A program made the translations under genes and the position numbers. From assembly GCF_033568475.1 (NCBI RefSeq), contig NC_133121.1:8990001-9054000 (forward strand): 64,000 nt of DNA, in the 5' to 3' direction. The notes under the pieces are model-generated. The model saw nothing but the letters and a program-made list of their open reading frames with translations. It had not been told where the DNA came from and did not search any database. Every line of letters starts with the position of its first letter. Position 1 is the stretch's first letter. The stretch comes from Henckelia pumila (lineage: Eukaryota > Streptophyta > Magnoliopsida > Lamiales > Gesneriaceae). Of the stretch, positions 1 to 64,000 are shown piece after piece.

Positions 1-2884
1 TGAGGGAATTGAAACAGCAATTGCAGGATTTTCTTGATAAGGGATAGATTCGTCTGAGTTTTTCTCAGTGGGGAGCACCTGTGTTGTTTGTCAAGAAGAA
101 GGATGGATCGATGCGATTGTGCTTTGATTACAGGCAGTTGAATCGTGTCACCATCAAGAATAAGTATCCGTTGCCACGGATTGATGATAGATTTTGTCAT
201 CGTTTTCATTGATGATATTCTTGTCTACTCTCATGAAAAGAATGAGCATGCACAACATCTGAGGATTGTTTTGTAGACGTTACAAGATAAGCAACTATAT
301 GCGAAATTGAGCAAGTGCGAATTCTGGCTTGATCGGGTAGTATTTCTTGGTCATGTAATTTCTAGTGAAGGAATATCTGTTGATCCTAGTAAGATAGAGG
401 CAGTGTTAAACTGGTTTCGTCTGATGACGGTTGCTGAGATTCGAATTTTCTTGGGTCTAGCTGGTAATTACCGTCGGTTCATCGAGAATTTTGCACAGTT
501 GGTTAGGCCTTTGACTCAGCTTACACGGAAATATGTTGCCTTCATTTGGTCCTCGGATTGTGAGGAGTCATTTCACGAGCTGCGTAGACGTTTTACTACT
601 GCACCTGTGCTAGCTCTACCTTCTGGATCGGGAGGTTATGTTGTCTATACTGATGCCTTTGGTCAGGGGTTAGGATGTTTTTTGACACAGCATGGACATG
701 TTATTGCATATGCTTCTCGACAGTTGAAGACGCATGAGGTGAATTATCCAATGCATGATCTTGAGCTAGCCGCCATTGTATTTGCACTCAAGATTTGGAG
801 ACATTATCTTTATGGCAAGAAATTTGAGATATTCACGGATCACAAAAGTCTGAAATATTTATTCACTCAGGCGGAGTTGAATATGCGACAGGGACGCTGG
901 ATGGATCTCCTGAAAGATTATGATTGTGAAATCAAATATCATCCAGGTTCTGCTAATCTTATTGTTGATGTCTTGAGTCGGCAGGTGAGACTTTTTGCAC
1001 TTCAGACTAGTGAAATATTTCATATGGTTCAGGAGTGTTGTTCACTGAGTTTTACGCTCAAGCACAAGAAAGGAAAAAATGGGATTCGGTTGTATACTAT
1101 TTTGTCTGAGCCAACATTGTACTCTCGAATCAGAGAAGCTCAGATATCTGATGTTAAGACTCAGCTTTTGACACGTCTAGACAATGGAGTTAATACATCT
1201 GGATTCCATTATCAGGCAGATGGTTTATTGTGCTTATTGAATCGAGTGGTTGTACCTGATTTTGCGGAGCTCAGGAATGATATTTTTTCTCAAGGTCACA
1301 GGAGTCGATTGTCAGTTCATCCTGGTAGTATGAAAATGTATAAGGACTTGCGAACTAGATTCTAGTGGAAAGGGATGAAGCGGAGTGTATATCAGTTTGT
1401 TTCGAGATGTTTGGTTTGTCAACAGGTCAAGGTTGAACATCGACGACCAGGTGGATTACTGCAAAATCTTGAGATTCCTGAATGGAAGTGGGAGCACGTG
1501 ACTATGGATTTTGTCACCCACTTGCCTATGACTTCACGTCAGTGTGATGCTATGTGGGTCGATGTTGACCATTTGACGAAATCAGCACACTTTATTCCTT
1601 AAAACCAAGAGTATTCTTATGATCACATGGCACGCTTATATATCCAGGAGATAGTGCGATTGCATGGAATTCCAGTGAGCATAGTCAGTGATAGAGACCC
1701 GTGATTTACCTCACGTTTCTGGGATAGTTTTCAGCAGGTGTTGGGTACCACTCTGAGTTTGAGCACTGCATATCATCCAAAGTCTGATGGGCAGTCAGAG
1801 CGCACTATTCGTACACTGGAGGATATGCTACGTTCTTCTATCATGGACTTTGGCTTATCTTGGCAGGATCAATTACCTTTGATCGAATTTGCTTACAATA
1901 ACAGTTATCATTGTAGTATTGATATGGCACCTTTCGAGACATTGTATGTTCGACGATGTCGTACTCCATTATTCTGGGATGAGATAGGAGAATGACAAGT
2001 CGAGGGTCCTGAGTTGGTGCAGCAGATTGTAGACAAGGTAGATTTGATCAAGCGGAGGATCAAAGTTGCTCAAGATAGACAAGCCAGTTATTTTAATATT
2101 CATCGCAGGCCATTGCAGTTTGATCCTGGTAAATATGTGTTCTTACGAGTGTCACCTTTCAGGAAGGTGATGAGATTCGGTGTGAAAGGCAAGTTATCAC
2201 CTCGTTTCATTGGGCCTTTCCAGATACTGGAGAAGATTGGAGATGTCGCTTATCGTTTGGAGTTATCGCCATATCTTTCCAGTATACATGATGTTTTCCA
2301 TGTGTCGTTACTTCGACAGTACATAGCTGATGAATCTCATATTATCCAGCCTACTGATGTTCAGCTAGAGTCAGATCTGTCGTATGTTGAACGACCACTC
2401 CGTATCCTAGACAGGAAGGAGAAAGTTATTCGGAACAAGACTATACCACTTGTGATGGTACAGTGACAGCGCCGAGGCGTTGAAGAAGCAACTTAGGAAA
2501 TAGATATCCGTATGTGATCAGAATGTCCTGAGTTGTTTGCTTTATACTTTTGATTAACATGTAAAGATGTAATTACAGTTGTTGTAATAAACATGGTTGT
2601 TATCTTAATTTATCTTTAGATTTTATTTCGCGGACGAAATGTCTAAATGTGGGGAGAATGTAGTAACCCAGATTCCATTTTAAGATAATGATATGTTAAA
2701 CATGATTAAGAGTTATTAATTAACCAATTTCAGGGCTTAATCGGACTTCAGAATTACCAGATGGATCGCTACATATAAAGGTAGTAGCCAAGTTCCACTT
2801 TACATGCTATGATATGGCATATAATTTTAAAAGTGGCAAAACATAATTGAGTCTTTATTTGGTGAAAATAAGTGGAAAATCAGC

Positions 2885-3163
2885 TTCGGAACGTCCGAAA
2901 ATGGTAGGAAGGTTCCCGGGGGTCTCGGATAGTTCGGACGCACCGAAATGAGTTCGGACCACCCGAACTCAGATACCAAGTTCGGACCATCCAAACCCAG
3001 TTAGGAGGATCCGAACCCAGCTCTATGGAGGCTCCTAACCCAGTTCGGAGGCTCCGAACTCCCTCAGCCAGCGATGCTAGATAACTAATCCCCGATTTTT
3101 GACAAGTGTCGGGCATGCAGGTTCGGAGGGTCCGAACCCCAGTTCGGAGGCTCCGAACTCCGG
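2885..3163. promoter_or_regulatory. Array of eight GTTCGGA-N3-TCCGAAC palindromes in the LTR
   Basis: About eight copies of an imperfect 15-17-bp palindrome lie within 280 bp, for example at 2885-2899, 2952-2968, 3042-3058, 3121-3137 and 3141-3157. Half-site sequence (TTCGGA / TCCGAA) is conserved while the central three bases vary. The array ends a few bases upstream of a TATA box, so it sits where an LTR enhancer would. Binding by a dimeric host factor is inference. Confidence 0.6.
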
Positions 3164-3174
3164 CAGATTTTGCC

Positions 3175-3182
3175 TATAAATA
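3175..3182 (+). promoter_or_regulatory. TATA box of the LTR promoter
   Basis: TATAAATA lies 12 bp after the last palindrome and within the LTR, in the right place for an RNA polymerase II promoter of the element. Confidence 0.5.
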
Positions 3183-3810
3183 GGGCAATTCGGACGCAAA
3201 ATTAGATATAAATCAAGTATTCCGAGTGTTCAGTTTATAGTAAGCGTTATATAGAGGGCCCTATCGATAATAGTGAGATTCTGGAATAACAAAGAAGTTG
3301 TTATAGTCATCCAGAGTCAGCTCAAAGGGCTTACTACGGACGAAGGTATGGTTCGGGAATCTATTTAAGTTTTGGGAGTACTTATTAGCTTAGTTAAGGC
3401 TTATAGAACTTGTGTAGTGATACGGTGAACTTTTAAATATAGTCTTGGAACCTAGGATCCTACTAGACTCGAACTAGCCTAGAGGTACGTACACATTGAC
3501 TGAGATTGCCAGCGAGTATACTTGTTTATATGTTGCATTTATTTGGCATTATTATATGGCATGATGTATGTTTTACCGTTTTCTATATTCATTTATCATG
3601 TGCACATACACTTTGAGCCTATATCTTGATATACCTGATTATAGAGCCGCTCAGCTCTATACTCGATAGTCTGTCACTAAGAGTACCGCGACGGCGGGGA
3701 CATGTATGTCTGACTACTCTGGTGTACCAGACGAGTGTGGTTGCACCCAGAGGTTGATCCGTGCGGTGGCAGCACTCATGTGGCGCCGGTACTGAGCATG
3801 ACTTTTTAGA

Positions 3811-6240
3811 TGACCCTTTACCAGTCATCATGTTGCTTTCTCTTCCAGATTTTTTGAAACAATTTATTATTGAAACAGATGCTTCTTAGGTAGGAGTGGA
3901 TGGATTACTAATGCAGGACGGCCATCCTTTAGATTATTTTAGCAAAAAGTTGGATCCAAGAATGCAGCAAGCCTCAACTTATGTTCGTGAAATGTATGCT
4001 ATCACTGAGGCAGTGGCTAAGTGGCGTCAATATATTTTGGGTCAGGAATTCATCATACGGACAGACCATAAAAGTTTGAAGGAATTATTTTCACAAACAA
4101 TACAAACTCCGGAGCAGCAAATGTTTGTGCGAAAGTTACTGGGTTACAAATTCTTAATCGAATACAAACCTGGTCGAGAGAACTCAGCACCTGATTCACT
4201 ATCCAGAATGCATGAAGAAGGGGAGGATCGGGAACATCAGCTACAATTTTCCATCCGATCTCAACCTGTGTACAGTTTTCTGGAAATACTTCGACAAGAA
4301 AATGTTTCTTTAGCAGAGATGATTGATATCCATAAGCGCCTTCAGGATAACTCCGATCATCTTCACGGGTTTTCGGTGCGAGATGGTATACTCCTGTATC
4401 TTGGGAAGTATTACCTAGCTAAGGACTCGAGTTTGAAGGAAATGATGCTACAATAGTTTCACAGTTCACCTATGGAGGACATGCCGGGGTACAACGTACA
4501 TACATGCGTTTTACAACCAATTTTTATTGGAATGGGTTACGAAAATCAGTCAAGGATGTTTGTGGCTCAATGTTACACATGTCAAACTACTAAATACTCC
4601 ATCGAGTGACCCTTTGGGCTGATGCACCCTACTGAAATTCCAGAACAAGTTTGGGAAGACTTGGCCCTTGATTTTATAGTCGGTTTACCATGATCCAAGG
4701 GAAACACCGCTATTCTTGTGGTTATTGACAGATTTACTACGTATGCTCACCTTGGCCCTCTATCCACTTCGCATACGGCAAGCCAAGTGGCTGATCTTTT
4801 CTGTTCGATGGTCATTCGCTTGCATGGAGTGCCTCGCTCCATCATTTCAGATAGAGATCCCATATTCACTAGCAAGTTTTGGCGAAGGATCTTTGAACTT
4901 ATGGGAACTCGTTTACGAATGAGTTCGGTTTACCATCCACAAACGGATGGGAAAACAGAAGTACTCAATCGATGTTTAGAGCAATATTTACGAGCTTTTG
5001 TTGCGGAAAAACCCACATCTTGGGCTGAGTTTTTGAGTTGGGCGAAATATCATTATAATACCAGCAATCATTCTTCTACTGGGATGACTCCCTTCCATGC
5101 AGTTTATGGCCGATCTCCGCCTACCATTCCTACATATATATGCGAGGGACAACAACCTTAATAGAAGTTGAGCAAGAATTAATTAAGATGAGATCCTCAA
5201 GAAGCTAAGACAACATTTGACCCATTCCCAACAACGAATGAAACAGTTAGCTGATACCAAGCGAAAAGAGAAGCATTTTAACGTGGGGGATTTAGTTCTG
5301 CTCAAGATGATTCCCTATCGTCAGACCACCGTGGCTACCAGATTACATCCTAAGCTCGGTCGTCGTTTTTTTGGGCCGTATCCGGTTACTGCTAAGGTAG
5401 GGGAGGTCGCTTATACTCTTCAGCTACCACCTTCTAGCCAGATTCATCCCACTTTTCATGTGTCACAACTCAAATCGTTCCACGGCGCTGCCCCAGACAC
5501 CAGTGATCAGCTTCCAGTTCACTTTTTCAATAGCAAACCTATTGCATTTCCAGCTGCTATTCTGGCCATGCGAATTGTTACTATCAAAGATCAACAAGTC
5601 AAACAAATTTTGGTGCAATGGTCTCACAGTTACCCAGACGATGCCACATGGGAGAACTTCCATGAAATGTGCTCATTATATCTGAATTACACCTTGAGGA
5701 CAAGGTGAATTTTGATGATGGAGGGAGTCATATGGATATAAAAATTGATAATAACCCAATCTTAATGGATCAACAATTAAAGGATTGGGCCACCAAAGGA
5801 ATACTATGTCAAGATCAAGCTCATCCTCAAAATCATATGGTCTCAAGTGCTGAAGCCTCAAAAGTGGGGGAAGAAGAGAAACCAAGAGAAATTGCAGAAG
5901 CTTCGAGAGTGCGCAAAGTGCCGGCATGGATGAAAGATTACGTCACCTAGGAGAAGGACCACACGATTGAGCACAAACAAACTAACCGTCTGCGCAATCG
6001 CACTACCGATTGAGAATCTTTTATGTTGCTTAGTTATTATCTCAGAGGGTATAAATAATGAAGAAGACCATCTCGTTGTATTTTTATCGAGAATTATATG
6101 AATGCATTGTAAGAGTTTGGCACAGACTCGAAGTGTGCGAATTTCTTTCTTATTATCTTACCTTGAAAATTGACAGAACGAAAGACTCGGGTGACATTGC
6201 AATAACAGAGAAAGGCTCACAAGCAAGGACGGATCTAGCT
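3811..6240 (+). mobile_element. Second Ty3/Gypsy fragment (chromovirus, different lineage)
   Basis: This is a pol remnant unlike the first element. RNase H (about 3811-4200) carries IIETDAS and RTDHKSLKELF, and integrase core (about 4640-5160) carries ISDRDPIFTSKFW and HPQTDGKTEV. A chromodomain-type tail (about 5220-5690) has HPTFHVSQLK and a following DATWE motif. A short tail region follows to about 5950. The stretch 5960-6240 has no coding signal but contains TATAAATA at 6050-6057 and may be LTR sequence. Sequence style suggests a Reina- or CRM-like chromovirus, not certain. It is broken at several points. Confidence 0.8.
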
Positions 6241-6396
6241 TAGGCCAATCCTAGGCTGTAGCCCACCCCGAAATATTTTTTTATTATATATGTAAGTTTT
6301 TTTACTTAATCCAATAAACTTACTTTTGACACCGAAAGTCTAGCCCATATTCTTAAGTCTAGTGCACAACTTCATTTTTGGGAGGAAAATTACATT

Positions 6397-6712
6397 TTGG
6401 TCCTATAAGTTTTGTCATTTTATGATTTTGATTCTCTATATATATTATCAAATTTCAGTTTTAGTCAAACAATTTTTTTGGTAATTCTAGTTTTTTTTAT
6501 TGGAAGTTCTAATTTAGCACTATACACTCCAGTGTCATACCAATATTGCATTGTTTCTATGTCAGAGCCAAGTCGAAAAAAATTTGAAAGTTGCCAAAAA
6601 AAAAAAAACAAAGATATCGAACAAAAATTGAAATTTGACAATATAGAAGATCAAAATCCTAAAGACAAACATATAAAATCAAAAACACGGTTTTGGTGTG
6701 TTTGGGATGAGA
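6397..6712. repeat. Inverted-repeat MITE-like unit
   Basis: A left arm near 6418-6465 and a right arm near 6610-6690 are inverted copies at roughly 80% by eye, sharing the core ATCAAATTTCAG / inverted TTGAAATTTGACA and GATTTTGAT / ATCAAAATC. They surround a ~150-bp middle. This is typical of a decayed foldback MITE. No target duplication could be fixed. Short open frames here are chance. Confidence 0.5.
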
Positions 6713-7029
6713 AATTTGATTTTGGTTTTGAAGTTTGGCTGGGAAATGAATCTCTACATGGATGGATTATTCTTTGATTTCTAGTGACTAGTGATGTTCT
6801 TGAATTGCTCTACCAAGGTGAGTTGCTGGTTTGCTATGCCAATTATTGATATGAAGTCGTGGATGCATTTCTGGATATATCATGGTTTATTATTGTAAAT
6901 TTGTGCGTAACAATTAGTTGGTTTCATAATATGTATTGAGAATTTTATTTTATTTTATTTTTTCCATTGAAAAATTCATATTAAAGAATTTATGGGTTCG
7001 TTTTGGAGGTATCGTGGAGCCACTTTATT
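6713..7029. other. AT-rich stretch with no recognised gene
   Basis: I see no coding exon, RNA gene or clear transposon end here. The sequence leads directly into the tandem array that follows. Confidence 0.4.
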
Positions 7030-8441
7030 CTATCTAATAATTTCTTGAATACTTAATAACATTGTAATAAACGAAAAATAAATATTTCTCAACAAGTTCT
7101 CTTATTTAAAAATAAGATTTTTTTTACGATTAAATGACATTCTAATAACCTCTATCTTATGTAAAAATAAAATATTAATTTTTCTGTGATCAGTATTATC
7201 TTTTCTATCAAAAGTAATAATTTTTATGTTGCAAATATTACTCCTAAAATATTAATCGTCAACTTCTGTTTAATAATTTATTGACGACTTAATAACATTT
7301 TTAATAAACAAAGGAAAATAAAAATTTCTTAACACAGTGTTCTTATTCAAAAATAAGACTTTTTTGACAACTTAATAGAATTTAATAATCTATATCTTAT
7401 TAAAAAGTAAAATATTATTTTTTTTGAAAAATATTATTTTTTATATAAAAAATAATAATTTTATTTTACAAAAATTATTAATCGCCAACTTTTATCTAAT
7501 AATTTCTTGACGACTTAATAACAATATTTTAATAAAGAAAGGAAAATAAAAATTCCTTAATATAGCACTCTTGTTAAAAAATAAGACTTCTTTAACGACT
7601 TAATGACATTATGATAATCTTTATTTTATTCAATCTATTGTTAAAAAATAAGACTTTTTTTAACGAATTAATGATATTATAATAATCTCTATCTTATTCA
7701 AAAATAAAATATTAATTTTTTTTGAAAATTATAACTTTTCTATCAAAAGTAATAATTTTTATGTTACAAATATTAATTCTAAAGTATTAATCACCAACTT
7801 TTGTCTAATAATTTCTTGATGAATTAATGACGTTTTTAATATAAAAAAAAATTCTTAACATAGTGCTCTTATTAAAAAATAAGACTTTCTTAACAACTTG
7901 ATGGAATTCTAATAATATATATCTTATTCAAAAATAAAATATTATTTTTTCTATGAAAAATATTATTTTCTCGATCAAAAATAATAGTTTTTATGTTACA
8001 AATATTACTTCTAAAGTATTGATCAAATTTTGTCTAATAATTTTTTTATGAATTAATGATGTTTTTAATATAAAAAAAAAAGAAAAATAAAAATTTCATA
8101 ACATAGTGCTCATATTAAAAAAAATAAGACTTTTTTAACAACTTGATGGAATTCTAATAATCTATATCTTATTCAAAAATATTTTTTTGTGAAAAATATT
8201 ATTTTTGCGATCAAAAGTAATAGTTTTTATGTTACAAAGATTATTAATTGCCAACTTCTATAATAATTTCTTGACGACTTAATAACATTTAATAAATAAA
8301 AGAAATTAAAATTTCTTTAACATAGTGCTCTTATTCAAAAATAATAATTTTTTAACAACTTAATGACATTCTAATATTCTCTATCTTATTCAAAAAATAT
8401 TATCTTTTATATCAAAAGTAATGATTTTTATTTTACAAATA

Positions 8442-8662
8442 TCTTTACTATTTTATTAAGGCTGAGAGCCTTAAAGAAACTGTTTTGGTGTCTTGATCTG
8501 AATTTTTTTAATCCAAAAATACCTTATCCACTCATTCATGTTTTTTCTATTATTTTCAATTTACACTTTTTTCCTCCGTGAGGACTGCTTTCATACCTAT
8601 ATATACATAAATAATATTTATGTTTTACGTTGCACACACATCGGGTGTGCCTCAATTGCTAG
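8442..8662 (+). mobile_element. Small non-autonomous Helitron (221 bp)
   Basis: The element begins TCTTTACTATTTTATTAAG after a host A (8441) and ends in CTAG before a host T (8663), which is the AT target rule of Helitrons. A hairpin, GCACAC (8632-8637) pairing with GTGTGC (8645-8650), lies eight bases before the CTAG end, as the family requires. Removing 8442-8662 restores ACAAATATTACTTTTAAAGT, the expected sequence of the surrounding tandem array, so both ends are supported independently. It has no coding capacity. Confidence 0.88.
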
Positions 8663-8945
8663 TTACTTTTAAAGTATTAAATTATTAATCTCCACCTTCT
8701 GTTTAATAATTTTTTTGACGAATTAATAACATTTTTTTGAGGAAAAATTAATAACATTTTTAATAAACAAGAAAAATAAAAATTCTTAAAATAGTGCTTT
8801 TGTTCAAAAAAAAAACTTCCTTCACAACTTAATGGTATTTTAATAATCCATATCTTATTTAAAAATAAAATATTACTTTTTTTGAAAAAAATATTACTTT
8901 TTCTATAATAAACAAATAATAGTTTTTATTTTACAAATATTATTA

Positions 8946-9761
8946 GGGGAGTGTTATTTACGCTCCAATTTTTATTAAACACACTTCATTCATTATTTTT
9001 GTACTACAAATTGACTATATTACCTTTTAATAATTTTAGTAAATTCCTCAATATACTCTCATAAATTCCTAAAATAAGTTTCTAAACTTTAACAACTCAA
9101 AATATTATAGTTATATTTGTCAATATTTTTAAATATAGAATACAAACAAATTTTAAAAAATTATTGATCAAAATAACGTTCATATTATGTTGTACGTATT
9201 TCCAATTTTTAAATAATAAATCGATAATATTTCATTCTTATTTTTTCATAATTTATGCTAATTTTTATTTTAACTTTAAAAACCAAAATTTTAATTTAAT
9301 CACAATATCTAATGAAAGATATATGGCTACCAATAAAAAAGTATATTTTTTTAAAATATATATATGTAAATTTAAATATTATCTCAAACACTTTAACTTT
9401 TAGATAAATAAAAATTTTGTAACCCGTTAGGTTTATGTATTATATAAAAAATATCTAATAACATTTTGTATAATGTACAAAATATTGAGATATAATATGA
9501 ATAATATTAACTTTTTAAGAATAATAAAATATTTTTTTTGTTTTATAATTTATTTGCATATGAAAAAAAACGTTACCATTTTTTTGAGATATTAAAATTT
9601 TAGTTGTAAAAAATATAAGGATTGGATTTGGGTTTTCTAAAGTCACTATAAATTTTATTGTATAGGAAAGTAATTAATTAGATGGTTATCTTGTCCATAA
9701 AAAATTATATTGATAAAGTGAAGTATTATTAACACTTTTTGAAGTGTAAATAACACTCCCT
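8946..9761. mobile_element. Mutator-type MITE (816 bp) with 9-bp target duplication
   Basis: The left end reads GGGGAGTGTTATTTACGCTC and the right end, reversed, AGGGAGTGTTATTTACACTT: terminal inverted repeats of about 20 bp with a few mismatches. The 9-bp sequence ATATTATTA flanks both sides (8937-8945 and 9762-9770). Removing the element and one duplication restores the tandem-array unit. A 9-bp duplication fits the Mutator superfamily. The interior is very AT-rich and has no transposase; a 79-codon open frame inside looks like chance. Confidence 0.82.
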
Positions 9762-10065
9762 ATATTATTATCGCCAAATTTTGTATATTCTTAACGACTT
9801 AATAACATTTTAATAAACAAAGGAAAATAAAATTTCTTAATATAGTGATATTATTCAAAAATAAGATTTTTTTTACGATTTAATGACATTTTAATAATCT
9901 CTATCTTATTCAAAAATAAAATATTACTTTTTTTTTGTGAAAAGTATCATCTTTTCTATCAAAAGTAATGGTTTTTATTTAATTTCTTGACGAATTAATA
10001 ACATTTTTAATTAAAAAAAAGAAAATAATTTTTTTTTAATATAATGCTCTTGTTTAAAAATAAAG

Positions 10066-10426
10066 TTCGCCAGATCACAGCCAATTTATAAATTTAATTT
10101 GGTATAGACATGTAACATATTCAATCCATATTTTCTATACCAAACGATTCATGGTACACAGATTAAAAAATCGACGCCAACGTATGATTCATACTCGAAG
10201 ATTAAATATGAAATAAAATAAAATTGTGAGAGCAACAACCACCAATCATACTTCGTGTAATACGCAAGAACAATGGATTCAGAGGGTAAGGATGAAATGT
10301 TACAATGGTCCATCTATAGTTGTGCTAAAAACTGTAGATTCATAGGTTTGTTGGAGATGGTAAATAAAATAGATACCTGTATATTCACCCTTATTGTTGA
10401 GATGAGAATGCAAATCCTTCAAAACC
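10066..10426. other. Stretch leading out of the array, no gene recognised
   Basis: The sequence changes from the tandem array to ordinary AT-rich DNA at about 10066. The last part (about 10300-10426) lies downstream of the CWC22-like exon on the minus strand and may be captured intron. Confidence 0.35.
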
Positions 10427-10946
10427 TTATAGAACATGCAGCAGTTTAATAAGAAATGCGAGATCATATAACTCACCTCTTGCCCTGGCTTTAATTTGTT
10501 TTTGAGTAGCTTCTTCAAAATCAACATTGGACATAATGGTCAAGTAGATAATTCTTCGAAGACTGACCACATTTGTCTCTGTCTCATCATTTAATTTCAT
10601 CTGCTCTTCGTCCTCTTCCTCAGATTCTTCATCATCTGAGTCTGCTGCATTGGAATTAGCTTCATCCTCAAATTCGTCACAAAGTTTTGCCTCTTTAATT
10701 ATCATTTCTCATTCTCAGAGAACTGGGGATCCGACTTGAAGATATCTGCAATTAATTAAAATATAAAAAGCACTCGAGTTCAGTATAAATGAAACTGAAA
10801 GAGTAACAGATGAAGAGCGGATAATCATCCAGATATACCTAAAGCAATCTCGGGATCAATTTCATCCAGTAGGGAGATCTCGTGTGTTCGTTGATCTTCC
10901 TGCTTCACCAAATCCAGTTCTGCTTTGTCCTCAGATTCTTTCATGT
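10427..10946 (-). pseudogene. CWC22: Fragment of a CWC22-like splicing factor gene (two exons)
   Basis: CWC22 is a spliceosome-associated protein with MIF4G and MA3 domains that helps load the exon junction complex. Two minus-strand exons match the linker between those domains and the start of MA3. The first (about 10946-10839) encodes QRTHEISLLDEIDPEIAL and ends at a GT donor. The second begins after TGCAG at 10745 and restores the family motif DIFKSDPQFSENEK across the junction, in the right phase. A stop then follows directly. Farther down, an acidic run (SDDEESEEEDEEQMK) leads to ETNVVSLRRIIYLTIMSNVD, a family hallmark of MA3. Homology fades soon afterwards in a shifted frame near 10500. 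This is a decayed partial copy, about 130 of ~700-900 residues, probably carried here by a transposon. The gene assignment is firm; the mechanism of arrival is inferred. Confidence 0.82.
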
Positions 10947-10974
10947 TAATGTTTAACATGAAAGAGTTTTATCA

Positions 10975-11155
10975 CTTACAGAAAAGATTTTAGTTGATTC
11001 CATCGTACCCTCATTTGAAGAATGCCGCTGCTTTAGTAACATGCCACCATTTTGCAAGAAGAATTTCTCGCTCGGTTTGGCTAGTCTCTCTTCTGGATGA
11101 TGAAGTGTGAAGAAGTAACGCCAATTACCAAGACCAAGAAGCCTAAGGTCAAACC
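10975..11155 (-). pseudogene. Fragment resembling a wall-associated receptor kinase (WAK-like)
   Basis: One open minus-strand segment of about 60 codons includes KFFLQNGGMLLKQRHSSNEG followed by TMESTKIF, the juxtamembrane stretch that precedes the kinase domain in WAK-like receptor kinases. A CAG acceptor near 11150 precedes it. No membrane segment, extracellular domain or kinase core is present. It lies just upstream of, and on the same strand as, the CWC22-like exons, so a chimeric transcript is possible. The match is to a short motif, so the call is moderate. Confidence 0.55.
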
Positions 11156-11159
11156 TGAA

Positions 11160-12024
11160 ATTTTACATTTTGGCGCAGAGAATAAATTTTATAAGACAGA
11201 GAACTCCATTGAAAAATAAATTTAATGTTTAATGCCAGTTCTTAGTTTGAAACCAGGAAAGATGGAGTTAAAATAAATTGTTTGGGATCTGAATATTAGA
11301 AAACCTTTTCTACCAGTTTCGTATTGAAAGGTACAACTTATGTTACTTGATACTATCACAGGTAAGAGCAACTATAATTTTTCTCTTGGTTCCTCAGCTT
11401 AACGACACACACATAATTGAGTATAGAAAAGAATGGGCTATCAGAAAACATATGGATGGTAAGTACCTAAGTAAACCTCCATTTGTGAAGGATAATTGAA
11501 GCAGCCAAGTCCATCAATTCAGCCATCACCATGAAACCATCGAATTTTGGCCATTCTTTTGATATGCATAGTAGGAGTCTGTCTAAATTTGTTGTGTATA
11601 TTACACCAAAATTCAACATCATACCAAAACACACATGCATTAATTACCTTGATCAGCTTAAATGACAGATGCGGGAGAATGAGAACGCCCTTTTTCTATA
11701 GGACCTTGCCGATGTTGTGCCCTAAATAAACAAAAAGTAATTTAAATCGTGATCAAACTAATCCCATAAATTCTGAAATCTTGTGTACTAAATAAACCAT
11801 TTAATAGCGATCAGATCAAGGCAAACAAAAAAACAAAGCTTTCAGGATCCCACCTCAATCATCATGCACAAAAAGAAATTTAAATCAAAAGTTTCGATTC
11901 CATGAAGCCGAAACAATATGTTCAATGACCCGGTGAAGAAGTACAGAAAATAAACAAACTCAGCAAATGATCTCATAAATTGATCCACAATGAACCATTA
12001 TTTCTTTTCCTGGAAAGAAAAGAC
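11160..12024. other. Non-coding stretch between captured exons
   Basis: I recognise no exon in this interval. It is AT-rich and probably intron or intergenic sequence carried with the neighbouring exon fragments. Confidence 0.35.
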
Positions 12025-12435
12025 CTACGAGGAGTATCCACCTCTCGTGCGTCATCATTATTGAGATATTCATTTTTCAATTCATTCAACAATTCTCGCG
12101 TGGTGAAAGTCCTAAAAAAATATGAAGAATAACTAGATAAATCAAAATTTTAATGAGAAACAAAGATTTTTTGAGCATAGAATCACCTCCGAACAGAGAA
12201 GAATTAAAAGAAAAAAAAATCACAAAATACCTCAAAACCGGTACAGAAGTCGTCCAAATGCACAAGGATACAAGAGGATTTTCTTCGAATTCGAACGAGA
12301 CCGATGGATTTGAGGCGAATCGAGATGGGGTAAGAGCGGAGAGAGTCGGCTTCTGCGTTAGGATCTGTAAATTAAGATCCGATTTGAGATCACCAGGTAC
12401 TTGTTTTGTAGGGGTTGGGTCGGTCCGCAGATGAA
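12025..12435 (-). pseudogene. Two exons of an unrecognised host gene (5' part)
   Basis: The upstream exon (about 12435-12231) is GC-richer than its surroundings, looks like 5' UTR plus first exon, and ends at a GT donor. The next exon (12111-12025) follows an AG acceptor and has one open frame beginning TFTTRELLNELKNEYLNNDD before another GT donor. I cannot name the gene. The exon structure, base composition and shared strand with the CWC22 and WAK-like pieces suggest a third captured host gene. Confidence 0.5.
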
Positions 12436-12829
12436 CGTGGGTTAGAGTTATAAATTTTGTTATCTAATAATCTAGCGACCGACGCAACGCGCGAGATAAT
12501 TAAAGTTTAAAGTATATTTTAATATGAAATAATGATGTTTTTATAATAAAAATTTTGAGTAGGATTTGTAATTACATTAAATATAATCATAGGTGTACTT
12601 ACAATTTTTTTAGAACAATAATTATATTTATATTGAAATAATTATCACCAATTTCCCATTACTATGTAAACATAAAAAATCAATAAATGATTTAAATTGA
12701 ATATCTACCATTATTTAAAAAATATTGAAAAAAAATATCCATCTTCACCTTCACATTGCAACATTTTGTATCGCCTAATGTTCACTTATTTATAAGGCAA
12801 ATATTTGTATGAGACCGTCTCACGAATAT

Positions 12830-13170
12830 AATTGCATGAGACGGATCTTTTAACCGGATCAATCCGACCCGCCAGAGCCCAAACTAATTCCCCCAAACTC
12901 TCGGCCTGCTTACTGGCATATTCAGCATCTCCGTTCTCTTCAGCTCTCCGCACAAGCCGCCACCATCGCTGGCCACCAAGAATGTCACCACCACCGTCAG
13001 CCATCGTGACTTCCGCCACCACCGTTAGCCACCACGACTACCGCCACTTAGGCTCACGGCTTCGAGCCCTGTGTCAAGATCGCAAAAATGGGTACGGATT
13101 CAATCACGATCTTGATTTTAAAACTTTCTGTGATGCTTGTTCGCATGTTTCGGTTCTTTTTGGTTTTTTG
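12830..13170 (+). pseudogene. C-rich, exon-like captured piece, gene not recognised
   Basis: Base composition switches sharply to C-rich with many CCACC/CCGCC triplets just inside the left terminal repeat. One frame stays open for about 117 codons from 12832. The stretch looks like the 5' exon or transit-peptide region of a host gene, but I do not recognise a family. Sequence after about 13170 is AT-richer and reads as intron or promoter. Confidence 0.4.
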
Positions 13171-14093
13171 GGGATTGCTTTTTAATTTGTTGAATTGGAG
13201 TATGTTTCGAAGGTTAGTTCTGTTACACTAATCTCAATTTTTCCCCCAATTATTAGGGCTTGTTCATTCTTTTTGAACCCTGATTGCTGATCATGTGCGA
13301 TTGCATTAGATATAATTAAATCTTCAAGCACTTGATTTTGATTTTTGGGTCTTGCCAAAGTGTGTCCAGCTTCTGAGATTTTTGGCCATGAATGGCAAAC
13401 ACAAAAGAAGAAAACAAGTGCTCGTAGGACATTGTTTTTGTGCAGAAGTAACATTTTTCAAACTGATTTAAAGTACAGTGCACGTACTAGGGATTTTGGA
13501 ATGCAATGGTGTGTTGATAAGTGAAATGTACTAATTCTAAAATTTATCTGGAATATCTCGATCGAAATTTGGCAGAGCTTCTTTTGATTCTTGGCCTTTG
13601 TTAGAGTTCATGTTCCTTTAAAAATTATTGAGGAAATCATTTGCTTGCTAATCTTTATGTTTACAGGTAGTTGTCCCTTTTATTGAATAAATTGGCTTCG
13701 AAAGCTGAAGCTATAAGTGTTAATAAAGCAAGCAGGCTGTTGTTTTGTACGATGTTTTAGACCTTCAAAGTTGCCATTTATGCGATGAACCTCCGGAAGC
13801 TGAAGAAATATTTGTTGTAAAAGTCACTGCACAATTGTCTTTTGTGATCTTTTAGACCTTCCAAAGGGCCATTTATGTGCTGAACCTCGGAAACTAAAGC
13901 TAGCAATAAGCCCCTGCGCTGGGACATATGCCCAATGTGTGGTTGTTTACAGATCCTGTTTAGTAAAATACCTGGAAGTTGTATTTATGTTACTTTTCCA
14001 TAACGCCCTCTTGTTGCTTTTTTTTCCCTTTCCCTATTCCTCTTACAAAATCGTTTCTACAATTGATGGGCGAATTCAATCACTTTCAAATAG

Positions 14094-14719
14094 ATGGACC
14101 AGGTAAATTTTTATCTAGCTTTTGTGTATGTTCTCATTAGTTATTGCTCATAATGGATTGTGATACTCCTGAAAATTGGCTGCAGTATGAAAAGGTTGAG
14201 GAAATTGGTGAGGGTACTTATTGAGTGGTGTATAAGGCTCGTGATCGCACAACAAATGAAATAATAGCTCTGAAGAAAATTCAGTTTGGAGCAGGAAGAT
14301 GGGTTGTGCCTAGCACAGCTATCAGAGAGAGTTCTTTCTTGAAAGAGATACAACATGGGAATATTGTTAGGTATGTAGTGATTATAGTAGTCAACTCAGC
14401 TGCTTACTAATCTAGCATCAGATGTATGTTAGTAAAATGAATGTGAGGGCAGGCTGTTCAATTTACATGCATGTGCCATTTCCAACTGACATCGGGATTG
14501 CATCTAATTCAACGCAGAAGACAACTTTCAAGTCAGATTAATATTTGTTGGGAGGATGTCTTGATTGAAATGACTGTTCCTTGTATGTTTTTTTATCCGT
14601 GCCATGCACCAATACACATTAATACACTATTTGGTTGTAGGATGCAGGATGTGGTGCAGAGTGGAAAACGCTTGTATCTGGTGTTTGAATATTTGGATTT
14701 GGATTTGAAGAAACACATG
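14094..14719 (+). pseudogene. CDKA: 5' fragment of a CDKA (cdc2-type) cyclin-dependent kinase gene, exons 1-3
   Basis: CDKA is the plant PSTAIRE cell-cycle kinase. Exon 1 (14094-14102) encodes only MDQ and ends at GT, as in plant CDKA genes. Exon 2 (14186-14370) encodes YEKVEEIGEGTY, then [25 protein letters not shown] (a variant of PSTAIRE) and [11 protein letters not shown]. Exon 3 (14641-14719) encodes QSGKRLYLVFEYLDLDLKKH and then diverges. Junction phases are correct. The glycine that ends the G-loop motif GEGTYG is replaced by a TGA stop at 14222-14224, and the segment before the PSTAIRE helix is altered. About 85 of ~294 residues are covered; no catalytic loop is present. The 900 bp upstream may include CDKA promoter and 5' UTR intron. 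It is a captured, non-functional copy inside the Mutator-like element. Confidence 0.93.
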
Positions 14720-14749
14720 ATTCTGGAAATCAAGAAAGCGGAAGGCTAA

Positions 14750-16345
14750 AAATATTAATTTGTAATATATGTTTATTTGATTAAAAAATATTATTTGTTA
14801 GGTCAAAAGTATTAGTTTCAACGACAAAAGTATTATGTTTTATGTCAAAAAATAAATATTGTCAAAAATATTATTTTCATAATATATGCTTATTTGATTG
14901 AAAAGTATTAGTTTTAATGTCAAAATTATTAGTTTTTACTATAAAAGTATTAATTTTTAGTTTATAAGTATTAATTTGTAACTTGTGTTTATTTGAATGA
15001 AATTATTATTTTTTAAATCAAAAATATTAAATTTCTCAAAAAATGCAAAAATATTAATTTTTAATAATGTTTATTTGATTAAAATGATTAATTTTTTGTC
15101 ACAAGTTCATGAAATGCATCAAAACCTTTGCAAGATCATTTGCATTTCCTCTGCATCTAAACCTTTGAAAAATTAAAAATATCTCAATATCATAATTAAA
15201 AGTTATGAGACAAAAGTAATTTGATCACTAGCGCGATTTCATTAACTATTGAGATTTTTCATATTTGGTTATGAAAATTTAATTATTTAACTTTTCAATA
15301 ATAAAATTATGTCTAAAAAATATACAAATTGAGACAAATAGCTTCGGTCAAATATAAATTTAAAAAAGCACCTTTATTTATTAAAATAGACGCTATCTTC
15401 AGTTACAATATTCTCCCTCAGCTAAAAAAAATCTTACATTAAATCGATGTGAGCAAAAAATTATCAATGTGTGTGTATGTGTGTCCATATATATATATAT
15501 ATATTATGTTGTGAATATATATGTACAAATATAGATTAATCAAGGCATATACTATCCATAAAGTCATGTACATGTGATATTTTAACATAAAAAGTATTAA
15601 TTTTTTTGTAAAAAATATTAATTTTTTTGTCAAAAGTATTAGTTTTATGTAAAAAATATTACTTTATAATGTGTGCTAATTTAATATATAAAGTATTACT
15701 TTTGCTGTGAAAAGTATTAATTTTTTATAATAAAAATATTAGTTTTTATGTAAAAAAATATTAGTTCGAACATATGCAAATTTGACATAAAACGTATTAG
15801 TTTTTCTGATAAAATTATTGCTTATTTAGTCAAAAGTATTATTTTTATGTTAAAAATATTACTTCTAACGTCTGTAATTTGACATAAAAAGTATTATTTG
15901 ATGTTAAACAAGCATACATTAAAATTAATATTTCAGTCTGAAAAAAAAAATACTTTCAACATAAATACTAATACATTTGATCAAAAAATTAATATTTTTT
16001 TATGTTAAATAAATATACGTTAAAAATAATACTTTTGACATAAACACTAATATTTATAACATAAACACTAGTTCATTTCACAAAAAAATAATATTTTATT
16101 TCGTTTACCAAAAACTTAAATGTCAAATAATCATATATTACAAATTAATAATTTTTACATAACAACTAATACTTTTAGTATAAAAAATAATACATTTGAC
16201 ATAAAAACTACTATTTTATACCATTTACTAAAATAAAAATATTTTTTTTAATGTCAAATAAGCATATATTACAAAGTAATACTTTTGATATAAAAACTAA
16301 TATTTTTAACATAAAAATTAATACTTTTCACAAAAAATTAATATT
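14750..16345. repeat. AT-rich short-unit array that reverses orientation near 15.9 kb
   Basis: From about 14760 to 15900 the plus strand repeats AAAAGTATTAATTTTTATGT-like units of about 25-35 bp. From about 15930 to 16345 the same unit appears in reverse complement, as AACATAAAAACTAATACTTT. The array is therefore a long imperfect inverted repeat with arms of unequal length. Similar units occur at 61.99-62.40 kb and in the family of MITEs whose ends bound this element. A (TG)n/(TA)n run lies at 15466-15503. It codes for nothing. Confidence 0.7.
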
Positions 16346-16361
16346 ATTTATTTCAAATTAG

Positions 16362-16769
16362 TTGCTCACAAGTATTGCTTGACATAAAAAAAAAAAAAAA
16401 AAAAAACCACTCACAGTACACAGGTCCTGCCTCCTCATTCTTAAACTCCATGAATAAACCAACACGTAAAGATTTTGCATCAGCCTTTTCAATGTTCGCG
16501 AATGATTTTGACAACAAATGCATTCGGTCAATGAGAATCTCAGGCATCTCCTCATATTCATCCTTCACATCAGGAAGCATCACCATTGCTAAATGCCACC
16601 TTGCATCAAAGTTGGTCACCTCCTTGCGCTCAAGAATCCACTTATGATCGTCACTTCTCTTGGCAAACTTAACTATGAGATATCGCATGGCACTCTTCCT
16701 ATGCTTCATGATCTCCCAAACTCCTCTACGCAACCAAAGACAATAAAGCGGACAATTCGATGGATTCAA
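16362..16769 (-). pseudogene. UPL5: Fragment of a UPL5-like HECT ubiquitin ligase gene
   Basis: UPL5 is a plant HECT-type E3 ubiquitin ligase with an N-terminal ubiquitin-like domain. The minus-strand frame contains KHRKSAMRYLIVKFAKRSDD, then LPDVKDEYEEMPEILIDR, then GLFMEFKNEEA, which match the stretch just before and at the start of the HECT domain. After a W codon the frame meets a T21 tract and then CQAILVSN, which resembles the family continuation (CQAIFN), so the tract replaces or expands a few codons. About 125 residues are covered out of ~870. The catalytic cysteine region is absent. The piece is an internal fragment carried in the Mutator-like element, opposite in orientation to the CDKA piece. 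Confidence 0.8.
16386..16406. repeat. A21 homopolymer
   Basis: Twenty-one consecutive A residues on the plus strand. Read on the minus strand they create a false run of phenylalanines next to the UPL5-like exon. Confidence 0.9.
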
Positions 16770-16795
16770 TTTTCATTCTTGAAAGAAATTAACTA

Positions 16796-17107
16796 ACATA
16801 TAGCTCATGAAATGTTGTTTTGCATGTAATCAATTGAGGACCAAGTGATAACTCACTAGTTTTGTTTATCAATGTGATGAAACATACAACTTGAACCACG
16901 AAAGAGTGACAAAAACCATGTGTCAGGGTTCTCCGGCCTCGGCTTCATGTACCACAATAGAGAGATACAAACTGAGGGCAAATTTTGTTTCTTGGGCAGA
17001 GCCTAGAAACAAATTTTGATCCATGCAAAAGAGTTAATATCCAAATATAGCTCATGAAATGTTGTTTTGCATGTAATCAATTGAGGACCACGTGATAACT
17101 CACTATA
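16796..17107 (+). repeat. Direct repeat of ~67 bp (16796-16862 and 17041-17107)
   Basis: Two near-identical copies beginning ATATAGCTCATGAAATGTTG and running through AATTGAGGACCA are 245 bp apart. This looks like a local duplication in captured intron sequence. Confidence 0.75.
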
Positions 17108-17109
17108 TT

Positions 17110-18550
17110 TATTTACAGATATTCTTCGATGATATCATTCGGAACATTGCCATTGGAAAATCAGTAGGGCTTCACACAGTAATAATAAGCTCAAAAATTT
17201 ACCACGCATGAAAGGAACATGAGCAATCTCGAAATCCAGGCGCAATTTTTTATTTTAATAGATTAGGTGCAATCTTTTATTTTAATAGATTAGTTTTCAT
17301 TAGTTAAATTCTCGTGAACTTCTTCTGATTAAATTCAAGAACTGGTTTAGGCAGCAACATTGGTATGCCACTCACCAGGTTCTCAGGTACAACTTCTCCA
17401 CTTTAGAGACTTGGCAAGTTCTGCTTAACATACTCTGTAATTTTTGCCCTTAGTTGATCTTATACTTATGGTTTGTTTCAAGGAATAAGTATATCATATG
17501 AATTCAAGGGGTCATTAAAACAGGGCACCTTCATTTTACTACCAGCAAAAAATTTCATGGTACCTCAAATGCCCCCTTGCCCACCATTACAAGCCAGTTC
17601 TGTTCTGTTTGTGAAACAAGCATTAGTTTTTGTTCCTCGACAATTCTGTAAACTTGATGGCAGTGATTCCGTCAACTGCTCTATCACAAAAATGCTGTAA
17701 ACTTGATGGATCTACAACAGCTGGAAACATGTACATGTGGTTTGAAATCGTATTAAATGTTAAATGATAGGCATCAACAGCTACAAAGTTTGCATAGAAC
17801 TCTCGAGGAAACAACCAGAAGCAATGCACACCCATGAAACTCAAAAGAAAATGGCCCTCTAGAATCAATAATTAATCTTCAACCAATAGGGATATAGTTT
17901 TCAAATTTTCAGTAAATTAGCTTCCCGATAGATTAAAGCAAGAAACAAATTCACTAGTCATCATTCAACCAAAAGAAACTGCACATATGTGTGGGCCGAT
18001 ATCTTCATAACAAACATAGAAACTATATAAAATAATAAGTAGCTATAGAATGGCATCAATAGAACAAAACATCAAACACATAGTGAGCAATGTCTCAGAT
18101 AATTCGAAAATTAAAAAAAACAGGTACCTATATTGATGCTAACCTAAAAGACACAATCATATATTGATTGATTCCAGCCAAAATTTCACAGGCCAATTTT
18201 TTAGCATCAATAATCATACATATTAAATTTTAGGCGCTCATAAACAAAAATTTGAGCAAAAAAAACGAAAACTTACATTTGGTTGAGTTGTAGGAATCTC
18301 TCGTGTACTTTAGCCAGCCATGAGTACTGGGTGACTAGAAATCCAAGATATAATAATTTGAGCGGCGGCGAGTTGGGATGAGAAGGACTGAGAGAAAAAA
18401 TCAGAGAAGAACTAGGATTTTTCCCAAGAAATCGCGGTCGATTGTAGAGGTGAGAAATCAATTTTTGCGCCGTGGTTTATCAAGACCCGTATCAAGACCC
18501 GATTAAATCTTACGGGTGCTTGTATTTCAAATGAGCTGATCCGTCTCTTC
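17110..18550 (-). pseudogene. Further captured host sequence, gene not recognised
   Basis: A minus-strand open stretch at about 17868-17623 and a C-rich 5' UTR-like stretch at about 18470-18360 (close to the right terminal repeat) look like transcribed plant sequence. They could be the 5' part of the gene that supplied the UPL5-like exon, since strand and order agree. I cannot match the peptide to a family. Confidence 0.35.
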
Positions 18551-18587
18551 GTGAGACGGTCTTATAAGAGAATCACTCTATTTATAA

Positions 18588-19698
18588 TAGGTAGACATAA
18601 AACTATTAAATGTATATATGTCATAAACATAAGATATAATTATTTGAATCAATTGTTCAAAACTTATCTTCTTATTTGCGACGCTCGTAAAACTGCAGGA
18701 ATAACAATTATAAACTAAGAATTTATTATATTACATTGAAGTAATATTTAGTAAGAATAATATGTAATTTATGTAGTACCGTTTTTATGTCAATATCATT
18801 GACAGATCTTATTTTTTTCCTGTCAATATATAAATAAAGGTAAAAATGCAAGAGTATAATGAAATAATAAGTAAGGTTATTATTATTTTTTCCATTCAAC
18901 TATAAGCGCATATGTACATGAACAATTTTGTTTCTTCTATTTGCCTTCGTTTTGCTATGCCTTTCTTTAAAATTAAAGGGATCAAAAATTGTAAAACTTA
19001 AATAGACATTAAACACACTGCATCTATAAAATCTTAAAAAGTATATGTTTTCATACCTTCGTTAGATCCCAGCCTTCAATCCAACCAATTCTCTTCATAC
19101 TATAAAAAAATTAAAAAATATATAATCATAACTTTCTACGTTAAATAAAAAAGATAGACTGTATAATAAATTTGCTTACGTATGTCTCTTAATTTTTCGG
19201 AATATTTTTAAAATCAAACGTCCGAAGTCAATTATCTTCATTCCAATTGTGATTTTCCAGCCCAAACCAATAATCTGCGTCCTTGTGGACTTTAAATTTA
19301 TCAAAGTCAATGTTAGATGAGAATTATTTATAAAATTATATGTAATTGGAATTAAAATAACAATTAATTAAAATATACCATATGCAACATAGCATTCAAC
19401 CGCAATACATTTTGTTGATATATTGTAATAGCATCCACATGCATGAACTGAATATTTCTTGTCGCGTCAGTGTTGAACTGCATCTTGAGCTTTATGATGT
19501 CTCTTGCTATTAAAAAAAAAATGAGTTGTATAAATTAGTAAATAGATTTTTTTAACGATAATAGGAAAAAAAAAATAATTATATCTCACATTCATGTTTT
19601 TCTCATCAATTTGGTAGTAGTATGTCTCTGTACACAATGTTTTTGGTGTACACCCCTGATCGATTTTGTAACTTTCCATCTTTTACTAAAATTTTTGT
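18588..19698 (-). other. Helitron 3' flank, AT-rich
   Basis: This interval lies downstream of the helicase on the minus strand. It has short open pieces (for example near 19500-19400, with FMHVDAITIYQQNVLRLNAM) that might belong to an accessory exon of the Helitron, but no domain is recognisable. Confidence 0.35.
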
Positions 19699-21773
19699 TT
19701 ATCTTTGAGAAACTCCTCTAGAAAGTGCGACATATAGTTGACCATGACTAAACACATGATTATGCAGAAAAATACCAACATTTGGTATTGTTTGACCTTG
19801 TGCCTTGTTTATGGTAAGAAAAAAATTTAATCTTATGGGATATTGTCTACGTGTCAGTTCAAATGACAGTCCTGAATTTTCTTCACTTTTCATAGGTATT
19901 CGATGAAAAAATATATCGTGTACCCTTGTGAGGACCTGTTATGATTTCTGTATCTATGAAGTTCCTCCCAAGATTGCGGCATATTAATCTTGTTCCATTG
20001 CAGAGTTCGAGTTCAGGTGCAACATTCCGTAAGAGCATAATTGGACATCCTACTTTCAATGTGATTCAATGAGGTGGCAAACCACTCGGACAAAAAGAAT
20101 TCAAAAACTCTTCTTGGAAAATATTGTTGTTATCATCTTCTACGGAGTCCCAAGATGTGTATACTTTTTCTTCTCTGGGAAATTTTAAAATGAGAATTTC
20201 ATTGATTTCATCAACATCTACATTTTTTGTAGTGATAATAGCTCTGTTAACCATGTAATTTGCATCATGTACATGGTCTGACATATTTGGAAAAACAGAA
20301 TCAATCAATTGCTGAATTGAATTTTCACTTTCCCATGGTATGATCATCGAATTCGGCAACTTTATAAAATTACCACCTACATTTTCTTCTAAACCATCAC
20401 CAACCCGTAAAAGAAATTGTGAGAACTCAATATCTTGGGAATATCTCATATTTTGTTGTAAGTGTAATATCTTCATTGAATTCCAAAACGACGACCTTGA
20501 AATGCTGGCAGCAATTTGATCTCTCATTGATCCTCGTTTAACAACTGGTAATACTTGCATAAAGTCACCACCAAAAATAATAGTCTTTCCTCCAAATGGC
20601 AATTGATTATCCATTATATCTTGGAAAGTTTGACTGACAGCTTCAAAAGCATAACGATTTGCCATTGGAGCCTCATCCCATACCATAGTTGTTGCACGTC
20701 TTATTAACTCTACAAGATCTAACTGCTTGTTAATCTTGCAAAGTGTTGATGTCGTCGGTCTTAGTGGTATTTGGAGGCGTGAATGTGCAGTCCTACCACC
20801 GGGTAACAATGTTGCAGCAATTCCAGAAGTTGCTACTGCAATTTTACCATTTTTTCGTAACTGTGCCAGAATTGATCGATAAAGAAAAGTTTTACCAGTC
20901 CCACCTGGACCATCAATGAAGAAAATGTTTGAGTGATTGCGCATAATACTTTCCATTATAGTATCAAAAGCCATATTTTGATGCGCATTTAAATGTTCGA
21001 TAGATCTCAAATCTTCTTCAGGTATTTCAATCGAAAACTCATCCTCGATTATTCTCGGGAGTGGGGAATCTCCTAAGAAGTCGGTACTTATTGGTGGCAA
21101 ATCAAAGTCATCCAATTTCTTTTTATATTGATGCAGCAATCGTCGTATCTCAAGAAGCAATTTATTTGTGATAAATAAACTACTTCCTGAAATAGATCTA
21201 CCATAATCTTCAAACATATATAAGTTAAACTCATCACAAAGTTCTCTAACTCCTGTTGGTTGACAGAACATCAATATGGACACAAACAACCTTCTTAATG
21301 AAGATGACATGTTAGAAGAACATGCTTCCTTCAAACATTGACGAATATAATCATCTTGTTGGAGAAGACCCCTCATTTCAGCTGCTTCTTTGAATGTTGT
21401 ATATGTAATCCCATTTACTTCTCTAAGTTCCTCAAAAGAACTTGGCCCTTTAACATGGTTCAAAAGTATACGGAGGTAAAACCTGTCGCCTTCAGATGGT
21501 GAAACAACATATATCCTTTCAACAACTTTATTTTGACTACGTCGACGCGTCCAATTTTTTTCCAGATTGTATCCACGCATAATGTTGTGGAAACTCCCAA
21601 TATAAGTACTTCTCAACCATGGTAGGATTAGAATTCATTTTGAAAAATTCAGTAAGCATAGTCTTCGAATTGTCGTCATTTTCAAGTATATCGCCTAATG
21701 ATTGCTCTGGATTGAAACAGATTAACTGCTCATTTGGTAAATGTATTTTCAACCGAATAACTGAAGGATACAT
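19699..21773 (-). pseudogene. Helitron PIF1-type helicase domain (decayed)
   Basis: This is the helicase half of the Rep/Hel protein, which unwinds DNA during rolling-circle transposition. The long open part (21616-20066, 516 codons) has Walker A GPGGTGKTF, Walker B VWDEAPMANR, FGGDFMQVLPVV and LQQNMRYSQD. Downstream come LKVGCPIMLLRNVAPELEL and the C-terminal INKAQGQTIPNVG plus GQLYVALSRG. The linker from the Rep domain (EILENDDNSKTMLTEFF, FPQHYAWIQS) lies at about 21773-21540. Inactivating changes are visible: a shift near 21760, another near 21570, a TGA at 20066-20068 and a further shift near 19900. Order and strand match the Rep half upstream. Confidence 0.92.
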
Positions 21774-23925
21774 TCAAATGAATAAATTCTCCAGAGTGCC
21801 TCAGGAGGGCAAATCCACCTTTCATCCACATACTGTTGGATTTCATCACAATTTTGTCTATTGTGTAACTCTAACACAACACGATCAGGTCCTTTGTGAA
21901 TGTATTTATATATGTATTTGACACATTTAATATCCCCACATACTTCAACATTAATATGGCAATCATATTTCAACAGAAGCCACAGATTGTAAGGGACAAC
22001 CCAACCATTGTCAATGATGACTTGATCGTTGTTGTTAGATACAACTCGCATACCTTCACGTCTCTGATACAAAGGATATGAGTCATTACCTCGAGAAGTA
22101 TATGCGACAAATGGTTTTGGGAAGTTCTTTTTGCACTTACCATCTTTCATACATGGACTATGAGGATTGATTAAACCACACGGTCCATGTATCATATGGT
22201 GTTTAATAGCTTCATATAGGCTGGTTTCATCTCTTTCTGAAGGTATTTCTGCACGCACAATTGAGTCAAAGTCGTTTGGAGTATGTAACTTATCAATGTT
22301 GTCAAATATAACCAACATGTGCACATGAGGCAGTCCCCTATTTTGATATTCGATGACATATGAGTAAGAGCGAACTCTTCCTAGAACTCCTCTATCCACC
22401 ACATCTTTCTTAAATTCATCGAATTTTATTTTGAATATCCTTGTAATCAAATCTGGACGATCTTGGGGAGATTTCCCGGGAAGTAGTTGCTCTTTTATTT
22501 CATGCCAATTAGGATTGCATGTCATTGTAATCATTAAATCTGGCTTCCCATATGTTTGTACCAAAATCATTGCATCTTGGTATCGTTGATACATATCGCG
22601 TGGGCTTCCAACGAATGTTGATGGTAGTACTATTTTGTGACCCACATTTCCTGTATAATGTATTTGTTAGCGCATAAGCAGTAAATATTTTTTTAAAAAT
22701 ATGTTAGGTTGAAATTAGTTTTTCATACCTGCGTTGTTCTCTCCCTGCATTGTTCTCTCCCCAATTTAAACAATCTTTTAGCCCTTGATAAAGTTCAGAA
22801 CGGATGTTGCTTTGATTTGTATGGATCCACCTTAGTCTATGTGTTTCAATCTTTACGTAGTTGTCAACTACGTATTGTTGTAGAAGCCGACTTCCGCGAA
22901 GTAGTAATGATGAAGAATTTTCTCGTATCTAGAACAAAAGGATGGTTTTCATAACTTTAGAGATATACCAATATTTGAAGTAAAGAAATAATTTATTTGT
23001 TGATTAAGCATAGGGTGGTATGTTATTCTGCTAACCTGTAGCATATATGCATAGTAGTTTAAGCATGTAACCGGGGAACCATCGTTGTTTCTGCTGTTTG
23101 TATCCCAACCATACGTACCATATGGCAAAAGGAGAGGATACTGTAGGGGATCATAATAAACAACGATATCTTGGATATTCATAAGATGACCACCAATTCC
23201 TTGTATAATAATGTCACGACTACTCAAGTTATACGAACATTCATTGTCAACGATAACAACATCAACCTGTGATGCCGTCGGTAAATTGTATTGACGTTGA
23301 TTAGGTTGTTGTTCCTTTATGATGAGCTTGCAGCTAGGTATGTCTTCATGTCTACCAATTTGCCAAAATACATGCATGAATGGATTGTATAGATCGAGGA
23401 TGTTTTGTATTTTATGAGCAGCTCTCGTCGTAGTCCTTGATTTTCTTCAAGTTTATTATCTATTTCATGATCTGTGTCTACAATCCACATCTGCATGTAC
23501 CTTGACCTAGAATTTTCATTTGTTAGAAGACTTCCGATTGAGTGATATATTGACCCATGAGCACGAAATGTATAAATTCCATTAGAACTGGTTGCCAAAG
23601 ATTCATCTATACTGACTCACATCGATGTGAAAGAGAAAACATGATTATAAGCTCTAATATGCTGTCTGAAATGCCTACTCTGTTCATTGTTCTCATTATA
23701 TAGCTCTTGCAATTCAATTGGAGATTGTATAAGATGTAATTTGGTACGCCCATTTCTACAGCATAGTTGAGATGTTTCACCATTGAACAACAAAGCTTGA
23801 CAATATGAACAATGTGTTGGATTGGACAAATTCCATTGACCATTATGTTGAATCTCATGGACATTTCTTGCCAAATTATGATATCGAAGTGGACGTGAAC
23901 CTCGTTGATCATTAGCAATTATGTT
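21749..23925 (-). pseudogene. Helitron Rep (HUH nuclease) domain and N-terminal region (decayed)
   Basis: This is the nicking and rejoining nuclease of the Helitron. From upstream: HCSYCQALLF and YNHVFSFTSM (a Helitron N-terminal region), YTFRAHGSIYHSIGSLL, then DIVVYYDPLQYPLLLPYGTY. An exon at about 22955-22715 carries LLQQYVVDNYVKIETHRLRW, ending at a GT donor after a short internal duplication (GENNAG twice). After an intron comes the Rep core from 22645: FVGSPRDMYQRYQDAM, ITMTCNPNW, the HUH motif GLPHVHML, and the two-tyrosine motif KYIYKYIHKGPD. All catalytic motifs are still readable. Frame shifts near 23350 and in the N-terminal part show it is no longer intact. Confidence 0.92.
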
Positions 23926-24112
23926 GTTTTCACTATTTTTTGTTCATGTAGTTATATATAGCTCAATCTAGTAAAATATACATATATGACATGATGCAAA
24001 TAAATTTATAAAATAAATATGTGTGGATCCAAGTATTTCACTTGATTTCTCGCATTATTTTTTATATTTTGTTTATTTATAATATAAATACAGACATATA
24101 TCTATGTATATG

Positions 24113-26795
24113 TGAAACAACCAAATTTTCTAAAATAACATATGCGGAATTTTTTTTTTTATCCTAAGTAAAATAAATGTACATACATGCCCATACATAT
24201 ATGCACAACAATAAACAGATTTAAAAATAACTTAAATAAAATTCAACATTTTATACTTAAATATCTGAGTCAAACTTAAATAAAATACTGTCAAAACAAT
24301 TAACTTAAAAGTTTGCATGCAATAAATTACTTAATAAAAATAGTATTAAAATTCGCCACTGAAATGACTTAAAAGAAATAAATAAATAACAGGGTTTAAA
24401 AATTCTTAAAAATATTCATAATGACTCAAACAACGGCTGCGGGGGATCACTGCCTGTTTGCTCATACGTCCTCGCCGCCGGTAGGTACTACATCTTCCTC
24501 TACGTACTCACCTGCACCATATAAGTGTAGTGAGCCTAGAGGCTCAACATGCTAACATAACAAGGATTTAAAATAATTTAAATCACTGAAGTACTAATAC
24601 ATAACATATACATGAATGAGCATGCTTAAAATCATGAATCATAACTTAAAATCTTACTTAAACTTGATCTTAAATATAATCATATAATACATACATAAAC
24701 ATTGTTGAGCATAACATTTTTCTAACATCGCACGGTCATATCCATAGTGTAACCTTAAACTTAAAAGGTTCGACTGATCAGTCTATTAAAACCAACGTAC
24801 GCGGCGGTGACGAATCACCTCTTGCTGATAGTAAACTACCCTTAAATTGACAGTAAACTGCCCTTAACATGTGGGGGCTTGTCCCCCTTAAATTGTCACA
24901 CTACTTCAACTTCCAACATAAAATTATTTTTCTTGCTCAACCTTAAACATTAAATCATGCCATAAAATTATTTCATGAATGCATGTACTAAAATATAAAT
25001 GTGTGTCCTTCATATATATTTAATTTAATTTTTATACTAACATATATATACTAAAATAACTTTCATGCATAAAATAATTAAATATATAATTAGGACACAT
25101 GCAATTTCTCATGGTTTGTACTGAACTGCTGGCTCTAACACTCAGGCCCATTTTCTTAAATTCTGGCCCATTAACACTGAGACTGACCCATTAACATACT
25201 TAAGCCCATTAACACATTTCTAAATCCAATAAATCAATTAAAGCCCATTAGCACATACTTGGACCAATAACAACTTAATCTGGCCCAATGGGCCCAAAAG
25301 CCCAAAGACTGGCCCAATAACTTTCATGGGCTCCCAAGGCCATAAAAATTATCGGGCTAACTTAATTTAATTTAATTAAGCCCAATAACAATTAAATTCA
25401 ACCCAAATAATTAAATGAAACCCAATTAAATTTTTGGATTTAATTAGGCCCATTTAACCCTTAATTAAACTTAAAACTTAAAAATAAAAATACCCGAGCC
25501 CGACTCACTTAACCCGGACCCGGACCCAACTAACATAACCCATGACTATCCAGACCCGACCCGGACCCAACAACCCAACCCGGACCTACTCAAAACCCTA
25601 AACCCGATCCCTGCTTCCCTTTTCATCCGGCCGCGAGCAGCAGCCCTTCTAGGGCTGCTGCCGTCCAGCTCCGGCCGCCCCTGGCCGGAGCTCTGCCGCC
25701 CAGATGTGGCCCACGTCTGGGCGGTCCTAACCTGACCAAGGCCCCGACCCTATGCAGCCCACGCACAGAGCACCGAACCCCCTTCCATCAAACCCTAAAC
25801 CTGCGCCCCCAAGCCCGATCCTGCACCAGCACCTACCTGGGTTCGTTTGGCTCGAACCACTCGAGCCACTCGAGTCCAGACCACCCTCACACGACTTAGG
25901 GACCCCTGACCAGCAGCTATACTACCATGGAGGGAGAAAAACGTGAGCTTGAATGAAGAAAGCACATGAACGAGCATCAAGAACAAAACCGTCTCATTTT
26001 TCTGAAAATATATGAACAAATCGATGCATACACAACACACACATAATAATCACTGATATAGTGCGAAAAAGAGGAAGAAAACATGCCTATCACCGACGAT
26101 GAGAGCTAGAATGCGTAGGCGACGATTTCGGGACGACGACAACCACTTGAAGCTTCAACAAAAATCGGCTATGGTGACTTAGGGCCTGCTGGCCGATTGG
26201 GAAGGTGATGGAGGCGGCTGTGGGCGCTTAGGGTGAGTAGAAGATGGAATGAGCGTGTGATAGGGGATTTGGGCGATGGTTTGGGTAGTTTAGGATAATA
26301 ATTTTGGAAAAATAGATAATCTAGGAGATAATAACATAATTACAAAGGTTCCTAAGTTTTTAAAATATTGATAACTTAAATAAAATATCACAAATCTCGA
26401 AATATTAAATTAGGGGATTTTTTTAAAGATAATAAAAAGTCAATAACATGGCTTAATTTGAGTAAAAACGGACTCCTAAAGTTATATAAAATTAAATACT
26501 GATAATTTTGTGGGCATAAAACTCAAAATTATATTTTTGGGCTCTAAAAAGACTCATAAAATAATTTGGGTAGAAATTTGTCATCTCGTCCGTCCACGGT
26601 CCCGTCTACGCGATAAAATAACTAAATTTCCATAAATCATGAAAAATCTCTAATTATGGGTTAAATGCTTAAAAATAACTTAAAACATGCACGAATAATT
26701 TCACATAATTATTTAACCCATAATCTAAAATTCTAAATAAATAAAATCCCTAATTATGCATGCGAATTTACGTACTAAAAATACTGGGTGCTACA
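24113..26795 (-). repeat. 3' LTR of the Tekay-like element
   Basis: It begins TGAAACAACCAAATTTTC and ends GGGTGCTACA on the plus strand, the same as the partner at 31643-34315. A GC-rich central part (about 25480-25920) contains many ACCCGACCC-like motifs, and short open frames in it are chance. A related but more diverged solo copy lies at 47044-49654. Confidence 0.93.
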
Positions 26796-26796
26796 A

Positions 26797-26820
26797 TTCT
26801 CCCCCCCCCCCCCCCCCCCC
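26797..26820 (-). other. Polypurine tract with G20 run
   Basis: On the element's coding strand this is a run of 20 G residues followed by AGAA, directly before the 3' LTR, where the plus-strand primer of an LTR element is expected. The length of the run is unusual and may be uncertain in the assembly. Confidence 0.7.
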
Positions 26821-26853
26821 TTAATTTGAATTTCGTCCTCGAAATTAGAGTAC

Positions 26854-29800
26854 TTACTCGAATAACTCCGGGTAGCGAGTCCTCATGTCTGCCTCGGTCT
26901 CCCAAGTGGCTTCCTTCTCGAAATGATTCTGCCACTGGACTTTGACCATCGGTATGACCCGCGTCCTCAATCTCCGCTCCTCTCTGGCTAAGATCTGAAC
27001 AGGCCTCTCCTCAAATACTAGATCCGGTGCTAACTGCAGAGTTTCGAAATCTAGTACATGCGCCGGATTCGAGACGTATCTCCGTAGAATGGATACATGG
27101 AAAACGTTGTGCACTGCCGCAAGCCCTGGTGGCAAAGCCAAACGGTAGGCCAACGTGCCAACTCTCTCCAAGATCTCAAATGGCCCAATATATCTCGGAT
27201 TCAACTTGCCTCTGCGTCCAAATCTCATCACCCCTTTCATAGGTGATACTTTCAGAAACACATGATCACCCACTGCAAACTCAAGATCTCGTCACCGAGT
27301 ATCAGCATAACTCTTCTGACGACTCTGAGCTGTCCTCATACGATTCCGAATCTGAATCACAATGTCTGCAATCTGCTGTACAATCTCGGGACCCAATAGA
27401 ATCCTCTCTCCAACCTCATCCCAATGAATAGGAGATCTTCATCTCCTCCCATACAAAGCTGCATAAGGAGCCATACCTATAGACGCCTAAAAGCTGTTGT
27501 TATAGGTAAACTCCACTAATGGCAATCTCGTCTCCCATGAGCCCTGAAAATCGATGACACAGGATCTCAGTAAGTCCTCAAGAATCTGTATCACCCTCTC
27601 AGACTGACCATCTGTCTGGGGATGAAAAGCTGTGCTGAACAGTAGTCGAGTCCCCAATGCTGACGTAAATTTCGGATCTCTGTCTGACACAATCGACACT
27701 GGTATGCCATGTAGTCTAACAATCTCCTTGATGTAAAACTCTGCATACTGTGTCAATGAGTAAGTAGTCCTCACTGGAAAGAAATGTGCTGACTTGGTGA
27801 GTCTATCCACGATCACCCAAATAGCCGTGCAACCTCTGGCACTCCTCGGTAAACCAACTACAAAGTCCATCGTAATGTTTTCCCATTTCCATTTCGGAAT
27901 AGGAAGAGGTCTAAGAAGTCCTGCTGGACGCTGATGCTCTGCCTTGACCTGCTGACAAGTCAAGCACTCTGACACAACTCTCCCGATGTCTCTCTTCATC
28001 CCGGGCCACCAATACAATAGCTGTAAATCTCGGTACATCTTCGTACTTTCGGGGTGAATGGAGTACGGAGATGTGTGAGCCTCTGCTAAAATCTCAGCTC
28101 TCAACTGATCGACGTTCAGTAACCACATCCTACCACAGTACTGAACAATGCCATCCACAACTGTATAAAGAAGACCACCCTTGGCCTCATCTCTCTGCCT
28201 ACAACGCTGTAACTCCTCATCAGTAGGCTGTCCATCTCTGATCCGATCTCGTAGAATCGGCTGCACCGTTAACACTGACAAGCTCGGTGCATGACCACTC
28301 GAGTAAAACTCCAAATCAAACCTCTGAATCTCGCTCTGCAGTGGTAACTGCACTGTCAAACACGATGCTATTGACGACTTCCGACTCAAAGCATCGGCCA
28401 CTACATTAGCTTTACCTGGATGGTAGCTAATGTCACAGTCGTAATCCTTCACCAACTCCAACCATCTCTGTTGCCTCATGTTCAACTCCTTCTGAGTGAA
28501 GAAGTACTTGAGGCTCTTATGATCAGTGAAAATCTTGCACTTCTCGCCATACAGATAGTGCCTCCAGATTTTCAAAGCGAAGACCACTACTGCTAACTCC
28601 AAGTCATGTGTCGGGTAGTTCTGCTCATGAATCTTCAACTGCCTCGACGCATAAGCAATAACCTTACCACACTGCATAAGTACTGCGCCTAACCCTAGCT
28701 TAGACGCATCGGTGTATACCACTAACTCCTTGTGTGGTACTGTCATCGCTAAAATCGGTGCGGTAGTGAGTGCTTACTTCAGCTGATCGAAGCTCATCTG
28801 ACAGTCTGAACTCCAAATAAACTTCGCATTCTTCTTGGTTAAGGAAGTCAAGGGTACTGCAATAGAGGAAAAACCCTTGATGAACTTCCTATAATATCCT
28901 GCCAAACCCAAGAAACTGCGAATCTCCTAAGCATTCCTCGGAATACCCCATTTCTGCACTGCCTCAACCTTCGACTGATCCACTGCAATCCCATCTCCCG
29001 AAATAATGTGGCCAAGAAATGCCACTTGCTCAAGCCAAAACTCGCACTTGCTGAACTTGGTATACAAACGCTGCTCCCTCAAAGTCTGCAAGGCTGTCTG
29101 TAGATGCTGCCTATGCTCCTCAATGCTCCTAGAGTAGATCAAGATATCATCAATGAAGACTATGATGAATTGATCACGATACGGCTGAAATACCCGGTTC
29201 ATGAGATCCATGAAAACCGCTGGAGCATTGGTCAGCCCAAATGGCATTACTAAGAACTCGTAATGCCCATAACGTGTCCGGAAAGCAGTCTTGGACACAT
29301 CTGCATCCCTAACTCGCAGCTGATGATATCCAGATCGCAGGTCAATCTTGGAGAACACCGAAGCTCCCTACAACTGATCAAATAAGTCCTCTATCCTCGG
29401 CAGTGGGTACTTATTCTTCACTGTGACCCTGTTGAGCTCTCGATAATCGATGCACAGTCTCATACTGCCATCCTTCTTCTTCACAAATAACACTGGAGCT
29501 CCCCATGGAGAAAAGCTAGGACGAACAAAGCCTTTCTCTAATAACTCCTGAATCTGTTCCTTCAACTCTTTCATCTCGATAGGAGCAAGTCGGTACGGTG
29601 CCTTTGAGATAGGCACGGTGTCTGGCACTAAGTCGATACTGAACTCCACATCTCTCACTGGTGGAATTCCCGCAACATCCTCTGAAAAGACGTCCGAAAA
29701 GTCACAAACCACTTCTATCTCTGATAATGATCTGCTAGATGGTTCTGAGGCCGTGACAATACTCGCTAGAAAACCTCGGCAACCCCATCTCAACAGCTTT

Positions 29801-31450
29801 CTCGTCTGAATATAAGATATCACATGAGGAATATCACTGCTCTGAGATGCATGGAAAGTAAACGGGTCGCCTTCCGACGGTTTCACTGACACTGTTCTTT
29901 GACTTCGAAAATCAATCGAAGCTCCATTGACTGTCAACCAGTCCATACCCAATATCAAATCAAATCCGCTCAACGGCAAAACCACAACATCTGCACGAAT
30001 AGAGTGCCCCTGCAGCTCCAACTCCAGCTCTCGGATGACACTAGAGGTAGTAATAATCTGTCCTGACGGCATAGTGACATCATAACCATTGTCGGCAATC
30101 TCAGGGGAAATGCCTATCCGTCTGATAAACTCCAGGGAGATAAACGAATGCGTAGCCCCTGAATCTAGCAACGCAAACGTGGAGTTGCCTCCAACTAGAA
30201 TTCTCCCTGCACGCAGAAGAATCCCAACAATTTCATACCACTACTAAACTTTCCCCCAAAGATGAGTCACTAATAACCCTTAATTCTAATCACAAGTAAA
30301 ACATGCTTCTTATTTTAGAATGCAGATAGGTAACCCAAATAACAAATTATTCCACAACAAAAATCGAAAAAATATTACCCAAAAGAAGAAATCATAAAAT
30401 GCTAGGGGTAAGATATACCGGTGATCAAGGAGGTATCTGGGTCTGCCTCCTCAGCCTGCATCACGAACACTCTCCCTGTAGTGTTCTTCTTCCTCGGGCA
30501 ATTGGCCATCTGGTGCCCTGGCTCTTTACAATGAAAACAAATGCCTGCTCCTAGAAGACATGGTCCCGGATGCATCTTTTGGCACTTCGGGCAAGTAGGA
30601 TGTCCTCCAGTATTAGGGGCCCCGCCCCTAGGCTGCTGTCTCTGCTGCTGTGGCTTCTGCTGGTTCGGGCCCTTAGACGGCCCAGTAAACTGCTTCTTCG
30701 CAGGAGGCTGCGAAGATGGTCGCTGATACCCAGACTGAAACGGCCTCTTACTCTGCTGCTCCATCTGGATCTCTCTCCTACCCTCCTCAGAACGCAAGGC
30801 TCTACTGACTGCAGCCTCATAAGTAGGGACGTCCGCCATGCGAACGTCATGCTTGATTTCTGCCCTGAGCCCCTCAATAAACTGTCTCATCTTCTCAGGT
30901 GCACTGTCAGCAATCAATGGCACAAGGTGACAGCCCCTCTCGAACTGTCGGATGTACTCCACAACGGTCTTGTCCCCCTGTCGGAGACTCATGAACTCTC
31001 GGATCAAGCGGCTGCGCACGTCCTCAGTGAAATACTTGGAGTAAAACATCCTCCGGAAGTCTGCCCAAAGCATAGTAGTCAGATTCACTCCTCGTGATGC
31101 ACTCTCCCACCATAAGTCTGCATCACCCTTCAGCATGTACACTGCGCACCTCACCTTGTCCGCATCAGTCAACCCCATATAAGCAAAGATGCTCTCCAAA
31201 GAACGGATCCACCCCTCAGCAACGAGTGGATCTGTGGCATTGTGAACTCCTTCGGTCCCTTCTTCTGGAACCTCTCCGCCACGTCCTCATCATGGGAAAG
31301 TCTCGGACGCACCACCTGCTGCTCCAACAGAGTAGTAATCCCAGCCATCATGTTTGCATTGGCTTGCTCCAATGCTGAAAGAGGGTTCTGCGGTGGTGGG
31401 GATCCCTCACGCCTGTTAACTGGTCTTGGAGGCATTCTGCACCACCACAT
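26854..31450 (-). pseudogene. gag-pol region of the Tekay-like element
   Basis: Domains in order on the minus strand are as follows. Gag (about 31450-30400) includes a CCHC knuckle, CFHCKEPGHQMANC. An aspartic protease follows (about 30170-29950, [11 protein letters not shown]). Reverse transcriptase (about 29650-28930) has [18 protein letters not shown] and the catalytic [11 protein letters not shown]. RNase H (about 28750-28400) has [11 protein letters not shown]. Integrase (about 28080-27490) has [29 protein letters not shown] and [11 protein letters not shown]. The C-terminal chromodomain-type tail (about 27270-26860) has HNVFHVSILRRYV. All catalytic motifs are readable; the region is broken at a few points. 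Confidence 0.93.
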
Positions 31451-31629
31451 ATTTCTTTACGTAAATCGCCATGCATAACTAAGTACTTAAAAAAAAAATT
31501 TTTGCTAATATAAATACTTAAGTCTTAAACATGCTACTACTAAATCATACTAAAAGCAATTAAAACTTACAGACCGGTAGCGTGGATTTTTGAAGTCGCA
31601 TAGTAGTGATGACCCCACCAAGAACACGT

Positions 31630-31640
31630 CTCTGATACCA
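31630..31640 (-). other. Primer-binding site, initiator tRNA-Met
   Basis: On the element strand TGGTATCAGAG starts two bases after the 5' LTR. This matches the 3' end of plant initiator tRNA-Met, the usual primer of Tekay and many Copia elements. Confidence 0.85.
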
Positions 31641-31642
31641 AT

Positions 31643-34315
31643 TGAAACAACCAAATTTTCTAAAATAACATATGCGGAAATTTTTTTTTTATCCTATGTA
31701 AAATAAATGTACATACATGCCCATACATATATGCACAACAATAAACAGATTTAAAAATAACTTAAATAAAATGCAACATTTTATACTTAAATATCTGAGT
31801 CAAACTTAAATAAAATACTGTCAAAACAATTAACTTAAAAGTTTGCATGCAATAAATTACTTAATAAAAATAGTATTAAAATTCGCCACTGAAATGACTT
31901 AAAAGAAATAAATAAATAACAGGGTTTAAAAATACTTAAAAATATTCATAATGACTCAAACGACGGCTGCGGGGGATCACTGCCTGTCTGCTCATACGTC
32001 CTCGCCGCCGGTAGGTACTACATCTTCCTCTACGTACTCACCTGCACCATATAAGTATAGTGAGCCTAGAGGCCCAACATGCTAACATAACAAGGATTTA
32101 AAATAATTTAAATCACTGAAGTACTAATACATAACATATACATGAATGGGCATGCTTAAAAATCATGAATCATAACTTAAAATCTTACTTAAACTTGATC
32201 TTAAATATAATCATATAATACATACATAAACATTGTTGAGCATAACATTTTTCTAACATCGCACGGTCATATCCATAGTGTAACCTTAAACTTAAAAGGT
32301 TCGACTGATCAGTCTCTTAAAACCAACGTACGCGGAGGTGACGAATCACCTCTTGCTAGTAGTAAACTACCCTTAAATTGACAGTAAACTGCCCTTAACA
32401 TGTGGGGGCTTGTCCCCCTTAAATTGTCACACTACTTCAACTTCCAACATAAAATTATTTTTCTTGCTCAACCTTAAACATTAAATCATGCCATAAAATT
32501 ATTTCATGAATGCATGTACTAAAATATAAATGTGTGTCCTTCATATATATTTAATTTAATTTTTATACTAACATATATATACTAAAATAACTTTTATGAA
32601 TAAAATAATTAAATATATAATTAGGGCACATGCAATTTCTCATGGTTTGTACTGAACTGCTGGCTCTAACACTCAGGCCAATTTTCTTAAATTCTGGCCC
32701 ATTAACACTGAGACTGATCCATTAACATACTTAAGCCCATTAACACATTTCTAAACCCAATAAATCAATTAAAGCCCATTAGCACATACCCAAACCAATA
32801 ACAACTTAATCTGGCCCAATGGGCCCAAAAGCCCAAAGACTGGCCCAATAACTTTCATGGGCTCCCAAGCCCATAAAAATTATCGGGCTAACTTAATTTA
32901 ATTTAATTAAGCCCAATAACAATTAAATTCAACCCAAATAATTAAATGAAACCCAATTAAATTTTTGGATTTAATTAGGCCCATTTAACCCTTAATTAAA
33001 CTTAAAACTTAAAAATAAAAATATCCGAGCCCGACTCACTTAACCCGAACCCGGACCCAACTAACATAACCCATGACTATCCAGACCCGACCCGAACCCA
33101 CTCAAAACCCTAAACCCGATCCCTACTTCCCTTTTCATGCGGCCGCGAGCAGCAGCCCTTCTAGGGCTGCTGCCGCCTAGCTCTGGCCGCCCCTGACCGG
33201 AGCTCTGCCGCCCAGACGTGGCCCACGTCTGGGCGGTCCTAACCTGACCAAGGCCCCGACCCTATGCAGCCCACGCACAGAGCACCGAACCCCCTTCCAT
33301 CAAACCCTAAACCTGCGACCCCAAGCCCGATCCTGCACCAGCACCTACCTGGGCTTGTTTGGCTCGAACCACTCGAGCCACTTGAGTCCAGACCACCCTC
33401 ACACGACTTAGGGACCCCTGACCAGCAGCTATACTACCATGGAGGGAGAAAAACGTGAGCTTGAATGAAGAAAGCACATGAACGAGCATCAAGAACAAAA
33501 CCGTCTCATTTTTCTGAAAATCTATGAACAAATCGATGCATACACAACACACACATAATAATCACTGATATAGTGCGAAAAAGAGGAAGAAAACATGTCT
33601 ATCACCGACGATGAGAGCTAGAATGCGTAGGCGACGATTCCGGGACGACGGGACGACGACAACCACTTGAAGCTTCAACAAAAATCGGCTATGGTGACTT
33701 AGGGCCTACTGACCAATTGGGAAGGTGATGGAGGCGGCTGTGGGCGCTTAGGGTGAGTAGAAGATGGAATGAGCGTGTGATAGGGGATTTGGGCGATGGT
33801 TTGGGTAGTTTAGGATAATAATTTTGGAAAAATAGATAATCTAGGAGATAATAACATAATTACAAAGGTTCCTAAGTTTTTAAAATATTGATAACTTAAA
33901 TAAAATATCACAAATCTCGAAATATTAAATTAGGGGATTTTTTTAAAGATAATAAAAAGTCAATAACATGGCTTAATTTGGGTAAAAACGGACTCCTAAA
34001 GTTATATAAAATTAAATACTGATAATTTTGAGGGCATAAAACTCAAAATAATATTTTTGGGCTCTAAAAAGACTCATAAAATAATTTGGGTAGAAAGTTG
34101 TCATCTCGTCCGTCCACGGTCCCGTCTACGCGATAAAATAACTAAATTTCCATAAATCATGAAAAATCTCTAATTATGGGTTAAATGCTTAAAAATAACT
34201 TAAAACATGCACGAATAATTTCACATAATTATTTAACCCATAATCTAAAATTCTAAATAAATAAAATCCCTAATTATGCATGCGAATTTACGTACTAAAA
34301 ATACTGGGTGCTACA
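31643..34315 (-). repeat. 5' LTR of the Tekay-like element
   Basis: This is the partner of 24113-26795, with the same ends and about 98% identity by eye, including the GC-rich middle. It is followed by the target duplication ATATG. Confidence 0.93.
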
Positions 34316-35495
34316 ATATGTATATATATCGTGACCATTAAAGTTATTAAATAAAATGTAGAGTGATGATAAATTTTGTGTTTCTGATTAGATTGATACT
34401 TAAATTAAATTATGATTGATAATTTTTCGTTGTTGAGAGCATTATTGTTTTCATTCTATATTTTGTTGTAGCCAATAAATTATTACCGATTTGTTTGATT
34501 TATAGTAAATTCATTCATAATTTCAATTTCTAAAATAAAATATAACTTAACGTGTTATTAATTTCATCCCGCCAAAGTGAAAATGAGTTAAATTTTGAAT
34601 ATAAGAAAATACACAACTCAAGTATTGAATTAAAATTGATATAATATATATATATATACCATTAAAGTGATTAAATAAAATTTAGAGTGATGATAAATTT
34701 TGTGTTTTTTTATATCTAACCACATTTTTTAGTAATTATAGTTATTTATTGAAATGCAATTAAAGAAGCAATTATGTTTTTAATTAATACAAAGCATAAT
34801 ACGGTGTAAAATGATACAATGTCATTAAATAGATGAACATATAAAAAATAAATATATAATGTAATATTTAAATAAATATTATAAAATAATAAAATATATA
34901 ATTACAATTTATAAATTCAGATAAGATCTTGATAAAAAATTTGCAGATCAATTCAAAAAATTTCGAATTTTATGAATTCAAAATTGTAGAAGAAATCTTT
35001 TGATCTTACGTAATTTTTTTTCCTCAAAATCTGCTTGCTCTTAAGATAGATTAAGACCTTTGCTCTTATCAATTTATGCGTAATTTTTCATAGAAAATTT
35101 TTTAAATTTTTTATTATCTCTAAAAAAATTATTTAATATATTAAAAATTTTTATTTGTGGATATACTATTATTTGGTTTTTAACATTGCTAAAAATATTA
35201 TTTTGATAATATTTTAGCTTTTCTTTTGTTATCTAAACGTTTTTTAACTTTGGTAATTACATATTTTTATTATATAATACATATTTAATTTAAGGTTTTA
35301 AAATGTTGAAATATATCAATTATTATATTCTATTATTATTTTTTAATATAATAATAGTACTCCGATTCGCCTGTCCGGTTGAACCGGTTGAACCGTTTTT
35401 ATGGTTTACCGGTTTGATTACGATTTGGTTATGAAAACATTGATATCTAGTACATCATATATATATATATGATGTGTCAAACATATTATACAAAT
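34316..35495 (-). other. Helitron intron-like AT-rich sequence
   Basis: No exon is recognisable. Two segments are repeated elsewhere: 34325-34385 recurs near 34650-34705, and 34840-34995 recurs at about 36110-36270. A short GGTTGAACCGGTTGAACCG stretch near 35380 resembles motifs found in some MITEs but has no delimitable ends. Confidence 0.4.
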
Positions 35496-37458
35496 TTAAT
35501 ATCGATTAATATAATATATGTTTGAAATACCTTGAGGAGCATAATTTGTGGGTTGTTGACATGTTCTTGTACTTTTACGAACAAAATTTGATGTTAAACT
35601 CTGATATGGTATTGGTTGTACGTGACACATTAATTGCTGAAGCATGGTGTCATCAATACCTTGTATGAAAAACAAATTTAAAACATTATTCATAAAAAAT
35701 TTGAGGAACATAATTGTTGGAATTGTAACTATATTTTGTGATATATGTTTAAAAAAATAAAATTTAGGAATTTTTTTTAACAATGTAAATTTATGTATGT
35801 TAATCTGTTTGTAATAAAAAACCACGTGTTTTTTAGTAATTAAATTTATTTATTGAAATGCAATTAAAGAAGCAATAATTTTTTAATTAATTAAAAATTA
35901 ATACGTTGTAAAATTATACGATGTGATTAAATAAATGAACATATTAAAATAAATGTAATTTTATCTTTAAATAAATGTATAAATAAATTAATAAGAAATA
36001 AAATTACAATTTGTAAATGCATATAAGATTGTTATAAAAATATCGACGTGAACATATATATCGTGATACACCGAATATCTCTAATACGTTGTACAATGAT
36101 ACAATGTGATTAAATAAATGAAAATATAAAAAATAAATATATAATGTTATATTTAAATAAAAAGTATAAAATATTAAAATAAAAAATTACAATTTATAAA
36201 TGCAGATAAGATTGTTATAAAAAATTTCAAATCAATTCAAATTTTTTCGAATTTTATGAATTCAAAATTGTATAAGAAATATTAAGTTATGTATAGTATG
36301 TCATATGTGATGTGTCAAACATAATATACAAAATTTACTATCGATTAATATAATGTATGTTTGAAATACCTTGAGGATCATAATTTGTGCTTGTACTTTC
36401 ACGGAGAAAATTTGATGTTAAGCTCTGATAAGGTATCGATTGTACGTGATACATTTGTTGAATCATGGTGTCATCAGTGCCTTATATGAAAAACATATTT
36501 AAAGAATTATTCAAAAAGATTTTTATATATTTTTAAATAAAAAATAAATATATAATTTGTAGATATTTTTAAAAGAAAATATAAAATTATGTTTAAAAGT
36601 ATTTTCAATCTACATGTCACCTAAATTATAAATGAACACATTTATAAATTAGAAATAGGAATCAGTTTGAGAATTACGAATATATATATTTTTAAATAAA
36701 ATACCATATAATTAGATATGGTCAAAGACATAAATTTAGACTTTGAACGTATTAATTTAATCAAATAAAAAATCACTAATCTTTATAACAAATAAGATTT
36801 TATAAAAAATTTCCAGATTGCTACGATTTTGAAATATTGACAAAAAAATTCCATATTGCTACGAAATTGTAATAATATACAATTTTAAACTGCATTATAT
36901 AATGCAATGTTTGTAAAATAAATATTCTAAAATGTTTTGCACAAATCTTTCACCTTCGTGAGAAGTTGTAGAAGGTCGGGTCCTCCTCCGATAAGTCTCT
37001 CTTCTTTGTGCAAAATATGTAATCCTTTCATCATTAGTCATTGTGTGTCGTCTTTGCCTTTCTAAAAGCCTTCGTTATTCACGTCGTCGAGAAACGTCAT
37101 TTTCTCCTTCTGTTTGATTATAATGTTATCGAATGATAATAGAAACCAAAATAAATACCAAAAACAATGATTAATAAATGACTCGAAATATTTGTTTAAA
37201 TTTGTATATAGTGAAGTCGATACCGAACGAATTGGGAGTAACATTAGAGACATGCAAGACTGATTCAGGTGGAGATGTTATGCGCTCATTCCCATATCTT
37301 CGTTGGTGGTAATTTGACCGGTGCCGTGAAAGAAGTTCTTCTCGTCGTTCTTCTGTCATTGATTGTCTTCTTAATCGTTGAAGCGCCGTGTTTAATTGAC
37401 GTCTACGATTGTCGCTCGGATTACCAGGATCAATAATGCGTGGGGGAGAAGAAGCCAT
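35496..37458 (-). pseudogene. N-terminal exons of the Helitron Rep/helicase gene, with an internal duplication
   Basis: The first exon-like piece (37458-37195) starts MASSPPRIIDPGNPSDNRRR and contains QSMTEERREELLSRHR, the arginine-rich start typical of plant Helitron proteins. A related piece at about 37110-36925 contains HTMTNDERITYFAQRRETYR. Two copies of another exon follow: 36485-36360 (VQSIPYQSLTSNF) and 35660-35515 (VQPIPYQSLTSNF). Each begins after a DDTM sequence and ends in PQGIS before a splice-like AG/GT. The duplicated block also includes flanking intron. The Rep core lies farther on, beyond the Gypsy insertion. The family assignment is by style and context. Confidence 0.6.
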
Positions 37459-37539
37459 TAAAGCTATAATGACATATATTCAGTTGATGAGAAAAAAAAT
37501 CAAGCATGATTAAAATTATCAAAACTCAAAAGAAATAAC

Positions 37540-37800
37540 AATAATGAATTAATGAAACACCTAAACATATATATGATTGGTGTGAAATTTCATCAAACAA
37601 TTGGCGGTCATTTCGTAGATATGATATGAAAATGGTTTTCAGATGAGAAATTAATTTACCAGCAAAGACAAATGACATCTCCAAAATCAACAAACAAAAA
37701 ATAGGAGAAATGAGCATATAAATTTTGAATTGAAGATTCAAGAACACCCCGAATTTGAATCACCTAAATGCATATTTAGTTCCAATAGTTATTTCTTAAG
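37540..37800. repeat. Diverged partial copy of the 741-bp repeat
   Basis: The sequence from GTGTGAAATTTCATCAAACA through AAATGCATATTTAGTTCC matches the start of the units at 44.44-45.9 kb at roughly 80-85% by eye, in the same orientation. It lies just left of the CACTA element, while the other copies lie to its right, so the CACTA landed between repeat copies. Confidence 0.7.
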
Positions 37801-37949
37801 GAACCGATAATATTATCATTTTGTTTATCTAGAAAATATTTTGCCTGTTGTATTCTGCATCAAACCGCAAGTGGTCAATTGAAAATTGAAAATAACTGGC
37901 CAGCATGTGTGTACAACCACTACACCAAATTGTGGTATCAACAACACTT

Positions 37950-38270
37950 GAATGACAACGGTTTTCTTGAAAAACCGTTGTCGTTTTGTCTTTAACAATG
38001 GTTTTTACTAAAACTGTTGTTGTTGGCCCTTTTTTAATGAACAAAAACAACGGTTTTTTAAAAACCATTGTCGTATATGTGTCAAAGACAACGGTTTTAA
38101 AAATCGTTGTCTTTGAGCGGGTTTTTTAAGCCCTACGACAACGGTTTTAATTAACTGTTGTCTATGAGCGGATTTTTGGGTTATACGACAACGGTTTTTT
38201 TAACCGTTGTCTTTTTTTTATTGTGTTATGTAAGTTAAGACAACATTTTTCTTAAACCGTTGTCGTTTTC
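37950..38270. repeat. Left subterminal repeats of the CACTA element
   Basis: About ten copies of ACAACGGTTTT or its complement occur, often as head-to-head pairs such as ACGGTTTTAAAAATCGTTGT. In CACTA elements such motifs bind the transposase (family knowledge). Confidence 0.85.
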
Positions 38271-38307
38271 ATTCTTTTTTTTTCTTTTTTTAAACTCACA
38301 TAATAAT

Positions 38308-38311
<4 letters not shown>

Positions 38312-38350
<39 letters not shown>

Positions 38351-38364
38351 CACACACACACACA
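38312..38364. repeat. (TA)n(CA)n microsatellite
   Basis: About 17 TA repeats followed by about 8 CA repeats. Confidence 0.9.
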
Positions 38365-39240
38365 ATTTCCTGCACAAGCCCTAGCCCAACCTCAATATAT
38401 CGCTACTTCCACCTAGCTTCTTGTTTCTATTCTTCTTCGCCTACTTTCTCTCTTCTTGCTCCCTTCCTTTCCTTCCTTACGTCGTCGCCTCTCATCCACA
38501 CCAACCGGCCCCTCCTCCAAGAAAGTCGCACGATCTTCACCTTCTTTTTCTCTCCCCACACTTTTCATGTTTCAATGGATTCCTTCGAGGCAGGGGGCTC
38601 ATGCCCTGTTTTGGCTTACTCCGCCTCTGCTCCCAGCTAGGATTTCGGTTTTACGCTGTATCTTTTAATTGGATCCCCACTCGGCCTCATTTCTCGACCT
38701 CGCTTTACAAAAGCCCTAAACCCTAGAACCGCTGCTCCACGAAAGCGGAAGATTTTGTGAAAAGCTCCTTTGCTCCTCGCAGTCGATGGCCACCGCCGTA
38801 CTTCTTAGATCTCTCTGTCGCCAAGATTTCACTTCAGCTCCGGTTTCTGTTTTCAGAACAGTATGCTTATTTTTCTATGACTTGCGTTCTGAATTTGTTA
38901 TTATTCTTCGATATGATTATGTGTGATTTATTCTTGATACGTGTTTATTTAGGTAGTTTCTCAGATTGATTTAGTGTTACGGTTTGTTTGATTTTGAGTC
39001 CTTGTGCTGTGTGAACTTAGTGTATGTTCTGATGTCTTCGGATCATTTCGATTATGACGTGGGTATCTTTGAAGCTGGGTAGATATTTTTCCTTCTTTCT
39101 TTCTGTCCTTCGTCTTCTGCGTTTTGTATTGGTCTTTGACTAGTAGAAGCATCTCTATGTTCTTTCTATTCATTATATGCTCGAAGATTTTGAGTCTTCT
39201 TCTTTGTTGGTTATTTCCTCAGCTTTTACGTGGTCTTAAT
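38360..39240 (+). pseudogene. 5' end of a mitochondrial HSP70 gene (exon 1 at 38786-38860)
   Basis: Mitochondrial HSP70 is the matrix chaperone and import motor. Exon 1 encodes MATAVLLRSLCRQDF followed by TSAPVSVFRT, the conserved start of the plant mtHSP70 presequence (recalled form MATAALLRS-RRR-). It ends at a GT donor at 38861. The 400 bp before it are C/T-rich with an ATG-proximal ACCCTAGAACC stretch and look like promoter plus 5' UTR. The 380 bp after it read as intron. Only 25 codons are present; no ATPase or substrate-binding domain is in the window. The arginine-rich run is changed (LCRQ instead of RRR-type). It is a captured piece of a host gene in the CACTA element. Confidence 0.8.
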
Positions 39241-39599
39241 TTTTCGGGAGTACTTTTTATTTGGAGGTGTTAGATAATTTACCTAAGCGTTTGAAATGTA
39301 AGTTCAAAGAAATTTCCGCTAAAACTAGGTAGAATTTTAATAATTAATAAAAATATATAAATATACATAAAATGACATCTTTTCACCGACGAGTGTAAGG
39401 CTAAAAAGGATTAATGACTTGTAAGATATCAAATAAAAAAAAATAATTCAAATTCGATATCCAAATATAGCAAGTTATTAAAAAATCTCTTCATCAAATT
39501 ATCTAATGGGGACCTTACACTTTCTACCAAAACCTTCACACCATTTGTTATATATACTATATTGGGTGAAGCACACTTTATTGTCTAATAATTGGATAA

Positions 39600-39706
39600 C
39601 AAAGCATAGGGGAAAGTCGCCGCGCCGGTTCAGCCACTCATCGGCTCTTTCAGGATAGTTCGCTTTCGACCATCTATTTCCGGCGACGTGGTTGCTGCAG
39701 ATTGTG
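39600..39706 (+). pseudogene. GC-rich exon-like piece, gene not recognised
   Basis: A 100-bp GC-rich segment (GTCGCCGCGCCGGTTCAGCC) stands out from AT-rich surroundings and ends at a good donor (GTAAGT at 39707). It resembles a 5' UTR or first exon. No family could be assigned. Confidence 0.35.
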
Positions 39707-40329
39707 GTAAGTTGAAGCTAAATTAGAAGATTATTTGGTTTGAAGGTATTAGTACCTCTGTTTCTTCTTTATTTTGGCTTTTATTCTTCCCTTCCCTTTA
39801 TGTATGTTATGAAAAAATGCTTTATATATGATTCATGATTTCGACCATCTCTTTATATGTTGTTACGAGTTCACACAATTTTGTTCAAACTATGAATTAA
39901 AGTTGTTTGATTTGACTCGATAATTTTTTGAGCTTAACTAAGAAAGTTCAAAATATTTTGTTTGATCGATGTAATTTATAACACAATTTTTTTTTTTATG
40001 TTTTTTACATTTATTTTCAAGTTCAGTAGGTTACCTGCGATTGTGTGTTTTTTAATTTTACTTGTTTTGTAAGGGAAATGATAAATTTACGTTCATTCCC
40101 TGGACCAAACTTAAAATGTACATGCCCAAAACTTGCTGGTTTCCTATAATAGGATCTTATAAATTAGGCGAGGTTAATTATTTGTTGGCCAAGTATTGTA
40201 TGTGTGATCATGTGTGCATGTCTTGCTTTTCCAAATTCAAGAAAGCACATGAACCTCTTAATTTTCCAAACCCAATGGGCACATATTGCAACCCCATATA
40301 TAATATTCTAATACTGACTTTGAAATGAT

Positions 40330-40432
40330 TCAAAGAAACTCTTTAGCTTCTTGCTGCCTCTATAAATACACAGGGTTTGCAACACCATTACAAGGGAAAA
40401 AAGGCATCAATTAACTCATACTACCATTCAAA
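40330..40432 (+). promoter_or_regulatory. Captured core promoter and 5' leader of the TFL1/CEN-like gene
   Basis: CTATAAATA at about 40361-40369 lies ~65 bp before the ATG at 40433, with an A-rich leader between. The AT-rich 300 bp upstream may also be captured promoter. Confidence 0.55.
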
Positions 40433-40838
40433 ATGGCGAAAATGGCGACGAATCCTCTTGTTATCAGTAGAGTTATTGGATATGTTGTCGATCACTTCTC
40501 GACCACTGTTAGAATGTGTGTTACTTACAACTCGAACAAGCAAGTGCTGCACAATGGCTACGAGCACTTTCCTTCTGCAGTCACTTGTAAACCTAGAGTT
40601 GAAGGTCATGGAGGTGATCTCAGATCATTTTTCACCTTGGTAAGTAATTATATATATGCTTCTTGATTTTATTGTGCCAGTTTACTGCTGACGGCTAGTT
40701 TTGTTCCTGGTTTAATTTCTGAGCCACATGGATGAAATATATGTACATTTACTTTCTTGGGTTTTTGTATCATCATATTATCACAGACCCGGATGTTCCA
40801 GGTCCAAGCGATCCATATCTTAGGGAGCACTTGCACTG
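40433..40838 (+). pseudogene. TFL1/CEN-like PEBP gene fragment, exons 1 and 2
   Basis: TFL1/CEN proteins are PEBP-family repressors of flowering that act with FD-type bZIP factors. Exon 1 (40433-40639) encodes [20 protein letters not shown], then [18 protein letters not shown] and [10 protein letters not shown], and ends at GTAAGT. Exon 2 (40777-40838) is exactly 62 bp, the usual size in this family, and encodes [18 protein letters not shown]. It ends at a GT donor. The acceptor before exon 2 is AT instead of AG (40775-40776), so normal splicing should fail; unspliced read-through would give 77 residues. Several conserved positions have changed (GYVVD for GDVVD, VEGHGG for VEVHGG). Exons 3 and 4, with the ligand-pocket and segment-B regions, are absent. 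It is a captured fragment within the CACTA element. TFL1 versus CEN versus another subgroup cannot be settled from this part. Confidence 0.92.
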
Positions 40839-40840
40839 GT

Positions 40841-40843
40841 ATA

Positions 40844-40901
<58 letters not shown>
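40841..40901. repeat. (GT)n(AT)n microsatellite
   Basis: About ten GT and twenty AT repeats directly after TFL1-like exon 2. Confidence 0.9.
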
Positions 40902-40904
<3 letters not shown>

Positions 40905-41170
40905 ATATATTCTTTTGCATATATACACGCATTTTATGGTGTAAAAAATATATATGACCAAGTTCGTAAGTTTACTACGGTTCTTTCAAGTTTATGGAGC
41001 ATCATTTTTCGTAAGCAAGAGTTCATTACAGATACCGCGAACGACGATCTTCCATCGTACATAAACTATGATTTTTAGTGTTCATATTCAACTCATTAAT
41101 TTTAACAAATTTTATTTCCTCACTACTTTTGTTATTTCACGTTAATTTATTAATTTTAATCAACTTGAAG

Positions 41171-41232
41171 AATGCTAGAAAGGAAATAAACAAAATTACT
41201 ACTGATTTGAAAGATGAGCTTGGTAAACCAAG
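41171..41232 (+). pseudogene. Possible exon, gene not recognised
   Basis: A 62-bp open segment between AG and GT encodes NARKEINKITTDLKDELGKP. Its end phase does not fit the next recognised exon at 41980, so if real it needs an intervening exon or belongs to another gene. Confidence 0.3.
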
Positions 41233-41979
41233 GTATGAAGTTCTCACTCTCCATTTTTTTTTGGAAAAAATATGCTTTTTATTTCCAACTTTTCCTTGTG
41301 ATACAGATTAGAACTTCTTTCTTTTTTTGAGGTGCTATTTAACTTTTTCCTTGATACTTGATAAATGGTGAAAAGTTGGTTTTGTTTTATTTTGTTTCGT
41401 TTCTTTTTGTAATAAAAGAAGTCGCAAAGAAACAAAAATCATAAAAGGGTTGTCTTGAAAAGTTTGAACTACGGAATACCCCTTATTGTCAAAATAGCAT
41501 TTGTATGTAACTCAAAAAGTACTCTCACGCAGTATATTGCTTGTAATCTTATTATAATGACTATTAAAAATGATTTTCTCGAATTTGTTTTCTATATTTT
41601 TCTTGAGTTTTCTGGGAATAGTTGTCATTATGAAGGCCATCTGATATTTTATCTTCATGTGTCAATTGTTTTATTAGTTGGACAAATTGTCTACATTATG
41701 ATAATACTCTTTTATGTTGTTTTATGATCCATGATCATGCTGGGTTTTCATATGCTGCTTTAACTTGAGATCGTCTTTAAATTGGAGGTTATGAAGGTTA
41801 AGGATTGAGATTTGGTATTACTTGTTTTACGATGTTCAAATCTCTATGTACGGATCTTAGATTCTTGAAACAATATCTTTATTTATTGTTGGGCATTGGT
41901 GTTCTTGGAATTTTGAAGGGTGACGTTTGAATAACTTACATGGGATCCATCAGAAACTCTTTTCTTGCTATTTTTGTAG

Positions 41980-42735
41980 GTTTCCTTCCCAGATATCTTG
42001 GCAGAACAACTAACAAGTCAGGTTCCTATTTAATTTCCTTCATAATTTTAGTGCTAATTAGCTAGTGACTATAATTTTTATTTTATTTAGCCAATATTCT
42101 ATGTGGTGATTTCACTTTCATTCATTTGAGGGCCATACTTTTAGAAGTTTGCAATTTTACATTTGCATTTGTTGAGTTCTTTTCTATTTATACTTGAATT
42201 GTGTTTATGATTTTTTGCCTTTTCTTTTTAATAATTTACAGATTGGAGATCCAATTCTGAAGTAAGTTTTTCATCTGATACTGCTTCCAAAATGGAAATC
42301 ACCAATGACAATGTTATCATTGAAGACAAGTGTACCGTAAAAGATTCTGTGTCGCAATCTAGCCAAATCCATATCATGGGTGTTCTCGACGAAATTATAG
42401 CTGAGGAAAGAAATAACAAGGTATCATACATATCAATTTTTGTCCTTACTATTATCTCGGTTTAAATTCAAAAACTTATTCATATGATATGTTTCTTGCT
42501 TATAAAGTGATAATAATGCGGATGCACAAATATATGATATATGCAATATAAATTTGGATGGATCAGATTTATTCCTCTATATGGCAACACCTTGGGATTT
42601 AGCTTTCCACAGGTCCCTAAGATAGCCACGTGCATTGATAATATACTTGATAGGCTGATACTTGTTAAATTTTTGCAGAAAACATTATGTCCGGCTGGTT
42701 TATGTCGAGTTCACTACGATAAAGCTGCTAAATAA
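41980..42735 (+). pseudogene. Last three exons of an unrecognised gene within the CACTA element
   Basis: Three segments, each bounded by AG acceptor and GT donor, join in one frame: 41980-42021 (FLPRYLGRTTNKS), 42242-42420 (starting DWRSNSEVSFSSDTASKMEI and ending MGVLDEIIAEERNNK) and 42613-42735 (VPKIATCIDNILDR to CRVHYDKAAK, then TAA). Phases match at both junctions, and there are no stops in about 114 codons. The protein is acidic and serine-rich in the middle; no domain is recognised. It could be the 3' end of a captured host gene or a transposon-specific protein. The preserved frame argues that capture was recent or that the piece has been maintained. Confidence 0.5.
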
Positions 42736-43143
42736 ATTGTTTATGGTTGTTTTTTAATTATTTTTTTACTTGAGGCTTGTGTTTTGATCTTGTTGTATAA
42801 TACTTTTGGAATCAAAAGTATTTGTATTTTACATGTACCTAAAATAATGTTAATTTTCTTATGATATCAAACAAGAAGGCAGATCCATGCTAGTATGAAT
42901 TAAAGTTGGGAGGCTAGCTATTGGGATGTGGAGTGAAACTTGAAATGGTGTGTGGTTTGAGTTATTGGGATTTTGTGGAGTGGAACTTGAAAGTGCCAAA
43001 TCCATGGTTTAGCTTGTGGCCTGTGGATTGGTCGGAGCCCACGGTTTGTCAACTGTGTCTACTATATTTTATGAATTCATTCAATACAAATGCAAAATGA
43101 GTTGAATAAAATCTGCACTGCCTTTCCTTTTGGAGTTGCTGAG

Positions 43144-43164
43144 TTTTTTTTTTTTTTTTTTTTC
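43144..43164. repeat. T-rich homopolymer tract
   Basis: About 20 consecutive T residues. Confidence 0.8.
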
Positions 43165-43604
43165 CATGACAAGTGAGATATTAGTTTGATAGTTGAGATT
43201 GAATTCCATGTTTAAATTGGTCTAAGATTTTGTTGATAATTTTGGACTGAGAATGTGTTTTCTTGTAGGTAACTCGGGAGTAATGCATAAGGGGTTTTGA
43301 TGCAAGGATTGAGCTGTGTTTCAGATCGCCTTGGTAATACGTAGAAGTCATCTCGTGAACATCGTTATCAAGAACAAACACATGATGATTTATGTTTTGA
43401 TACAACCATCTTTTGGAACTACTTTTGTTACATTTATATTATATTAGATGAGATATTTTGAGTTTTAACTACGTAGTATTATCTTCCAAATTAGATGTGT
43501 GTAACTATTTTGGAACTTGAATATTTTCATGGATTCAATGTAGTAAATATTTTATTTTATATTGATTTCTTTATTAATATTTATAGTTCGTATGAAGATT
43601 AATT

Positions 43605-44062
43605 AGGCAACGGTTTTAATGACTCCAAATACAACTGATTTATGTTATTGCAAAACCGTTGTCGTATACCACAAACGACAACGGATATACACTGTTGCAA
43701 AAACCATTGTCGTCATTCAAAAACGACAACGGATATACACTGTTGCAAAATCGTTCTTGTAATCCACAAACTACAACGAATATAAACTGTTGCAAATATG
43801 TTGTCCTAAGCCATAAACAACAACGGATATAAACTGGGCAAAACCGTTGTCTTAAATAGTAAATGACAATGGATTTACACTGTTGCAGAACCGTTGTCTT
43901 TGGAGACTTACAACAACGGTTACAAACTGTTGCAAAACCGTTGTCGTTGGATAGCAAGCACAACGGATATACACCGTTGTTATATGGCACGCTTTTTACA
44001 ACGCCCCCAGTTACAACGGTTTTATCCCCCCCCTATGACAACGGATAATATCCGTTGTCGTT
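43605..44062. repeat. Right subterminal repeats of the CACTA element
   Basis: More than ten alternating copies of ACAACGGATATA and its relatives with TTGCAAAACCGTTGTCG, spaced about 30-35 bp, end at the terminal repeat. They mirror the left subterminal array. Confidence 0.85.
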
Positions 44063-44084
44063 TTGCGATTTTCTTGTAGTGAAC

Positions 44085-44440
44085 ACTGTTATTCTAAATC
44101 AACAAAAGGCTGGAAAATATGTCACAAACAATGACCACTTACAATACATGAACGAATGAATGTTGCCACATAAAACCGAAAGGGAGTAATGAACCACATC
44201 ATTTGCTGCCATACAATAACCCCTGCCATGTCCACTACATAATTCATACAAAATAATATATAAAACAAAGAGAACATATTATTATCACTATATATTAAGG
44301 TGGTTGGATAAGAAAAAGAGAACACAATGAAAATGTAATGCAACAGAAAGACCAAACGGTGACATTTAGCCCACTCATTGGACCTCCCTTTCCCCTAACG
44401 TATTTGGATGCTCTTACAATGGGGCGAAGGCGATCATGGT
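44085..44440. other. Right flank of the CACTA element, no gene recognised
   Basis: AT-rich sequence between the CACTA target duplication and the tandem 741-bp units. A short GC-richer stretch near 44370-44440 is not assignable. Confidence 0.4.
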
Positions 44441-44460
44441 TTTGTGTGAATTTCATCAAA

Positions 44461-45980
44461 CAGTTGGCAATCATTTTGTGAATATGATATGAAAATAGTG
44501 TTCAGATGATAAATAAATTTACCAGCAAATACAAATGACATTTCCAAAATCAACAATCAACAAACACAAAAAAGCGAGAAATTAGCACATAAATTTTGAA
44601 TCAAAAATTCAAGAACACCATAAAGTTGAATAACCTAAATGCATATTTAATCTCCAATATCCGACAAATTAGAAGAGAACCAATGAAATTGTGTAAACAT
44701 AGAAAAAAAACTTAATCCATGTATAATAAACAAACAGAAAAGAAACAAACAGACAATAAATTCATTATTCATCCAAATAAGTAAAAAATTCGTGAAAGCT
44801 GACTGAAGTAAAGAGAGTAAATATCGGATTGCTGGGAAGAATCGATTACCTTAGAACAAAAAATGGAGAGCCAGTTGGCCGATTATATGGTCCCAAAATT
44901 TTTGATTGCAGGGAAAGGCCGATTATAACTACTGGGAATTTTCAGTGCTACAAAGTGCGATTATTGAAACTTTTAGAAATCTTCACGATGAAAATTTTTG
45001 GTTATGACGGTTTCCGGCTGGCTTGTGAAAATGAATAGAGTGTGAAGCTCTTGGTTGTTGCGAAACGTTGGGAAGGAAATATAATGAAAGAGATAATACC
45101 TGATTCATCGAGATGAATCAGTTGGAAACGTGTTTCTGATATAAACGTGGGTAGAAATTCAAAAGACCATGGATGATATGTGAGTATTTTGTGTTTTTAC
45201 AGTTGGCAGTTATTTTGTGAATATGATATGAAAATAGTGTTCAGATGATAAATAAATTTACCAGCAAATACAAATGACATTTCCAAAATCAACAATCAAC
45301 AAACACAAAAAAGCGAGAAATTAGCACATAAATTTTGAATCGAAAATTCAAGAACACCATAAAGTTGAATAACCTAAATGCATATTTAATCTCCAATATC
45401 CGACACATGAGAAGAGAACCAATGAAATTGTGTAAACATAGAAAAAAAAACTTAATCCATGTATAATAAAAAAACAGAAAAGAAATAAACGGACAATAAA
45501 TTCATTATTCATCCACAAATAAGTAAAAAATTCGTGAAAGCTGACTGAAGTAAAGAGATTAAATATCAGATTGATGGGAAGAATCGATTACCTCAGAACA
45601 AAAAATGTAGAGCCAGTTGGCCGATTATATGGTCCCAGAATTTTTGATTGCAGGGAAAGGCCGATTATAACTACTGGGAATTTTCAGCGCCACAAAGTGC
45701 GATTATTGAAACTTTTAGAAATCTTCACGATGAAATTTTTTGGTTATGACGGTTTCCGACTGGCTTGTGAAAATGAATAGAGTGCGAAGCTCTTGGTTGT
45801 TGCGAAATGTTGGGAAGGAAATATAATGAAAGAGATAATACCTGATTCATCGGGATGAATCAGTTGGGAACGTGTTTCTGATATAAACGTGGGTAGAAAT
45901 TCAAAAGACCATGGATGATATGTGAGTATTTTGTGTTTTTACAGTTGGCAGTCATTTTGTGAATATGATATGAAAATAGT
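44461..45980. repeat. Tandem 741-bp repeat, copies 1, 2 and the start of copy 3
   Basis: Copy 1 begins near 44460 with CAGTTGGCAATCATTTTGTG, copy 2 near 45201 and copy 3 near 45942: exact 741-bp spacing. Copy 3 stops after ATAGT at 45980, where the Copia element inserted, and resumes at 58245. Copies agree at about 97-98% by eye, so the triplication is recent. Each holds a 22-bp perfect or near-perfect palindrome, CTGATTCATC-N2-GATGAATCAG (45100-45121, 45842-45863). Similar 69-codon open frames in copies 1 and 2 look like by-products of duplication. The function of the unit is unknown; it could be promoter and 5' UTR of a host gene. Confidence 0.88.
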
Positions 45981-46183
45981 TGAAGAAATTGGAAAAAGGA
46001 TAATACTCATTCATATTGATTTCATACATATTACAAACATATATAAAGATATGTGATTAGCCTAGGAATATGGATGTACAATCATTAGTTCCTAAGAATA
46101 AGCCTATACAGAATATTAGCTCTAATTATCTCCACTAATTTAGCTTGACATATATACACAGAATATTCTTCTATGCTCCAATA
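45981..46183 (-). repeat. 3' LTR of the Copia element
   Basis: It starts TGAAGAAATTGGAAAAAGG and ends CTATGCTCCAATA on the plus strand, and matches 58042-58244. The polypurine tract follows it directly. Confidence 0.9.
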
Positions 46184-47043
46184 CTCCCCCTCAAGCTGGA
46201 TCCAAAGGATTTATGGCTCCAAGCTTGCTCAAAAGCCTGTGGAACTGTGTAGTTGTCAACACTTTGGTGAACACATCAGCTAGTTGATCATTGGAACGCA
46301 CATATTGAGTGTCAATTAATTTGGATTGAACTTGTTGATGAATGTAGTGACAGTCTACTTCAATGTGTTTGATTCTTTCATGAAACACGGGATTAGAAGC
46401 AATGTGCATAGCGGCCTGATTATCACAAAAAAGTTTCATAGGAATAGAACTAGGACAACCTAGATCAATAAGAAGACTATTAAGCCATACGAGCTCACAT
46501 GCTGTGGAGGCCATTGCACGATACTCAGCTTCAGCGCTAGATCGAGCAACCACATGTTGTTTTTTACTTTTCCAAGAAACCAGATTACCACCAAAAAACA
46601 TACAATAACCAGTAGTAGAAAGGCGATCAAGTGCATTCCCAGCCCAATCAGAATCGGTATATCCCATAATATTAGTGTGGCCATTACAGGTCATGACTAT
46701 TCCATGACCAATCGTACCCTTCAGATACCGCAAGATTCATTTTACCATGCCTAGATGTTGAATGGTTGGAGCATGCATATGTTGACTAACAAGACTAACT
46801 GCAAACGTAATATCTGGTCTTGTGATAGTCAAGTAGATGAGCTTTCCCACAATTTACTGATAATAGCTTGGTGAGTCTAGGGCTTTTTCTGTAGAAGCAA
46901 GCCTCAATTTGCTATCGAGAGGAGTAGCAGCGGGTTTGGTGTGTAACATCTCAGCATCTTGAAGTAAGTCTAAAATGTATTTACGCTGGTTAAGGAATAG
47001 CCCTTTGCTGGAAGCCGCCATTTCAATTCCAAGAAAGTACTTC

Positions 47044-49654
47044 TGAAACATCTACTACTAATACATGCGGAATTTTTTTTTAAAAAATAATACTAAGTAA
47101 AATATATGTACATACATGCCCATACATATATGCACAAAATAAACAGATTTAAAAATAACATAAATTAAATGCAACATTCTTACTTAAATAACTGAGTCAA
47201 ACTTAAATAGAATACTGTCAAACAATCCACTTAAAAGTTTGCATGCAATAAAAATTATTTAATAAAAATAGTACTAAAATTCACCACTGACAAACATAAA
47301 AGAAACAGAGTTTTTAAAAATTCTTAAAAATATCCATAAAGACTCAGCCGGCGGTCACGGGGGATCACTGCATGTCCGCTCATACGTCCTCACCACCGGT
47401 AGGAACTACATCTTTCTCTACGTACTCACCTGCACCATTTAAGTGTAGTGAGCCTAGAGGGCCAACATGCTAACATAACAAGAGTTTAAAATAATTTAAA
47501 TCACTGGAATACTAATACATAACATATAAATGAATGAGCATGCTTAAAAATCATGAATCATGACTGAAAATCTTGCTTAAACTTGATCTTATATATAATC
47601 ATATATTACATACATAAACATTGTTGAGCATAACATTTTCTAACATCGCATGGTCATATCCGTAGTGTAACCTTAAACTTAAAAGTTCGACTGATCAGTC
47701 TCTTAGAACCAACGTACGCGGCGGTGACGAATCACCTCTTACTGGTATTAAACTACCCTTAAATTGACAGTAAACTGCCCTTAACATGTGGGGACTGGTC
47801 CCCCTTAAATTGTCACACTACTTCAACTTCCAACATAAAATTATTTTCTAGCTCAACCTTAAACATTAAATCATGCCATAAAATTATTTCATGAATGCAT
47901 GCACTGAAAATATGTCCGTAATATATATTTAATTAATTTTTCATAATATAATATACTTATACTTAAAATAGACTTTATGCATAAAAATAATTAAATATAT
48001 ATCCCGGACTTATTTATTTTTCATGGGTTGGTCCAGACTGCTGGTCACTCATCTAGGCCCAATAATCTTAAATAAAAGCCCAATCATTTTATTCAACTTA
48101 AATGGGCCTAAAGAAAATATTTAAGCCCATTAACTTAAACAAGCCCAATAAGACTCTAGACAGACCCAAAAATCTCCTGACTGGCCCAAAAATTCTATGG
48201 GCCCACGAGCCCATAAAAATTATTGGGTTAGCTTAAAAATAATTTAAAAAACCCAAATAAAATTATTTGGAGGCCCAAATAATTTTCTAACTAATTTTAA
48301 AAGCCCAAAATACACTTGAACCATTAAATACTTAAAAATTAAAATACCCGAGCCCGACCCACCTAACCCAGACCCAGACCACCTGACCCAACCCTAGACC
48401 TACCAGACCCGACCCTGACCCCAAGACCCGACCCAGTCCCCAGCCCCAGCCCAAAACCCGAACCCCCCCTTTCCCCTTCTCTTTGCTGCGCGAGCAGTAG
48501 CCCTTCAAGGGCTGCTGCCGCACGGCTCCGGCCATACCGGCCAGAGCGCCGCTGGCAGGACCTTCCCAGGGTCCTGCCGGTCCTAACCCATGCAGCCCTC
48601 TGACCCATAACAGCCCTGCATGGTCCAGCCGAGCTCTCTTCCAATAAACCCTAACCTGCGAACCCATGGACCCAAATCTGATGCAACTCGACTCCAGACC
48701 TGTTCCAGCCTTAACCCTGGCCATGGCTCAACCCCTATGACCCCAACACACCCCTTGACTCTTGAACCAGCAGACCGATCCCATCCCATAACAGAAAACG
48801 TGGGGTTTTGCATGAAACAAAGCAAAAATCATGAGTTTACCATGTTCTAGCCAAGAACTTAACATAAAACGTGAATTTCCTAAAAAAAAAAATCTGACAT
48901 CAGTGCATTAAATAGCTTATATGGTGTTGAGAAAGAATTAAACATGCCTTTATAATTGTTTGAAGTAGGTTGATGCGTATAAGGGCTCCGGGACGACGAA
49001 CGGACCAAAAACTCGATAAATCTTCAAAGAACGAGTTGATCGGCTATGGAGGACTATTTTTTTGAGATGGAGGCGTGAAGAGGGTTTGGAAGAAGGTGGG
49101 AGTCGGCTGATTAGGGTTGAGAGATAGGGTAGGTTTGTTTTAAATTTGATAAATAGAATTAAAATAGGATATTAACTAATTTAGAAATAAAATCATACCT
49201 AATTAAATATTTAAAACTCCATAATAACTTAATAATTCTGATAACACAACCCAAATCCCGAAATATAAATTTAAGGGATTTTTAAAATTTAATAAAAATC
49301 ATTAAAATGACTTATTTTGGCTAAAAATAAACCCTTAAATAAATATATAACTAAATACTAAATTTTTCTTGACAAAATACCTTAAAATATTATTTTAAGA
49401 CTCATAAAACTCATAAAATATTTTTGGCTAAATATTTTGGTATCTCGTCCATCCACGGTCCAGTCTACGCGATCAAAACAATTAATTTCCATAAATCATG
49501 AAAAATCACTAATTATGGGTTAAATGCTTAAAAATAACTTAAAACATGCACACATAATTTCACATAATTATTTAACCCATAATCTAAAATTCTAAATAAA
49601 TAAAATCCCTAATTATGCATGCGAATTTACGTGCTAAAAATACTGGGTGTTACA
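47044..49654 (-). mobile_element. Solo LTR of the Tekay-like Gypsy family, nested in the Copia element
   Basis: The sequence begins TGAAACATCTAC and ends GGGTGTTACA. It is colinear with the LTRs at 24113-26795 and 31643-34315 but clearly more diverged. The 5-bp duplication ACTTC flanks it exactly (47039-47043 and 49655-49659). No internal region remains, so this is the product of recombination between two LTRs. It lies within the Copia reverse transcriptase region. Its GC-rich centre (about 48340-48760) yields long G-rich open frames that are not genes. Confidence 0.92.
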
Positions 49655-52600
49655 ACTTCAATGAACCAAGATCCTTGATTGGAAATTTGTGTTGAAGTTG
49701 CGTTTTTAATTGAGCAATAGAGTCATTATTATTCCCGGTAATAATGAGATCATCCACGTAGATTAATACCACAAGTTTGTCAACTGAACCAAGCCGGACA
49801 TAAAGAGACGAATCAGCTGAGCTCCTTCTAAAACCAAGAGATTCAAGAGCAGTGCTCAACTTGGCATGCCATGCACGGGGACTTTGTTTCAAACCATAAA
49901 TTGATTTATGGAGTTGACAGACTAAGTTGGGATTGTCACTTTGAGGGTGCCCGGGAGGAAGCTTCATAAACACCTCTTCCTCGAGATCACCATGCAAGAA
50001 TGCGTTTTTGACGTCCATCTGAAACAAGGACCAACCTTTATTGATAGCAACTGATAAAAGAACTCGTACCGTGGTCATCTTGGCAACGGTAGCAAAAGTT
50101 TCCTTGTAATAGACACCAAATTTCTGAGTGAAACCTTGAGCAACAAGACGTGCTTTATGCTTATCAAGAGAACCATCGGAGTTGAATTTCACTTTAAACA
50201 CCCAGAGACTGCCAACTGCATGTTTTCCCAGAGGAAGAGTCACTATAGTCCAAGTTTTGTTCTCAACAAGAGCAGTTAATTCTTCATGCATAGCTTTCTG
50301 CCAAAAAGTCTGGGATTTGGCTTCATGAAAGTTCTTTAGCTCAGGAACGTTTGATATAGCTGTAAGGAAAGCTCTATGCAAGGGTGATAGTCGTTGATAT
50401 GACATAAAATTAGTGACAGGATACCTGACCGTATGAGCAACATAATCTGCAAGTTTTGTTGGAGGGTGACGCATCTGCGGAGGATTACGTCGGGAAGATA
50501 TTGGTTCACCTTGTGTATGAGAACAATTTTTCTCTGGTGATTCTATAATAAATTCCTTGGAAAGAGCACTAGAGAGATCCAAGCGATCATCACAATGTTC
50601 TGAAGTAGCGCGGCTAGGATGTAAATCTTGAGTGGGTTGTAGATCTTGAGTGGATTGGTGACCATAATTAATGCTAGGTAAGGGAAATAGCTCAGACAGC
50701 TTCTCCCCCTGACCAGATGCAACAAAATATGGAATTTTTTCAGCAAAGCGGACATCTCTAGTCACATATAACTTCTTGGAGAGAAAATCAAAACATTTGT
50801 ATCCCTTTTGTGTTTTAGAATAACCAAGAAATATGCACTTAATAGCTCGAGGATCAAGCTTGTCATGGTGAGCAGTTGGGACATGTACAAAACAAGTGCA
50901 AGCAAAAATTCTGAGATGGGACAAATCTGGTGCCTTGTCCTGCAATACTTCAAGAGGACATTTAAAATCCAGCACTCGGCTGGGTAAGCGATTCACAAGA
51001 TAGGTTGCAGTAAGAATACCATGAGACCAAAACTGTTTTGGGACATTCATTTGAAGCATTATGGCTCGAGTTTTCTCAAGCAAGTCACGATTCTTACGTT
51101 CGGCAAGACCATTTTGTTGAGGTGTACTAACACAACTAGTCTGATGCAATATTCCGTGAGAAATCAAATAATTTGTCATGGTATGAGACATATATTTGGT
51201 GCCATTGTCAGATCGAAGAATTTTAATATGAGCTGAAAATTGAGTGGTAACCAACATGTGAAAGTCTTTAAAGAACTCAAAAACTTCACTTTTTGATTTC
51301 AATAAGTACACCCAAGTAACCCTAGAGAAATCATCAATAAAAGTTACAAAATATTTAAATCCATCTAGAGAGGAGGAAAAAGGTCCCCAAACATCTGAAT
51401 GTACAATCTCAAATGGTTGAGTAGTACGAGACAATGATGAGTTAAAAGGAAGCCTAGAAGACTTAGAAAAATGGCAGATATCACAATCAAGAGTTCCTTT
51501 GGGTAGAACTCGATTTATTTTGCTAAGAACATTATTTGAAGGATGTGCGAGACGATGATGCCATAAATCTTGCTCAATAATGGGAAAGGAAATAGCCTCG
51601 AATCCCTTGGTAACCTGAGAGTTAGAGGAGAAGTAGTAGAGTCCATGCAAATGAAATCGTTCACCAATCATCGCCCTGGTGACGGGGTCCTAAAATATGA
51701 CCTTGTGAGGAGTAAATATAACTTCACAATTGAGTGATGATGTCAGTTTATGAACAGAAAGCAACTGAAATGTAAAGGAGGGAACATATAGAACATCGGA
51801 CTCTATAGTATCTGAAACAAGTTTAATTTTGCCCTTACCCTGTACAGGAGCACCTTTCCCATTTGCTATAGATACCAAAGAAGGTGTAGAAAAAGGATGA
51901 AAATCATAAACATGGGTTAACTTATTTGACATGTGATCTGTGGCACCAGAATCAATGATCCATACATCATGCAAATTATTAATTTTGAATGCAGTTAGAA
52001 AGGCAATTTGAATACCTTGGTTGGTATCAGAATTTGCATCAGCCAAAAAACCAGCAAATTGACTAAGAAGTGCAGCTGATTGATCTTTTTCCTGATTAAT
52101 AGATCTACCTTGGACAGCTTCCTGACCATGCCTATTTTGTAAATAATTTGCAAAATCATTAAGTAAAGCAACATGATTAGAGGAAAAAGATTCAATGGAG
52201 TGAGTAGCCATATGAGCCTTATGATCAGGGATTCGTTTTTTTATATCCTCCACCCTTCTGATCCTTTGAAAATTTGGGCTTCAACTCTGGGTGAAGAGTC
52301 CAACAACGATTAATCGAGTGACCAGTAATATAGCAATGCTGACATTTGAGATCAGGGCGTTTGCCCTTGTAAGACTTTTCTTCAGAGGATGAGTGAGTAA
52401 TATAGGCACGACACATCCGGAGGATTGGGAATAACAGAACTGGGCATGACTTTCCGGCTTATTTCCTCACGCTGAATAGTAGCGCAAATATTCTTGAAGG
52501 ATGGTAACTCGGTATTCATTAGAATATGGCTCCTTAGATCCTCAAAATCAGGATTAAGACTAACCAATAGCTGAAAAATATGGTCCTCCTCTGCAAAATA

Positions 52601-52919
52601 GCTGCATCAATAGAAGGAGGTCTATAAATCTCCAACTCGCTCCACAAACTCTTCAGACTCCCTAGCAAATTTACGAATGGCTTCCCATCTTGTTGAATAC
52701 TTGCAATCTCCCTGTGAATTTGGAAGATCCTTGCAGAATTGTTTTGGTTGCCATACATGTCACGAACGACATTCCAAAGATCCAAAGCAGATTCAGAATA
52801 GCTAAAAATTGCTGCAAGATAATGCTCCATCGAGTTAAGAATCCATGACATAACCTGTTGGTCCTTTGACAACCAAGCCTCATACTCTGACGAACTTTAT
52901 TCAGGAGATTTGGAAGTAC

Positions 52920-54205
52920 TGATAGTTGTGTTTTGTTTGCATATTTTGTTGGTATTTTGTTAATAGTTTGCATGCATTTAATTGTGTTTGTTCATGTTTT
53001 ATCTTAGTTTTGTTTTTTGCATGCATTTATATTCATAACATACTCCCGAGTTTAATGTGTAGGAGATTTCAAGATGAAGAAAGCAAAGGCAGAATTTTGG
53101 AGATTTTGGTGCGCTCGATCGCACGTACTCAGCAGGATCGAGCGCGGGCCGAGAAGTTTGAAAACAGAGAATTGAATATTTTGATGCGCTCGATCGGATG
53201 TACTCAATGCGATCGAGTGCGCGGGCCTGTTCGGGAATGATTTTTTAATTTTGGAAATTTTGTTATTTTGGACTCTAGGTTTTATTAGACTCTTAATTCC
53301 GATTTTGAGGGATTATTATCAGATTTCGAGACTCTCTCTAAGAGGCTAGGTTTTGTTCTTCAATTTCTTCTCTAGTTTTCTTTTTTTCTTTGAATTTTTT
53401 TTGATTTGGTGATGAATCGTTGTAGCTAAACTTTTTATACTTGGTTGAGGGAGACGAAACCTTGATATATTTATTTCATGAGATTCGATTCGTAGTGTTT
53501 AATTCTTGTTAAGTATCAATCTTTGATCTGTTTGATTTCATGTTTGTATGCGAGATTTTAGGATTGGCCATCTTAGGATTTTGTTTTGCAAACTATAGCT
53601 AAATTAGAATTCAAATCCGTAATTGTTTGAATAATCTAATTTGTGAAGCAACTACGTTTGATATTTTCTGCTGTTGAATTTATTAAATTGTAGGATCAAT
53701 TATTGACTAGGCTAAATACAACCGCTGGTGTTTGTGTTGTCTAGGTTCGTCATTTTTACTAGTTTGAATGCTACCGTGGATTTAAATCTAGATTGCTGTT
53801 ATCTGGGTTAATCTATGGGGTAAGGTTTAATCTAGAATGTTGTTTTCTAATTAACTAAAATTAAGGTGAAACAAGAATTTGATTTTCAATGGCGAGTATT
53901 TAATAGGATTAATTATTCTTAGGGAATCGATGATTGAATGAATGAATATCAAGGGTGTAGTCGACCGATACCAAGTCTCGTCTCTTATTGATTCTTTTAG
54001 TTTATTATTTAATCTTGCATGTTAGTGAATTTTAATTGCTTAAATTTCTTAATAGTTAATCCAAATTTCAAAACCCCCTTTTATTTATTTAGAACGCATT
54101 AAATTTACCTTTCCTCGTGGGAACGATCCCTACTCTCATTACTACATAATTTATTTATCTGATTGGAGTCGGGTAATTTGGGAGCGACACGACTTAGCGC
54201 TACCA
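52920..54205 (+). repeat. 5' LTR of the Athila/Tat-like element
   Basis: It begins TGATAGTTGTGTTTTG and ends TTAGCGCTACCA. It contains two stem-loop motifs near 53111-53145 and 53187-53221 that are described separately. Confidence 0.9.
53111..53221. promoter_or_regulatory. Pair of GCGCTCGATC stem-loops in the LTR
   Basis: GCGCTCGATC (53111-53120) pairs with GATCGAGCGC (53136-53145) around a 15-base loop. A second copy (53187-53196 with 53212-53221, one mismatch here) follows 76 bp later with the same loop core GTACTCA. Both recur in the right LTR at 56716-56750 and 56792-56826. Ten-base GC-rich stems in otherwise AT-rich sequence are conspicuous. Confidence 0.65.
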
Positions 54206-54414
54206 AATTTTGGTGCCGTTGCCGGGGAAAGGCGTTTAATTTATTTTTGTTTTTGTTTTTGTTTCTTTGTTTTTTTTATTATTCCTCCTAGTGCTACTCT
54301 GGTTTGTTCGTGCGTGCAGGTGAATCTTCGGAAGAAGAAGAATTTCCATATGACCCAGAGATAGAAAGAATTTTGCTTAGGCGAAGGGGGATTCTTGCGG
54401 TGTAATACTTTGAG

Positions 54415-55179
54415 ATGTCAAATCGACAAGTATTAGCAAGTTTTATCCAGCAACACGGAGAGCCATTCTACGCAGCATGGAAGAGATTCAAAGATTTGAA
54501 AACCATCTTTCGGTATCATGATTTTTCTAACTATTCTCTCCTTACATATTTTCTTAATGGTTTGGATGCAGTGACAAGAAAATGGGTAATTGATGGAGCT
54601 TTCACAGCCGGTATTTCAATATTTTGCCAAGATGATGATACCATGAGACACCTGTTGGATGATATGGCCGAGTTTGACTATTACTGGTATTCACACTCTC
54701 AATACCCGGATTTTACAGATCAACCATTTGAGCTTCAAAAGGAGGAGGGAAGTTGTTCGCAGTTGATCTTACATCCGCTAGAGGATATCATGAGCAAGCT
54801 TGTGGCATCGACTGTGGAAACTGTAGAAGATCTGAAAAAGTCTAGATGCGACCTTGTGGAGCACATAGAGAATATCAAGAGATCACTCGTCCATGAATAC
54901 CGAGAACATGAAGTGAAGCAAGATACTCAAGCAGTGACCAACCCGATTTGGTTCGATGATGATGACTCAGAGAACCAGGATTGGGAGTGCGAATCAAATC
55001 ATGCTGAATATTTAGAGGCATTTGAGTCTTCCTTTCCATTAGTACCAGTTTCAAAAGATTTTGGCTTCCGAGAGCCCGCAGAGATGTTCTTTTCTTATGT
55101 TTACCAGCTATGGAGTGTTGCTGCGGTGACGAGCTTTAACTGTTTATATTTGGCCAAGCTTGAGGGCTTATGGAACTAA
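54415..55179 (+). pseudogene. gag-like open frame of the Athila/Tat-like element
   Basis: A 254-codon frame starts MSNRQVLASFIQQHGEPFYA and contains AWKRFKDLKTIFRYHDFS, similar to the gag core of Athila/Tat elements (family form YEAWERFKDLLRKCPHHG). It continues into LLTYFLNGLD and LLDDMAEFDYYW. The acidic, unrecognised second half may be degraded or element-specific. A GGGAGGCAACCCA motif, common in this element group, follows near 55290. Confidence 0.7.
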
Positions 55180-56525
55180 GACCCATTTGTGGTGTCTTAT
55201 GACACTTATTTTGGGCGTCAGCCGCTCTTTGAGCAGTGCTTCTAAGAGTCAAGCCGATGACTGAAAATCAAGCGCTGGCTGGGAGGCAACCCAGTGTCTT
55301 TTTTTCTTTATTTCATTTTTTTGTTTGTTTTTGTTTTGTGTTTTTTTTTTCTTTGTTTTCTGGAGCCTAGCCGCCCCATCTGCCATCCAATTTTCAATAT
55401 GAGTCTCCCATTATTCAGTCCGAGGCCAAAGAGGACGACAACGCCAACACTTGAACCAGGGGAGTTCTGTTTTAATTTTGCATCTCGTTATCATTTTTTT
55501 ATTTTGTGTTTGTGTCGTTAGTACTAGAGCATTGAGGGCAATGCTTTGGTTAAGTGTGGGGGGGAGTTCATTCGATGGTTTGTCATTTTGTTTGCATTCG
55601 TTTGTTGAGTATATGCATATAGTTCGTTTCGTATCATTTGTTAGTTTGTTAGTGTTTGTTGTGTTACATGAGTAGGATGATGATTGTTAGCCTAAGATAA
55701 TGGAAGTGAAAAAAATGAAATTTTTGAAAAATTTTACTCTTGATTGGACATGAGAAACCATAGATTGATTGTTGAATATTTTCAAGCACGCTTGTTTAAC
55801 CGGTGAAGTGTAGTGATGTATTAGACTTTGTGGATGTCTGTGACCATTGCACGACAATAGGTGTTTGTGGAACTTGATGGTTCTTAAGTCTTGATGATCT
55901 TGTTGATTTAGCATTTACTCTCTTGGGTACTTTTTGAAAAAAAAAAACTTTTATTACATGTTTATGAGCAATCGACTCCATCCGGGTTGCGAGCGAGATG
56001 TTTGAAATCCTATTCATCTTGTTTGTGGCTAAGTTTGCGGATAAAATGGGGTTAAGCCTTGAAAAAATTAGTAAGGCATCAGTTCCATCCGGGCTTGGAA
56101 GGTGAATGAAATCCTATTCACTATTTCATAGCTAAGTATGCGGGTAATTATTGGGACTGTCAAAGAAAGAGAATTTGGTGTGTAATTTTCTTAAGAGAGT
56201 TTGTGTTTTGTTGATGGATTGTTGGGAGGAGAGTTCTTGATTGTGAGACTTGCAATGAATTGTTTTTAGGTCGGCGAACAGTCTTGAAACTTTGTTCTTT
56301 TGAAGTTGCATGTAACTGGGGTAACATGGCACACACACACGTTCGCATTCAACTGAAGATATATCATTGATGATTGAGAGTATCTATGAGCTTGTTTTGG
56401 ATGAAAGTGGTTTTCTCTGAGGCTAAATTTTATGCATAATCGTCATTGCTTATGTGTTTGTCCTGTTTCATTTTGTTTTTGCATGACTTGCTCGAGGGAG
56501 AGCAAAGTTTAAGTGTGGGGGTATT

Positions 56526-57812
56526 TGATAGTTGTGTTTTGTTTGCATATTTTGTTGGTATTTTGTTAATAGTTTGCATGCATTTAATTGTGTTTGTTCA
56601 TGTTTTATCTTAGTTTTGTCTTTTGCATGCATTTATATTCATAACATACTCTCGGGTTTAATGTGTAGAAGATTTCAAGATGAAGAAAGCAAAGGCAGAA
56701 TTTTGGAGATTTTGGTGCGCTCGATCGCACATACTCAGCAGGATCGAGCGCGGGCCGAGAAGTTTGAAAACAGAGAATTGAATATTTTGATGCGCTCGAT
56801 CGGATGTACTCAATGCGATCGAGCGCGCGGGCCTGTTCGGGAATGATTTTTTAATTTTGGAAATTTTGTTATTTTGGACTCTAGGTTTTATTAGACTCTT
56901 AATTTCGATTTTGAGGGATTATTATCAGATTTCGAGACTCTATCTTGGAGGCTAGGTTTTGTTCTTCAATTTCTTCTCTAGTTTTCTTCTTTTCTTTGAA
57001 TTTTTATTGATTTGGTGATGAATCGTTGTAGCTAAACCTTTTATACTTGGTTGAGGGAGACGAAACCTTGATATATTTATTTCATGAGATTCAATTCGTA
57101 GTGTTTAATTCTTGTTAAGTATCAATCTTTGATCTATTTGATTTCATATTTGTATGCGAGATTTTAGGATTGACAATCTTAGGATTTTGTTTTGCAAACT
57201 ATAGCTAAATTATAATTCAAATCCGTAATTGTTTGAATAATCTAATTTGCGAAGCAACTACGTTTGATATTTTCTGCTGTTGAATTTATTAAATTGTAGG
57301 ATCAATTATTGACTAGGCTAAATACAACCGCTGGTGTTTGTGTTGTCTAGGTTCGTCAGTTTTACTAGTTTGAATGCTACCGTGGATTTAAATCTAGATT
57401 GCTGTTATCTGGGTTAATCTATGGGGGTAAGAGTTAATCTAGAATGTTGTTTTTTAATTAACTGAAATTAAGGTGAAACAGGAATTTGATTTTCAATGGC
57501 GAATATTTAATAGGATTAATTATTCTTAGGGAATCGATGATTGAATGAATGAATATCAAGGGTGTAGTCGACCGATACCAAGTCTCGTCTCTTATTGATT
57601 CTTCTAGTTTATTATTTAATCTTGCATGTTAGTGAATTTTAATTGCTTAAATTTCTTAATAGTTAATCCAAATTTCAAAACCCCCTTTTATTTATTTAGA
57701 ACGCATTAAATTTACCTTTTCTCGTGGGAACGATCCCTACTCTCATTACTACATAACTTATTTATCTGATTGGAATCGGGTAATTTGGGCGCGACACGAC
57801 TTAGCGCTATCA
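56526..57812 (+). repeat. 3' LTR of the Athila/Tat-like element
   Basis: This is the partner of 52920-54205, beginning TGATAGTTGTG and ending TTAGCGCTATCA before the duplication AGTAC. Confidence 0.9.
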
Positions 57813-58041
57813 AGTACCATTAATAAATCCCAACCTTGATCTACCACCAAGACCAATGGTAAATGCTCTCGACCACGGAAGGTAATTGAATTCATTCAAC
57901 AACACTAAACTGAATTTTTGAGAGATATTGACATCACCAACAGCACTATCCTTTGACCCTCCAGTAACAACAATAACATCTGCCATACCAAAAAATTAAG
58001 AAAAATATGAGCAGCGTGCAAGGATTACCTCTCTGATACCA

Positions 58042-58244
58042 TGAAGAAATTGGAAAAAGGATAATACTCATTCATACTGATTTCATACATATCACAAACA
58101 TATATAAAGATACGTGATTAGCCTAGAAATATGAATGTACAATCATTAGTTTCTAAGAATAAGCCTATACAGAATATTAGCTCTAATTATCTCCACTAAT
58201 TTAGCTTAACATATATACACAGAATATTCTTCTATGCTCCAATA
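58042..58244 (-). repeat. 5' LTR of the Copia element
   Basis: This is the partner of 45981-46183. The primer-binding site lies immediately before it on the plus strand (CTCTGATACCA). Confidence 0.9.
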
Positions 58245-58953
58245 ATAGTGTTCAGATGATAAATAAATTTACCAGCAAATACAAATGACATTTTCAAAAT
58301 CAACAATCAACAAACACAAAAAAGCGAGAAATTAGCACATAAATTTTGAATCAAAAATTCAAGAACACCATAAAGTTGAATAACCTAAATGCATATTTAA
58401 TCTCCAATATCTGACACATGAGAAGAGAACTAATGAAATTGTGTAAACATAGAAAAAAAAACTTAATCCATGTATAATAAACAAACAGAAAAGAAATAAA
58501 CATACAATAAATTCATTATTCATCCACAAATAAGTAAAAAATTCGTGAAAGCTGACTGAAGTAAAGAGAGTAAATATCGGATTGCTGGGAAGAATCGATT
58601 ACCTTAGAACAAAAAATGGAGAGCCAGTTGTCCGATTATATGGTCCCAGAATTTTTGATTGCAGGGAAAGGCCGATTATAACTACTGGGAATTTCAGTGC
58701 TACAAAGTGCGATTATTGAAACTTTTAGAAATCTTCACGATGAAAAATTTTGGTTATGACGGTTTCCGACTGGCTTGTGAAAATGAATAGAGTGCGAAAC
58801 TCTTGGTTGTTGCGAAACGTTGGGAAGGAAATATAATGAAAGAGATAATACCTGATTCATCGGGATGAATCAGTTGGGAACGTGTTTCTGATATAAACGT
58901 GGGTAGAAATTCAAAAGACCATGGATGATATGTGAGTATTTTGTGTTTTTCAT
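58245..58953. repeat. Tandem 741-bp repeat, remainder of copy 3
   Basis: This continues copy 3 after the Copia insertion, from ATAGTGTTCAGATGATAAA to GTGTTTTT near 58950. With 45942-45980 it makes a full unit. It carries the same palindrome at 58852-58873. Confidence 0.88.
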
Positions 58954-59280
58954 AGTATGTTTTGAGGGTAAAAATGTAATAATATGTTGGTGTAATAAAA
59001 AAGCTGACCAAAGTAATTATTAAAAAGGAGAGAAATATTATAAAATAATAATAATAATAAAAATAGTAAAGATAAGAAAGTAACAATCTTGTGAAATGAT
59101 CAAACGTGAAATTGGTGAACCTAATACAAAAAATTATCCCGTATGTACCCATATTCTAATCTGGCTCTCTCACATATCTCGCGATCCTCACACATCTTGT
59201 ACGTACGTAATCCCCAATTGATCTCTCAACTTTTCCTTGCATCCTAGGTTCTATCGCAGATTTTCGAAAATCAATAGGGA
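58954..59280 (+). other. AT-rich flank and possible 5' leader
   Basis: An (ATA)n-type run near 59045-59062 is followed from about 59150 by a C/T-rich stretch that resembles a 5' UTR upstream of the next exon. No coding region is recognised. Confidence 0.35.
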
Positions 59281-59465
59281 ATCATGACAGTTATCATGCC
59301 CTAAGTCAGGAATTGTTCATGGAAAAGGCGTATGGATTCAACAAGAGCTTGTGTTCTGTTCCTCGGCAGTCGGTGTAATTTGGCCTGACTCAGGATTTTT
59401 TTCGCAGTTTGTCGGCACGGATTGAGAAACATAAGATGGAAATCGATGGGTTCATATGTTTACAG
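59281..59465 (+). pseudogene. Exon resembling a BOI/BRG-type RING E3 ligase (S-RNase-binding-like family)
   Basis: The frame reads SYHALSQELFMEKAYGFNKS, a TAA stop at about 59376, and then SLSARIEKHKMEIDGFICLQ, ending at a GT donor at 59466. The last segment resembles the helical region before the RING finger in the BOI/BRG family (form IEK-R-EID-FI-LQNERLR). The in-frame stop and lack of downstream RING sequence mark it as a fragment or pseudogene. The match is short, so the family call is tentative. Confidence 0.5.
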
Positions 59466-59577
59466 GTAAGAAAAATGGGAGCATGTAATTAACTCGTGTT
59501 TTTTTTTCTTAGAAAGAATTGTGTTTTTCGGATTGTAAGTTGTTCTTCGAATCTATGTTACTCCAGAAACATTAGAT

Positions 59578-59760
59578 TTGCGACGTGTTTTGATTGGTTT
59601 CGTTTTCTTTACCTCGAATCTATGTTGCTCCAGAAACATTAGATTTGCGACCGCTTCTTCTGCTCCTCCCCTGGCGTTTCCAACTCCTTACTCGAGCAGC
59701 CAGAAACATCTACAGCCGCTAGACAAGGGGTGGCCGTCGGCAGGGTTGTGGTTGACAAGT
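59578..59760 (+). other. C-rich stretch, gene not recognised
   Basis: An open stretch with SAPPLAFPTPYSSSQ lies after a short direct repeat: TCGAATCTATGTT and GCTCCAGAAACATTAGATTTG occur twice (about 59549-59580 and 59613-59649). It could be part of a plastid transit peptide or the first exon of the phosphorylase fragment, but no family is recognised. Confidence 0.3.
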
Positions 59761-59775
59761 ATTTTGTACCTCATT

Positions 59776-59848
59776 TTCACCTTTCAAGTTTGATCTGGAG
59801 CAAGCATATTATGCAACAGCAGAGAGTGTCCGTGATCGGCTCATACAG
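59776..59848 (+). pseudogene. Single exon fragment of cytosolic alpha-glucan phosphorylase (H isozyme)
   Basis: The frame SFSPFKFDLEQAYYATAESV followed by RDRLIQ ends at a GT donor at 59849. This is a signature of the N-terminal part of plant phosphorylase H, an enzyme of starch and heteroglycan turnover in the cytosol. The plastid form differs here (KAFFATAQSVRD). No further phosphorylase exon is visible downstream, so only about 26 residues of ~840 are present. Confidence 0.8.
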
Positions 59849-60300
59849 GTATAATCAAATTGATTGATGCTTTGAAATTTGCTACTCATGAACACTAGGA
59901 ACTTATATCGGCCGTAATGCAACTGCTTTATTTGTGGCACTTTTTATTCCTGGTGACCATTGGGAAAGAGATATGTAACTATTTGTTTTCTTGAGGATGT
60001 TTAAGAGTTGATTTTTTTCTGAATGAATATTTATTTTTGGACCTTTAAGTAGGAACGTAGGTGGTGACACTATTTTTGTAGTTACCTCAATCTTTAAGTT
60101 TAATTATTTTGTGGGTGTGTCTGATGATGAGGGGCGGGCTTTATTAGGACCATTTGTTGGTTTCCTTAAGATAGTGCACATGTTACTATCACCATTAGAT
60201 ATGGAGATTTCCCCACTATGGCTCACATTTAAATTTCACGATCCGATTGTTTAAAAATTGGAGAGACTGCTGGACTACAGCAGATACCCGCAAAATGGTA
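59849..60300. other. No feature recognised
   Basis: Intron-like AT-rich sequence between the phosphorylase exon and the minus-strand Ppx/GppA fragment. Confidence 0.4.
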
Positions 60301-60307
60301 CAGAGGA

Positions 60308-60835
60308 TTACAAACTTCTTATTTGCTTCTTTACTAGATTTCTCAAGAACGTCACCTTTTGGAAATTTCTTTCTGTGATATTTAACAGCAGACCAATTTT
60401 ATTGATCTCTTCATCAGAATAACCATGAAGGTGATCTCCATTCACAATAATTCGATATGATTGCTTACGGTAACCCTTCTCTCCAGCATGTAATCCAATA
60501 TTGTGGAGCAAACTAGCACATTCAAGGTACTCGAGATCTCTGTCATCCAATGCCACTGAAAACTCGGAATCAAGAGGCTCCTTCAATTTTCTCGAACCTT
60601 CAAACATCTCCCTTGAAATGCAAGCACAAACGTTAGCTGCCTGAATCCTTTTCTTATTGTTAAACCTCGAAGAATCCTCCCACACGTGGATAACTTTGCA
60701 CATATTGGAGGATTTATATCCGGTTTTCTTCTGGGTTTTGTGTTTTTAATCCGCCCCCAATTCAATCGGGTTAACCAGAGATATGTGCCTGTCGGATACC
60801 CTTCCACGAATACCCCAAAATTCAAGATGTATCAG
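60308..60835 (-). pseudogene. Fragment of a plant Ppx/GppA-type phosphatase (HD-like region)
   Basis: Plant Ppx/GppA proteins combine an exopolyphosphatase/guanosine pentaphosphatase core with an HD-like helical region. The minus-strand frame from 60703 includes DDRDLEYLECASLLHNIGLH, then GYRKQSYRIIVNGDHLHGYS and DEEINKIGLLLN, which matches the HD-like part. HNIGLH retains the family histidine, and NGDHLHGYS is a hallmark. The preceding frame (about 60835-60700) does not join smoothly and the sequence diverges after 60400. About 100 recognisable residues are present of ~550. It is a captured or relict fragment. Confidence 0.75.
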
Positions 60836-61985
60836 TGTGTACTTCTTTGCTTTCTTTAGTTCTTCTCATATATTGTAGGGTAAGCATTTGACTCTTCCAA
60901 CCATGTCTTTCTAAGTAGACATTACATGAGCCATAAATTTTCGATAGTGATAATCAAATCAATGTCACCCTTGGTGTAAATTGATCCTCAATAATGTATT
61001 TTTGATGCGATTTGAATAGGTTTACTGTTGGGCTGGTATTGCTTCTCTGAGGCGTGAACTTGAATGATCATTGCTCGTGGTGTCATTATCTTAGTTGTGT
61101 GCCTACTTCTAAGTGGAGCTGCCACATCCCCAATCTCCTGTCAAGTGAAGAATATGTTACATAATTTCTCATTCAATGCTCTGATATTGGAAACACGCTC
61201 TCTTAGTTTTTCTTGTTCACTGCTTGAACATGTATGGTTTTCCACGCGTAGCAAATGGGGAACCACTATACTTTAATGTGTTCAAACAGTGGTTAAAACC
61301 AGACGTATTCTCTCACGAACCCAACCACGACTGAGATACAAGGTCTATGAACGCAGCTTCGTCGATGAAAGATTGCATTCTGTCGTCTCCAAGGCTCACA
61401 GACACCCCTATTTCCTGCCAGATCCTTACAAAAATGATACTCAGATTAATACATACTTTTGTAAATCTACAGATAATTCGAGTCACTATACTAATAATAT
61501 ATGTTAAGAAGTACATTTTTGTTATTATTTTCATACGTAGATAAAGCACTTGCTTGGAGCATATACATAAATGAAATTTGAGAGCTTGTATAGTGCCAGT
61601 GTAACTTGATTGTGGAGATGACTTTTTATTTATTCATCTCCGAGAATTATGGGCTTGAAGGTGTGGAAACATTTTTGGGATAATGTCATTTAATAATTGT
61701 TTGGGCCTCTTCCTTCCCCAATTATACTAGTTATATTGTCCATAATTAATTTTTATCTGATTGAGGTAATTATACTAAAATGGTTTAGGCACTTGCTTGG
61801 AGCATATACATAAATGACATTCGCATTATTTTTCTTGCAAGTTATACATTGTGAGCTTCATGGAGGAAATGCCTATATTTTTTGAATTAATATTTTTTGT
61901 TGCGTTACAAATCTCGGAGATTTTTATGTTTTTCTTCTAGTTTTGAGCTGGAAATGACGGATACATGAGCTCTTTTGATGATTTA
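60836..61985. other. No gene recognised; one exon-like minus-strand stretch
   Basis: A minus-strand open stretch at about 61430-61315 (IWQEIGVSVSLGDDRMQSFI) has an exon-like composition but no family match. A short sequence, CACTTGCTTGGAGCATATAC, occurs twice (about 61547 and 61791), marking a ~245-bp local duplication. The rest is AT-rich. Confidence 0.35.
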
Positions 61986-62400
61986 TGGTAAACGAATTAG
62001 TTTTAATATATGCTAATTAGACATAAAAAATATTAATTTTCTGTAAAAAATATTATATTTTTTGTTAAAAGTATTTCTTTTTACGTATGTGTTTAATTGC
62101 TGTCAAAATTAATGCATGTATATTCGACATAAAAGTATTATTTTTTTATGTTAAAAATATTACCTTTTTTGTTATAAGTATTAGTTTGTTTTGTTAAAAG
62201 TATTATTTCTGTCGTATGATAAATTGACATGACAAGTATTATTTTTTTAGTCAAAAATATTACTCGTTATGATAAAATTACTACTTCTAGATTATGATAA
62301 TTTGACATAAAAATATTAATTTTCCTATAAAAAAGTATTAGTTTTATGATAAAAGTATTAGTTTTTTTTATGTTCATTACAAAAAATGTATTAGTTTTGC
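61986..62400. repeat. AT-rich AAAAGTATTA-type array
   Basis: Units such as AAAAGTATTATTTTTTTATG are repeated about every 25-35 bp. They resemble the array in the Mutator-like composite at 14.75-16.3 kb. This suggests a second member of that element family here, but no terminal repeats were found nearby. Confidence 0.6.
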
Positions 62401-62671
62401 AATGGAAACAGAAGACCAGTAACTTTCTTGAAATCTTGGAAAGGCCTAAAATTACTCCAAACTGAATAAAAAAGAATTCAAGAAACAAAATTTTAAGCAC
62501 CAGAAGATTTAAATGAAGAGAGTTAAAGCATTTAGAGATTGGCTTGAAAAACCATCTATTTTAAAGGAAACTTCTATTTTCTCCTTCAAACACAAAGCTC
62601 TTTCTCTTATTTTTTGCCCTTCTCCACCAACCATTATCTTTCTAATTGCTGATACAATCTCCTCTCTTTAG

Positions 62672-63078
62672 AACCTGTTTTCCAACTTGATCTCGAGTCT
62701 CCAGACATCGTTGTTGTATCGGGAAATTCACCGTCTGATCTCCGAAAAAAGACATCCTTTCTAAAGGATGTGGATTTGTTTGGTTATGGCACAGGATTCG
62801 AGTACGATGCCGCCAATTCTGCACTTCCCATCTCAAAAATGCACAGTAGTTATAATCAACATATGCAACAGTATGAAGATTTCGGATGTTCATGTCACTT
62901 GTCTCGGGATGTTGTCTGGCCATGGAATTTATCTCACGACAATGAGTTCAGACATATTGTTAAGGATAACTCAGAGAGAATCGAACATGAGAGGAAGGGA
63001 GCTTTCTTGTTTCATCCAGCATCATTTCAGATTTTGAAGAGATATGGAAGCATGTGCAGAAAGCTAGAAGATGAATGA
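62672..63078 (+). CDS. Coding exon of an unrecognised gene (C-terminal exon)
   Basis: An AG acceptor after a C/T-rich tract (CTCCTCTCTTTAG) starts an open frame of about 135 codons ending in TGA at 63078. It contains ESPDIVVVSGNSPSDLRKKT, then DLFGYGTGFEYDAANSALP, SYNQHMQQYEDFGCSCHLS and RDVVWPWNLS. It ends LFHPASFQILKRYGSMCRKL. The peptide has an ordinary plant-exon composition and no stops, so it is either a real terminal exon or a recent capture. I do not recognise the family. Neighbouring exons are from other genes on the opposite strand, which favours a fragment. Confidence 0.45.
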
Positions 63079-63129
63079 TGCAAAACCCGGAATGTTTCAT
63101 GAATAGTATGTGACGTCGAAAAAAGATAA

Positions 63130-63300
63130 GAAACATAACCAGAATCCATTTCGCCATCAGAAGTATTCATTTCATGAGACCCAAAGGCCCCATCTTTTTT
63201 TGGAGGTTTGCGTTTAAGAATAGCAGCAGAAACGACAAGAGTGCTCTCATATTTTTGCATTCTGCAGCTTCTACACCTATCATATACAGAGATATCAAGT
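63130..63300 (-). pseudogene. Minus-strand exon-like piece, gene not recognised
   Basis: After TTTTTGCAG an open frame begins LDISVYDRCRSCRMQKYEST and continues VVSAAILKRKPPKKDG to DGEMDSGYVS. The CRSC pair and basic run suggest a nucleic-acid-binding or zinc-ribbon protein, but this is only an impression. Confidence 0.35.
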
Positions 63301-63780
63301 CTGCAAAAATTTTTTTTTTCCAAGCTAAATGGTAAAAACCAATGGAATAATGACTTCTCTTGTTGATTTCATTTATCACTGCAAGTACACCACGTAAACA
63401 TGATAAAGGAGCTCTGATATCTGGTTTCCAAAATACCAATTATGCACCAAAAAGGCAACAGTCTAGACCAAGACTAGCAAATTATTAACACAATCGACCA
63501 AGAACAACTAGAATGAAGCATTTTTTAGATTTTCCCTCATATATGATGACATTCTAAAGAAGCTCATTCAGTCAATTACCTCAGGTTTTTAATATTCCAG
63601 CTCCCGGTTTTTTTTAAAACAACCAAATTGATGTTATTCAAGCTAATACTACATATAAATGGTCTTCCTTGCTTGGTCTAGCTCTTCTTTTTCAATCTAA
63701 TTCAATCTTTGTCTAGATATTATAGGAATTAACAAGTATGTGTTTTCAAATGGGGGGAAAACAAATCAATGATGATTTAC
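63301..63780 (-). other. Intron-like sequence below the myosin exon
   Basis: No exon continuing the myosin motor (expected SFEQFCINF-type sequence) was found here, so the gene copy stops after the 63781-63882 exon or has a long intron. Confidence 0.4.
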
Positions 63781-64000
63781 CTGTTCAACTTAAAGCATTC
63801 AAACCCATAAATGTCCAGAACTCCAATTTGTATCTTAGAGTCCAGATCTTGCTCAACTGATCTATTAGTCTTCTCAACAAGCCTGAAACGTATAGAACTC
63901 GTCCAGACCAACATTCATGTAATTAATTTAATCAAACGCTGTATCAACAATCCATAAAATATCCAGCCTACCAATCGAACAGTCGAGCATAAACAGTCTT
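63781..64000 (-). pseudogene. Myosin XI motor-domain exons (partial, runs off the window)
   Basis: Class XI myosins are the plant actin motors that drive organelle streaming. The exon at the edge (63972-64000 and beyond) encodes KTVYARLFDW and ends at a GT donor. The next exon (63882-63781, 102 bp) follows a CAG acceptor and encodes [33 protein letters not shown], then ends at GT. The phase across the junction (GATTG/GCTT) is correct. The LDIYGFE motif is the switch II region of myosin motors. The sequence in this short part is intact. The downstream exon is not seen, so this may be another captured fragment; if it continues upstream beyond the window it could also be the end of a truncated gene. 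Confidence 0.85.

Follow-up and report, generated by a model that had tools for sequence, protein, structure and literature searches.

A candidate multi-gene Pack-CACTA element with a CEN/TFL1-like gene fragment in a plant genome

Introduction

Does the 6164-bp segment at positions 37918-44081 of the window, the whole 64,000-nt stretch of DNA analysed here, represent a CACTA transposon that has taken up parts of several host genes, and could transcripts of those parts be formed? The ends, the interior and the gene-like pieces of this segment point, with a probability of about 0.88, to a non-autonomous Pack-CACTA (En/Spm) element of a plant genome, with passengers from several host loci.

Boundaries and class of the element

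The following features delimit the element:
37915-37917: target-site duplication AAC, left copy, identical to the right copy
37918-37930, plus strand: left terminal inverted repeat CACTACACCAAAT, matching the right end at 10 of 13 positions
37918-38300: left subterminal region, 383 bp, with 8 CAACGG/CCGTTG motifs
43591-44081: right subterminal region, 491 bp, with tandem units of about 47 bp and 14 CAACGG/CCGTTG motifs
44069-44081, minus strand: right terminal inverted repeat, reading CACTACAAGAAAA on the minus strand, with 10/13 positions shared with the left end
44082-44084: target-site duplication AAC, right copy, identical to the left copy

The first letters of the element, at 37918, are CACTACACCAAAT, and the last, at 44081, are TTTTCTTGTAGTG. 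The imperfect CACTA/TAGTG terminal inverted repeats (10/13), the 3-bp target-site duplication AAC/AAC and the subterminal arrays, in which short motifs recur in direct and inverted orientation, are those of the CACTA (En/Spm) superfamily. Both ends with the AAC duplication (37915-37917/37918 and 44081/44082-44084) and both arrays had been proposed in the initial annotation, and all are present. Identical 3-bp flanks occur in 9 of the 586 CACTA/TAGTG pairs spaced 0.5-20 kb apart in the window, and among these nine the pair at 37918-44081 alone has ends that agree at 10/13 positions or more. The window contains one copy of an element with these ends. The two subterminal regions, 874 bp together, contain 22 CAACGG/CCGTTG motifs; the 5290-bp interior contains 0 and the other 57,836 bp of the window 6. 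In viral contigs a subterminal motif has 0 matches, and a left-end pattern has 7 exact matches, about the number estimated for a collection of that size, which were taken as chance.

The left flank at 37577-37787 is similar to 44441-44659, and repeat units like it occur at three places to its right. An empty site inside the window was sought by alignment of the joined flanks; the similarity to the left flank ends at about 37787, short of the insertion point, and 44441-44659 yields no empty site. In alignment, 37788-37917 and the right flank both score no higher than the best of their shuffles. The recognised neighbours of the element in the window are transposons.

The longest stop-to-stop frame inside the element is at most 133 aa, and six-frame Pfam scans of the interior gave no match, to a transposase or otherwise, for which reason the element is classified as non-autonomous. 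The interior contains host coding DNA, namely the CEN/TFL1 exons described below, as is characteristic of Pack-CACTA elements. The assignment as a non-autonomous CACTA element with gene fragments is well supported.

Gene fragments in the interior

The gene-like pieces, all on the plus strand, are:
38786-38860, plus strand: coding part of a probable mtHSP70 exon 1 (25 codons) with donor GTATGC; compared with a plant presequence
about 39616-39706, plus strand: further GC-rich exon-like piece with a GTAAGT donor at its end; start uncertain, suggestive only
40361-40367, plus strand: TATA-like box (consensus match only), 72 bp upstream of the CEN/TFL1-like start codon
40433-40639, plus strand: CEN/TFL1-like exon 1, 207 nt, donor GTAAGT (PDB sequence search)
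40777-40838, plus strand: CEN/TFL1-like exon 2, 62 nt (PDB sequence search; start taken from exon 2 of relatives)
41171-41232, plus strand: chain exon a, donor AAG/GTATGA; start uncertain (the chain search gives 41079)
41993-42021, plus strand: chain exon b; the chain search sets its start at 41954
42242-42420, plus strand: chain exon c (GT-AG chain)
42613-42735, plus strand: chain exon d, with TAA at its end (GT-AG chain)

The PDB search firmly indicates a TERMINAL FLOWER1/CENTRORADIALIS identity for the central piece, which matched Antirrhinum CEN at E = 2.2e-38 and TFL1 at E = 9.1e-31; the two CEN/TFL1-like exons of the initial annotation are thus borne out. The size of exon 2, 62 nt, is the one conserved in FT/TFL1 genes. 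This exon is, however, preceded by AT, not by an acceptor AG, and has ATC where relatives carry Met, and residues common to all five solved relatives are altered in the piece (PDB alignment). Because of the missing AG and the changed shared residues, the piece looks like a decayed relic of the 5′ part of the gene. Three TATA-like matches, one of them at 72 bp, occur in the 343 bp scanned. The DNA upstream of the ATG, named a TFL1/CEN-like promoter in the initial annotation, is a putative promoter of the donor gene. In viral contigs the CEN query found a single locus, apparently bacterial or phage DNA that matches by chance. Pfam overlooked even this certain PEBP piece, and its silence on short fragments therefore means little.

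The segment 38786-38860 is probably exon 1 of mtHSP70, as judged from a plant presequence with which it shares 14 of 22 residues from residue 4 of the frame. The mtHSP70 exon of the initial annotation is thus plausible, though a PDB search gave no match at E up to 10. GC-rich leader-like DNA lies upstream of this exon. The exon-like piece at 39616-39706, absent from the initial annotation, has a coding score of 8.5, which is within background.

Exons a-d are in phase, have GT-AG borders and close with the stop TAA at 42735. Their arrangement was assessed with shuffled sequences, under rules and on a stretch chosen after the exons had been seen; 2 of 400 shuffles attained the 524 nt of the best open chain of exons. 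In three control stretches the best chains were reached in 159, 79 and 136 of 400 shuffles. The 393-nt chain drawn by eye was equalled in length in 15/400, and 103/300 shuffles contained one open frame of 76 codons, the length found at exon c. The 2/400 result makes it likely that the four in-phase exons are the 3′ part of a second gene. An in-phase chain had been claimed previously, with three exons; the chain is retained, with four exons and the stop at 42735.

Database searches with the chain returned no Pfam family above its cut-off (SENP3_5_N matches scored far below that of the family), no credible PDB match (best E 0.95) and no relative among 61 pattern matches in bacterial and archaeal genomes. 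A plasmid search gave no match. Codon-usage scoring did not single out the chain exons. This score is crude, was trained on retroelement frames and is too weak to discriminate: the CEN exon, at 8.6, was also at background level, 80 null-DNA segments reached 8, and the top scores inside the element belonged to the GC-rich leader, read on its minus strand.

Were the resemblances outside the CEN/TFL1-like piece due to chance, the element would hold a single captured gene. Such a reading, which we consider unlikely, gains from the shortness of the mtHSP70 call (25 residues compared with a presequence, nothing in the PDB) and from a chain that has no database match, receives no support from codon usage and is equalled at 393 nt in 15 of 400 shuffles. 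It is opposed by the rarity of the 524-nt chain among shuffles and by an mtHSP70-like match that begins near the start of its frame, with a GT donor after it. Of the loci behind the pieces, one is named by database search and one by comparison with a presequence, and the third has no database match; judged from these sequences, the capture of three or more host genes is likely, and we infer passengers from several loci.

Proposed assembly of the element

In the proposed history, a related autonomous element would have supplied transposase in trans, acting on the ends of 37918-44081. The interior would have been replaced by host DNA of several origins, probably from mtHSP70, from a CEN/TFL1 gene, from the second gene with the four-exon part and perhaps from one more locus, its pieces now being co-oriented, and the element would afterwards have inserted at the AAC site. 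The captured pieces would be passengers decaying under little selection.

The interior contains no remnants of internal CACTA arrays, with 0 CAACGG/CCGTTG motifs in 5290 bp. Capture by repeated tandem fusions might leave such remnants, and their absence counts against the history proposed here. It is more easily accommodated if one pre-existing chimeric locus, formed by segmental duplication or by a transposon such as a Helitron, was taken up by the CACTA ends in a single event. The recognised pieces all lie on one strand, as had been stated before, and Helitron frames occur in the same window, though about 14 kb away, both of which fit uptake of one locus. Nevertheless, the six-frame Pfam scans of the interior revealed no transposon protein, and three or four pieces would fall on the same strand by chance with a probability of 1/4 to 1/8 anyway. 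Single-event uptake is regarded as improbable, and capture from several loci remains the preferred reading. Should donors come to light, the degree to which each piece has diverged from its own donor could separate one-step from multi-step capture.

Potential transcripts

The recognised donors start with GT, and two in-frame joins can be drawn on paper: phase 0 is shared by the ends of the mtHSP70-like exon (75 nt) and the CEN-like exon (207 nt), and joining them in frame to the four-exon chain gives 155 and 199 residues, respectively. Chimeric transcripts from the captured pieces are therefore possible; if the element is transcribed, its remaining splice sites could yield chimeric RNAs, as in Tgm-Express1.

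These joins would also suit an expressed chimeric gene under selection, in which either the mtHSP70-like exon or CEN-like exon 1 with its putative promoter is spliced to the four-exon 3′ part. This is very unlikely: the acceptor of the first join (TTGAAG/AAT) is weak by eye, stops enter once CEN exon 2 is included, each in-phase join would arise by chance about one time in three, and CEN exon 1 deviates from its relatives at shared residues. A working new gene, transcribed from a CEN-type promoter or as an mtHSP70-like leader transcript and spliced in frame to the four-exon part into a protein of 199 or 155 residues, seems more improbable still; if it existed, its protein would mimic the start of a flowering repressor or go to mitochondria. 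Decaying passengers are the better account of these pieces. The antisense silencing suggested in the initial annotation lacks sequence support, since the recognised pieces share one strand and, among the matches listed, the longest inverted repeats within the element are TA/CA/TG microsatellites.

Comparison with known systems

The element is a clear candidate multi-gene Pack-CACTA, of a kind already documented and ordinary in kind; because the carriage of gene pieces is a documented habit of CACTA elements, it is a good example rather than a novelty. What it adds to this known class is the 5′ part of a CEN/TFL1 gene, an uncommon passenger. A literature search of limited coverage found no report of CACTA capture of TFL1/CEN/FT; the passages seen of PMC11060688 and PMC5056178, with flowering-gene terms beside CACTA or gene-capture terms, concern other subjects.

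According to excerpts of the relevant reports, Pack-CACTA/Pack-TYPE elements of Arabidopsis, maize and rice likewise combine terminal inverted repeats, a target duplication and coding DNA without transposase, but are called from genome-wide gene matches and multi-copy clusters, whereas 37918-44081 is called from one window. Further precedents for the Pack-CACTA reading appear in the available parts of PMC8903248 and PMC13317346. The CACTA-like elements of Chenopodium, as excerpted from PMC8978399, share CACTA ends with subterminal units and gene fragments, including an 80-bp APETALA2 fragment; they differ in their end sequences, and the carriers of captured pieces retain transposase domains.

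Parallels are also found in morning glory and soybean. The Tpn1-family elements of Ipomoea nil, which average 7,081 bp and have 3-bp target duplications with one exception, are described in the sections seen of PMC5105172 as non-autonomous CACTA elements with conserved ends and captured host sequence in place of the interior; the likeness is drawn from this description. Tgm-Express1, a 5.7-kb CACTA element of soybean located in F3H (wp allele), carries pieces of five unrelated host genes, both intronic and exonic, with splice sites kept, as reported in the consulted portion of PMC1947982. Its captured genes are others, it sits in an F3H intron whereas 37918-44081 has transposon neighbours, and chimeric RNAs were demonstrated for it, while the present element is known from its sequence alone. 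By analogy, 37918-44081 is best read as an element like Tgm-Express1 of soybean or the Tpn1 elements of morning glory.

Anatomy of the CACTA element

The element at 37918-44081 (6164 bp) starts with CACTACACCAAAT on the left and, read on the other strand, with CACTACAAGAAAA on the right, the two agreeing at 10 of the first 13 positions, and AAC lies flush against the outer side of each end. CACTA and TAGTG form 586 pairs 0.5-20 kb apart in the window; nine have identical 3-bp flanks, and 37918-44081 is the only one of these with a terminal match of at least 10/13. The motif CAACGG/CCGTTG occurs 8 times in the first 383 bp and 14 times in the last 491 bp, is absent from the 5290-bp interior, and occurs 6 times in the remaining 57,836 bp of the window. 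The right subterminal array is a tandem repeat with a unit of about 47 bp. Ends, AAC and arrays together constitute the anatomy of a CACTA transposon, far beyond chance, and the initial annotation was correct in reporting both ends, the target duplication and both arrays. No stop-to-stop frame of the element exceeds 133 aa, and a six-frame Pfam search of it returned zero family matches; thus, no transposase was recognised in it. The best reading of the element is a non-autonomous Pack-CACTA, with host coding DNA apparently in place of transposase.

Probably captured host gene fragments

Host-like features of the element interior
38786-38860, + strand, mtHSP70-like frame of 25 codons followed by a GT donor, reading MATAVLLRSLCRQDFTSAPVSVFRT
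about 39616-39706, + strand, GC-rich exon-like stretch ending at a consensus donor
40433-40639 and 40777-40838, + strand, CEN/TFL1-like exons, first half of a CEN/TFL1-type protein

The two exons annotated as TFL1/CEN-like were borne out by a PDB search, which matched Antirrhinum CEN (2.2e-38) and Arabidopsis TFL1 (9.1e-31), followed by two FT sequences and Hd3a (4.5e-21 to 9e-21); 66 of 87 aligned residues are identical to CEN. The piece ends in EHLHW, the histidine of which distinguishes TFL1-type from FT-type proteins. This copy appears to have decayed, since exon 2 is preceded by AT instead of AG and the codon at which relatives carry Met is ATC. Residues conserved in all five solved relatives (aspartate, leucine and valine/isoleucine) are replaced by Y, H and G. 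Pfam missed this piece, though its identity is certain, and therefore Pfam silence on the other pieces means less.

The assignment of the first frame to mtHSP70 exon 1 is plausible: 14 of 22 residues match those of a plant mtHSP70 presequence, but a PDB search with the frame gave no match. The coding score of the GC-rich stretch is no higher than background.

The third piece, annotated as three in-phase exons of an unknown gene, is indeed in phase but comprises four exons, with GT-AG boundaries, running from 41171 (or 41079) to a TAA at 42735. When AG|GT donors and YAG acceptors were required, the longest open chain measured 524 nt, a length reached by 2 of 400 dinucleotide shuffles (2/60 in an earlier run), under rules and on a stretch picked once the exons had already been seen. 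It shares three donors, the last two exons and the stop with the chain drawn by eye, while its first and second exons are longer. The best chains of the control stretches were reached far more often (antisense, 79/400; a shorter adjoining 3' stretch, 159/400; flank, 136/400). The eye-drawn chain itself (393 nt) was reached by 15/400 shuffles, and a single 76-codon frame is frequent by chance (103/300). Codon usage lends no support to these exons, by a score that barely detects the CEN exon; Pfam gave no match above cut-off for the chain, and PDB none of note. The chain is probably a gene fragment.

Possible mobility and transcripts

In the En/Spm system, transposase supplied in trans moves an element via its ends and arrays. 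Transposase acting in trans could likewise move the element at 37918-44081, with the host pieces as passengers, and a surviving promoter and splice sites might yield chimeric RNAs. The chimeric transcripts suggested earlier are conceivable on paper: the mtHSP70-like and CEN-like first exons both terminate in phase 0 and are in frame with the four-exon part, predicting joined products of 155 and 199 residues, respectively. However, the acceptor for this join appears weak by eye and adding CEN exon 2 introduces stops, so that a working new gene has a low probability. For antisense silencing, also proposed, no sequence support was found in the element.

Genomic surroundings

At 35% GC the window is AT-rich; it resembles plant DNA and is crowded with transposon frames of Helitron, Ty3/gypsy and copia types. 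The CACTA element sits between two direct copies (37577-37787 and 44441-44659; 83.6% identity) of an approximately 210-bp segment of a repeat of about 740 bp; repeat units nearby show a similarity to the left flank of the element that does not cross the element junction. The repeat of about 740 bp, in tandem at 44460-45980 and 58244-58950, hosts a copia-type insertion (45981-58244; LTRs of about 203 bp, 96.6% identical). The insertion encloses a diverged copy (47059-49655, 78-84%; perhaps a solo LTR), lying inside copia frames 46191-52280, of the LTR of a Ty3/gypsy element at 24113-34317 on the - strand. The latter has LTRs of about 2.7 kb (24113-26797 and 31643-34317, 97.2% identical), gag and RNaseH/integrase frames and an apparent ATATG duplication. 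Also enclosed is 52920-57813, which has LTRs of roughly 1.29 kb that share 97.4% identity, AGTAC at both sides and a single frame of at least 150 aa (54406-55179) without Pfam match; it is possibly a gag-only (TR-GAG-like) non-autonomous LTR element. A Helitron remnant (20066-23446, - strand) is broken into separate pieces carrying PIF1 helicase and Helitron_like_N frames, and diverged repeat blocks at 7028-10063, 14748-16360 and 61982-62408 show partial mutual matches, direct and inverted.

Comparison with known CACTA elements

The element fits the Pack-CACTA class by its anatomy, and its pieces presumably have separate intact donors. Among the matches listed from the open-licence literature, none describes CACTA capture of a TFL1/CEN/FT gene. 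Chenopodium CACTA-like elements are reported to carry an AP2 fragment (PMC8978399), and a review outlines a model in which sequences are captured through tandem insertion and aberrant excision (PMC13317346). Non-autonomous Tpn1 elements are described as having captured host sequence in place of their interior while the ends remain conserved (PMC5105172), and the 5.7-kb soybean CACTA element Tgm-Express1 as containing parts, both intronic and exonic, of five genes, spliced into chimeric RNAs (PMC1947982).
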